From Runella sp. (GTDB taxonomy: Bacteria > Bacteroidota > Bacteroidia > Cytophagales > Spirosomataceae), in NCBI GenBank assembly GCA_023254175.1, contig JALQYJ010000021.1:1-45587 (forward strand): a stretch of 45,587 nt of DNA. The letters are read 5' to 3'. The notes beneath the pieces were generated by a model that did no database searches, was not told where the DNA came from, and worked only from the letters and a program-made list of their open reading frames with translations. Within the stretch, counting starts at the first letter, position 1. Every line of letters starts with the position of its first letter. This document shows positions 1-45,587 of this stretch, one piece after another. The translations under genes and the position numbers were made by a program.

Positions 1-660
1 GAACGGATTGTGAAAGAACTTCAGCGGCAGTTTACGGCCAAAACTCCACAGGGGGATTGGAAGGTTTTTGGCGAAAAACACTCGATAGGAGCGTTGGAAG
101 TCACCTCAGAATGGGGCGGATTTGTGCACCTCTGTACCGACCGCTACGACCTCATCATGGAGCGAGCCGACATTGCTTCGGCGCGCAAAGCGTTGATTGA
201 TTCCATGAAACCTGCTACTTCAACCTTGCCTTCGTTGTACGTTCACCTCGACACGATGTACACCGAAAACCCACAAGCTGTCGCCCAACGCGCTCAAGAT
301 ACTTATTCCATAAGCGTAGAAATGAACTTGGGAAATTACCGATTGCAAGACACCGAAAGCGCACGCTTGGTACAATCTTCTCAAATTATCAACGTAGCAG
401 GGGCGCCCCTTGCACTTGAAGTGTTGTTGAAGCCTGATTTGAAAGGGGCAGCAGGTCGCCAAGAAACGGTGATTTTGTTGGGTGGGTGGACTACCAAGCC
501 TATCCAAAAAGGCCAGGACACGCGCTACCAACCACAGTTTAGAAAAGGAGGCAAGCTGATAGAAAACCTAGTCGTGACTATCACCGCTCCTACCGAAATC
601 GCTCGCCAAGTTGTGAAAGGTATTGATTGGAAAGCAATTGACGCTACGCTTTTGAAATAA
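1..660 (+). CDS. Unknown protein, 5'-truncated by the window edge
   Basis: The frame is open from the first base; a GTG lies at 10, but bases 1-9 continue the frame without a stop, so the true start is probably upstream. About 216 residues are visible. There is no signal peptide, membrane segment or motif that I recognise in the visible part. The sequence is a mixed, soluble-looking protein with a possible beta-rich C-terminal half, ending in GIDWKAIDATLLK. It faces the minus-strand gene that ends at 715, and a palindrome lies between them. I do not assign a function. Confidence 0.75.
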   Translation, partial: ERIVKELQRQFTAKTPQGDWKVFGEKHSIGALEVTSEWGGFVHLCTDRYDLIMERADIASARKALIDSMKPATSTLPSLYVHLDTMYTENPQAVAQRAQDTYSISVEMNLGNYRLQDTESARLVQSSQIINVAGAPLALEVLLKPDLKGAAGRQETVILLGGWTTKPIQKGQDTRYQPQFRKGGKLIENLVVTITAPTEIARQVVKGIDWKAIDATLLK

Positions 661-680
661 GCGAAATTCGCAGTAGGGTC

Positions 681-697
681 GGGTTAATGAGTAACCC
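681..697. repeat. GGTTA-type palindrome between convergent genes
   Basis: This is a perfect 6-bp stem (GGGTTA / TAACCC) with loop ATGAG, followed by TTT. It sits between two converging genes and could act as a weak bidirectional terminator. The core is nearly the same as the four palindromes at 10656-10753, so it looks like a dispersed repeat family. Confidence 0.6.
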
Positions 698-714
698 TTT
701 AGACCTACACAGTT

Positions 715-2652
715 TTAAATCTTAAAGAGCGAATACCCCAAATCTCTCGTGGAAGACATATCAAACGTATATGAAGTAGAAGTGTTGGGGATTTTCACGC
801 GTACCTTATAACCCAAGGTTCCCGTAGGAAGTCGCCCTGCGAGGTGGGTAAATAAAAACGTTCGTTGCTGAGCATTGTACGACCCAAATACCATTGGATA
901 GGGTTGATTATTTTGGTAAAAACCACCCATCCACCAGCCATTGTAATGCGCCTCAAAAGGTGTTTGCGGATAGCCCCCCGTTATCCACGTTTGTCCGCCG
1001 TCAATACTCACATCTACGTGGACAAGTGATTGATTTTCAATGTGATTTTTATAGGGTGCTATCTTCTTTTGGGCTAAAATAATACTCTCACGTACCATAG
1101 GGTTCACCTTTCCAACAGTATTAGCCTCCCAATTGACAACCCCATAGTTTTGAAGGTTAGCAAACCCTACCATCGCATCATAAATTCGCTGTTCAAATAT
1201 ATCCGTAGTTGCCAAGGAGTAAGGACTAAAATTGTACGTACGGGGCGTAGGCTCCCAATTTAGAAATCCTAATTTGGTTGGTTCTTGATAACGAGCACAG
1301 TAAATAGTACTCCATACAAGCAGCAAAAAATGGTCATCTGTTTGCCAGACCAGTTCGGGCGAGGTAGTCGTAAATTCGACAAAATTTCTACCAGCAGGGA
1401 TATCTATTTCGGTGAATCCACGCCAATGTTGAAACGTAACTCGATACGTTTTATCGGCATTACGAAGGCTTCCATCTTGGGCGTGCAATGATAACCTCAC
1501 CCGACGATTTCCCAGAGCTGTAGAGGGGTCAGCGCCAATATCAACAATATGGTAGCGGGTGGGTATACCTGGGGTTACGTTGGTTTTGGGAGTTTCTCTC
1601 AGGCGAATGATGTCGGTATTGACCCAATAATTTACGTTAGTATCATACTGAAGAACTGCCCACATGGCAAATTGTTGCACAAAATCCCATGCTTCCATGT
1701 AGTTTAGTTCCTCATTGACAGCACGGTTGTTAAATTTATTTTTAAGTTTCCAAATGGGGTTATTGGGCACACCCCAATTTGAATGAATATTACCATTATC
1801 GTCAAACTGAGGAAAGATAAACGGATCCATTTGATTGATCGGGCCTGCTCCGTACTGCCAAATTTTCGCCCCGTTACTGTAGAGTTTTGTTTTGTAAAAC
1901 AACTCCGTAAAAACATAACTCCAGCGGTGCTGAACATGGTCAAAAAACTGATAGTCGTCCCAATTTTTGTAGGTAGGGTCAGTGCCACCGTTCAAAACAT
2001 GGCGGTATTTCCCATTTTCCCACACTTGTCGCCCCCGCAAAATAGACAGCCAATCGGCATTAAAAAATGTCTCTATGTCCCAGCGCAGAAAGCCCATTCG
2101 CCCATCACCTGCGTACTTGGCTCGGCGGTCGAGTTCGTATTCGGTCAGCAAAAAAGGGTTCCATTTGCCTGCTTCGTCCACGTTTTCAATCGTCACCGAC
2201 AAAAAAGGCGCATTAAAACAACGAAAACTTTTTCCCTGAGCCGATAGCACCCGATTCGGGTCAGGAACATACACTGGGTTTCTTCCAAAGTTTACCCCAT
2301 CGACCGTAAAAGCATCCCGAAAAGCTCCTTCATTAATATCTGTGTAACGGTTTTCCTTGGGTTTTCCTTCTCCTACTCCGCCAAAAAACGCTTTAAAACC
2401 ATAATCCCGAAAGTCTGTTACGTCGTCCCATACCACTTTTTGGGCTTCAAAAAGCTTTAACAAGTGTCGAAACGGTTCGTTTGAGGCAGTACTTGACAAA
2501 TCAAAGGTTCCCAATTTTGCATTAGGGGTATATCCTTGTGGATAGCCCCCCTCATCAGGTTCGTAGAGAACTTCCGCTGGAATACCCTGCGCTTCAGCAT
2601 TTTTGCAAAAACCCACACCAAGCAACAATATCCAACAAATACGCTTTATCAT
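715..2652 (-). CDS. Secreted protein of unknown function (645 aa)
   Basis: The protein begins with a clear signal peptide (basic MIKR, hydrophobic stretch, AEAQ cleavage region near residue 21), so it should be exported to the periplasm or beyond. The mature part is rich in Trp, Tyr, Phe and Asn and has no family motif that I can name. A late segment (VHVDVSIDGGQTW, around residues 550-565) resembles the beta-strands of extracellular beta-sandwich domains. No lipobox and no type IX sorting tail are visible. It lies 15 bases downstream of the ELWxxDGT-repeat protein on the same strand, so the two probably form an operon. Function unknown. Confidence 0.85.
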   Translation of the reverse strand: MIKRICWILLLGVGFCKNAEAQGIPAEVLYEPDEGGYPQGYTPNAKLGTFDLSSTASNEPFRHLLKLFEAQKVVWDDVTDFRDYGFKAFFGGVGEGKPKENRYTDINEGAFRDAFTVDGVNFGRNPVYVPDPNRVLSAQGKSFRCFNAPFLSVTIENVDEAGKWNPFLLTEYELDRRAKYAGDGRMGFLRWDIETFFNADWLSILRGRQVWENGKYRHVLNGGTDPTYKNWDDYQFFDHVQHRWSYVFTELFYKTKLYSNGAKIWQYGAGPINQMDPFIFPQFDDNGNIHSNWGVPNNPIWKLKNKFNNRAVNEELNYMEAWDFVQQFAMWAVLQYDTNVNYWVNTDIIRLRETPKTNVTPGIPTRYHIVDIGADPSTALGNRRVRLSLHAQDGSLRNADKTYRVTFQHWRGFTEIDIPAGRNFVEFTTTSPELVWQTDDHFLLLVWSTIYCARYQEPTKLGFLNWEPTPRTYNFSPYSLATTDIFEQRIYDAMVGFANLQNYGVVNWEANTVGKVNPMVRESIILAQKKIAPYKNHIENQSLVHVDVSIDGGQTWITGGYPQTPFEAHYNGWWMGGFYQNNQPYPMVFGSYNAQQRTFLFTHLAGRLPTGTLGYKVRVKIPNTSTSYTFDMSSTRDLGYSLFKI

Positions 2653-2667
2653 GTGCTTTTTTCTTAA

Positions 2668-4989
2668 TTAAAACCTTACTCCCGAAAACAAGCCATTATT
2701 CGTTATCCACAAAATTCTGTCAAGAGCATTTACTTCACCGTCGAGATTTATATCTGCTACCAAGTATTTTCCAAACAACCCATTGGTTTGGGTCCAGGCT
2801 GTAATATCGTTGGCGTTAATCTCCGAACCTATACTTTTTACTATATCACCTGCATACATCATATAACGGGTATCCTTCATTTTTTGCCCAACTGCTGGGG
2901 CGTTGGCAGGGATATAGGATTGATTAATACCAAAATCATAGAAAAATCTCTCGTTTACAAAAAGGGTAGGAGTGGCTGCCACAATAGGTAGGTGATTACG
3001 ATGTTCAACCGCCACGTAATAATCGGTGTATTCTTTTAATTGACTTGGACAACCTTGAATCGTCGGAACTAATCCATTATTTTGAAGTAAAGCAGCCGCT
3101 TTAAAAACAGTAGTGGCAGGGTTAGCAGGGTCGGTTCGTAGAGAAATCAGTACCCAATCCGTAACGGAAGGATCATAAATAGACGCTGTTTCGTTGCCCG
3201 AATAATACCAAGGTGCCCCAGAATAGGGCTGACCAGCAGGTGTTTTAGTAGCCAAAGGATTTATCGGAGTTTGACCTGGCAATAGTCCCTGCTCGTTTAA
3301 CTTAGTCGTCATTGATCCTACTCCATTACGATAGGCACCCTCCAATAGCACACGAATGCTACCAACACTTTCGGGTAGGGGTTTAGTTCGGATAGTAATC
3401 ATGGCAGCGCTTGTACAACCCGTTGTGTAGCGAGCTTCGAGATAAAAGGTAACCTCTGTACTCTCCAACATAATGTTAGTGGGATTTATGACAATAGGAC
3501 CATCATACGAGCCTTTTCGCCATATTGGTTCAGTAAAACTCCCATAATTTGCTACTTGTGCCGGCAATGATAAAGGGCCTTTGTGGCAAATGGTAGTGTC
3601 TGATGCCATCCGTAGAGGCATACATGCTTCTACTTTCCAAATTTCACTTCCTTTTTCGCCATCGTCAGCCGAAAAAAATAGGGTATCACCAATGACCGTA
3701 AGATTACTGACCCCGCTACCTGTTGTACCTGAAAACAACTCCAATACTTTTGTTCCTGCTTCCGTGCCATCCGTTTGCCAAAGTTCTCTTCCCCAAAAAT
3801 CGTCGTAGGCTGTAAAGTAAATACTGGCTTTTCGGAGCATAAACATAGATGGATTACTGTTAGAACCCTCCCCACCAACGCGAATATTTTTGACCATTTT
3901 TGTCCCTGCTACCGTTCCATCCGAGCGCCATAGCTCTTGACCAGACGTTCCATCGGTAGCCGAAAAGTAAAGAACTCCGTTCAGCGCTTTAATATTGCGT
4001 GGGTCACTGCTTCCACTACCCGCCTGAACATCTACAGCAAGAACTGTTCCAGCCGCCGTTCCATTTGATTTCCATAGCTCTATCCCTCTTTGTCCGTCAT
4101 TGGCTGCAAAATAAAGGGTACTATTCAAAGTCGTCAAGTAATGAGGCATTCCACTCATCGAGCCACTCCAAATGTCTTTCACTTGTACCGTACCCGCTGC
4201 AGTCCCATCTGATTTCCACAATTCAAACCCATGTACACCATTAGTAGCTGTAAAGTACAGCGTCCCGTTCAGATTAGTAAGGTACTGAGGATTTGAGCTG
4301 CCTATTCCTTCATAAATATCTTTGACCAAAATTGTCCCGGCTGCCGTACCGTTGGTTTTCCACAGTTCATACCCATTAACGCCATCGTTTGCAACAAAAT
4401 AAAGGGTTTCATTAATGTTGGTTAGTTGCTGAGGGTTTGAGCTTCCTGCCCCTGGCACAATGTCTCTAACAATAACCGTGGTGGCATCTGTACCACCCGA
4501 TTTCCAAAGTTCGCTCCCTGCCCCTTCGGTGGTTGCCACAAAATACAGTGTTCCGTTGACATTCGTTAAGCCACTAGGCATACTACCCTGCGGCCCATTG
4601 TTGATATCCTTCACGCGAGTTGTACCTGCGGCAGTCCCATTCGATTTCCATAGCTCTTGGCCATAACCAACTTGATCAGCGACCAAGTACAATAAACTCC
4701 CCACGCTCATAAGAGCATAGGCCGAACCTGGTAAGTCGGTGATTTTAATGGTATTAGACGATTCGCCCTGCGACCTCCACAGCCCTACGGTAGAACCGTT
4801 TTGTTTAGCCGTAAAATAAAGTGTTCCGTTATGATTAGTGAGAAAGCGCGGGTCGCTTCCCAGCGTTGCCGACGTTGTGAGCGGGTCGGCTTGCAGATTA
4901 ATATCTTTCAGTAATAGCGGATATTGAGCGTACACACTGCTCACCAAAAATAGCAAGCTCCACAAAATAGTTTTCCTAACAAATAGCAT
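2668..4989 (-). CDS. Secreted ELWxxDGT-repeat protein with dockerin-like C-terminus
   Basis: The protein is 773 residues from the chosen ATG, which starts a good signal peptide (MLFVRKTILW...SSVYAQ). A longer reading from 5088 is unlikely, because its extra codons run through a 15-bp terminator-like hairpin and place a non-signal sequence before the signal peptide. After the signal come at least seven copies of a roughly 48-residue unit carrying ELWKSNGTAAGT-like motifs and LYFxAxDG strands, a pattern expected to fold as a beta-propeller. A middle part (GCTSAAMITIRTKPLP) looks like a PKD/Ig-type region. The last 60 residues hold a calcium loop, DINLDGEVNALD, preceded by a weaker copy (INANDITAW), which resembles a type I dockerin pair. 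The role is probably extracellular binding or adhesion; the ligand is unknown. Confidence 0.88.
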   Translation of the reverse strand: MLFVRKTILWSLLFLVSSVYAQYPLLLKDINLQADPLTTSATLGSDPRFLTNHNGTLYFTAKQNGSTVGLWRSQGESSNTIKITDLPGSAYALMSVGSLLYLVADQVGYGQELWKSNGTAAGTTRVKDINNGPQGSMPSGLTNVNGTLYFVATTEGAGSELWKSGGTDATTVIVRDIVPGAGSSNPQQLTNINETLYFVANDGVNGYELWKTNGTAAGTILVKDIYEGIGSSNPQYLTNLNGTLYFTATNGVHGFELWKSDGTAAGTVQVKDIWSGSMSGMPHYLTTLNSTLYFAANDGQRGIELWKSNGTAAGTVLAVDVQAGSGSSDPRNIKALNGVLYFSATDGTSGQELWRSDGTVAGTKMVKNIRVGGEGSNSNPSMFMLRKASIYFTAYDDFWGRELWQTDGTEAGTKVLELFSGTTGSGVSNLTVIGDTLFFSADDGEKGSEIWKVEACMPLRMASDTTICHKGPLSLPAQVANYGSFTEPIWRKGSYDGPIVINPTNIMLESTEVTFYLEARYTTGCTSAAMITIRTKPLPESVGSIRVLLEGAYRNGVGSMTTKLNEQGLLPGQTPINPLATKTPAGQPYSGAPWYYSGNETASIYDPSVTDWVLISLRTDPANPATTVFKAAALLQNNGLVPTIQGCPSQLKEYTDYYVAVEHRNHLPIVAATPTLFVNERFFYDFGINQSYIPANAPAVGQKMKDTRYMMYAGDIVKSIGSEINANDITAWTQTNGLFGKYLVADINLDGEVNALDRILWITNNGLFSGVRF

Positions 4990-5035
4990 TACTGACACCG
5001 AGTTTTTCGAGTATCGCCCACAACGATTACGTCGA

Positions 5036-5072
5036 TGTATCCAAAGAAATGGGCAAAATTTCTTTGGATACA
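5036..5072 (-). terminator. Perfect 15-bp hairpin downstream of the esterase gene
   Basis: TGTATCCAAAGAAAT and its exact reverse complement flank a 7-base loop. It lies 40 bases past the stop of the minus-strand esterase and before the start of the ELWxxDGT gene, so it fits a transcription terminator. There is no long T-run after it, so an mRNA-stabilising role is also possible. Confidence 0.6.
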
Positions 5073-5111
5073 GCAATAAAAGTGCCAAAATAATTAATAC
5101 TGGGTTCTCTA

Positions 5112-6200
5112 TTAGTCAAAGAGCCATTCAACGGCCTTCGGAAACTCTTTCCCCCAGCGCATCTCGGTATGCTCGCCAGCGGGGTCGAGTGATAGCTTAA
5201 ATTGAAGCCGTTCGTTGTTCCACCCTTGACGTTCAATCGCCTCTTTCAGACGCTCTACGCTCGGAATCATGTAGCGCCCCTCTTTCCCACCAGCATAGAC
5301 GTAGATTTTGGTCTCCAGCGGGTTAAAAAATTCGATGGAGTCAAAATAAATTTTGTCTGATACCCAAAGCGAAGGAGAAAAAATCATAAGACGGCCCAAC
5401 GTTTCAGGATACATTAGGCCCGCATATATGCTTATTAAGCCCCCCATTGAGCTACCTCCAATGCCCGTAAATTGACGCTCTGTACGAGTACGATAATTTT
5501 TATCAATGTAAGGCTTCAGAGTACGAACAATAAAATTGGCATATTTTTTCCCTGCTCCTTTGCCAAATTTTGGATGTGTATAGGGTGCAAATTCGTGCAA
5601 ACGGTCTTCGTCACCATGGTCGATAGCCACAACAATAATTCCCCCTCGGTTTTGCTCGGCCAATACCGCCATACGCTTATCTATTTCCCAATTTCCGTAA
5701 ACAGAGCCCTCCCCAAACAAGTTTTGCCCATCTTGTAGATATAATACTGGATAGCGTTTGGTGGAAGTAGCGTAGTCGTGCGGGAGGAGAATACGAATAC
5801 GACGCTTTTTGCCCAATTGAGGGATTTCAAAATCGTCGGCCACCGTCTGGATTGTAGGCACGTATGTCACATCAAACGCACGGCCATCGCGACGCCAGTG
5901 GGGTACAAAATCTTTCTGGGTGATATTTTTTCCTTTGATATGGCGATTTTGAGGGGCTTCTCCAAAAGCATCGAGCTCTACTTGATCCCAGCCACCGCGG
6001 GTATATTTATACTCAAGGGGTTGTTCAAAATGAAAATCGGGGGGAAACTGGAAATGATACCTTCCTGCTCCTATCTTTTGCATCCTATACCGTTCAACAT
6101 CAGGATACCACTCACAGAAATTACCAGAAACAAACACAGGACGCTCGTCGTCAACGGTAGTCGTCAACTCAAGCGCCAAAGACGCATTACGGTTACTCAT
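5112..6200 (-). CDS. Alpha/beta-hydrolase esterase (EstD/Fes-like) with N-terminal glycogen-binding-like domain
   Basis: The 362-residue protein has no signal peptide and is probably cytoplasmic. Residues 1-100 resemble a CBM48/isoamylase-N-like beta-sandwich (VFVSGNFCEWYPD, LEYKYTRGGWDQVE). Residues 130-362 form an esterase-D-type hydrolase domain (PF00756 family): RIRILLPHDY, YPVLYLQDGQNLF, the nucleophile elbow GGSSMGG with Ser251, and a late His344 in GEHTEMRW that would complete the triad. This domain order is common among ferric-enterochelin esterase relatives and carbohydrate esterases; the substrate cannot be told. A TAnnTTTG promoter element lies about 35 bases upstream of the start. 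The gene is followed by a strong hairpin. Confidence 0.88.
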   Translation of the reverse strand: MSNRNASLALELTTTVDDERPVFVSGNFCEWYPDVERYRMQKIGAGRYHFQFPPDFHFEQPLEYKYTRGGWDQVELDAFGEAPQNRHIKGKNITQKDFVPHWRRDGRAFDVTYVPTIQTVADDFEIPQLGKKRRIRILLPHDYATSTKRYPVLYLQDGQNLFGEGSVYGNWEIDKRMAVLAEQNRGGIIVVAIDHGDEDRLHEFAPYTHPKFGKGAGKKYANFIVRTLKPYIDKNYRTRTERQFTGIGGSSMGGLISIYAGLMYPETLGRLMIFSPSLWVSDKIYFDSIEFFNPLETKIYVYAGGKEGRYMIPSVERLKEAIERQGWNNERLQFKLSLDPAGEHTEMRWGKEFPKAVEWLFD

Positions 6201-6234
6201 TCCTCACAGGTTAAATGTGTCGGTTTAACACCTA

Positions 6235-6265
6235 CAAAAATACTAATGTTCAATAAAATTTAAAA
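6235..6265 (-). promoter_or_regulatory. Candidate Bacteroidetes promoter for the esterase gene
   Basis: On the minus strand TATTTTTG matches the -7 consensus TAnnTTTG exactly. A T-rich tetramer (TTTT instead of TTTG) lies 19 bases upstream. The predicted transcript would have a leader of roughly 30 bases. Confidence 0.45.
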
Positions 6266-6275
6266 ATTTCTAGTT

Positions 6276-6668
6276 TTAATCCTCTTTCTCCTTGCTCTGT
6301 CGGTACCAATGTCGTATGACCACTTTTTGAAGTTCACGTTTAATTATTAGCTCCGATAATAGTTGTAAACTCGAATGAATCGCCGTAGGAATGGCGCGGT
6401 GAATTTGTTTTTCGGTCAAATCGACCCGATTTAGGAGGTGTTTTAGGGTTCCTCCTTTTTTAAAATGCTCGTCTATTTTTTGAGCCAAATATTCACGCAA
6501 CTCTTCAAACGAATAGCGTTTGTCAATGTCGAGTTCTAAGGGTAGCTGGGCAGTTTGAAAGTCTTTTGTGAGTTGTAGCAACAAATCCCGCAGTAAGTTA
6601 GGCAACCGAAATACCTGCTCTAGTTCTTCTGGAGATGAATTGGTTAATTTATCATTTTCTTGCGGCAT
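6276..6668 (-). CDS. Small helical protein of unknown function (130 aa)
   Basis: A charged, soluble, mostly helical protein of 130 residues with no signal peptide. It is rich in Leu, Glu, Lys and Gln, and the C-terminus is strongly basic then acidic (RHWYRQSKEKED). I see no cysteine pair or DNA-binding motif. It lies about 75 bases upstream of the esterase start on the same strand, but that gene has its own promoter element. The upstream side faces the divergent transglutaminase gene. Function unknown. Confidence 0.7.
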   Translation of the reverse strand: MPQENDKLTNSSPEELEQVFRLPNLLRDLLLQLTKDFQTAQLPLELDIDKRYSFEELREYLAQKIDEHFKKGGTLKHLLNRVDLTEKQIHRAIPTAIHSSLQLLSELIIKRELQKVVIRHWYRQSKEKED

Positions 6669-6801
6669 TGTTGTTCATTCGGTATCATGTGATGCTGTCT
6701 CATTTTCCACGAAGGAAGGCTAACAGCAGAATAAAGACAGCAAAATAAAACTTTTCTTTCGAACCTACCGTTATTTGAAAACTACACTAATTCCTTCTCC
6801 T

Positions 6802-8754
6802 ATGATAATGCGCTTTGCGTTGATGAATTTCAGAGGTATACTAGCCTTCTTCCTTTTCGCACTCTCAGCCGCTTGTTTTTCAGCTTTTGCGCAACCCAAA
6901 GTCAATTTATCTCAATTAAAGGTGCGTTTTCCCGACGACGAAATGGCCTACCTCAATCGCTCTGAAAAAGTGGAAATTGGGGTTGTCAATGGAGAATTAC
7001 AAATCGACGTTTTCCATCAGGAAGATCGCGTATTTTTAGACAAAAGAGCTAGTGTGTTTGCCGACGAACGTATTTACTTTTCCGAAGCTTTTCAGGAAAT
7101 CAAAGACCTCCATGCCATTTCGTACATTCCCGAAAAATCAGGTTATGCTCGTATTCCTGTAACCGACATCAAAACCGAACGCCCCAGCCCAGGGGGAGGA
7201 ATATTTTTTGACGACATGCAGGTCAAAAAATTCACGTTCCCAGGAGCCAAAGAAGGCGGTATCGGAACGGTTTCGTATACCGAACGAGTCAAAAATCCCT
7301 ATATGCTTTCGGGTTTTGTGTTTGGAAATTACGTCCCTGTTATCAATAGCGAATTTTCGGTTTCGTTTCCTCAATCAGTCAAGGTGTCTTACAAAACCTA
7401 TGGCGACATGAAAGGGATTGCCTTCACAAAAACTACCCAAAACGGCAAAAACGTTTATACGTGGAAAGCGCAAAATTTAAAGGCATCGCCTCTGGAAACG
7501 GAATCGCTTTCGCTGCGCCATTATGTGCCACAAGTTTTTTTGTTTATCGAAAGTTATACCGCCAACGGACAAACTAAAGAGGTGCTGGGTGATATCCCCA
7601 AGCTTTTTAATTACTACAAAAGCTTAGTCAAAGACCTTAACAAGCAACCCAGTCCGCAGCTAAAAGCCCTCACCGACTCATTGACTCGCGGGAAAAGCGA
7701 GCTGGAAAAAATTCGCTCGGTTTATTATTGGGTGCAAGACCACGTCAAATACATTGCTTTTGAAGAAGGACTCGGAGGATTTATTCCTCGCCAAGCCAAC
7801 GATGTTTGTCAAAAACGCTATGGCGACTGTAAAGATATGGCAAGTCTTACTTCTTCGATGCTCAATTTAGCTGGAATTCCGTCGTATTTGGTATGGATTG
7901 GTACCCGCGACATTCCGTACAAATACGCCGAAAACCCTTCCATGAGCGTTGATAATCACATGATTGCCGCGGTAAAGTGGCAAGGAAAATGGCAGTTTCT
8001 CGACGCCACCGACGACCGTATTGACTTCGGTCTTCCGACTTCCCATATCCAAGGAAAAGAAGCCTTAATAATGACCTCGGAAGATACACACGAAATTGTA
8101 CCTGTTTCTATTGTTCCGGCTTCTCAAAATACCAAAGTAGATTCGATGATACTTGCGATTGACGGAAAAACCTTGAAAGGAAACGGCACGTTGACTTTTC
8201 AAGGACTATGGAAAACATCGCTCAAATCGGCTGTTCAGTATCGTTCGGAGCCACAACGCGACGAATACTACAAAAACGTACTCAGCAGAGGCTCTAACAA
8301 ATGTGCTTTATTAAAAAATTCAGTCACAGGACTTCAAGACCGTGACGTACCTGTACGGCTTCAATACGCTTTTTCAGTACCAGACTACGTTCAGGAGGCA
8401 GCAGGAGAACTTTTTATCAACCCTCATTTGACGCGCCCTTGGGCTGATAAACGACTGGAAGATAGCCGCAAAAACGACTGGAAGCATGAGTTTACACACA
8501 TCGAAGAAATGGTAACAACTTTACCCATTCCAAAGGGTTATAGCGTCACCAACCTTCCTACCAATGCGTCGTTTTCTCACCCCGATTTTGGATTTAAACT
8601 AAGTTATGAACAAAAAAATGACCAAATCGTGATTCGTAGTCAATGGACTTTGAACACGCTTTTGGTCAAAAAATCAAGTTTTCCTGAATGGAATAAAATG
8701 GTCACAGCTCTCAACGAAGCCTACAGTGAAGTAATTTCGTTGAAGAAAGGCTAG
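6802..8754 (+). CDS. DUF3857 / transglutaminase-like secreted protein
   Basis: A signal peptide (MIMRFALMNFRGILAFFLFAL...SAFAQ) sends the protein to the periplasm. I chose the ATG at 6802; a TTG at 6775 and an ATG at 6823 are alternatives. Residues 45-240 match the beta-rich DUF3857 domain that usually precedes transglutaminase domains in Bacteroidetes. The transglutaminase-like core follows: Cys343 in YGDCKDMA, His386 in VDNHMI and Asp401 in FLDATD form a complete Cys-His-Asp triad, so it is probably an active cysteine peptidase or crosslinking-type enzyme. The C-terminal 220 residues form another beta-rich domain. Its stop overlaps that of the converging ygiQ gene within the same CTAG. Confidence 0.88.
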   Translation: MIMRFALMNFRGILAFFLFALSAACFSAFAQPKVNLSQLKVRFPDDEMAYLNRSEKVEIGVVNGELQIDVFHQEDRVFLDKRASVFADERIYFSEAFQEIKDLHAISYIPEKSGYARIPVTDIKTERPSPGGGIFFDDMQVKKFTFPGAKEGGIGTVSYTERVKNPYMLSGFVFGNYVPVINSEFSVSFPQSVKVSYKTYGDMKGIAFTKTTQNGKNVYTWKAQNLKASPLETESLSLRHYVPQVFLFIESYTANGQTKEVLGDIPKLFNYYKSLVKDLNKQPSPQLKALTDSLTRGKSELEKIRSVYYWVQDHVKYIAFEEGLGGFIPRQANDVCQKRYGDCKDMASLTSSMLNLAGIPSYLVWIGTRDIPYKYAENPSMSVDNHMIAAVKWQGKWQFLDATDDRIDFGLPTSHIQGKEALIMTSEDTHEIVPVSIVPASQNTKVDSMILAIDGKTLKGNGTLTFQGLWKTSLKSAVQYRSEPQRDEYYKNVLSRGSNKCALLKNSVTGLQDRDVPVRLQYAFSVPDYVQEAAGELFINPHLTRPWADKRLEDSRKNDWKHEFTHIEEMVTTLPIPKGYSVTNLPTNASFSHPDFGFKLSYEQKNDQIVIRSQWTLNTLLVKKSSFPEWNKMVTALNEAYSEVISLKKG

Positions 8755-10610
8755 CGCCCTTCTTTTTTCTTAGTATTTCCTCCTCCCAAAAGGCGATTGG
8801 CCAAATCAGGGCGTTTGAGCTTGTTCAAACGGTTACGAATCAAATCCCTAAATTCGGGTTTGTACCAGAAAAAGAAACGGTTTTGGTTTTGTTTTTCTTC
8901 TCGGGTTTTGGCCGTAAAGACTGGCTTCAACGTGTACGGATGCACTCCTGTATAGTAAATTACCTCCGCAACGGTCATGGGAGTTGGGGTAAAATCCTGT
9001 ACTTGTTCCAAACGAAAGCCCAAATCCTTGGTTTCGGCAGCTAAGTTGGCCATATCTACTTCTTCGCATCCTGGGTGTGAAGAAATAAAATACGGAATCA
9101 GGGGTTGTTTGAGGTTATGTTTGTCCGAAATCTGGTCGTACTTTTTCTTGAAAAGTTTGAAATACTTAAACGATGGTTTCCGCATGACTCGAAGCGTATC
9201 GTCCGAGGTATGTTCGGGCGCTACTTTCAGTCTTCCCGAGACATGACGCGTAATCAATTGCTCCATGTATTCGTCGTGGTTTCCATCTTTGTTGTTTTTG
9301 TTGAAATCATCTACCAGTAAATCGTACCGAATTCCAGACCCCACAAACGCTTTTTTAATGTTTGGATGCGCGTCCACCTTGCGGTAAAGCTCTGTAATAG
9401 GCTTGTGCGACGTATCCAAGTTGGAACAAATTACAGGGTGAATACAGCTTGGACTTGTACAACGCGCACAAATCGACTCGTCTTTACCCTTCATTCGGTA
9501 CATATTGGCTGAGGGGCCGCCCAAATCCGAGAGATAGCCCTTAAATTCGGGATGCTTAGTTACTGCATCCACTTCCTTCAAAATGGACTTTTCGCTTCGC
9601 GATGCAATAAATTTGCCTTGGTGAGCCGAAATGGTACAAAAACTACAACCTCCAAAGCAGCCACGGTGCATGTTTATAGAAAACTTAATCATGTCGTAGG
9701 CAGGTATCGGGCCACGGTTTTTGTATTTTGGGTGCGGCAAGCGCGTATAAGGCAAATCAAAAGAAGCATCAATTTCGGTTTCGGTCATTACCTTGAAAGG
9801 CGGGTTTATCACCAAAACATCTTCCCCAACCGCTTGCGTAATTCGATTGGCTTGCCATTTATTTGATTCTACTTCTACGATTTTGAAGTTGGCAGCATAC
9901 TTAATTTTATCCTGCAAACACACCTCATGGCTCGCCAGCTCCACCGTTTCCCATTCATTCCACGCAGGAAGTTCGTCCGATGCTTTTTGTAAATAGGCCA
10001 CTTGGTGAATGTCTCGTAATCCCGAAAAATCGTATCCGTCTTTTAATCGGCGCAAAATCTCCCGCAAAGGTTGTTCACCCATCCCATAAACCAACAAATC
10101 GGCTTGTGAATCGGCCAAAATAGTAGGCATGAGTCGGTCTTGCCAGTAATCGTAATGCGTCACTCGACGAAGCGACGCTTCAATCCCTCCGATAAGTACG
10201 GGCACATCGGGATAGAGTTGTTTTAATATTTTAGAATAAACGGTCGTGGCATAATCAGGCCGAAACCCAGCTTCACCACCAGGCGTATATGAGTCGTTTG
10301 ACCGAAGACGTTTATTGGCAGTATAATGGTTTACCATGGAATCCATACAACCCGCCGTAACTCCAAAAAAGTACTTAGGGCGTCCGAATTTCTTAAAATC
10401 GCGCAAATCATCCTTCCAGTTAGGCTGCGCAACAATCGCTACCCTAAAGCCTTCACTTTCAATGATTCGGCCAATCACTGCTGTTCCAAAAGCAGGATGA
10501 TCAACGTAGGCATCGCCCGATACAATGACGACATCTACTTCATCCCAGCCCCTTTTTTCAACCTCTTTCTTGGTAATAGGTAACCAATCGGTTATCGGTC
10601 TTTCTAACAT
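8751..10610 (-). CDS. ygiQ: YgiQ-family radical SAM protein
   Basis: The 619-residue protein has the length and plan of YgiQ-type radical SAM enzymes. Residues 25-190 form a cobalamin-binding-like N-terminal domain (VDVVIVSGDAYVDHPAFG, VPVLIGGIEASLRR). The radical SAM motif is CxxxCxxC at Cys318, Cys322 and Cys325 (MHRGCFGGCSFC). Two further cysteines sit in ICARCTSPSC. The C-terminal part carries VAPEHTSD and YTGVHPYTL, both typical of the family. The protein should bind a 4Fe-4S cluster and SAM; its reaction is not established. The upstream region holds a cluster of four palindromes that may affect its expression. Confidence 0.93.
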   Translation of the reverse strand: MLERPITDWLPITKKEVEKRGWDEVDVVIVSGDAYVDHPAFGTAVIGRIIESEGFRVAIVAQPNWKDDLRDFKKFGRPKYFFGVTAGCMDSMVNHYTANKRLRSNDSYTPGGEAGFRPDYATTVYSKILKQLYPDVPVLIGGIEASLRRVTHYDYWQDRLMPTILADSQADLLVYGMGEQPLREILRRLKDGYDFSGLRDIHQVAYLQKASDELPAWNEWETVELASHEVCLQDKIKYAANFKIVEVESNKWQANRITQAVGEDVLVINPPFKVMTETEIDASFDLPYTRLPHPKYKNRGPIPAYDMIKFSINMHRGCFGGCSFCTISAHQGKFIASRSEKSILKEVDAVTKHPEFKGYLSDLGGPSANMYRMKGKDESICARCTSPSCIHPVICSNLDTSHKPITELYRKVDAHPNIKKAFVGSGIRYDLLVDDFNKNNKDGNHDEYMEQLITRHVSGRLKVAPEHTSDDTLRVMRKPSFKYFKLFKKKYDQISDKHNLKQPLIPYFISSHPGCEEVDMANLAAETKDLGFRLEQVQDFTPTPMTVAEVIYYTGVHPYTLKPVFTAKTREEKQNQNRFFFWYKPEFRDLIRNRLNKLKRPDLANRLLGGGNTKKKEGR

Positions 10611-10655
10611 AACACCTTAATATTTTTCTTGCGAATGGGAATTTAACTACTTTAC

Positions 10656-10753
10656 GCGGTTATAAGTAACCGCTATTTTTCGGTTGTGAGCAACCGAAAG
10701 CACTTGCCGTGAACGTGGTTACTCATAACCACGGCCTCAGTTGCTCACAACCG
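10656..10753. repeat. Array of four related palindromes upstream of ygiQ
   Basis: Four short hairpins share the core GGTTR-TRAG-YAACC: 10656-10673 (7-bp stem), 10678-10699 (9-bp stem), 10714-10733 (8-bp stem, opposite orientation) and 10738-10753 (6-bp stem with one mismatch, opposite orientation). The base pair closing the loop switches A-T to G-C on both sides together, so the structure rather than the sequence is kept. In the ygiQ transcript direction the loops read CTTA, CTCA, TGAG and TGAG, so the second can pair with the third or fourth. The array lies 45-145 bases upstream of the ygiQ start. Confidence 0.75.
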
Positions 10754-10813
10754 AAGCTAATTGATTCAACCAAGTATCAAACAAAATAGTTTGAGAAATA
10801 TCCCAAAACAAAA

Positions 10814-10859
10814 CAGTTCACAGTTTACAATATAACAAGTTATTGTGAACTGTGAACTG
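10814..10859 (-). terminator. Terminator hairpin of the DEAD-box helicase gene
   Basis: Two 19-base arms (CAGTTCACAGTTTACAATA and its reverse complement with one mismatch) flank an 8-base loop. It starts 20 bases past the helicase stop and is followed on the minus strand by a T-rich run (TGTTTTGTTTTG), which fits an intrinsic terminator. Confidence 0.7.
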
Positions 10860-10878
10860 CCAATGATTACCTCTTTAT

Positions 10879-12606
10879 CTATCGTGCTACTTCGATATTT
10901 ACTGGTTTTCCTTTGATGGTATTTCCACTCATAGCTTCTACCACACGGCGAGCATCGCGCTCTGGTACGTCTACAAACGAGTACGCATCAAAAATGTCAA
11001 TAGAACCAATCACGCGGCCTGGAATACCCGCTTCACCTGCAATTGCCCCTACGATATCGCGAGGTTGAACACGGTCTTTGCGCCCTACGCTCACAAACAA
11101 GCGAACCATTCCTGGGTCGTTCCGTTTTGGACGGTCACCCCCACGGCTATCGCGGTCGCCACGTACTCCACGGTCACGGTCACCAAAACGGCCACCACCT
11201 TCACCACGCTTTTCGAAACGACCACCACGCTCATCACGTGCGCCGTTTCTATCTTTAAACTTACGGTCTTCGTCCCATGCCAAGTCAGTATCAGCAAATT
11301 CGCTTTTCTGAACGCCCATGTTGATTTTTACCAACGCCGCCACAATTGTTTCAGTACTTAAGCCAGTTGTATGGTGCAGCATAGTAAGCATATCGCTATA
11401 GATGTCCAAATCGCCTTCAGTAGCCGCTTTTTCTACTTGCTCAATAAAACGAGCTTTACGAACACCAACGATGTCCTCAAACGTAGGAATTACTCCTTTT
11501 TCGATACGAACTTTTGTATAGCCTTCGATTTGGCGAAGGCGGAATTTTTCGTCTTTTGCGACCAATGTTAACGCCTTACCTGTACGACCCGCGCGCCCTG
11601 TACGACCGATACGGTGTACGTAATATTCTTCGTCAAGGGGAAGATCAAAGTTAATTACCGCATCCACCCCCGACACGTCGATTCCACGAGCTGCCACATC
11701 TGTAGCCACCAAAATAGTTGTAGTACCTGCTCTAAACTTCGCCATCACGTTATTACGTTGGGCTTGGCGCAAATCACCGTGCAGTCCTTCGGCTTGATAG
11801 CCACGCACCATCAAATCTTCCGTGATTTCGTCTACTTTACGTTTTGTATTACAGAAGATAATCACTTGTTTCAAGTCGTAAGAATCAATCAGACGGCAAG
11901 TTACTTCCGCCTTTGCACGTTGCTTCACTTCAAAACATACCTGTTCGATATTCTCGTTGGTTACTTCTTTACGAGTTACTTTTACGAGTACAGGATCATT
12001 TTGGAATTTCTGCGTAATAACCATGATAGGCTTTGACATTGTGGCCGAGAACAATACTGTTTGGCGTTCTTCTGGCATTTCTTCCAAAATACTTTCGATA
12101 TCTTCACGGAAGCCCATATCAAGCATTTCATCTGCTTCGTCAAGCACCATGTAGCTCACTTTCTCTAATTTCAGGGCACGGCGCTCCATCATATCCATCG
12201 TACGCCCAGGGGTACCTACGACGATATGAACCCCACCGCGCAACGATTTAATTTGGCGCTCAATCGAATCACCACCGTAAATTGTTTCAATTTTTACGCC
12301 TTTTTTGTATTTCGCCAAGCGACGCAACTCATCAGTAACCTGAACCGCTAACTCACGCGTTGGGCACAAAATAAGTACTTGAGTGTGTTTTTCAGTAACG
12401 TCAACAAGTTCTAGCGCAGGCAAGCCAAAAGCCGCAGTTTTACCGGTACCTGTTTGTGCTTGTCCGATAACGTCTAATCCTTGTAAAAGATGGGGAATGG
12501 CTTGCGCTTGAATAGGAGATGGTTTTTCAAAACCCATTTCGTTAGTTGCTTGAATCAGCTCATCTGATAAGCCCAACGTCTGAAAACTTAATGTTTCTTC
12601 TTGCAT
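10879..12606 (-). CDS. deaD: DEAD-box ATP-dependent RNA helicase with DbpA-like RNA-binding domain
   Basis: All core helicase motifs are visible: Q-motif region (FQTLGLSDELIQ, PSPIQAQAIP), Walker A AQTGTGKT at residues 50-57, PTRELA, VGTPGR, DEAD at 156-159, SAT at 187-189 and HRIGRTGRAG in the second RecA domain. A basic, Gly/Arg/Asp-rich linker (about residues 440-500, with RGG-like repeats) follows, then a C-terminal RRM-like domain of the DbpA type (MVRLFVSVGRKDRV...GKPVNIEVAR). This plan matches CsdA/DeaD proteins that unwind RNA in ribosome assembly and cold adaptation. The gene has a leader of about 240 bases with possible stem-loops, as is known for cold-regulated helicases elsewhere; regulation here is inferred. 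Confidence 0.94.
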   Translation of the reverse strand: MQEETLSFQTLGLSDELIQATNEMGFEKPSPIQAQAIPHLLQGLDVIGQAQTGTGKTAAFGLPALELVDVTEKHTQVLILCPTRELAVQVTDELRRLAKYKKGVKIETIYGGDSIERQIKSLRGGVHIVVGTPGRTMDMMERRALKLEKVSYMVLDEADEMLDMGFREDIESILEEMPEERQTVLFSATMSKPIMVITQKFQNDPVLVKVTRKEVTNENIEQVCFEVKQRAKAEVTCRLIDSYDLKQVIIFCNTKRKVDEITEDLMVRGYQAEGLHGDLRQAQRNNVMAKFRAGTTTILVATDVAARGIDVSGVDAVINFDLPLDEEYYVHRIGRTGRAGRTGKALTLVAKDEKFRLRQIEGYTKVRIEKGVIPTFEDIVGVRKARFIEQVEKAATEGDLDIYSDMLTMLHHTTGLSTETIVAALVKINMGVQKSEFADTDLAWDEDRKFKDRNGARDERGGRFEKRGEGGGRFGDRDRGVRGDRDSRGGDRPKRNDPGMVRLFVSVGRKDRVQPRDIVGAIAGEAGIPGRVIGSIDIFDAYSFVDVPERDARRVVEAMSGNTIKGKPVNIEVAR

Positions 12607-12850
12607 TGTATTGTTTATATTGAATATTTTGTTGGGAGCATAGAGTACAGCAGCACATACAGGCGCGACAGCGTCTCCACACCCACAAACTGAATACTCA
12701 ATACTCGCTAAAAAAGCACTGCAGCCCGAAGAGTCTCTGTAGGTTAGAACAGGTGGCCTGCGTGTATTTTCTGAGGACGAAAAGAAGGGGAAAACCCTAA
12801 CACAAAAAATCGCAGAGACGAACGAGCATGTTCGTGCAGTAAAACTTTTG
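12607..12850 (-). promoter_or_regulatory. Long 5' leader of the helicase gene
   Basis: If the promoter at 12851-12884 is right, this transcribed leader is about 240 bases. It holds a hairpin (12818-12823 pairs with 12830-12835) and a long-range match (12733-12739 with 12813-12819, GTCTCTG/CAGAGAC). I see no convincing small gene in it. It could be a temperature- or autoregulated leader; the sequence does not fit a riboswitch class that I know. Confidence 0.4.
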
Positions 12851-12884
12851 CAAAAGTAAGACTATTTATCGAATAAACGACAAA
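12851..12884 (-). promoter_or_regulatory. Candidate promoter of the helicase gene
   Basis: On the minus strand TACTTTTG fits TAnnTTTG exactly, and TTTG lies upstream with a 22-base spacer, slightly longer than the usual 19-21. Confidence 0.45.
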
Positions 12885-12937
12885 TGAGAGATAAAATTTT
12901 GTATTTTTCGTAGCAATATAAAATTTTGCGGACTTTA

Positions 12938-13624
12938 CTACTGAATTTCAGTTACCGCTCCATTCTCGCACTTGATTACCCGAGCAGGGTATTTTTTTAG
13001 GAAGTCATAATTGTGGGTGGCCATTAAGATAGCCGTTCCTGCGGTGTTGATTGTCTGAAAGATTTGCATAATTTGCTCTCCTACTTCTGGGTCGAGGTTT
13101 CCTGTAGGCTCATCAGCGAGTAATATTTGAGGCTCATTGAGCATTGCTCTGGCAATAACAACGCGTTGTTGCTCTCCGCCTGAAAGCTGGTGAGGCATCT
13201 TTTTGGGTGATGTACCCAAGCCCACTTGCATCAGCACCTCAGAAATACGATTTTTAATCGCAGATTTATCGGACCATCCCGTAGCTCGAAGCACAAACTC
13301 CAAATTTTCTTCCACGTTACGGTCAAAAAACAACTGAAAATCTTGAAATACAATCCCGAGTTTTCTTCTTAGAAAAGGCACCTCTGCCTGTTTTAATTTT
13401 TGTAACTCATAACCTGCTACTCTTCCTTTTCCTGATTCGAGCCATAAATCGCCGTATAAAGTTTTCAAAAGAGAACTCTTTCCACTCCCAGTACGACCAA
13501 TAAGAAAAACAAAGTCTCCCTTGTTGATTTCGAAATTGACGTCTGACAATACTAGTTTGTTGCCATTTTGATAAATATCAACCCCTTCTAATTTTATTAT
13601 AGGCTCCGAAGAAAATGCGGTCAT
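12938..13624 (-). CDS. ftsE: FtsE-like ABC transporter ATP-binding protein
   Basis: A 228-residue ABC ATPase with Walker A GRTGSGKS at residues 43-50, Q-loop Gln94 (VFQDFQL), signature LSGGEQQR at 147-154, Walker B ILLADE at 167-172 and switch His204 (MATHN). The length and the opening pattern (IIKLEGVDIYQNG, then IGRTGSGKSSLLKTLYG) match FtsE, which works with the membrane protein FtsX to activate cell-wall hydrolases during division. FtsX is not in this window, so a LolD-type role is a weaker alternative. It lies 89 bases downstream of the transaldolase gene on the same strand, with a hairpin between them. Confidence 0.85.
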   Translation of the reverse strand: MTAFSSEPIIKLEGVDIYQNGNKLVLSDVNFEINKGDFVFLIGRTGSGKSSLLKTLYGDLWLESGKGRVAGYELQKLKQAEVPFLRRKLGIVFQDFQLFFDRNVEENLEFVLRATGWSDKSAIKNRISEVLMQVGLGTSPKKMPHQLSGGEQQRVVIARAMLNEPQILLADEPTGNLDPEVGEQIMQIFQTINTAGTAILMATHNYDFLKKYPARVIKCENGAVTEIQ

Positions 13625-13652
13625 TTGATTTGCATTGATTAACAGTTAATTA

Positions 13653-13707
13653 GTTAGCAGTTAGCGATTGACAATCTTTTACTGACTGCTAATCACTAAC
13701 TGCTGAC
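13653..13707 (-). terminator. Hairpin between transaldolase and ftsE genes
   Basis: Two 17-base arms (GTTAGCAGTTAGCGATT against AATCACTAACTGCTGAC) pair with two mismatches around a 21-base loop. It begins 7 bases past the transaldolase stop. The flanks are made of repeated GTTAG/CTAAC-like words, so the hairpin looks like repetitive DNA that may also serve as terminator. Confidence 0.5.
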
Positions 13708-13713
13708 GACTGA

Positions 13714-14370
13714 CTACTGATTTACTTTTTTGTAGTCGGCCAAGAACTTTTCCAATCCGATGTCAGTAAGTGGGTGCTTCAACAATGAAGTGATTACACT
13801 GAGTGGGCAAGTCACAACATCAGCACCAAGTTCTGCACATTTCAACAAATGAACAGGGTGCCGTACCGAGGCAGCCAATACTTCCGTTGTGAAGCCATAG
13901 TTTTGGTAAATACCTACAATCTGCTCAATCAGCTCCATACCATCCATTGAAATATCATCCAAACGACCAATAAAAGGAGAAACATAAGTAGCGCCCGCTT
14001 TTGCTGCCAACAACGCCTGACCAGCTGAAAACACAAGGGTGCAGTTGGTACGAATACCGCGGTCAGAAAGCGCTTTTATTGCCTTGACTCCGTCCTTAAT
14101 CATTGGCACCTTCACCACAATTTTATCATCTATTTCGATAAGCTCGCTTGCTTCTTTGAGCATCCCCTCCAAATCTGTCGAAATCACTTCCGCACTCACA
14201 TCCCCATCTACAATGTCACAAATTGCTTTGTAATGCGCTATTACATTTGCTTTTCCCGTGATTCCTTCTTTGGCCATAAGCGATGGATTTGTGGTTACAC
14301 CATCTAACACACCTAGATTATACGCCTCTTGAATTTCTTTTAAATTAGCTGTATCAATGAAAAATTTCAT
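13714..14370 (-). CDS. fsa: Small transaldolase / fructose-6-phosphate aldolase-like protein
   Basis: The 218-residue protein matches the short transaldolase subfamily (TalC/MipB/FSA): [10 protein letters not shown] with Asp6, [13 protein letters not shown] with Asn28, Schiff-base Lys87 in [18 protein letters not shown], and [11 protein letters not shown]. The enzyme forms a Schiff base and moves or cleaves a dihydroxyacetone unit in sugar phosphates of the pentose phosphate pathway. Whether it acts as transaldolase or as fructose-6-phosphate aldolase cannot be decided from sequence. A well-placed promoter lies just upstream, giving a very short leader. Confidence 0.93.
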
Positions 14371-14395
14371 AATGAGAGATTTAAGTTATATGGTG

Positions 14396-14426
14396 CAAAG
14401 TTAGGTAAAGGAGGCATTATCTGAAA
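14396..14426 (-). promoter_or_regulatory. Promoter of the transaldolase gene
   Basis: On the minus strand TAACTTTG fits TAnnTTTG exactly; TTTC (one base off TTTG) lies 19 bases upstream, the expected spacing. The start codon lies 25 bases downstream. Confidence 0.6.
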
Positions 14427-14516
14427 TTTTTACTATAAAAATACCCCTACATACTTATTAAAATACAATTTACTGAAAACCTACCCAAAAAGGCTATTTC
14501 TTTTTAATTTTTAAAA

Positions 14517-14548
14517 TTTGCATTATAGAAATTTATTATTGTAATTTG
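14517..14548 (+). promoter_or_regulatory. Candidate promoter of the SusC/SusD operon
   Basis: TTTG at 14517-14520 is followed after 21 bases by TAATTTG, one base shorter than TAnnTTTG. It would give a leader of about 110 bases. Confidence 0.4.
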
Positions 14549-14580
14549 CTATCTGGTTAGGTTACTTGCAGACAACAAAT

Positions 14581-14623
14581 ACTTGGAACAATCCAAAATA
14601 CCCTGTAGTGAGTCCTTCCAAGT
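14581..14623 (+). promoter_or_regulatory. Inverted repeat in the SusC leader
   Basis: ACTTGGAA at 14581-14588 and TTCCAAGT at 14616-14623 form a perfect 8-bp stem around a 27-base loop, 45 bases before the SusC start. It could be an mRNA stem-loop or a regulator site. Confidence 0.35.
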
Positions 14624-14667
14624 GACTGAACCATAAGGTAATCATTCACAAAAACAATTATTAACCT

Positions 14668-17600
14668 ATGATGAACAGTTTCCCTTCTGTAGGGCGAGTT
14701 TCTCTCGCTCGTCAGTTTGCTGTCCTTGGTAAAATCGCCATGACAGTTTTGTTCACAGTGGTCTTTTTAGGAGTGCAAGCTCAAGAAAGACAAGTCACTG
14801 GTAAAGTAAAAGATGCAACAGGCACAGGAATGCCAGGCGTAACCGTTGCAGTCAAAGGAACCCAACGTGGTACAAGTACGGATGTTGATGGTAACTACAA
14901 GGTATCAGTTCCTACCAATGCTACTCTAATTTTCAGCTATGTGGGCTACTCAAACCAAGAAATTGAGGTTGGTACTCGCTCAGTTGTTGACGTAACACTT
15001 CTCGAAGACAATAAAGTATTGAACGAGGTTGTTGTGGTGGGTTACGGCACAGTGAAGAAAAAAGACGCGACTGGTGCTGTCAATGCCATTGGGACAAAAG
15101 ACTTCCAAAAAGGAATTGTTGTATCTCCTGAGCAATTAATGCAAGGACGCGTAGCTGGGGTACAAATCACTCAATCAAGCGGTGAGCCTGGAGGTGGTAT
15201 CAACGTTCGTATCCGTGGTACATCCTCAGTATTCGGTGGTAACAACCCATTGTTCGTTATCGATGGAGTACCTTTGGCAGGTGACAACACTTCTTCGGGC
15301 GGAGACGCCTCAGGGGTAGGTCGTCAGCCAGCTAAAAACCCATTGAACTTTTTGAATCCAGAAGACATTGCTAGCATCGACATTTTGAAAGATGCCTCTG
15401 CAACGGCTATCTACGGTTCACGTGGTGCTAACGGGGTTGTGTTGATTACAACCAAAAAAGGCAAAGGCAAAGGTACACTTGAGTATGGTTACTCATTAGG
15501 CACTAGCAAAATCACGAAGCGTTACGATCTGCTTGATGCAGCTGAGTACCGTGCCGCAGGTGGCCAAGACCAAAAAGGTAACACTGACTGGCAAAATGAG
15601 TTGTTTAGAACTGGCTATACCAACCAACACAACTTTGCGTATGGCGCAGGTGATGCTAGTGGAAGCTACCGCTTTACACTCGGTTATTTAAATCAACAAG
15701 GTATTATCAAAGAGTCAGATATCAAGCGTTATAGCTTAGGCTTCAACGGTTCTAAGAAATTCCTCAAAGATCGTTTGACGATTGCTAGCAACATCAACAT
15801 TTCAAACAACCAAGACGCTAACGTACCTATTTCTGAAAACGTTGGTTTCGAAGGTGATCTCATGGGCAATATTTTGAAAGCTAATCCAACTCGCCCAGTT
15901 TACAACAGCGATGGTACTTTCAACCAACCAGGCAATACAGAGCCTAACCCATTGGCAATGATTGTATTATCTCAAGATAACACGAATACTCTTCGTGCTT
16001 TGGGTAACATCAATGCTGAGTTGCAAATTGTAAAGAACTTGAAATTCAAGACAGTTATCGGTTTTGATAAGTCTTTCTCTTCAAGAAAATCTGCCTATTC
16101 TCGTGACCTCGTGTTGACAGGTGTTCAAAACGTTGGGCGCGCATACATTGCTGATGTCGAAACAGACAATAAATTGTGGGAAAACTACTTCACTTACGAT
16201 AAAGAGTTCAACAAAATCTCATTGAACGCTTTGTTGGGTTATTCTTATCAGAAGTTTAGCCGCTATTCAAAGAATGTCGCTGCAGCAAACTTCCGTACCA
16301 ATGATTTGGACTTGATGATTTACAACATGGCATCAGCAAATGCTGGTAAGTTTGGTAGCAATGTTATCAACAATACAAGTTTTGAAACTGACGAGCTCCA
16401 ATCCTACTTCGGACGTGTAAACGTAGGTATCAATGATAAATATTTATTGACTGCTACATTACGTTCTGATGGTTCTACAAAGTTTGGAGGTAACAACAAA
16501 TACGGTTTCTTCCCATCATTCGCTGCTAAGTGGAAAATCATGAACGAAAGCTTTGCTCCTAAGAATATTTTCGACGACTTAGCAGTTCGTTTCGGTTATG
16601 GTTTAACAGGTAACCAATCCATTCCTCACAACGTCTATGACCGTCGTGATCGCTACAGTGGTTGGGGTATCAACCAAGGTGGAGATAACATCGAAGGGGG
16701 TGGTTTGAATGCTGTCGCATTTAACAACCCTAACTTGAAATGGGAAACTACTTCTTCAATCAACTTAGGCTTGGATTTTGCTATCTTGAAAAACCGTCTT
16801 TCAGGTACTATTGATTTCTATCAAAAGAATACTAGAGACTTATTGTTCTATGTTGTTTCTGCTCAACCTGCTCCAACGCCGTTTGCTTGGAAAAACTTGG
16901 ATACTGACATTGAAAACCGTGGGGTAGAAATTTCATTAACAGGTTCGGTTGTAGACAAGACTGATTTTGGTTGGGAAGTGTTGTTAAACACTGGTTTCAA
17001 CAAAAACTTAGTAAAGAACCTTAGTGGGGTATTCGATACAGGTGAAATCAACGGTCAAGGTTTGACAGGTGCATTTGCACAGCGTATTGCTGCTGGTCAG
17101 CCATTGTTTGCTTACTTCTTGCGTGATTTCGGCGGTTATGATGAAAATGGAAACTCACTTTATCCAAATGGTGACTTCCAACAATTCTTGAACGGCAAGA
17201 GCCCTCTTCCAACTGTAACGGGTGGTCTGACTAACAACTTCCGTTATAAGAACTGGGATTTGAGCTTGTTCTTCAACGGTGTATTTGGCAGCTACATTTA
17301 TTCAAATACTGACAACGCATTCTTTACAAAAGGCTCTTTTGCAAACGGTCGTAACGTAACGAAAAATGTGGTTTCTAGCAAAGAAGGACCATTGAACGCT
17401 CCTGACGTTTCAACTCGTTTCTTGCAAAAAGGTGACTTTGTTCGTTTACAAAACTTGAACTTGAGCTACCGTGTACCAGTAAGTGGTAAAACCATTTCAA
17501 ACTTACGCGTATTCTTGACAGGTCAAAACTTATTGACTTTCACTAAGTATGAAGGCCAAGATCCAGAAGTAAGCACTAACAAGTCAATCAACGGTATCCC

Positions 17601-17673
17601 ATCGTTTGGTATTGATTACACTGCTTACCCAAGAGCTAGAACTTGGACTATCGGTGCTAACATTTCGTTCTAA
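14668..17673 (+). CDS. SusC/RagA-family TonB-dependent outer-membrane transporter
   Basis: The 1001-residue protein has a signal peptide ending near VQAQ39. Residues 42-112 are a carboxypeptidase-regulatory-like domain (VTGKVKDATGTGMPGVTVAVKG), residues 118-270 the plug (NEVVVVGYGT, IRGTSS, NPLFVIDGVPL, ATAIYGSRGANGVVLITTKKG), and the rest a 22-strand-type barrel ending in ANISF. It would import a nutrient, usually a glycan or peptide, across the outer membrane with its SusD partner 23 bases downstream. Codon use (frequent GGT, CGT, AAC) differs from the downstream genes and suggests high expression. The substrate is unknown, although the cluster context suggests a glycan. Confidence 0.96.
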   Translation: MMNSFPSVGRVSLARQFAVLGKIAMTVLFTVVFLGVQAQERQVTGKVKDATGTGMPGVTVAVKGTQRGTSTDVDGNYKVSVPTNATLIFSYVGYSNQEIEVGTRSVVDVTLLEDNKVLNEVVVVGYGTVKKKDATGAVNAIGTKDFQKGIVVSPEQLMQGRVAGVQITQSSGEPGGGINVRIRGTSSVFGGNNPLFVIDGVPLAGDNTSSGGDASGVGRQPAKNPLNFLNPEDIASIDILKDASATAIYGSRGANGVVLITTKKGKGKGTLEYGYSLGTSKITKRYDLLDAAEYRAAGGQDQKGNTDWQNELFRTGYTNQHNFAYGAGDASGSYRFTLGYLNQQGIIKESDIKRYSLGFNGSKKFLKDRLTIASNINISNNQDANVPISENVGFEGDLMGNILKANPTRPVYNSDGTFNQPGNTEPNPLAMIVLSQDNTNTLRALGNINAELQIVKNLKFKTVIGFDKSFSSRKSAYSRDLVLTGVQNVGRAYIADVETDNKLWENYFTYDKEFNKISLNALLGYSYQKFSRYSKNVAAANFRTNDLDLMIYNMASANAGKFGSNVINNTSFETDELQSYFGRVNVGINDKYLLTATLRSDGSTKFGGNNKYGFFPSFAAKWKIMNESFAPKNIFDDLAVRFGYGLTGNQSIPHNVYDRRDRYSGWGINQGGDNIEGGGLNAVAFNNPNLKWETTSSINLGLDFAILKNRLSGTIDFYQKNTRDLLFYVVSAQPAPTPFAWKNLDTDIENRGVEISLTGSVVDKTDFGWEVLLNTGFNKNLVKNLSGVFDTGEINGQGLTGAFAQRIAAGQPLFAYFLRDFGGYDENGNSLYPNGDFQQFLNGKSPLPTVTGGLTNNFRYKNWDLSLFFNGVFGSYIYSNTDNAFFTKGSFANGRNVTKNVVSSKEGPLNAPDVSTRFLQKGDFVRLQNLNLSYRVPVSGKTISNLRVFLTGQNLLTFTKYEGQDPEVSTNKSINGIPSFGIDYTAYPRARTWTIGANISF

Positions 17674-17696
17674 GAACTAACAAAAAACTAAAAACA

Positions 17697-19193
17697 ATGA
17701 AGACTAATAAATACATAGTAAGAACTTTGATGGCTGGGCTAGGCTTGGCTACCATTACTTCTTGTACTGACTTAGTAAACAACGAACAAGACTCTATCGT
17801 ACGGGAAGCCACTAGTGGTACTCCAGTAGCTGGAGACCCTGTTGGTCTACTTGAATCTGCTTACAAAGATTTAGGATTCTATACAGACCAAGCTAATGCC
17901 TACGCGATGGGTATGCATACTTCTGCCGAAATGATTCCTCCAACTCGTGGGGTTGACTGGGGTGATAACGGAGTATGGCGTACACTTGACCAACATACAT
18001 GGGACGCAACTCACCAACAAGTACGCGATACATGGAACAGCTTAAACTCACGTGTGTTCAAAACTACTGAAATTTTGGCTTCTACGACTGCAACGGCAGC
18101 TCAAAAAGCAGAAGCTAAATTCTTGCGTGCGTTTAACATGTACCACGTGATGGACTTCTACGGTCAAGTTCCTTTCAGAGAGTTTAATCAAGGAATTGAT
18201 GATCTTCCTCGCGTAATGACTCGTTCAGAAGCGTTTGACTTTATCGTAAAAGATTTGGAAGAGGCGCTTCCTGTATTGGCCAAAGTAGGTCCATCAGCAA
18301 CAAACGGTGTAGCTAACAAAGCTGCTGCTAACTTCTTACTTGCGAAGTTATATTTGAACAAGGCAGTTTATAAGTCATCAAACCCAGCTGGTCCATATAC
18401 ATTCGATAAAGCAGATATGGATAAAGTGGTATCGTACGTAAACGCTATCACTGCTGACGGCTACAAACTTGATACAGATTACTTCAATGCGTTCTCGAAA
18501 AATGCTAACTCGGAAACCATTTTTGTAAGTTTGGAAGGTACTCCTCAAAACCGTTGGTTCATGACGTTGCACTACAACCAAAACCCTTCTGGATGGAACG
18601 GTTTTACAACGTTGGCTGACTTCTACGATAAGTTCGAGAAAGACGATCCACGTATCGGTAAGCCTGCAAAAGGTGATGGTACTGAATTTTCTGGTATCGG
18701 ATACGGTTTCTTGATTGGAAAGCAAATCGATGATAAGGGTAAAGACCTCGTGGATACACGTACTCAAAAAGTACTTTCGTTCACCCGCGATGTACCTTTG
18801 GCAGGTGCTGCTACCGATAAAGGTATCCGCGCTATCAAGTACCACCCTGCAACCGCTGGTAAGTACATCTTGATGCGTTATGCAGAAGCGCTTATGATGA
18901 GAGCAGAAGCTCAACTTCGGGGCGGTGATGCTGCAGGTGCGTTAGTAACTGTCAACTCTATCAGAGCGGCACGTAAAGCAAAAGCTCTTGCTTCTATCAA
19001 CACTGACGGTATGTTCGACGAAATCGGTCGTGAATTGTACTGGGAAGGTGGAAAACGTACCGTTGAGGTTCGTTTTGGCAAATTCACTACGGGTGTTGGT
19101 GCTGACAACAAAGAAGCTTACACTGTATTATTCCCAATTCCTGCTATCGCGCTTGTTTCTAACCCGAATTTGAAACAAAATACAGGTTACTAA
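17697..19193 (+). CDS. SusD/RagB-family surface lipoprotein
   Basis: A 498-residue lipoprotein with the acylated Cys at residue 23 (ATITSC). The helix-rich TPR-like body typical of SusD is visible: FYGQVPFREFNQG, TRSEAFDFIVKDLEEALPVL, AANFLLAKLYLNKAVY, YILMRYAEALMMRAEAQLRGG and RRELYWEGGKRTVEVR-like end (EIGRELYWEGGKRTVEVRFG). It caps the SusC barrel and binds the substrate at the cell surface. It is probably co-transcribed with SusC and followed by a strong terminator. Confidence 0.96.
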   Translation: MKTNKYIVRTLMAGLGLATITSCTDLVNNEQDSIVREATSGTPVAGDPVGLLESAYKDLGFYTDQANAYAMGMHTSAEMIPPTRGVDWGDNGVWRTLDQHTWDATHQQVRDTWNSLNSRVFKTTEILASTTATAAQKAEAKFLRAFNMYHVMDFYGQVPFREFNQGIDDLPRVMTRSEAFDFIVKDLEEALPVLAKVGPSATNGVANKAAANFLLAKLYLNKAVYKSSNPAGPYTFDKADMDKVVSYVNAITADGYKLDTDYFNAFSKNANSETIFVSLEGTPQNRWFMTLHYNQNPSGWNGFTTLADFYDKFEKDDPRIGKPAKGDGTEFSGIGYGFLIGKQIDDKGKDLVDTRTQKVLSFTRDVPLAGAATDKGIRAIKYHPATAGKYILMRYAEALMMRAEAQLRGGDAAGALVTVNSIRAARKAKALASINTDGMFDEIGRELYWEGGKRTVEVRFGKFTTGVGADNKEAYTVLFPIPAIALVSNPNLKQNTGY

Positions 19194-19219
19194 TTCGCTT
19201 TTAGTAGTATAAATTCAAG

Positions 19220-19251
19220 GAAAAATGCTCGAATCATATCGGGCATTTTTC
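19220..19251 (+). terminator. Terminator after the SusD gene
   Basis: GAAAAATGCTCGA pairs with TCGGGCATTTTTC over 13 positions (one G-T wobble) around a 6-base loop, followed by TTTT. It lies 26 bases past the SusD stop. Read-through would let the downstream genes be expressed at a lower level than SusC/SusD. Confidence 0.85.
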
Positions 19252-19271
19252 TTTTAGTGACTTCCCCACCT

Positions 19272-19844
19272 ATGATAGTACGTCCATTACATTCTATTTT
19301 TATCCTAATTTTTATTGGAGGTTTTATACCCAGTTGTACTCCCTCCTCGAAAAACCCTTCAGAAATTCTTGCTAGCCTCAAAGATGGGGAAGCAAAAGCA
19401 TTTTTCACCATTGATAACCAAGAGTTTTATGGAGATAGTAGCCTCTTTAAAGGAGAAATCACAGCGTTTGACCACGCTTTTCGTATTAATCTTACTGACC
19501 AATTTCAAGGAAATACGATTATAGCCATTGGTGGTGACAAATGGTTTGCACAAAAACCCGTGACCAAACCTGTAGATACCAATAACCAAACGCAAGCCAG
19601 TGCTATGATTGGTCGTATGACTGACCCCGTCAATCGTCGTGGATTAGGGTATATTATGACTTCGGGGGAAATAACACTCGAAGCTTTGTCGGATGAGAAA
19701 GCTATTCTGCGCCTCAAAGGACAAGTAGGCGAATACACTACAATGGGAAACCCCACCACCTGGAAATCAGTAGAAGGGCTCATTATATATAAAAAACCCC
19801 GCCTTAAAATTCAAGGACTTACGACTCAAGAACTCTATTTTTAA
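19272..19844 (+). CDS. Small lipoprotein of unknown function
   Basis: From the ATG at 19272 the protein is 190 residues; a GTG at 19257 would add five residues before the signal. The signal peptide ends in a lipobox (FIPSC, Cys22). The mature part is a beta-rich domain with alternating polar and hydrophobic strands (AKAFFTIDNQEFYGDSSLF, GLGYIMTSGEITLEAL). I do not recognise a family. It lies between the SusD terminator and the first VCBS/ASPIC gene (18-base gap), so it probably belongs to the same surface system. Confidence 0.8.
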   Translation: MIVRPLHSIFILIFIGGFIPSCTPSSKNPSEILASLKDGEAKAFFTIDNQEFYGDSSLFKGEITAFDHAFRINLTDQFQGNTIIAIGGDKWFAQKPVTKPVDTNNQTQASAMIGRMTDPVNRRGLGYIMTSGEITLEALSDEKAILRLKGQVGEYTTMGNPTTWKSVEGLIIYKKPRLKIQGLTTQELYF

Positions 19845-19862
19845 CCCATACTTCACTCGCTG

Positions 19863-22800
19863 ATGTTTTCATTAAACTGTCGTTTATATAGCTACCTTAT
19901 CGCACTTACTATCGTTTTTGCAGGTTGCCAAAACGATACCACTAAGGGGCTTTTTGAATCCGTAACCGATTCGGGTATTGACTTTGAAAATAAAGTTACC
20001 AACAGCGAAGACTTTAACATCTTCAATTATCGCAACTTTTACAATGGTGGTGGCGTAGGAATTGGCGACATCAACAATGATGGACTACCCGATGTATATA
20101 TGACATCAAACATGGGAGAAAATAAGTTGTACCTCAATAAAGGAAATTTTAAGTTTGAAGACATTACTGAAAAAGCAGGCGTTGCGGAAGCAGGGAAATG
20201 GAGCACAGGCGTGGTAATAGTGGATATTAACTACGATGGTTTGCTAGATATTTATGTCTGTAATGCAGGAATTGACAAACGCATCAAAAATCAAGGCAAT
20301 TCACTTTACATCAATAATGGCAACCTCACCTTCACAGAAAAAGCCAAAGAATATGGCCTCGATGAAGATGGGTATACTACTCACGCAGCCTTTTTTGACT
20401 ATGACCTCGACGGCGATTTGGACTGTTATATTTTGAACAACAGCTTTATCCCTGTCAATACCCTTAATTATGACAACAACCGTGACTTGCGCGCCAAAGA
20501 CTGGCCCGTCAAAGATTATTTGAAAGGTGGAGGGGATAAATTACTTAGAAACGACAACAACAAGTTTGTAGACGTAAGTGAACAAGCGGGGATTTATGGC
20601 AGCTTGATTGGGTTTGGGTTGGGCGTGACCGTTGGCGACCTCAACAACGACAATTACCCCGATATTTATATTTCAAATGACTTTTTTGAGAAAGATTATC
20701 TCTATATCAATCAACGTAACGGGACATTTAAAGAAGAAATACAACAACGGATTGGGCATACTAGCTTGGCCTCAATGGGAGCTGATTTTGCCGATATTAA
20801 CAATGATGGCTACTCGGATATTTTCACAACCGATATGCTCCCCATCGACGAAACGCGTCTCAAAAGTACGACCTCATTTGAAAGCCACTATATCTTCAAA
20901 CTCAAGCAGCAGAAAGGGTTTTACAATCAATTTATGCAAAATGCCCTGCAACTCAACAACCAAGACGGGACTTATAGCGAAATTGCGTGTTTGAGTGGTG
21001 TCGAAGCTAGTGACTGGAGCTGGGGAGCGTTGATGTTTGATGCTGATAACGACATGAAAACCGACATCTACGTCTGTAATGGCATTTATAACGACGTTAT
21101 CGACCAAGATTTTATTGACTTTTTTGCGGATGAAGTAGCTCAAACAATGGTTCTTTCAGGTGAAAAAAAGAGCTTTGATGCCATCATCAACCAAATGCCG
21201 TCACGTCCTATTGTCAATAACTTTTTCCATAACAAAGGCAACCTCAAATTTGAAGAAGCCAGCAAAGATTTTGGTTTTGGAACACCTTCCTTTTCTAACG
21301 GAGCCGCCTATGCTGATTTGGACAATGACGGTGATTTGGATTTAGTCGTTAACAACGTCAACCAAAAAGCATTTGTGTACCGTAACAAAACCAACGAAAA
21401 CAAAGATATTCATTACATTAAGTTTAAGCTGAAAGGCGAAGGCAAGAACCTCAATGCCATCGGAACACAATTAAAAGTGTATGTAAATGACCAAATTTTA
21501 AGTAAAAACATCATGCCTGCACGGGGCTTTCAGTCGAGTACCGAATACCCCGTAACACTAGGGTTAGGTTCAACAACCAAAATTGACTCCGTAACTATTA
21601 CATGGTACGATGGCCGAGTTACGAAACTTAATAACTTACCCATTGACCGAACGCACGAACTGAGCATTAGCAGTGGCAAAAAACTCCTCACCCCTACTCC
21701 TGCTGAGCGTTTATCACTGTATTTGGCAAAAACAGAAGCCCCTTTTGACACTCATAAGGAAAACGATTACGAAGATTTTTACCAAGAAAAAAACATCCCA
21801 GTCAAACTCTCTAAAGAAGGCCCCAGAGCAGCGGTAGGAGATGTAAACAACGACGGCGCCGATGACATCTACATCTGCGGAGCGGCCAATCAAGCGGGGC
21901 AGCTGTACCTTCAAGTCAATGGCTCGTTCCAAAAATCAGAACAAAAAATCTTTGAAGACTTTAAATATTTCGAAGACACCGAAGCTGTGTTTTTTGACGC
22001 AGACAAAGACGGTGACTTTGATTTGTACGTTGGGGCAGGTGGAAACGAACTCGACCCTAATCAGCGTGGCTTAAACGACCGCTTGTATGCCAACGACGGC
22101 AAAGGTAACTTCTCACTTGCTGCCAACGCTCTCCCCCCCAATGGCATGAATACTAGCGTTGTCGTTCCCATAGATTTTGATAAGGACGGTGATTGGGACC
22201 TATTTGTTGGTAGCCGAAGTTTACCCAAGACCTACGGACTTTCTCCCGTTAGCTATATTTTTGAAAACCTTGGAAACCTCAAATTCAAGGATAGTACCCC
22301 CAAAAGCTTCCAGACCTTGGGGCTCATTCGCGATGCCGCTTGGGAAGATATCAATGGGGATAACAATAAAGAATTGATTGTGGTTGGGGACTGGATGAAT
22401 CCAATGGCATTCACGTACCAAAACGGCGCTTTTATCGAAGTCAAAACAGGATTAGAAAACTATCAGGGTTTTTGGGGAAGAATCGAAGCCGTGGACATCG
22501 ACAATGATAAAGACTTGGATTTAGTGCTAGGCAACATCGGCGACAACTTCATGCTTCGTGCCTCAGAGAACAGGCCTGTCAAAATTTGGGTAAGCGACTT
22601 TGACAACAATGGATTAATCGATAAAATCCTAACAAAAACCGTTGATGGCGAAGATAGCCCTGTGCTACTGAAACGAGAAATGATGGAGCAATTCCCAATT
22701 TTGAAAAAAGAAAATTTGAAGCACTCTGCTTATGCCACTAAAAGGCTCAAGGACTTATTTACCTCCGACGTACTTTCAAAAGCAACCATCAAACAAGTAA

Positions 22801-23189
22801 ACTACATGCACTCTGCCGTAGCCATCAACGACGGGAAGGGTAACTTTAAACTATCAGTATTGCCTGTCGAAGCCCAAATTTCGTGCATCAATGCCACTTA
22901 CTGCGTTGATATAAACAACGACGGGTTGAAAGATATTTTACTCGGTGGCAACAACTATAACTTCATCCCTCAATTTTCACGCTTAGATGCCTTCAAGGGA
23001 AAAGTACTTCTCAACAAAGGCAAAGGCGTTTTTGTCGCTGTATCCGACCATCTCTCGGGCTTTGCACCACAAGGAGAAATGACTCAGTTAAAACCTGTTA
23101 AGATCAACGGCACACCCTACATGATAAGTTTATTAAACAATGCCCTACCCCAATTATTTAAAATAGGACAGCCCAAACCTACACTATGA
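19863..23189 (+). CDS. VCBS/FG-GAP repeat lipoprotein with ASPIC/UnbV domain (copy 1)
   Basis: An 1108-residue lipoprotein (lipobox VFAGC, Cys22) probably exposed at the cell surface. It holds many FG-GAP/VCBS units with calcium loops such as DINNDGLPD (69-77), DLDGDLD and DNDGDLD, expected to build one or two beta-propellers. Around residues 517-592 there is an ASPIC/UnbV domain (LNAIGTQLKVYV, ARGFQSSTEYPVTLGLG, IDSVTITWYDG). A second propeller region follows. Proteins of this kind are common beside SusC/SusD-type genes in Bacteroidetes and are thought to bind ligands; no enzyme activity is evident. The stop overlaps the next start (ATGA). Confidence 0.93.
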   Translation: MFSLNCRLYSYLIALTIVFAGCQNDTTKGLFESVTDSGIDFENKVTNSEDFNIFNYRNFYNGGGVGIGDINNDGLPDVYMTSNMGENKLYLNKGNFKFEDITEKAGVAEAGKWSTGVVIVDINYDGLLDIYVCNAGIDKRIKNQGNSLYINNGNLTFTEKAKEYGLDEDGYTTHAAFFDYDLDGDLDCYILNNSFIPVNTLNYDNNRDLRAKDWPVKDYLKGGGDKLLRNDNNKFVDVSEQAGIYGSLIGFGLGVTVGDLNNDNYPDIYISNDFFEKDYLYINQRNGTFKEEIQQRIGHTSLASMGADFADINNDGYSDIFTTDMLPIDETRLKSTTSFESHYIFKLKQQKGFYNQFMQNALQLNNQDGTYSEIACLSGVEASDWSWGALMFDADNDMKTDIYVCNGIYNDVIDQDFIDFFADEVAQTMVLSGEKKSFDAIINQMPSRPIVNNFFHNKGNLKFEEASKDFGFGTPSFSNGAAYADLDNDGDLDLVVNNVNQKAFVYRNKTNENKDIHYIKFKLKGEGKNLNAIGTQLKVYVNDQILSKNIMPARGFQSSTEYPVTLGLGSTTKIDSVTITWYDGRVTKLNNLPIDRTHELSISSGKKLLTPTPAERLSLYLAKTEAPFDTHKENDYEDFYQEKNIPVKLSKEGPRAAVGDVNNDGADDIYICGAANQAGQLYLQVNGSFQKSEQKIFEDFKYFEDTEAVFFDADKDGDFDLYVGAGGNELDPNQRGLNDRLYANDGKGNFSLAANALPPNGMNTSVVVPIDFDKDGDWDLFVGSRSLPKTYGLSPVSYIFENLGNLKFKDSTPKSFQTLGLIRDAAWEDINGDNNKELIVVGDWMNPMAFTYQNGAFIEVKTGLENYQGFWGRIEAVDIDNDKDLDLVLGNIGDNFMLRASENRPVKIWVSDFDNNGLIDKILTKTVDGEDSPVLLKREMMEQFPILKKENLKHSAYATKRLKDLFTSDVLSKATIKQVNYMHSAVAINDGKGNFKLSVLPVEAQISCINATYCVDINNDGLKDILLGGNNYNFIPQFSRLDAFKGKVLLNKGKGVFVAVSDHLSGFAPQGEMTQLKPVKINGTPYMISLLNNALPQLFKIGQPKPTL

Positions 23190-25951
23190 AAAAAAATGTG
23201 TGGAAAGGTATCGGGGTAGCTATCGCACTCATCGCGTGCTTAGCCTACCCTAACTTTGCGCAAAATGCAGGCAACTTAGTTCGTTTTTCGGTTCAAAACA
23301 CCGAACTACGCCTGGTAGGCTCATTGGCAGAAGTACGAATTCAGGTGTTTTCAAATAACATTTTTAAGGTAACGCAGTTCCCTTCCAACGGCGTTTTTCC
23401 AGATACGTCGTACGCAGTCGTTGGTCAACCGCTTTCAATACGCCAATTTCAACTGTTGGAAACCCCAACAATGCTGACGATTGTTACGCCTTCGAGCCAA
23501 TTAGAAATAACAAAATCACCAATTTCGGTTGCCTTAAAATCGAATGGTAAAACCAAAATCAAACAAGACGTTTTTGGGTATAAAAACCAAGGTGTCACGC
23601 TGTCTTTTGTCATCAATCCCAGCGAAATCTTTCACGGTACAGGTGGGAGGGTATCCAAAATCAGCCTGACGGGAAAAGTTGCGGAATTTACCAATACCTT
23701 TCGTTCGTTGTATTTTGATGACATTTACGGTCAAACCTACGGCTTGGCTCAAAGCATTACTATTCCGTTTTTTGTCGCTTCCGGGCAATATGGTCTCTTG
23801 CTCGACAGCTCGCTTCCGGGCGACATGCGTACCTACTTGGGGGCCTTAGACTCCACCCGAATCGACGCCCAAATCACTAGCGCAGGTCTTTGGTCGTATT
23901 TTTTCATCAACGGAACTAGCAACGACGAAATCTTATACGAATACACTGCCCTCACAGGACGTCAACCATTGGTTCCTCGCTGGGCACTTGGGTACCTACA
24001 ATCCAAAAATAGCTATAACACCGAGCGCGAGCTCAACGATGTAGTTAGCAATTTCCAGAGTCAAAACTTCCCGCTAGATGCTATTATCCTCAATACCCCT
24101 TGGCAGGGTAATTCCAACAATTTAGGCAATTTCAGTTGGAGTCGAACGGGTTTTTCTTCGCCTTCCAGCATGATAAAAAACTGGCTGGGCAAGGGCGTAA
24201 AAACCGTGGTGATGAACTCAGCCTACGTCAATAAAGCCTCCACCAATTACCGCAGTTTGGACTCGCTTCGTCTTTTGACCAAAACTCTCTCAGGAACTAC
24301 GGGCATTCTTACTCAAACGGGTGACACAACCAGTCTGCTAGATGTTTTTCGACCTAATTTCCCACAATGGTTAGCAAAGCAACTTAACCCTCGTACCGAA
24401 GAAGGGGTGAGTGGTTGGGCTAGTATTGGCATTGAACCACCTCAACATCCTTCGTTCTTTATCCATACCAATACCCCCTCCACCCAAGTACATAACCTTT
24501 ATTCATTACTTTGGGCCAAAACCATTTATGACAATCACCGCAAAAATTACCCTTCCGTTCGGCTTTTTCACTTGACTAGTTCGGCTTGGACGGGTGCACA
24601 GCGGTATGGTATTTTGCCTTGGACGGGCAACGTAGCTCGGTACTGGGTAGGGCTTTCGATTCAAATTCCTATCCTGATTCATGCGGGGTATTCGGGCTTG
24701 GGATACATGCACTCAGATATCGGCGGCTATGTAACACCCTCTGATAAAACTCCTAAAGACGAAGAAATGGACATGCGATGGACCCAATTCGGGGTTTTTT
24801 CCCCCATTATGCGGGTCAATGGCGAGCGGAATATTACCGAACCTTACATTCTGACGCAGCCTTTTTATACCAATACCCGCGCTGCGATTCGGCTTCGGTA
24901 CCAATTGCTTCCCTACATTTATAGCCTTGCCTACCAAAATACCACAACAGGTCGCCCTTTGTGCCTTTCAATGGATTATTTTGAGCCATCTAATCGCCTC
25001 GCAAGCATCGATGATCAGTTCTTTTTTGGGAAAAGTTTATTAGTTGCTCCCATTATGCTTCACGGAATGCTTGTACGAAAAATTCAACTTCCAAATGGAA
25101 AATGGTTTGATTTCTGGTCAAAAAAGTCCTACCAAGGTGGAGGAGCTATTTTTGAAAACGTAACGTTCGAAAAAATTCCTGTGTTTGTTCCTGCGGGAGC
25201 TTTTGTACCCATGGCCGTCAGCGCTAAGTCCTCAACCGATGCTTATCTTTCCGACAGCCTCGTAGTGAAATTTTACCAAGACGTATCCGTTCCAAATTCT
25301 GAATTTACTATTTTTCACGACAAAGGTACCGACGCCAACGTACTAGAGAACGACAGCTATGAGCTGCTGAGGCTGGCAGGAAAATCAAAAACAGATACCA
25401 TTAGTGTCACACTCACCCGGATGCGTACCTATGCCCAAGGGCTTGGGAATCGTTATATTTTATTAGAAGTAAAAAACGTTACAAACATCCCAAAAGCTGT
25501 GTTGCTCGATGGTCAAACTATCCCCATTAGCCTAGTAGCAGATGCACCGTTGAAAGTCAAAACCGCTTATTATGATTTGGCCAATTTACAACTATCCCTT
25601 CCTTTTGATTGGGATTGCAGTAAGTCGACGACGGTGCAGGTGCTTCGCACTGACCTGAACCTACTTACTAATACAATTCCTCAAGAACAAGAAGCGCTCA
25701 TCGTTTATCCGAACCCCGTGCACGAATCGGGGGTGGTAACGCTGCAAATTCATCCGCCTACCACCGATGCTTATACGGTCGAGGTGCTGGATATTTTGGG
25801 GGGCGTTGTTTACAAACAGGCTCTCGGTTCGTTGTCCCAACATCAAACAACCCACCATAGTTTCTCGGCCCCTTCGCAAAAGGGAGTTTTTACAGTTTTG
25901 CTAAAAAATACTCAAGGAGAAGCCACCACCCAAAAAATAATGATTCTATGA
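23186..25951 (+). CDS. GH31-fold secreted protein with T9SS tail, probably catalytically dead
   Basis: A 921-residue protein with signal peptide (MKKNVWKGIGVAIALIACLA...FAQ). Residues 30-230 are the N-terminal beta-sandwich of GH31, 250-600 the barrel (PRWALGYLQSK, FPLDAIILNTPW, SDIGGY at 510-515, FGVFSPIMR), then the C-terminal beta domains, and from about Tyr841 (YPNP) a type IX secretion sorting domain. The normal catalytic Asp residues are absent: the nucleophile motif WxDxxEP reads GWASIGIEP with Ile414, the acid/base motif WTGD reads WTGN (Asn482), the sugar-binding Asp of WLDxxW is Asn303 and the RxHG His is Asn545. It is probably a surface-secreted binding protein. It overlaps both neighbours by 4 bases. 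Confidence 0.9.
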   Translation: MKKNVWKGIGVAIALIACLAYPNFAQNAGNLVRFSVQNTELRLVGSLAEVRIQVFSNNIFKVTQFPSNGVFPDTSYAVVGQPLSIRQFQLLETPTMLTIVTPSSQLEITKSPISVALKSNGKTKIKQDVFGYKNQGVTLSFVINPSEIFHGTGGRVSKISLTGKVAEFTNTFRSLYFDDIYGQTYGLAQSITIPFFVASGQYGLLLDSSLPGDMRTYLGALDSTRIDAQITSAGLWSYFFINGTSNDEILYEYTALTGRQPLVPRWALGYLQSKNSYNTERELNDVVSNFQSQNFPLDAIILNTPWQGNSNNLGNFSWSRTGFSSPSSMIKNWLGKGVKTVVMNSAYVNKASTNYRSLDSLRLLTKTLSGTTGILTQTGDTTSLLDVFRPNFPQWLAKQLNPRTEEGVSGWASIGIEPPQHPSFFIHTNTPSTQVHNLYSLLWAKTIYDNHRKNYPSVRLFHLTSSAWTGAQRYGILPWTGNVARYWVGLSIQIPILIHAGYSGLGYMHSDIGGYVTPSDKTPKDEEMDMRWTQFGVFSPIMRVNGERNITEPYILTQPFYTNTRAAIRLRYQLLPYIYSLAYQNTTTGRPLCLSMDYFEPSNRLASIDDQFFFGKSLLVAPIMLHGMLVRKIQLPNGKWFDFWSKKSYQGGGAIFENVTFEKIPVFVPAGAFVPMAVSAKSSTDAYLSDSLVVKFYQDVSVPNSEFTIFHDKGTDANVLENDSYELLRLAGKSKTDTISVTLTRMRTYAQGLGNRYILLEVKNVTNIPKAVLLDGQTIPISLVADAPLKVKTAYYDLANLQLSLPFDWDCSKSTTVQVLRTDLNLLTNTIPQEQEALIVYPNPVHESGVVTLQIHPPTTDAYTVEVLDILGGVVYKQALGSLSQHQTTHHSFSAPSQKGVFTVLLKNTQGEATTQKIMIL

Positions 25952-27153
25952 TATGCCAACGGTTATTGATTGCGATGGGAGTCTTGTGCTGTATGGCTTA
26001 TCTCATCGGATGTGTGGATGATTTTGACGCCGACATCTACACCTCCAAAGAATACTTGCTCGTTGACGGAACCCTGACAGACCTGAACGAACCTCAGTAC
26101 GTTTCCCTCTTTAGTACCCCCAAAGATGCATCCTTTAAAAGTTCCGATTTTACCTCGACCATTTATCCTGCCCGACAATCTTATTTTCCCGAACGGCAAG
26201 CGATTGTGAAACTCATTGTCAATCAAAAGGAAGAAATTCAGCTGGAGGAGCGGCTTGCAGGTTATTATTACTGCCCCAACGGATTTCGAGCCAAGGTAGG
26301 AAATACGTACCAACTACGATTCCAACTCGCCAACGGCAGAGCCTACGAAACCGACGTGGAAACCATGTACTCTGTTCCTGCTATTAAAAACGTATCAGAA
26401 GAATTTAACCTTACAGGCATTCCAAACACGGCAGGGTCAAGTCCAACGGTTTCAAGTAATGACATTTATGTCGATTTTGACGACGTTCCATCCCAAAAAA
26501 ACTTCTACCGCTGGCGGTGGGTCAACTGGGAAATTCAGCGCATTTGTGCCACTTGTTTGCAAGGACGATACAATCTTTTTGAAACTGAGCAAGGAGAAAC
26601 CGGAGATTGTTTCAGGGATTTGACATTAAAGGCCAACGAACGCTTTGATTATTACTGTGGTACGCGCTGTTGGGATATTTTTTACAGTTCTGACATCAAT
26701 ATATTATCTGATGTGTATACCAATGGTAAATCTCAAAAAAACAGGCTTGCGGCCCAAATCCCCTTACGTCAGTCGAATCCCTGTTTGGTGAGCCTTCAAC
26801 AGATGTCCCTTTCCCCCAATACCTACCGCTACTTAAAATTACTTCAAGATCAATCCATCAATACAGGTACTCTTGCCGATACGCCACCTGCTCCTATTCG
26901 AGGTAATATCCGAAACATAAAAGACGCCAACGAATTGATATTGGGCTATTTTTCGGCTTCGGCTGTAAGTGAGGTTCGGCTGATGCTCGACCGTCGAAAT
27001 ACGCGTGGGGGTCTTCCAAACGGTCTGTTTAGCTTTATAAACAACCGACCTGTGGTCCTCGAAGATGCGTCCAATGAGCGTCCCGACATTCCATTGGCCA
27101 TTTGTCAACCAAGTTTTACTCGTACCCCTATTCCCCCCCTTGGCTGGCGATGA
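25948..27153 (+). CDS. DUF4249 outer-membrane lipoprotein
   Basis: A 401-residue lipoprotein (lipobox LIGC, Cys22, followed by acidic VDDFDAD, which resembles a surface-export signal of Bacteroidetes lipoproteins). The opening KEYLLVDGTLTDLNEPQYVSL, the middle YRWRWVNWEIQRICATC and the pattern of Cys residues agree with DUF4249, a family usually encoded beside a TonB-dependent receptor. It probably caps or assists the receptor encoded just downstream, whose ATG overlaps this stop (ATGA). Residues about 190-260 hold six Cys that may form disulfides. The ligand is unknown. Confidence 0.88.
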   Translation: MICQRLLIAMGVLCCMAYLIGCVDDFDADIYTSKEYLLVDGTLTDLNEPQYVSLFSTPKDASFKSSDFTSTIYPARQSYFPERQAIVKLIVNQKEEIQLEERLAGYYYCPNGFRAKVGNTYQLRFQLANGRAYETDVETMYSVPAIKNVSEEFNLTGIPNTAGSSPTVSSNDIYVDFDDVPSQKNFYRWRWVNWEIQRICATCLQGRYNLFETEQGETGDCFRDLTLKANERFDYYCGTRCWDIFYSSDINILSDVYTNGKSQKNRLAAQIPLRQSNPCLVSLQQMSLSPNTYRYLKLLQDQSINTGTLADTPPAPIRGNIRNIKDANELILGYFSASAVSEVRLMLDRRNTRGGLPNGLFSFINNRPVVLEDASNERPDIPLAICQPSFTRTPIPPLGWR

Positions 27154-29543
27154 ACAAGACATTTTACCTATTGTTGAGCTGGTTTTTAAGCCTTTCTACC
27201 GCTTTTGGGCAAATCTACACCATCAGTGGAATGGTATTAGACTCCATTAGCAAGCAACCACTTGTGGGAGCGACTATCATTCTCGACCACAACCGTAGCA
27301 AAGGAGCGACCAAAACCGACGAAAAAGGGGAGTTTACCCTGACCGTTGACCGCCAAAGCCACGTCGTAGCGGTGCGTTATGTGGGATATGTCCCCTATTC
27401 CAAGTTCTTTCCCACCATGACCCGCAGTATGAAAATAACTGTGCTACTGGATAAAACCGAAAATCAACTAGAAGAGGTTGTGATAACTACGAAGGGTTTT
27501 GACCAAACCATTCGGCAACCGATTTTGGGGGTGAATCAAATCAACATCAAAACCTTTCAAAAACTCCCATCGGCTTTTGGAGAGGTGGATTTATTGCGCG
27601 GCATTCAGATGCTTCCTGGTGTCACGAGCGTAGGCGAAGCCTCTAACGGGGTCAATATTCGAGGGGGAACCACCGACCAAAATTTGATTCTTTTGGACGA
27701 TACCCCCATTTTTAACCCTACGCACATGTTTGGGTTGTTTTCGGTATTTCCTCCAGATGCAGTTTCTACTTTGGACTTGTACAAAGGCAACGTACCAGGT
27801 CGGTACGGCGGGCGCGCGGCGGCAGTGCTCGACATCAAGCTCCGTAATCCTGCCTTAGACAGCCTTAAAATCAAGGGTGGAGTCAGTATTGTATCCAACC
27901 GACTCATGGTTAATGTTCCCGTTGTCAAAGATAAGCTTGGTTTTTACGTAGCAGCGCGCGGCGCATTTAATGATTTTTTGTTGCCCATTGCTTCCGATAA
28001 ATTAAAAGACATAAAAGCCAAATTCGGCGAAGGCGTTTGGAAGGGCTTTTGGAAAATTAACCCAAAAAACACCCTAACAGGTACATTTTACAAAAGTTAC
28101 GACCTTTTCAGTACCAATTTGCTCCCAGGGCTTCCCAACGTCATCGGCGAATTTACCCGCTATCAGCATACTTCTACCAATGCGACCGCCCGTTGGTTGA
28201 CGGTACTTTCCCCAAAAATGGACATCCAAACCACTGCCGTTTACGCCCATTATACTCCTCAAATTTCCACCCAAGAAAAAGGCACCGACAATTTTGTCGA
28301 TTTGAATTCAGCCCTGACTCAAAAACAACTTAAATCGAATCTAAGCTATGTATTAACCAAGTATAAGTTAGAGACAGGGCTAAGTTTTACACGTTATGAT
28401 ATTCAACCTGGCGAGCTAATCCCCAATAAAAGCACCAGCGTAAGCAACATAGTCACGCCTTCTGAACGCGCCAACGAATGGGCATGGCACGCCGACAACG
28501 AGTACAATCTCAACAAACAATTGGCGTTTTCGATAGGTCTTCGGTATTCCTATTTTCAGGCATTAGGACCCGCACTCTACCGAAATTACGAAGCAGGTCA
28601 ACCCCGCGATGACTTTTCTGTGATAGACTCCGTTCAAGTAGGCAGCAACAAAGCGTTTAGCCAATATGGGGGTTTTGAGCCTAGAGTCGGGGTTCGGTAT
28701 GCGTTGAACGAACGGACGTCGTTTAAATTTGGGTACAACCTCATGCGTCAATATTTGCAGATTGTTTCTAATACCACCACGCCCATTCCAACCTCTCGCT
28801 GGAAAACGAGCGACTTACACATCAAGCCCCAAATCAGCAATTTACTTTCAGCGGGCTACTACTACTCATTCGACAACGATATTTATGAGATTTCGGTAGA
28901 AGGCTACTATCGCTTCACTCGAAACATGGTGGATTATAAACCTGGTGCTGATTTTTTGCTCCAACCCTACCCCGAAACGCAAATTGTACAAGGTTTAAGT
29001 AAAGCTTACGGCCTTGAAGTGATGTTGACCAAGAAAAAAGGGCGACTCAACGGCTGGGTGAATTATACTTATTCTCGAACATTCAACCGTACCTACACCG
29101 ACCTGCCTTCGATAGAACAAGTCAATAACGGGTATTGGTACCGCGCCAACTACGACCGCCCCCACAGTATCAATACCTCATTTGACGTCAGCGTTGATAA
29201 ACACAATTCGTTCAGTTTTACGTTTATTTACAGCACAGGTCGCCCATATACACAGCCTGTGGGTTTTGTGAATTATCTCAACAATTTCTTTCCGTTCTAC
29301 GAAGAGCGTAACAACAAACGCGTCCCTGACTATCACCGTTTAGATTTTGCATGGAATATTTACAATCCAAGCATGAAAAACCGTCGTTTTAGAGGCAAAT
29401 GGGCATTTACGGTGTATAATTTGTATGCCCGTCGGAATGTTTATTCTGTCTTTTTCAGAACCGAGAAAAACATTAGCAAAGCAAAACGCTTGCAGATTTT
29501 TGGTGCTCCCATTGTCAGTTTAGCCTATAATTTTGAATTTTGA
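27150..29543 (+). CDS. TonB-dependent outer-membrane receptor (DUF4249 partner)
   Basis: From the ATG at 27150 the protein is 797 residues with a good signal peptide (MNKTFYLLLSWFLSLSTAFGQ). A start at 27102 is less likely because its extra residues read through the previous gene without a signal. A carboxypeptidase-regulatory-like domain (YTISGMVLDSISKQPLVGATI) is followed by the plug (LEEVVITTKGFD, GVNIRGGTTDQNLILLDDTPIFN, RYGGRAAAVLDI) and a barrel ending in SLAYNFEF. It is shorter than SusC proteins and forms a second import system in the cluster, with the DUF4249 lipoprotein. The stop TGA overlaps the next ATG by one base. Confidence 0.93.
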   Translation: MNKTFYLLLSWFLSLSTAFGQIYTISGMVLDSISKQPLVGATIILDHNRSKGATKTDEKGEFTLTVDRQSHVVAVRYVGYVPYSKFFPTMTRSMKITVLLDKTENQLEEVVITTKGFDQTIRQPILGVNQINIKTFQKLPSAFGEVDLLRGIQMLPGVTSVGEASNGVNIRGGTTDQNLILLDDTPIFNPTHMFGLFSVFPPDAVSTLDLYKGNVPGRYGGRAAAVLDIKLRNPALDSLKIKGGVSIVSNRLMVNVPVVKDKLGFYVAARGAFNDFLLPIASDKLKDIKAKFGEGVWKGFWKINPKNTLTGTFYKSYDLFSTNLLPGLPNVIGEFTRYQHTSTNATARWLTVLSPKMDIQTTAVYAHYTPQISTQEKGTDNFVDLNSALTQKQLKSNLSYVLTKYKLETGLSFTRYDIQPGELIPNKSTSVSNIVTPSERANEWAWHADNEYNLNKQLAFSIGLRYSYFQALGPALYRNYEAGQPRDDFSVIDSVQVGSNKAFSQYGGFEPRVGVRYALNERTSFKFGYNLMRQYLQIVSNTTTPIPTSRWKTSDLHIKPQISNLLSAGYYYSFDNDIYEISVEGYYRFTRNMVDYKPGADFLLQPYPETQIVQGLSKAYGLEVMLTKKKGRLNGWVNYTYSRTFNRTYTDLPSIEQVNNGYWYRANYDRPHSINTSFDVSVDKHNSFSFTFIYSTGRPYTQPVGFVNYLNNFFPFYEERNNKRVPDYHRLDFAWNIYNPSMKNRRFRGKWAFTVYNLYARRNVYSVFFRTEKNISKAKRLQIFGAPIVSLAYNFEF

Positions 29544-32500
29544 TGATGTCTAATTCAACTCTTTTATATCGTTTTTTTACCCTTTCTGTCGTTGTCTGCA
29601 CGGCCTGTGTTTTTATAGGCTGCCAATCATCAAACGAGCCAAAACTTCCTGCCCAATTCCGATTATTAGAGGCTTCCGAAACGGGAATTGATTTTGCCAA
29701 TACCCTCAAAGCCGATAGCAAGCTCAACATTTTCAACTACATGTACTTCTACAACGGAAGTGGCGTAGGGGCGGGAGATTTCAACAACGACGGGCTTACT
29801 GATTTGTGCTTTACTGGAAACCTTTCGGAAAACAAACTGTACCTCAACCGAGGCAAAATGAAGTTTGAAGACGTCAGCGCTCAAACCAACATCAATCAAA
29901 ACAAAGCATGGGCCAACGGGGTGTCGGTGGTAGATATCAACCAAGACGGAAAACTGGACATTTACATCAGCCAAGTAGGTGGAATCCCGAGTTTGGACGG
30001 GCGCAATTTGTTGTTTGTTTGTAAGGAAATTACGGCAAAAGGAATCCCTGTTTACGAAGAAAAGGCCAAAGAATACGGTCTCGACTTGAAAGGATTAGGC
30101 ACGCAAGCCGCCTTTTTTGACTACGATTTAGACGGCGATTTGGACTTTTTCCAGCTCAATCACTCCGTTCACCAAAACGGTACTTTTGGGTTTCGTTCGG
30201 CGTTCCAAGGTACCCCTCACCCCACGGCAGGCGATAAGTTTTTCCGCAACGACAACGGCAAATTTATCGACGTTACCCAACAAGTACACATCATCGACGA
30301 CGTGCTGGGCTACGGCTTGGGCGTAGGTATTGGCGACGTCAACCTCGACGGTTATCCCGATATGTACATTGGGAACGATTTTCACGAAAACGACTACCTC
30401 TACCTCAATCAGCGCAATGGTTCCTTTACCGAATCCTCTGAGCGTCAGATTATGCACACGAGTCAGTTTTCGATGGGAATCGACATAGGCGACTTAAACA
30501 ACGACCTCCTCCCTGAGATTATCTCGCTCGATATGCTTCCCAACGACAAAGAAATTTTGAAGCGTTCGGAAGGCGAAGATTCCTACAACATTTTTAAGTA
30601 CAAAATCCGTCAAGGGTATAGCTATCAGTTTGCCCGCAATAACCTCCAACTCAACCGAAACGGCGTTTTTTCGGAAATGGGAATGTACGCAGGCGTACAC
30701 GCCACCGACTGGTCGTGGTCGCCACTGATGATGGATTTTGACAACGACGGGAAGAAAGACATTTTTATTTCTAACGGTATTCCCAAACGAATGAACGACA
30801 TCGACTACATTCAGTTTGTGTCGGATGAGGCCATTCAGCAAAAAATGAACAAGGGCGAATTTAACGAAGATGACCCCGACGTAGTGGACATTTTACCCGA
30901 AATCAAACTTCCTAATAAGTTTTACCACAACACCCAAAATCTTCAATTTACTGACTGGCAAAACGCCATTGAAAACGACAAACCTTCTTTCTCAAACGGT
31001 GCCATTTATGCCGACTTGGACAACGACGGCGACCTCGACGTGATTGCCAACAATATAAACGACAAGGCGTTTATTTACGAAAACCTTTCGACAGCCAACG
31101 AGTCAATTACCCTACAAGTCGAAGGAAACACGGGTAACCGCAACGCAATTGGAGCCAAGTGTTTGGTATTCCGACAAGGAGAAGTGATTAGCTACGAGAA
31201 GTTTCCCGTGCGTGGCTTTCAGTCAAGCGCTGAGATTCCGCTGGTGGTAGGCGTGGGCAAAATAGCGGAAGTGGATTCGCTGCTTCTCGTTTGGCCCAAC
31301 CAAACCTACCAAGTGTTGCATAAGAGCGAGTTGAAAAAACAGCTTAAACTCGTTCAAAGCGAAAAGTTGCCCCGTTTTGATTACCAACGTTTGCAAAAAC
31401 TAGTAACGTCTAAGGTTACGTTTGAGGACAAAACGACAGCATGGGCACTGGATTTTATCCACCAAGAAAACAATTTTAACGAACTTGACCGCGAAGCACT
31501 CATTCCACATTTGGCCTCGTCGGCAGGGCCTGCGGTAGCGGTAGCCGATATTAACCACGACGGGCTTGAAGACATTTTCCTGGGAAATGCCCGCGATGCC
31601 CTCAGCAAAGTGTATCTCCAAAACGCCAACGGTAAGTTTCAAAACTTGCCCCAACCTGCCCTCGAAAAAGACCTAATCTACGAAGATGTGGACGCTCAAT
31701 GGACCGATGTCGACAGCGACAAACACCTTGATTTGGTAGTAGCAAGCGGTGGAAATGAGTTTTTTGGTAGAACCTACCAACTCCAACCAAGGGTGTACTT
31801 GAACAATGGACGCGGCCAACTGACGCGCAAAGAGGATGCCTTCAAAGACCTCTACGTAACGGCTTCGTGCGTGCGGGCGTTCGATTTTACGGGCGACGGA
31901 GCGGTGGATTTGTTCATCGGTGGGCGTTCTATTCCCAAAGCCTATGGCGATAATCCAACTTCGTATTTGCTCGTCAACGATGGCAAAGGAAACTTTACGG
32001 ACAAAACAACGCAACTCGCCCCCGAACTGCGCACCATCGGAATGGTGACCAATGCCGAATTGGTGGATTTGAACAAAGACCAACGTCTTGATTTGCTGTT
32101 GTCTATCGAATGGAAATCCCTAACGGTTTTTCACCAAAATAACGGGCGGTTTGAAAAAGCAATAACCATTGGAAGCAATCAGAAAGGATGGTGGAATTTT
32201 ACGTTGACGTACGATTTTGATCAAGACGGTGATGTGGATATTTTGGCGGGAAACTTGGGGCTAAATAGTCGCATCAAAGCCTCTAAGAAAGAACCCGTTC
32301 GGCTGTACGTAGGTGATATTGACAAAAACGACCGCGTTGACCAGATTTTAACCTATTACCTCAACGGCGAAGAAACCTTGTTTGCCAATAAAATGGAAAC
32401 CGAAAAACAGTTTCCTTACATCAAAAAAGAATACATCCACGCCCGTGATTTTGCCAAAACATCGGTAGAAAATCTATTTGGAAAAGACAAGCTCGGTAAA

Positions 32501-32905
32501 ATGGCCGTATTAGAAGCCAATGAATTTGCCAATGGCGTGTTTGTCAACGACGGTAAAGGAAATTTTCAGTTTCAGCCTTTGCCGTATTTGGCGCAGTTGA
32601 GTCCTTACAAAACAGCAGCTATTATCGACGCCAACGGCGATAACCTGCCCGATGTGTTTTTAGGAGGCAATTTTTATGACAACAACATCCAAATGGGGCG
32701 GTACGATGCCGATTTTGGCACAATTTTGCTCAATAAAGGCAAAAATCAGTTTGAAATTCAGCTTTCCAAAATACCTGTTTACGGGCAAGTTCGGCACATC
32801 AAACCATTTAAAAATTCCGCTGGAAAAATCCAATGGTTGTTAGCTAAAAACAACGACAGGCCACAAATTTTATCGATTATTCCCCCAACTTCCCGAAAAT
32901 TTTAG
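29543..32905 (+). CDS. VCBS/FG-GAP repeat lipoprotein with ASPIC/UnbV domain (copy 2)
   Basis: About 1120 residues; start chosen at the ATG that overlaps the receptor stop (TGATG). The signal ends in FIGC (Cys27). Layout as in copy 1: FG-GAP calcium loops (DFNNDGLTD, DLDGDLD, DNDGDLD), ASPIC/UnbV domain near residues 521-597 (RNAIGAKCLVF, VRGFQSSAEIPLVVGVG, VDSLLLVWPN), then a second propeller region. Sequence is clearly paralogous but well diverged, so the duplication is not recent. It ends inside a terminator-like hairpin: the stop codon lies in the loop. Confidence 0.92.
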   Translation: MMSNSTLLYRFFTLSVVVCTACVFIGCQSSNEPKLPAQFRLLEASETGIDFANTLKADSKLNIFNYMYFYNGSGVGAGDFNNDGLTDLCFTGNLSENKLYLNRGKMKFEDVSAQTNINQNKAWANGVSVVDINQDGKLDIYISQVGGIPSLDGRNLLFVCKEITAKGIPVYEEKAKEYGLDLKGLGTQAAFFDYDLDGDLDFFQLNHSVHQNGTFGFRSAFQGTPHPTAGDKFFRNDNGKFIDVTQQVHIIDDVLGYGLGVGIGDVNLDGYPDMYIGNDFHENDYLYLNQRNGSFTESSERQIMHTSQFSMGIDIGDLNNDLLPEIISLDMLPNDKEILKRSEGEDSYNIFKYKIRQGYSYQFARNNLQLNRNGVFSEMGMYAGVHATDWSWSPLMMDFDNDGKKDIFISNGIPKRMNDIDYIQFVSDEAIQQKMNKGEFNEDDPDVVDILPEIKLPNKFYHNTQNLQFTDWQNAIENDKPSFSNGAIYADLDNDGDLDVIANNINDKAFIYENLSTANESITLQVEGNTGNRNAIGAKCLVFRQGEVISYEKFPVRGFQSSAEIPLVVGVGKIAEVDSLLLVWPNQTYQVLHKSELKKQLKLVQSEKLPRFDYQRLQKLVTSKVTFEDKTTAWALDFIHQENNFNELDREALIPHLASSAGPAVAVADINHDGLEDIFLGNARDALSKVYLQNANGKFQNLPQPALEKDLIYEDVDAQWTDVDSDKHLDLVVASGGNEFFGRTYQLQPRVYLNNGRGQLTRKEDAFKDLYVTASCVRAFDFTGDGAVDLFIGGRSIPKAYGDNPTSYLLVNDGKGNFTDKTTQLAPELRTIGMVTNAELVDLNKDQRLDLLLSIEWKSLTVFHQNNGRFEKAITIGSNQKGWWNFTLTYDFDQDGDVDILAGNLGLNSRIKASKKEPVRLYVGDIDKNDRVDQILTYYLNGEETLFANKMETEKQFPYIKKEYIHARDFAKTSVENLFGKDKLGKMAVLEANEFANGVFVNDGKGNFQFQPLPYLAQLSPYKTAAIIDANGDNLPDVFLGGNFYDNNIQMGRYDADFGTILLNKGKNQFEIQLSKIPVYGQVRHIKPFKNSAGKIQWLLAKNNDRPQILSIIPPTSRKF

Positions 32906-32920
32906 AACTTTCGGGAAGTT
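32887..32920 (+). terminator. 12-bp hairpin with the VCBS 2 stop codon in its loop
   Basis: AACTTCCCGAAA and its exact reverse complement flank a 10-base loop that contains the TAG at 32903-32905. The left arm encodes the last residues of the protein. A second hairpin follows at 32936-32969. Confidence 0.6.
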
Positions 32921-32935
32921 CAAAATTCCGTCACT

Positions 32936-32969
32936 AACCTCTTGAAAGTTATAGAAGTTTTAAGAGGTT
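32936..32969 (+). terminator. Second hairpin after VCBS 2
   Basis: AACCTCTT pairs perfectly with AAGAGGTT around an 18-base loop. There is no clear T-run directly after it, so it may protect mRNA ends rather than terminate. Confidence 0.45.
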
Positions 32970-32974
32970 CTATC

Positions 32975-32982
32975 TATTTTTG
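32975..32982 (+). promoter_or_regulatory. Possible -7 element for VCBS 3
   Basis: TATTTTTG fits TAnnTTTG exactly and lies 35 bases before the start of VCBS 3. No TTTG is found at the usual distance upstream, so the promoter is uncertain. Confidence 0.3.
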
Positions 32983-33017
32983 TAAAATAGACAGCCGTAG
33001 CATTTGCCCAGTAACCA

Positions 33018-36000
33018 ATGAAGCATTCCTCAGTATTTATTGTTTTTAGTTTGTTTTTAGGGGCAATGGGTTGTCAACCATCCGCCCCCGACGAAAACCT
33101 ATTCGAAACTCTTTTCTCTTCCCAAACAGGCATTGAGTTTACCAATCAGATTATCGATAAAAAAGAACTCAACATCTTTAATTACCGCAATTTTTACAAC
33201 GGTGGCGGGGTAGCAATTGCGGATGTCAATAACGACGGCTGGGCAGACATCTATGTCACTTCCAATTTTGAAGAAAATAAGCTTTATCTCAACAAAGGTA
33301 AAAACGCCGAAGAACGCTGGAAATTTGAGGACATTACCACCAAATCAGCGGTCGGAGGGAAAAAATCATGGTCTACGGGCGCTACATTTGCCGACGTTAA
33401 TGGCGATGGACTCATGGATATTTATGTCTGCAACGCGGGCAATATCCAGGGCGATAAACGTGGAAATGAGCTATTTATCAATCAAGGTGTGGGTGCTGAC
33501 GGTGTTCCTACCTTTATTGATAAAGCCACCGAATATGGGCTGGTCGATGGGGGATATTCGACCCATGCTTCTTTTTTTGACTACGACCGCGATGGCGACT
33601 TGGACATGTATTTGCTCAACAATAGCTTTACGCCTGTCAATAAACTACAATACCAAAACATCCGTACCGTACGCGATGCACTCGGCGGCCACAAGCTCTT
33701 TCGGAATGAAATGATTCAAGGCAACAAGGGGCTAGAGGCGAAGGACAAAAGACAAAAAAGCCTCACTGTCATGCCAACAAAAGAGGCATCTAAAAACAAC
33801 CCAATCCGCTTCACCGACGTCTCCAAAGAAGCAGGTATCTACGGGAGTTTGATTGCTTTTGGTTTGGGCGTAACCGTGGGAGACGTCAATGGCGATAATT
33901 GGCTTGATATTTACGTGTCCAATGACTTCTACGAACGTGACTATTTGTACATCAACCAACGCAACGGTACCTTCAAAGAGTCGCTCGAAGAAAGCATGAA
34001 CCACATCAGCATGTCGTCGATGGGAGCGGATATTGCCGACATTAATAACGATGGGCTTTTGGATATTTTTGTGACCGACATGCTTCCCTGCGACGACAAA
34101 CGCCTCAAGACCACCACCGTATTTGAAGGCTACGAACTTACTGAATTTAAACTAAAGCAAGATTATTGGCACCAATATATGCGCAATATGCTGCATTTGA
34201 ATCAGGGGAATCAGTCCATAGTTGATAGTCCACGGTCGATGGTCAATGGTAAACAGGAAACTCAAAACAGAAAACTCGAAACAGGAAACCCAAAACAGAA
34301 AACAGTACTCCCTCCCACTTTCACCGAAGTAGGGCAAATGGCAGGTGTACACGCAACGGATTGGAGCTGGGGCGCGTTGATTTTCGACATGGATAACGAT
34401 GGCCTAAAAGATTTGTTTGTGGCCAATGGCATTATCAAAAACCTCACCGACCAAGACTATGTAGCGTTTTTGGCCGATAAAGACAATATTCAGGCGATGC
34501 TGGAGGGGAGGATGAAATTTGACTACCGCAAGTTTGTCGATATGATTTCGACCACGCCCATTTCTAATTTCGCTTTCAAAAACAAAGGCAACCTTACTTT
34601 CGACGATAAAGCTACCAATTGGGGATTAGCCGAACCTAGTTTCTCAAACGGGGCAGCCTACGGAGATTTAGACAATGACGGTGACTTAGATTTAGTGGTC
34701 AACAACAACAATTCGCCACTCAGTGTGTATCGAAACCAATCGGTTGAAAAACTCAAAACGCACTTTTTACGGGTCAATTTAAAAGGCACAAGTGCTAATC
34801 CGAACGCCATTGGAGCCAAAGTATCGGCTTACCAAAAAGGTCAAATGCAATGTTTGCAACAAATGCCAACGCGCGGCTTTCAGTCATCGAGCGACCTGAC
34901 GATGGTTTTTGGTTTTGGAAAAAACCCTCAAATCGACTCCTTGGTGGTCATTTGGCCCGATGACCGCAAACAAACCCTCACCAACGTCAGGGTTGATACT
35001 GAATTAGCGTTGAACCACGCCAACGCCCGCGACCTTTGGAAATTTACCCCTCCTCAGTTTACCAACCTGCCTTTCAACGACCTTACTTCGACCTCTGGAC
35101 TGGACTTTTTGCACGAAGAAAATACCTTTGTAGACTACAACCGCGACGGCCTTCTCAAACAAATGTACTCAACCCAAGGGCCTGCGTTGGCCGTCGGCGA
35201 TGTCAACGGCGATGGCCTCGATGATGCCTATATTGGCGGAGGAGCGGGCAAACCACGGGCGTTGTTTTTGCAAACAAGTGCGAGGAAATTCTCCAAGTCG
35301 AACCAAGTCACGTTCAATACCCCTAGCCAAGCCGACGAAACCGCTGCTTTGTTTTTCGATGCCGACGGTGACAAAGACGGTGATTTGTTGGTGGTAAAAG
35401 GCGGAAATGAGTTTTTACCCAACGACCCTGCCTTGGCCGACGCACTCTATTTCAACGACGGAAAAGGGAATTTTACACTATCAAATACCTTCCCTAAATT
35501 ATTGGACAACGGCTCGTGCGTAGCGGCAGCCGACTACGACCGCGACGGCGACCTTGATCTCTTTGTCGGCAGTCGTATGGTGTCGGCACAGTATGGTTAC
35601 AGCCCCAAAAGCCACCTGCTCCAAAACAATGGCAAAGGAGTTTTTACGGACGTCACTACCGAAACCGTCACCAACGGGCAGCTAGGCATGGTCACCGACG
35701 CCCAATGGGCCGACGTTGACAAAGATACATACCCCGACTTGGTCGTTGTCGGTGACTGGATGCCGATTACGGTGCTTAAAAATCAAAAAGGAAAATTTCT
35801 TTCGCAAACCGTTCCACAATCAGAAGGCTGGTGGAACGCGGTTGAACCTACGGATATTGATAACGACGGCGACCTCGACTTTGTGGTTGGGAACTTGGGG
35901 CTGAACTCCAAACTCAAGTGCTCCGAAAAAGAGCCTGCCGAACTCTATATCAACGACTTTGACCGTAACGGCACCGTAGAACAAATCATCGTTTCGTACA

Positions 36001-36551
36001 ATCCTGACGGCAAACCTTACCCAATGGTCTTGAAGTCGGATTTGCAAAAAGTATTGCCTGTCATCAACAAGCGTTTTGTCAAACACGTCGATTACGCAGG
36101 GCAACCCATCGACGCGCTATTTACCAGCGACCAACTCGAAGGGGTTGAGACCAAAAAAGCCGTACAAGCGGCATCTTCTTTATTGCTCAACGATGGCAAA
36201 GGGAACTTTACCTTGGTAGGATTACCGCTGGAAGCCCAATTATCTCCCATTTTTGGGATTGTAGCCACCGACTACAACCACGATGGCAAAACCGACTTGT
36301 TGCTCACGGGCAATTTCTTCGACGTGCTACCAGAAATAGGTCGCTACGACGCCAACAACGGCTTATTACTGCAAAATACGGGTAAAAACGCCAGCGGACA
36401 ACCCACGTTTGTGCCCGTTCGCCCCACACAGTCGGGTTTTGCCGTACGCGGGCAAGTACGCCGCATGAAAAACCTCCGAACGGCGCAAGGCAAAAACTAC
36501 ATTATCTTGGCCAAAAACAGAGACAAAGTGCAGGTATTTGGAGTAAAGTAA
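33018..36551 (+). CDS. VCBS/FG-GAP repeat lipoprotein with ASPIC/UnbV domain (copy 3)
   Basis: An 1177-residue lipoprotein (GAMGC, Cys19) closer to copy 1 than to copy 2 in its opening (IFNYRNFYNGGGVAIADVNNDGWAD). It has the same FG-GAP loops, an ASPIC/UnbV domain near residues 583-657 (PNAIGAKVSAYQ, TRGFQSSSDLTMVFGFG, IDSLVVIWPD) and a second propeller region. It is about 70 residues longer than copy 1, and most of the excess is two polar inserts: about residues 234-263 (IQGNKGLEAKDKRQ...) and about 398-430 (SIVDSPRSMVNGKQETQ...). The DNA of these inserts is repetitive. The gene may have its own promoter after the hairpins at 32887-32969. Confidence 0.92.
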   Translation: MKHSSVFIVFSLFLGAMGCQPSAPDENLFETLFSSQTGIEFTNQIIDKKELNIFNYRNFYNGGGVAIADVNNDGWADIYVTSNFEENKLYLNKGKNAEERWKFEDITTKSAVGGKKSWSTGATFADVNGDGLMDIYVCNAGNIQGDKRGNELFINQGVGADGVPTFIDKATEYGLVDGGYSTHASFFDYDRDGDLDMYLLNNSFTPVNKLQYQNIRTVRDALGGHKLFRNEMIQGNKGLEAKDKRQKSLTVMPTKEASKNNPIRFTDVSKEAGIYGSLIAFGLGVTVGDVNGDNWLDIYVSNDFYERDYLYINQRNGTFKESLEESMNHISMSSMGADIADINNDGLLDIFVTDMLPCDDKRLKTTTVFEGYELTEFKLKQDYWHQYMRNMLHLNQGNQSIVDSPRSMVNGKQETQNRKLETGNPKQKTVLPPTFTEVGQMAGVHATDWSWGALIFDMDNDGLKDLFVANGIIKNLTDQDYVAFLADKDNIQAMLEGRMKFDYRKFVDMISTTPISNFAFKNKGNLTFDDKATNWGLAEPSFSNGAAYGDLDNDGDLDLVVNNNNSPLSVYRNQSVEKLKTHFLRVNLKGTSANPNAIGAKVSAYQKGQMQCLQQMPTRGFQSSSDLTMVFGFGKNPQIDSLVVIWPDDRKQTLTNVRVDTELALNHANARDLWKFTPPQFTNLPFNDLTSTSGLDFLHEENTFVDYNRDGLLKQMYSTQGPALAVGDVNGDGLDDAYIGGGAGKPRALFLQTSARKFSKSNQVTFNTPSQADETAALFFDADGDKDGDLLVVKGGNEFLPNDPALADALYFNDGKGNFTLSNTFPKLLDNGSCVAAADYDRDGDLDLFVGSRMVSAQYGYSPKSHLLQNNGKGVFTDVTTETVTNGQLGMVTDAQWADVDKDTYPDLVVVGDWMPITVLKNQKGKFLSQTVPQSEGWWNAVEPTDIDNDGDLDFVVGNLGLNSKLKCSEKEPAELYINDFDRNGTVEQIIVSYNPDGKPYPMVLKSDLQKVLPVINKRFVKHVDYAGQPIDALFTSDQLEGVETKKAVQAASSLLLNDGKGNFTLVGLPLEAQLSPIFGIVATDYNHDGKTDLLLTGNFFDVLPEIGRYDANNGLLLQNTGKNASGQPTFVPVRPTQSGFAVRGQVRRMKNLRTAQGKNYIILAKNRDKVQVFGVK
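34251..34306 (+). repeat. Two tandem copies of a 28-base repeat inside VCBS 3
   Basis: Positions 34251-34278 and 34279-34306 are near-identical 28-base units beginning AAACAGGAAAC. They are preceded by another word-like repeat (34213-34250, variants of GTCCAYRGT/GGTCRATGG). The region stays in frame and encodes a polar Lys/Gln/Asn/Glu-rich segment missing from the paralogs. Confidence 0.7.
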
Positions 36552-36560
36552 AGTACAGCG

Positions 36561-37721
36561 TTACCCCTTCCAAGACCTCATTGCTCGCAATCCAAACACG
36601 CCACCCAAGCCTAAAACAATCAAAGCGAAATAACTGTATAGGCCAAAAAGCCACTGAATCAAGTACAAACTCGGGATGGTGATAAAAAAGCCAATGGAAG
36701 TCACCAACGTAAGCGCCGTGGCACGGTAATGAGCAGGGGCGTTGAGCGATACCAAGGTCGAAAATTGAGGGGAATCGGCGACAACGCTTATCCCCCAAAC
36801 GAGCAGAAAAACCAAAAAGACAAGAGGCGAATAGGTAAGTAAAAAGACACTTGCGACGCAGCAAAAGTAGGACACCATCAACGCCCACCAAGCCGTTCGA
36901 TGACTTCCCCATCGAAGCGACATTTCGCCCGTAAGTACACATCCCAACGCCCCCGAGGCAATCACTACAAAGGCAACCAAAGCCACGGGTAAGGAGTGAT
37001 GCGTACGTTCGTTGTAGCTACTCACAATCACAGGAACAAACGCCCAAAAAGTATATAATTCAAACATGTGCCCAAAGTACCCAAAGGCGTATTTACGAAA
37101 CAACTTATCCCGAAATACCTCCCGTAACACCGCAGGATTAAACCACCCCGCTACCCGACGATACGGGCCATCGCGGAGGAGCAAGCCCACCACAAGCCCA
37201 CCCCCAACGGCCAACGCCGAGGTCGCTTCAATGACGTATTGCCACGGCAGAGTCAACGAAAACGACTTAATAGCGTACGGGAACGCCGTTCCCAACACCA
37301 GCGCTCCCACCAAATAGCCCAAGGCTTTACCCAATCCTGCTTCGTACCAATCGCTACAAATTTTCATCCCAACGGGATATACTCCCGCCAAAAAGAATCC
37401 CACACCCCAACGAGCCAACAACATCGCCGTTAGTGATTCGTAGGTAGCCAACACGGCCAAATTACAGCCCGCCGCCAACAGCGCAGAGCTCATAAACACC
37501 CGCACGGGCGAAAATCGGTCGGCAATCGAGAAATAGGAATAGGCCAGCGTTCCCATCACAAACCCAAGCTGCACAGCCGTGGTCATGGTAGGCATAAAAG
37601 CCGAAGTAGTGGGGTGAAATACCTGTAAAGCAGGCAAAATGGCATTGACGGCAAACCACAGCGAGGTACCCGCAAACTGGGCAATAACCACCAACGGCAA
37701 AAGATAAAAAGGGCGTTTCAT
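36561..37721 (-). CDS. MFS transporter
   Basis: A 386-residue hydrophobic protein with about 12 membrane segments, the length and pattern of the major facilitator superfamily (opening MKRPFYLLPLVVIAQFAGTSLWFAVNAILPAL; GVGFFLAGVYPVGMKICSDWYEAGLGKALGYLVGALVLG in the first half, the latter matching the common VGMKI.SDWF pattern of MFS proteins). It sits in the inner membrane and exports or imports a small solute that cannot be named. It converges with VCBS 3 (9-base gap) and diverges from the DUF4846 gene, sharing a promoter region of about 90 bases. Confidence 0.88.
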   Translation of the reverse strand: MKRPFYLLPLVVIAQFAGTSLWFAVNAILPALQVFHPTTSAFMPTMTTAVQLGFVMGTLAYSYFSIADRFSPVRVFMSSALLAAGCNLAVLATYESLTAMLLARWGVGFFLAGVYPVGMKICSDWYEAGLGKALGYLVGALVLGTAFPYAIKSFSLTLPWQYVIEATSALAVGGGLVVGLLLRDGPYRRVAGWFNPAVLREVFRDKLFRKYAFGYFGHMFELYTFWAFVPVIVSSYNERTHHSLPVALVAFVVIASGALGCVLTGEMSLRWGSHRTAWWALMVSYFCCVASVFLLTYSPLVFLVFLLVWGISVVADSPQFSTLVSLNAPAHYRATALTLVTSIGFFITIPSLYLIQWLFGLYSYFALIVLGLGGVFGLRAMRSWKG

Positions 37722-37812
37722 AAAAGCGTTTCAAAAAACTTTTAAAGCTACTCAAAAAATGAATTGCCCATCGCTTCGTTTTCTCCGCAGTCGCTTAACA
37801 TTCGCTTTTTCT

Positions 37813-38592
37813 ATGAATCGCGTCCTTTTCTCTTTCCTCCTTTTTTGGGGAAGTTTTCTACCCCAAACCAGCCACGCCCAGGCTCCCGTGTCACCCACTG
37901 CCACGACCCTATCGGCGCGGTTTCCTGCCCCTGCGGGATTTCAGCGAACTACCACTGCATCTACATCTTTTGAGACGTTTTTGCGTCAGCTACCGCTCAA
38001 ACCTTGGGGAAGTAAAGTACTCTATTTTGACGGTCATTCCAAAAACACCCCCAACGTGTATGTTTCGGTCGTTGACCTAAGCATTGGTAAAAAAGACCTT
38101 CATCAATGCGCCGATGCCGTCATGCGTTTGCGGGCGGAGTATTTGTTTCAGCAAAAACAGTTTGAAAAAATTCATTTCAATTTTTTAGCCGACGGCAAGC
38201 CCCGTTATTTCAGTACTTACGCCAAAGGCAGCTATTCATATCCAATATTTTGGAAGTACATGGAGTACATTTTCGCGTCGGCTAACACCCGTTCATTGCA
38301 CGACGAGTTACAGCCTATTTCAATGCAACACCTGAAAATCGGCGACGTTTTTATTCAAAAAGGTGTACCTTTCGGTCATGCGGTAATGGTGGTGGACATG
38401 GTTCAAAACCCTACGACGGGGCAAAAATTGTTTTTGTTAGCCCAAAGCTACATGCCTGCCCAAGAAACCCAGATTTTGAAAAACCCCAACAATGCTGCCC
38501 TTAGCCCGTGGTATGAACTTAAAAACGAAACGTTGAAAACACCCGAATGGACGTTTGAACCCAGTGATATACGACGTTTTAAGGAAAACTAA
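37813..38592 (+). CDS. DUF4846 secreted protein
   Basis: From the ATG at 37813 the protein is 259 residues with a signal peptide (MNRVLFSFLLFWGSFLPQTSHAQ). A start at 37759 would put 18 extra residues before the signal. The core RFPAPAGFQRT...SFETFLRQLPLKPWGSKVLYFDG, VVDLSIGKKDLHQCADAVMRLRAEYLF, and GDVFIQKGVPFGHAVMVVDM agree with DUF4846. The last segment (GxxxHAVMV, then FLLAQSYMPAQ) resembles an NlpC/P60-like His strand, but no catalytic Cys is evident. It lies 12 bases upstream of the M15 peptidase gene, suggesting a cell-envelope role. Confidence 0.85.
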   Translation: MNRVLFSFLLFWGSFLPQTSHAQAPVSPTATTLSARFPAPAGFQRTTTASTSFETFLRQLPLKPWGSKVLYFDGHSKNTPNVYVSVVDLSIGKKDLHQCADAVMRLRAEYLFQQKQFEKIHFNFLADGKPRYFSTYAKGSYSYPIFWKYMEYIFASANTRSLHDELQPISMQHLKIGDVFIQKGVPFGHAVMVVDMVQNPTTGQKLFLLAQSYMPAQETQILKNPNNAALSPWYELKNETLKTPEWTFEPSDIRRFKEN

Positions 38593-38604
38593 CTAGCCAA
38601 AACG

Positions 38605-39354
38605 ATGTCATTTTTCAACCCTTTTCTTCTTATTTTTTTTGTCCTACTCAGTCTCACTAGCCGTGCTCAGTCGGAATACTTACGGGCTTACCCTGACCAC
38701 ATTGTGCGCGCTACTTCCCGAGGTATTGTGTGGAAAGACTCTACCCTCATGCCTTTTGACGACGGACAAAAAAAGACCTTTGCCGAACTTCTTCAAAACG
38801 CCGACTTGGAAGACCAATTGGTGCAGAAATATTCCAAAAAACGCCAAGAAAAAGCCCCACAGCTCAACCACGACCCGGGGAGGTTTCGGTACGAACCTTT
38901 TTTTAGAAAAATGTACGGCAATACCGAAGCCGAAGTTCGCAAAAATCTCGTTGAGATTGTGTGGCTTCCCAAGACCCTGAAAAAAAAATTATTGGTATCA
39001 AAAATCAACAACGTACACCAACATTTTCAAGCCGTTTCGGACGAATTAGAACGCCACCCCGAATTACTCAAGTACGTCGATAATCCCGCGGGTACGTTTG
39101 TGTGGCGACTTATCAGCGGCACCAATCGCCTCAGTATGCACAGCTACGGGGTGGCCATCGACATCAACCTCAATTTGTCGCATTATTGGCAGTGGGACTG
39201 CCGTTGTAAAGAAGAAAATGTACCACTCTCCTACCGCAATAAGATAGCCGCTCAAGTAGTAGAAATCTTTGAAAAACACGGCTTTATCTGGGGCGGAAAG
39301 TGGTATCACTACGACACCATGCACTTCGAGTATCGTCCTGAGCTGCTTTTTTAG
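38605..39354 (+). CDS. Secreted M15-family peptidase (D-Ala-D-Ala carboxypeptidase-like)
   Basis: A 249-residue protein with a signal peptide (MSFFNPFLLIFFVLLSLTSRAQ). The zinc site of M15 peptidases is present: His179 and Asp186 in SMHSYGVAIDIN and His240 in YHYDTMHFEYRPEL, so it should be active on peptidoglycan stem peptides in the periplasm. The region before the core (residues 50-130) is polar and not recognised. It probably forms an operon with the DUF4846 gene. Confidence 0.9.
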   Translation: MSFFNPFLLIFFVLLSLTSRAQSEYLRAYPDHIVRATSRGIVWKDSTLMPFDDGQKKTFAELLQNADLEDQLVQKYSKKRQEKAPQLNHDPGRFRYEPFFRKMYGNTEAEVRKNLVEIVWLPKTLKKKLLVSKINNVHQHFQAVSDELERHPELLKYVDNPAGTFVWRLISGTNRLSMHSYGVAIDINLNLSHYWQWDCRCKEENVPLSYRNKIAAQVVEIFEKHGFIWGGKWYHYDTMHFEYRPELLF

Positions 39355-39744
39355 TCGATGGACTACTCTCAACCCTCCTTCTCCAGCTCAAAAATGGCTT
39401 CGCTGCCATGGCCAAATACTTTGCCGAAGACTCGGCTTCCATCTTCACTTGAGCGTTTAAGGCGACCTCTAATTCTTCTTTTAATGACGTTCGCAGGCGT
39501 GCGGTGTCTTTTATAGTTTTATTTATTTTAAAATGGGGAGTTTCCTCTATTTTTCACCACAATACTACACCCTTTGGCGTAAAAATGTTCTATTCCCAAG
39601 TACCGAGGCCAAAATTTGGAATGAGTCTGAATTTGAGAAACCTACAATTTGCAGGAGAGTGAAGGTAAGTAATGTCATTTTTGCCTTTTTAATTGCGTAA
39701 CAATCTTCAAACGGAGTCATTTATCATCCTAAACAACGATACAA
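39355..39744. other. Intergenic region with a ferritin remnant
   Basis: The first 160 bases contain the degraded ferritin fragment on the minus strand. From 39515 to 39744 I see no gene, no clear hairpin and only weak promoter-like words. Confidence 0.6.
39404..39514 (-). pseudogene. Remnant of a ferritin gene N-terminus
   Basis: The minus strand encodes KDTARLRTSLKEELEV, then ALNAQVKMEAESSAKYLAMA, which matches the first helix of bacterial non-haem ferritins. The codon where Met is expected is ATA, and there is no in-frame ATG just upstream. After AMA the similarity stops and the rest of the protein (about 130 residues) is missing. It is therefore a truncated, start-less relic, not a functional iron-storage gene. 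Confidence 0.6.
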
Positions 39745-42282
39745 GTGAGATTCAATACGTGGATAGCAGCATTACTTTTGGCCTTGTCCATCAAAACATA
39801 CGCTCAGACCAATAAGGCCTCCTCTTCTGCGAGTTTCAACAGCGCCAAACCGTGGACGTACTGGTGGTGGCTGGGAAGTACCGTCACCGAAAGCGACATT
39901 ACGTGGCAACTCGAAAACTTCGCCAAAGCAGGTCTGGGAGGGGTTCACATTATCCCTATTTATGGCATCAAAGGGCTTGAAAAACAAGCAATTCCGTACC
40001 TAAGCCCGCGCTGGATGGAAGTGTTGGCCCATACGGTTCGAGAAGGAAAACGTCTCGGATTGGGCGTGGACATGACCACGGGGACGGGCTGGCCTTTTGG
40101 CGGACCGAACGTGTCGCCTGAATTTGCAGCAAAAAAATGGCAGTTTGTCAACGGCGAAATTCAAAGCGTGCTCACCAAGCAGGCCGTCAAGCGTGCCGCT
40201 CCTGGGGGTGAAGGGCTGGTACTTGACCCGTTTTCGGCCAAAGCCATGCCGCATTATGTGCAACGTTTTGACTCAGCATTTGCCAATTTCAAAGACCGTC
40301 CTCGCGCCATGTACAACGATTCTTACGAAGTCTATGGCGCCAACTGGACGGATGATTTTTTAAACGAGTTTCAAAAACGGCGCGGCTACGACCTTAAAAG
40401 CCAATGGGCCGACTTCGTCGATACCACCACGGCTTTGGTCAAAATCGACTATCACCAGACGCTCTCGGAGTTATTACTGGAAAATTATGCCAAAAAATGG
40501 ACCGATTGGTCGCACAAGCAAGGCTTCGTCACACGCTACCAAGCCCACGGTTCGCCAGGCAACCTACTCGATTTATATGAAGCTTCCGACATTCCCGAAA
40601 CCGAGTCTTTTGGTACAAGCCGCTTGCCAATCAAAGGGCTACGCGTCGATGACCAATACGAAGTAGACCGTTTTGGAACGCCCAATGCCCTTGCCATGAA
40701 ATTTGCGAGCTCGGCCGCGCACCTTGCTTCTAAAAAATGGGTAAGTTCCGAAAGTACCACTTGGTTGGCCAATCACTTCAAAGTCTCGCTTTCACAAATC
40801 AAGCCTCAGTTAGACGAATTGTTTGTATCAGGCATCAACCATATTTTTTACCACGGCACTACTTATACTCCTAAAAACGAGGCATTTCCTGGATGGTTAT
40901 TCTATGCTTCCACCAACTACGGCGTTCATTCCCACTTTTGGAAACATTATCCGTTGTTGAACAAGTATGTAGAACGGTGCCAGACGATTTTGCAAAATAG
41001 CCAAGCCGACAACGACCTGCTGGTTTATTTCCCTATCCATGATTTATGGGCTACCAAACCTCGTGCGGGAGGGGGTATCCACCAATTGGAAGTTCATCAT
41101 GTGGATAAGTGGTTATTAAAACTTCCTTTTGGGCAACTTAGCAATTGGCTTTGGGATAACGGCTTTGCGTTTGACTTCATTTCCGACGACCAACTGCAAC
41201 GCTTTGCGTCGTTAGCGACCAAAAAGTACAAAACGATTTTGGTTCCTGCCACCACCTACCTCCCCCAATCAACCCTTTCGCGGCTCGCAGCATTGTCAAA
41301 GGCAGGGGCTAAGGTAATCTTTATGGAACATTTTCCCACTACCCCAACGGGTTTTGCCCAACAATCAGAGCGGAGGGCGTCTTTCCAAAAACTCCTCCAA
41401 ACGTGGGCGGGGCAACAGGCTCACTTTTCAAATCTTGGCGACTTGGAAAGTGTCCTAGCCACCCAGAAAATCCGCCAAGAAACGTGGGCTAAAAACGGCT
41501 TAAAGTACATTCGGAAAGTACAAAATGGCAAAGTGGTCTACTTTATCGCTAACCAAAATCAGCTTTTCAGCGAAGGATGGATTACACTCGCTACTCCTGC
41601 AAAAAAGGTGTATATGTACCAGCCTTTGACCGATAAAACGATAGAATTACCCGTTAGAACCAAACAAGGAAAAACACAGGTTTACCTCTCGCTCCTTTCG
41701 GGTGAGTCGTGTTTTTTGAAATTGGATGCGACCTCAAACGTTGGAAAGGTTTTGAACCTTTCCAACGCTCAAACTTTCCCCCTAAAGGGTAACTGGAAAC
41801 TAACATTCGTCGAAGGCAAACCCTACCTACCCGCTTCCAAAACAGTTTCTGACCTAGGTTCATGGACAAGTTTATCGGATTCGGCCAGTTATTTCTCTGG
41901 GACGGCGCGGTATTCGTTGACTTTTGACGTCCCTGCGGGCATCGAAAAAGCCAGTAAAATAGTGTTGGATTTGGGAGATGTCCGCGAAGTGGCCGATGTG
42001 ACGCTCAATGGTCAAAAAATTGGTACAGCTTGGAGTTTACCATTCCGCCTCGAACTGCCCGCTGGGAGTTTAAAAGACCACCAAAACACCCTCGAAATTG
42101 AAGTAACTAACCTCTCAGCCAACTATATGCGCCTCCGCGACACACAGCAGCCCGACTGGAAAAAGTTTCAGGAAATCAACATGGTGGACATTCAATACAA
42201 ACCTTTCAACGCCTCAAAGTGGCAAGCTATGCCCTCAGGCTTGTTAGGTGAAGTAACGATGGAGTATTGGACGAAAAAATAA
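39745..42282 (+). CDS. Secreted GH106-like glycoside hydrolase (alpha-L-rhamnosidase-like)
   Basis: An 845-residue protein starting at GTG with a signal peptide (MRFNTWIAALLLALSIKTYAQ); no ATG lies close by. The body follows the GH106 pattern: KPWTYWWWLGSTVTESDITWQLENFAKAGLGGVHIIPIYG, GTGWPFGGP, NDSYEVYGANWTDDFLNEFQKRRGYD, and a C-terminal beta-sandwich (GTARYSLTFDVP, LDLGDVREVADVTLNGQKIGTAW). Such enzymes remove rhamnose from plant and microbial glycans in the periplasm or outside. Residues 665-674 are encoded by a perfect 13-bp palindrome lying between the catalytic part and the beta-sandwich. It stands alone, followed by a bidirectional terminator. Confidence 0.88.
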   Translation: MRFNTWIAALLLALSIKTYAQTNKASSSASFNSAKPWTYWWWLGSTVTESDITWQLENFAKAGLGGVHIIPIYGIKGLEKQAIPYLSPRWMEVLAHTVREGKRLGLGVDMTTGTGWPFGGPNVSPEFAAKKWQFVNGEIQSVLTKQAVKRAAPGGEGLVLDPFSAKAMPHYVQRFDSAFANFKDRPRAMYNDSYEVYGANWTDDFLNEFQKRRGYDLKSQWADFVDTTTALVKIDYHQTLSELLLENYAKKWTDWSHKQGFVTRYQAHGSPGNLLDLYEASDIPETESFGTSRLPIKGLRVDDQYEVDRFGTPNALAMKFASSAAHLASKKWVSSESTTWLANHFKVSLSQIKPQLDELFVSGINHIFYHGTTYTPKNEAFPGWLFYASTNYGVHSHFWKHYPLLNKYVERCQTILQNSQADNDLLVYFPIHDLWATKPRAGGGIHQLEVHHVDKWLLKLPFGQLSNWLWDNGFAFDFISDDQLQRFASLATKKYKTILVPATTYLPQSTLSRLAALSKAGAKVIFMEHFPTTPTGFAQQSERRASFQKLLQTWAGQQAHFSNLGDLESVLATQKIRQETWAKNGLKYIRKVQNGKVVYFIANQNQLFSEGWITLATPAKKVYMYQPLTDKTIELPVRTKQGKTQVYLSLLSGESCFLKLDATSNVGKVLNLSNAQTFPLKGNWKLTFVEGKPYLPASKTVSDLGSWTSLSDSASYFSGTARYSLTFDVPAGIEKASKIVLDLGDVREVADVTLNGQKIGTAWSLPFRLELPAGSLKDHQNTLEIEVTNLSANYMRLRDTQQPDWKKFQEINMVDIQYKPFNASKWQAMPSGLLGEVTMEYWTKK
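41739..41767 (+). repeat. Perfect 13-bp palindrome inside the GH106-like gene
   Basis: CGTTGGAAAGGTT and its exact reverse complement are separated by only three bases. It is in frame and encodes VGKVLNLSNA. Such a hairpin within a reading frame, at a domain boundary, looks like an inserted repeat element. Confidence 0.7.
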
Positions 42283-42390
42283 TTTACTTTTTTTTCCTTT
42301 TTTTGCAACGCTACCTCTCTAACCTTAGTATTGGTAAATAAGAAAATGATTAGATAGATAATCGTATTCGTTTTTATGGCTGTTAGAGAG

Positions 42391-42423
42391 AAAATCGCCG
42401 TTGGTCCTACCGACGGCGATTTT
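42391..42423. terminator. Bidirectional terminator between GH106-like and DUF5990 genes
   Basis: AAAATCGCCGT and its exact reverse complement flank an 11-base loop, giving a GC-rich stem with A- and T-runs on the two sides. It lies between two converging genes, 3 bases from the stop of the minus-strand gene. Confidence 0.85.
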
Positions 42424-42426
42424 TTG

Positions 42427-42870
42427 TTACAAACAAGCCCTTACTTTCCAGCCTTCGGTGAGTTTAACACCGCCGCAATTTGGTCCACCGTCTTTTCCAA
42501 CGCCTGGCACATGCACTTCCAATACTGCCTGTGGCGTAGTTTCCAACTGTTCAATAAGCTCCCATGTAATGCTTTTCAAAGGGATTTTTAGCCGACGGCT
42601 CCACAGCGTATCTAGTTGTCCCGCCGCTCGGCCAATGTCGATATAGACAAAACGTTCTTTGGGAGGGCCTTGAGTGACTGCTCCCAAGAAAACGGGCGAA
42701 GCATCCGCCGAAGGCTTTACGCGTACCGTTGCTTCAAACGTCAGGTCATCTCCCGTCGATTTTTGTTTTTGCAGGGTAACGTAAGTATGCCCACTCCCCT
42801 GTTGAATCCCAAAATCGGTGTCTGCCGTTGGTTTTTCTAAAATAATCCGAAGGTTAATTTCTCGTTCCAT
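42427..42870 (-). CDS. DUF5990 family protein
   Basis: A 147-residue soluble protein. INLRIILEKPTADTDFGIQQGSGHTYVTLQKQKS, GPPKERFVYIDIGRAAGQ and WSRRLKIPLKSITWELI match what I recall of the DUF5990 family. There is no signal peptide and no catalytic motif. The role is unknown. It stands alone between a terminator and the start of the divergent HNH gene. Confidence 0.75.
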   Translation of the reverse strand: MEREINLRIILEKPTADTDFGIQQGSGHTYVTLQKQKSTGDDLTFEATVRVKPSADASPVFLGAVTQGPPKERFVYIDIGRAAGQLDTLWSRRLKIPLKSITWELIEQLETTPQAVLEVHVPGVGKDGGPNCGGVKLTEGWKVRACL

Positions 42871-42984
42871 GGCTTGGTATTATTAAGTAAAAGTACACAA
42901 TAAAGGTTTTGTAACTTTTATCTTACCTACCACGTCTTAAAAACAGCCATCTTTGTATAGTCATCTCTACCACTATTCCTTCCT

Positions 42985-44112
42985 ATGTCTCATCTACCCC
43001 ATCACGACCATTTAGACATATCCAAACTATCTTCTGTTTTTCGAGACACGACCAACTCCTATAAATTTTATTGGTTTCTTTCAATTTTAGACGATTTACG
43101 TGACAACGGTCAAAACCTAATCCCTCAAAAAGACATTGCGCTTCGTATGCTGGCAAATGTCTGGTATCCCCTCGATTTTTTCAAGCTATCCTTTGGGGCT
43201 CAAGATGGGTTCAAAAAAGTGGCCCAATTTATTTCTACCAAAATAACCGTCGATAACCGACCCAATTCGCCTGAGCTTTTTGAACAAATTAAAAAAAAAT
43301 TTTCGGAAGACGAGTTGTCACAACTGAGCCAAGAAGTAAAGAAATTATACCGTTGGGTTCCATTTCGATTTATACGCCCTTTCGTTGAGAACGAAACAAA
43401 AGGGCTACCAGATGCTCAAGTAAATATGGCAATCATTAAAACCTGTAATCAACTATTTGAACGTGAGCCACATCGAATCATGTATCGCTTCGCTGATGAC
43501 GCCATTGAACTCAATAGTATGTGGGTAGAATATTTACAGAAACACCAAGGTATTTTACGTAGCTTCATTTTCTGGCATTTGGTAAAGTTTATGCAAAAAA
43601 ATAACCCAAATGTCATCGGCCTTTCAGAGAAGCTTCATAAACCAGTAACACGAAATCTAACGTTAGCAAATCGCTTCTGGAGAGGTTATTTATCTGAAAA
43701 TCAAAATGTTTCTTGCATTTATTCAGGACAATATATTACGCTACAGAACTTAAGTTTGGATCACTTTCTTCCTTGGTCGTACGTAGTTCATGACCAACTC
43801 TGGAACATCATACCCACCACCAATACTGTTAATTCAGGTAAAAGTAATGGGCTTCCTTCCTACGAAATGTATTTTGAAAGCTATTTACAAGTTCAGTACG
43901 ACGTAGTTCAGTTTTACTTAAATAAAGGGAATAAAAAAATTTTGGAAGACTACAACTATATTTTTTCCGAAAATATAGATAAAATGTCACTAGATGTTTT
44001 TCGTAACGTCTTAACTAAGCACATCATTCCACAATTACAGTCAGCTCAAAATTTGGGCTTTTCGTACCCAAACATCTACGATAAAACGACGAACAAATGG
44101 AAAATGAAGTAA
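42985..44112 (+). CDS. Solo HNH endonuclease domain protein
   Basis: The 375-residue protein has a helical N-terminal two-thirds that I do not recognise and a C-terminal HNH core: Cys244 (CIYSG), Asp259-His260 in LDHFLPWSYV, Asn274 in LWNIIP, and Asn283, Lys286, Asn288 in VNSGKSN. This is the HNH_4-like pattern (DHFxPWS, WNxxP, VNxxK). The zinc-type Cys pairs of other HNH proteins are mostly absent. It should cleave DNA; its target is unknown, and such solo HNH proteins are often found in defence islands. The final codons overlap the start of the KptA relic in another frame. Confidence 0.85.
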   Translation: MSHLPHHDHLDISKLSSVFRDTTNSYKFYWFLSILDDLRDNGQNLIPQKDIALRMLANVWYPLDFFKLSFGAQDGFKKVAQFISTKITVDNRPNSPELFEQIKKKFSEDELSQLSQEVKKLYRWVPFRFIRPFVENETKGLPDAQVNMAIIKTCNQLFEREPHRIMYRFADDAIELNSMWVEYLQKHQGILRSFIFWHLVKFMQKNNPNVIGLSEKLHKPVTRNLTLANRFWRGYLSENQNVSCIYSGQYITLQNLSLDHFLPWSYVVHDQLWNIIPTTNTVNSGKSNGLPSYEMYFESYLQVQYDVVQFYLNKGNKKILEDYNYIFSENIDKMSLDVFRNVLTKHIIPQLQSAQNLGFSYPNIYDKTTNKWKMK

Positions 44113-44264
44113 AAACAAGTAAGTTTCTCAGCCTAGTGTTAAGACATAACCCTGCTTCAATTGGACTAAAGTTAGATGAAGAAGGATTTGATTTCTATCT
44201 TTCAGATAACCTTGTTTGGTTAACAAATTTTATTCCTGCCAAATTTATCAAGGTTTATGAGTAG
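44097..44264 (+). pseudogene. kptA: Internally deleted RNA 2'-phosphotransferase (KptA) mini-gene
   Basis: This 55-codon frame fuses the two ends of KptA/Tpt1: residues 8-31 (TSKFLSLVLRHNPASIGLKL, then DEEGF) match the family N-terminus and residues 32-55 (DFYLSDNLVWLTNFIPAKF) the C-terminus. The usual protein has about 180 residues, so around 130 are missing, including most of the NAD- and RNA-binding residues. The junction is in frame. The ATG overlaps the HNH gene end by 16 bases, and the end overlaps the next start by 8, so the frame still links its neighbours. It may be only a relic, or a short peptide kept for coupling. Confidence 0.7.
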
Positions 44265-45102
44265 TTCAAACAATCCCAATACCCACCTAACAGCGAAAGA
44301 ACGTACTAGCCCTTCACTTCCTGTACGAATGTTATACGACCGTGGACTTCTTCGGGGTAAAATTCTAGATTTTGGCTGCGGTTTTGGTAAAGATGTTGAC
44401 TTTCTTCTCCAAAAGGGATTTGACGCACAAGGATTTGACCCCTATTATTTCCCTTTAACGCCTTCAGGAAAGTTTGATACGATACTCTGCTTCTATGTTT
44501 TGAACGTTCTTTTCCCCGAAGAACAAAACCAAGTATTAATGCAGATTTCAAGTTTGCTCAAGCCAACAGGTAAAGCCTATTTTGCCGTTCGACGTGACAT
44601 TCACAAAGATGGGTTTCGGACACACCAACTTCATGCAAAACCAACCTACCAGTGTTATGTAAAACTACCTTATACTTCCATTTTCCTAAATGAAAATACC
44701 GAATTTTACGAGTATCAGCATTTTAACCAACTTACTTATAAACCCTCAAAATGCCCTTTTTGCACACCTGCCCCAAAATTACAATTACTGGCAGAAACAC
44801 CTTTAAGTTACGCAATTTTAGACGGATATCCCGTTACCAAAGGTCATACGTTGATTATTCCAAAACGCCACGTAGCCGATTATTTTGAACTAAAATTTGA
44901 AGAACAAAAAGACCTAGTACAACTCACTAGTTATATTCAAAAAAGCCTCAAAGTTAATTTCCAACCCGATGGCTTGAACGTGGGAATGAACATTGGTAAA
45001 AGCGCAGGTCAAAAATTTCCACATACGGCATTGCACCTCATCCCCCGCTACGAAGGCGACAGTAAAAACCCTAATAGTGGTATTCGAAATGTATTAAAAT
45101 AA
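44257..45102 (+). CDS. SAM methyltransferase-HIT domain fusion, HIT nucleophile lost
   Basis: A 281-residue cytoplasmic protein. Residues 15-160 form a class I methyltransferase-like domain: glycine-rich ILDFGCGFG (36-44), GFDP (59-62), and YFAVRRDI (108-115). Residues 164-281 form a HIT domain: CPFC (166-169), GYPVTKGHTLIIPKRHVADYF and the triad region GQKFPHTALHLIPRY. The usual HxHxH reads H256-T-A258-L-H260, so the middle, nucleophilic His is Ala. The likely zinc ligands (Cys166, Cys169, His205, His256) remain. Such a HIT domain may bind but not hydrolyse nucleotides. The methylation target is unknown. The start overlaps the KptA relic. Confidence 0.83.
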   Translation: MSSSNNPNTHLTAKERTSPSLPVRMLYDRGLLRGKILDFGCGFGKDVDFLLQKGFDAQGFDPYYFPLTPSGKFDTILCFYVLNVLFPEEQNQVLMQISSLLKPTGKAYFAVRRDIHKDGFRTHQLHAKPTYQCYVKLPYTSIFLNENTEFYEYQHFNQLTYKPSKCPFCTPAPKLQLLAETPLSYAILDGYPVTKGHTLIIPKRHVADYFELKFEEQKDLVQLTSYIQKSLKVNFQPDGLNVGMNIGKSAGQKFPHTALHLIPRYEGDSKNPNSGIRNVLK

Positions 45103-45150
45103 CTCTTCTAGTCCATTATTGCTTTATATCGTTATGACTGGAATCAGCCT

Positions 45151-45378
45151 ATGGAATTCATTAATTTCATTGAAAATGGAGCTGATTTCCATACAAGGTG
45201 GACAGTCAATCATTCTGTTACAATCAAATAAAGTTACTGCAAAATCGAAATCAGCGAGAACACTCTCGGCGTTGACGGGACATTTTGGGTCAGCAAAAAG
45301 ACTAAAAAAGAGGCTGTCATCACTTGTATAGATCAATTTCTAACTTGGTATGCCCAATATATACCCTTAGAGGGGTAG
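45151..45378 (+). pseudogene. Small ORF broken by one in-frame stop
   Basis: One frame reads MEFINFIENGADFHTRWTV...VTIK, then TAA at 45229-45231, then SYCKIEISENTLGVDGTFWV... to a TAG at 45376-45378. Both halves look like normal protein in the same frame, so this may be a 75-residue gene with a nonsense mutation. No family is recognised. Another frame is also open here (45119-45331), but its residue make-up looks non-coding. Confidence 0.4.
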
Positions 45379-45396
45379 CTAAAGCAGTTAAATTGG

Positions 45397-45425
45397 AGGG
45401 AAACTAAGTCTTTTCGTTCCCTTTT
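45397..45425 (+). terminator. Weak terminator before recQ
   Basis: AGGGAA and TTCCCT pair around a 14-base loop, followed by TTTT. It would end transcription from the HNH cassette before recQ. Confidence 0.4.
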
Positions 45426-45479
45426 GATCAGTTTCATCAATTTGCACGTACTTTCGCCTTAAATAAGTTAGCTTATATA

Positions 45480-45587
45480 ATGTCTTCGACTAAAGAACAA
45501 ATTTTAAAACAGTATTTCGGTTACGATACTTTTCGGCCGTTGCAAGCCGAAATTATTGATTGGGTATCGGCAGGAAACGATTGTATG
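45480..45587 (+). CDS. recQ: RecQ-type DNA helicase, N-terminus only
   Basis: The 36 visible codons (MSSTKEQILKQYFGYDTFR, then PLQAEIIDWVSAGNDCM) match the start of RecQ: the aromatic-rich FGYDTFRPLQ motif 0 that contacts ATP, leading toward Walker A outside the window. The rest is cut off by the window edge. A possible promoter (TTTG at 45423, TACTTTCG at 45449, 22-base spacer) lies just upstream. It is probably a housekeeping repair gene flanking the HNH cassette. Confidence 0.9.
   Translation, partial: MSSTKEQILKQYFGYDTFRPLQAEIIDWVSAGNDCM

Follow-up and report, generated by a model that had tools for sequence, protein, structure and literature searches.

Why would an uptake operon keep a glycosidase fold that has lost the residues needed for catalysis? 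The question is raised by an open reading frame of 921 codons at 23186–25951 (+) in the window, the whole stretch of 45,587 nucleotides of Runella sp. contig JALQYJ010000021.1 that we analyzed. Pfam profiles detected the GH31 TIM barrel (PF01055, E = 5.8e-67) together with its N-terminal mutarotase-like (PF13802, E = 2.1e-11) and C-terminal (PF21365, E = 4.3e-17) companion domains, which places the protein in the GH31 sequence family. Its tail scored above the cut-offs for a type A sorting domain in both Pfam (PF18962, 27.5 versus 27 bits) and NCBIfam (TIGR04183, 29.7 versus 23 bits), and the genome carries sprA, the one gene by which we judged the T9SS to be present; the protein thus classifies as a type IX substrate. 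The GH31 fold with a sorting tail proposed in the preliminary description holds, and so do the overlaps behind its translational coupling: the gene shares ATGA with the ASPIC/VCBS gene at 23186 and with the DUF4249 gene at 25948. The cluster and the parts of the protein are as follows.

14668..17673, +, SusC-like TonB-dependent transporter, head of the cluster
17697..19193, +, SusD-like protein
19257..19844, +, small fast-evolving protein of 195 aa, without Pfam or NCBIfam match
19863..23189, +, ASPIC/VCBS (FG-GAP) protein 1, lipoprotein by eye, ATGA overlap with the GH31 start
23186..25951, +, GH31-fold T9SS protein, from Pfam/NCBIfam profiles and alignment with CjAgd31B
N-terminus of the GH31-fold protein, signal peptide, read by eye
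aa 50–209 of the same protein, mutarotase-like domain
aa 261–581, degenerate TIM barrel
aa 591–672, GH31 C-terminal domain
aa 840–920, type IX sorting tail
25948..27153, +, DUF4249 protein (PF14054, E = 3.3e-35), lipoprotein by eye, ATGA overlap with the GH31 gene
27150..29543, +, TonB-dependent outer-membrane transporter (Plug, E = 2.7e-09); ATG 27150 overlaps the DUF4249 stop, listed TTG start at 27102
29540..32905, +, ASPIC/VCBS protein 2; start codons TTG 29540 and ATG 29543 overlap the end of the transporter gene
33018..36551, +, third ASPIC/VCBS protein, after a gap of 112 bases, perhaps closing the operon

To locate the active site, we aligned the protein with CjAgd31B using phmmer (E = 4e-119). 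The Asp residues of WWGDLGEP and WTGDV in CjAgd31B, which we take to be its catalytic residues, align with Ile414 and Asn482, while the Asp of LDLYW and the His of RPHG align with Asn303 and Asn545. Hence, where an active retaining GH31 enzyme has its nucleophile and acid/base Asp, this protein has Ile and Asn; both catalytic residues are replaced. We examined five more sugar contacts, four of which are also replaced (N303, A412, S465, and N545). The fifth, Asp511, is kept; it is the Asp of the DIGG motif, a sugar contact in GH31 structures. The codons concerned are listed below.

24092..24094, +, codon of N303; every one of 60 intact relatives has Asp here
24323..24325, +, codon of D380; new conserved acidic residue of a four-genome clade, Gly in 11 of 11 intact orthologues
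24419..24421, +, codon of A412; elsewhere Trp, two residues ahead of the nucleophile
24425..24427, +, codon of I414, at the nucleophile position; the clade has Ile or Val
24578..24580, +, codon of S465; elsewhere a conserved Arg (RS motif)
24629..24631, +, codon of N482; acid/base position
24818..24820, +, codon of N545; elsewhere the conserved His of RxHG

Two further enzymes were used for mapping. Counted from the CtGII nucleophile, A412 maps to the position of CtGII Trp554 (PMC9061262). PMC4967831 gives Asp441, Asp553, Arg613, Asp630, Asp659, and His709 as the residues that hold the sugar in BoGH31; mapped by motif and spacing, five of these six are replaced and Asp659 (D511 here) is kept. 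The preliminary description had named the same changes (Ile414, Asn482, Asn303, Asn545, and a Ser for Arg, which is S465), and the alignments with CjAgd31B and the relatives confirm each of them. Its wording that the whole canonical active site is missing was right for the catalytic pair and most contacts but too broad with respect to D511.

Could the pattern be an artefact of sequencing or alignment? In pairwise BLOSUM62 alignments with 60 intact relatives, N482 fell in the acid/base column in 59 cases (gap in one), while the nucleophile column held I414 in 36 alignments and Ser413 in 23 (the remaining one has a gap). The register at the nucleophile therefore varies, which is the one observation in favor of misalignment, but neither register supplies a carboxylate: no Asp or Glu occurs at residues 407–416 or 475–490, so that the alternative placement of Asp residues sought by sequence alignment was not found, and phmmer, MAFFT, and pairwise alignments agree that neither catalytic position is acidic. 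Moreover, three other Runella genomes, with proteins about 80% identical, carry the same changes (Asn482 in all four sequences; Val in place of Ile414 in two of the four). The search for homologs with the Ile/Asn pattern thus succeeded, the earlier argument against sequencing error is strengthened, and we regard an artefact as a negligible prospect.

The gene is open in all four genomes of this clade and is under purifying selection. NG86 dN/dS values range from 0.076 to 0.113 across the six clade pairs; four intact-orthologue pairs gave 0.050–0.114, with dS near 2 or above in two of them, and several distant pairs were left out because dS was too high to estimate. The codons of D380, A412, S465, and N482 differ silently within the clade while the amino acid stays the same; no differences occur in the codons of Asn303 and Asn545. 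Since four genomes share the changes and dN/dS is 0.076–0.113, the pattern reflects neither sequencing error nor free decay. A dispensable enzyme drifting toward loss would fit the long stem branch of the clade (a ratio of 3.56 to the branch of the intact sister pair, where six operon neighbors give 0.81–1.67 and the 195-aa protein 2.54), the repeated losses in the family described below, dN/dS values above those of most neighbors (DUF4249, 0.028–0.065; transporter, 0.033–0.048), and the absence of an orthologue from 7 of the 13 Runella genomes searched, the window's own included among the 13. The intact frames, dN/dS like that of intact relatives, and, in the window, the retained sorting tail and gene overlaps nevertheless make decay very improbable.

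The change in the clade is concentrated in the pocket. Among 63 ultra-conserved barrel columns (counted with three homologues, L057, L058, and L038, set aside), the clade has altered six of the seven sugar-contact columns versus eight of the 56 others (Fisher test, P = 0.00027), a choice of columns that was not blind, five having been named in the preliminary description because they were changed. The same test gave 0.31 for a family clade with Glu as nucleophile and 0.52 for the single member L053, in which change is not concentrated at contact columns. Of 19 altered ultra-conserved columns, counted with the same three homologues set aside, 13 are identical among the four sequences, compared with 697 of all 921 columns; the old pocket is therefore not conserved above average now.

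We next consider whether the site has been rebuilt. Between residues 255 and 599, six positions (280, 285, 380, 406, 525, and 547) carry an acidic residue in each of the four sequences while fewer than 9 of the 11 intact orthologues do so; at 380 and 406 alone, no intact orthologue has one. Asp380 is the most notable of these gains. Neither 380 nor 406 forms an obvious catalytic pair, and no candidate carboxylate pair for a new mechanism was found among the acidic gains in this range. AlphaFold2 models built from seven-row alignments had mean pLDDT values of 53.8 (window protein) and 57.5 (R. zeae orthologue), with most of the barrel below 50. An enzyme adapted to another substrate or chemistry, for example through D380, E417, or D511, could draw on the fixation of D380 in all four sequences and on the Glu-nucleophile clade, whose acid/base Asp is retained and whose members might be active enzymes of altered specificity. 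Against it, neither carboxylate needed for the retaining mechanism is left, residues 407–416 and 475–490 contain no acidic residue, and E417 and D511, invariant in the seven-row alignment, are ordinary conserved GH31 residues. We consider such an enzyme quite unlikely; loss of classical catalysis is well supported by the alignments.

The protein belongs to a Spirosomataceae family of 24 GH31 orthologues, the window included, and the order GH31–DUF4249–TonB-dependent transporter holds in the window and in all 23 fetched loci, so that the adjoining DUF4249/transporter pair follows in 24 of 24 members. Eleven members are intact, nine partly altered, and four (the clade) lack both catalytic Asp residues; thus 13 of 24 are altered at one or more of seven contact residues. 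By comparison, all 49 homologues fetched outside the family (L037, L038, L057–L074, and 29 more) keep all seven; these are the members of a longer match list for which DNA was fetched, and comprise Agd31B-type relatives plus a few others best matched by the window protein, exclusive of genus paralogues. The latter are 14 distinct sequences from other GH31 subfamilies, and their alignment around the acid/base is poor. An Asp stands at the nucleophile column in every one of them, but their five columns read EDRNN (6), EDRYN (6), or DDRDG (2).

The losses require at least four separate changes, with a parsimony count of four on the GH31 tree and the neighbor-gene tree alike. The trees came from quick searches with SH-aLRT as the sole support measure. 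GH31 and neighbor-gene trees agree in their main groupings; the long-branched L056 is placed differently in a first GH31 tree and in the neighbor-gene tree. The GH31 tree used for the parsimony count omitted L057, L058, L038, and L069, which the first GH31 tree had kept. The earlier interpretation as a pseudoenzyme is well supported by the missing carboxylates, the four genomes, and purifying selection, but it treated the protein alone, and repeated loss across an operon family is a stronger signal than a single protein. Loss in sister lineages suggests that the cluster requires the protein for a purpose other than cutting. A tentative generalization, which we rate a little short of even, is that in Spirosomataceae the GH31 fold of an active ancestor was converted at least four times to a subunit, either non-catalytic or rebuilt, of a DUF4249/TonB uptake complex that needs the protein but not classical catalysis; a single operon position would then display all stages between intact enzyme and pseudoenzyme.

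What might the protein do? In the window, the SusC/SusD pair lies upstream of the GH31 gene, the gene context expected for a surface glycan-binding protein of a polysaccharide utilisation locus. This pair had no match in the fetched stretches of L083–L091 and L093–L097 (one genus plus L094) but is present in L092; no second VCBS gene was seen in the stretch of L081, which stops at a contig end. The one paper found on DUF4249 (PMC11003636) proposes that DUF4249 proteins and TonB transporters work together in pairs and calls the DUF4249 family uncharacterized. The reading we favor, with moderate confidence, is that of a non-catalytic capture subunit in an uptake system of the outer membrane. Its ancestor would have been an active GH31 of the Agd31B type, either an alpha-glycosidase or a transglycosidase; the type IX system would export the pseudoenzyme to the cell surface, where it would sit beside the DUF4249/TonB and SusC/SusD pairs and keep a ligand at hand for these transporters, probably a sugar chain with alpha linkages. 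Glycan binding is plausible; that the protein sits at the surface, joins a complex, and binds a ligand, and of which kind, is inferred. Because most contacts of the −1 position are lost, canonical sugar binding is doubtful, and any binding would probably differ from the ordinary GH31 mode.

That same loss of contacts, the constant company of DUF4249 and transporter genes in 24 members, and the continuing constraint would also suit a pure scaffold that holds the complex together or gates the transporter with no sugar bound. Yet D511 is kept, three of the replacements are Asn and could still bond to sugars, and contact with the neighbors has no direct sign here; we judge a scaffold unlikely, and prefer the capture subunit. 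Either way, intact, partly altered, and fully altered members at one operon position form a natural series for asking what retains a glycosidase fold in an uptake operon once catalysis is lost, and which cargo DUF4249 transporters take.

By sequence, the closest relative with a solved structure is CjAgd31B, an oligosaccharide 4-alpha-D-glucosyltransferase (PDB 4b9y, 5npc) that shares the GH31 core over aa 41–810 but has both catalytic Asp residues and the His where the window protein has Ile, Asn, and Asn. Closer in context are the orthologues of Runella zeae and Runella sp. MFBS21 (L035/L007 and L036/L008), which lie in the same operon at 51% identity and, unlike the window protein, retain all seven contact residues and are expected to be active. 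We know of no insect GH31 protein linked to a bacterial operon, a sorting tail, or a TonB transporter. A literature search that extended to neither the GH31 subfamily nor the CjAgd31B structure papers recognized no bacterial GH31 pseudoenzyme. GH31 proteins without catalytic residues have been reported from insects: PMC8063059 describes dipteran lysosomal-type alpha-glucosidases and NET37 clade IV as predicted to be inactive, and one NET37 protein has a Glu nucleophile, like the Glu-nucleophile clade here. Bacteroides thetaiotaomicron builds its levan and dextran utilisomes on SusCD, to which a surface hydrolase and a glycan-binding protein are added (PMC7618045). There the GH is active, whereas in the window it is the GH fold that is predicted to lack catalysis, within a complex that is a proposal; both systems nonetheless encode SusC/SusD with a surface GH, and the utilisomes include a surface glycan-binding protein as a component distinct from the GH.

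The plus-strand ORF at 23186-25951 encodes a protein of 921 residues that combines the GH31 domains with a type IX sorting tail; its closest solved relative is the oligosaccharide 4-alpha-D-glucosyltransferase CjAgd31B. The genes on this strand run in the order SusC-like, SusD-like, small protein, ASPIC/VCBS, GH31, DUF4249, TonB-dependent transporter, and second and third ASPIC/VCBS, with lipoproteins and signal peptides assigned by reading N-termini by eye. Four of these genes are coupled by ATGA overlaps at 23186, 25948 and 27150, the first two bearing out the translational coupling of GH31 to the VCBS and DUF4249 genes proposed in the preliminary description; the transporter gene overlaps the second VCBS gene at 29540-29543. 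Pfam found no further hydrolase-family genes between the SusC-like and third VCBS genes. The cluster holds two TonB-dependent transporter genes and three ASPIC/VCBS (FG-GAP) genes, the latter being:

19863-23189, + strand, first ASPIC/VCBS gene
29540-32905, + strand, second ASPIC/VCBS gene
33018-36551, + strand, third ASPIC/VCBS gene

The small protein (195 residues, 19257-19844) has no matches in Pfam or NCBIfam and is fast-evolving like the GH31 protein; its gene follows the SusD-like gene in 9/9 other loci where the latter was found. Downstream of the cluster, genes for an MFS transporter, a DUF4846 protein and a peptidase precede a GH106-like (alpha-L-rhamnosidase) gene (39745-42282).

MAFFT alignments with 44 and 73 rows place Asn303, Ile414, Ser465, Asn482 and Asn545 of the window protein where intact rows (those with all seven sugar-contact residues) have Asp, Asp, Arg, Asp and His, as had been claimed, and Ala412 replaces the Trp two residues ahead of the nucleophile. 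The broader claim that the whole canonical site is missing holds for those five positions and fails for Asp511, the DIGG Asp, which is retained. For the GH31 enzyme BoGH31, PMC4967831 describes contacts of the trapped sugar with Asp553 (the nucleophile), Arg613, Asp630 and His709, while Asp441 and Asp659 reach it directly or via water. Mapped by motif and spacing, Asp441, Asp553, Arg613, Asp630 and His709 fall on the lost positions and Asp659 on Asp511; the spacings agree (112 vs 111, 17 vs 17, 29 vs 29 residues) except in the pre-His loop (50 vs 34). The two catalytic Asp residues are common to characterised GH31 enzymes (PMC9061262). Across 60 pairwise alignments, the nucleophile position was taken by Ile414 in 36, Ser413 in 23 and a gap in one, and by a carboxylate in none; there is some doubt as to which of Ser413 and Ile414 would occupy it.

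Orthologues approximately 80% identical in three other Runella genomes carry the same changes, which upholds the earlier argument against sequencing error; of the proposed Ile/Asn pattern, the Asn residues recur in all three, and residue 414 is Ile in one and Val in two. Among 222 genomes of the taxonomic family (E 1e-60), we found 24 orthologues, window included, at 41-100% identity, plus two distant GH31 proteins. DUF4249 and then a transporter follow the GH31 gene in 24/24 (23 fetched loci and the window). Scored at seven sugar-contact columns (303, 412, 414, 465, 482, 511 and 545), 11 of the 24 are intact (DWDRDDH) and 13 altered, a catalytic Asp being changed in 12; DWDRDDH also occurs in 49/49 homologues from outside this family, a count of those with a fetched locus among the matches listed. 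The four-genome Runella clade reads NAISNDN (two) or NAVSNDN (two), six orthologues read DWERDDA (Glu in the nucleophile column, Ala in the His column), and three loci differ singly (L040, NVDRTDN; L056, DYDRHSD; L053, DWDRDDS). The GH31 tree and a neighbor tree of DUF4249 and transporter proteins concur in their main groupings, and by parsimony each gave four separate changes, whether the character scored was an alteration at any of the five columns named first or one affecting a catalytic Asp; the family's ancestor therefore most likely had an intact site. Even the 11 intact members depart from outside rows at columns 415 and 416, beside the nucleophile, and 529, so an unusual substrate may go back to the beginnings of the family. 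The six Glu-nucleophile orthologues (L043, L044, L046, L047, L050 and L052) belong to one other genus of the taxonomic family, and Ala replaces the His of their RxHG motif. All six retain the acid/base Asp, and this clade may be active, with a changed chemistry.

On a topology that we fixed, the GH31 protein evolved along the four-genome stem at 3.56 times the rate of the intact sister pair stem; the same ratio was 0.81-1.67 for six neighbors and 2.54 for the 195-residue protein. A threshold of at least 95% conservation across 46 outside rows defined 63 barrel columns. This clade changed 6/7 of the sugar-contact columns among them vs 8/56 of the others, and at five of those eight (415, 419, 416, 467 and 529) one or more intact members also deviate from the outside rows. 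Fisher values, which are guides only because the seven columns were not picked blind and neither columns nor genomes are independent, were 0.00027 for this clade, 0.021 for L040 and 0.049 for L056, with no such concentration in the Glu-nucleophile clade (0.31) or L053 (0.52).

The GH31 gene of the four-genome clade is constrained much as other GH31 members are (NG86 dN/dS 0.076-0.113 over six pairs, compared with 0.114, 0.081, 0.077 and 0.050 for four intact pairs and 0.101 and 0.093 for two Glu-nucleophile pairs). It is looser than most neighbor genes, whose values across these four genomes are lower (DUF4249, 0.028-0.065; transporter, 0.033-0.048; first VCBS, 0.038-0.057). Codons 380, 412, 465 and 482 differ silently between the genomes, leaving the amino acids unchanged. 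Being under constraint, the window protein probably has some function.

The best reading of these sequences is a surface protein that would retain the GH31 fold and a position in an uptake operon but not classical catalysis. Presumably located at the cell surface, this pseudo-GH31 could fill a binding role beside the transporters and might form a complex with its operon partners. It has been proposed that DUF4249 proteins partner TonB transporters (PMC11003636), and Bacteroides SusCD carries a surface hydrolase together with a binding protein (PMC7618045). In L092, where the orthologous operon has an intact GH31, an additional GH97 gene (3061-5166) stands between the small protein and first VCBS genes, which fits alpha-linked sugars. 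Locus L094 (11559-18932), beside the GH31 gene in its L056 form, encodes a ThuA-like protein and three sensor proteins of the 7TMR-DISM type, of which two have a HisKA_3 and two a HATPase domain.

A bacterial, operon-linked, repeated form of catalytic-residue loss in GH31 was not found in the open-access literature searched. GH31 proteins without catalytic residues are nonetheless a known kind, since PMC8063059 describes such proteins in insects, one of them with a Glu nucleophile.
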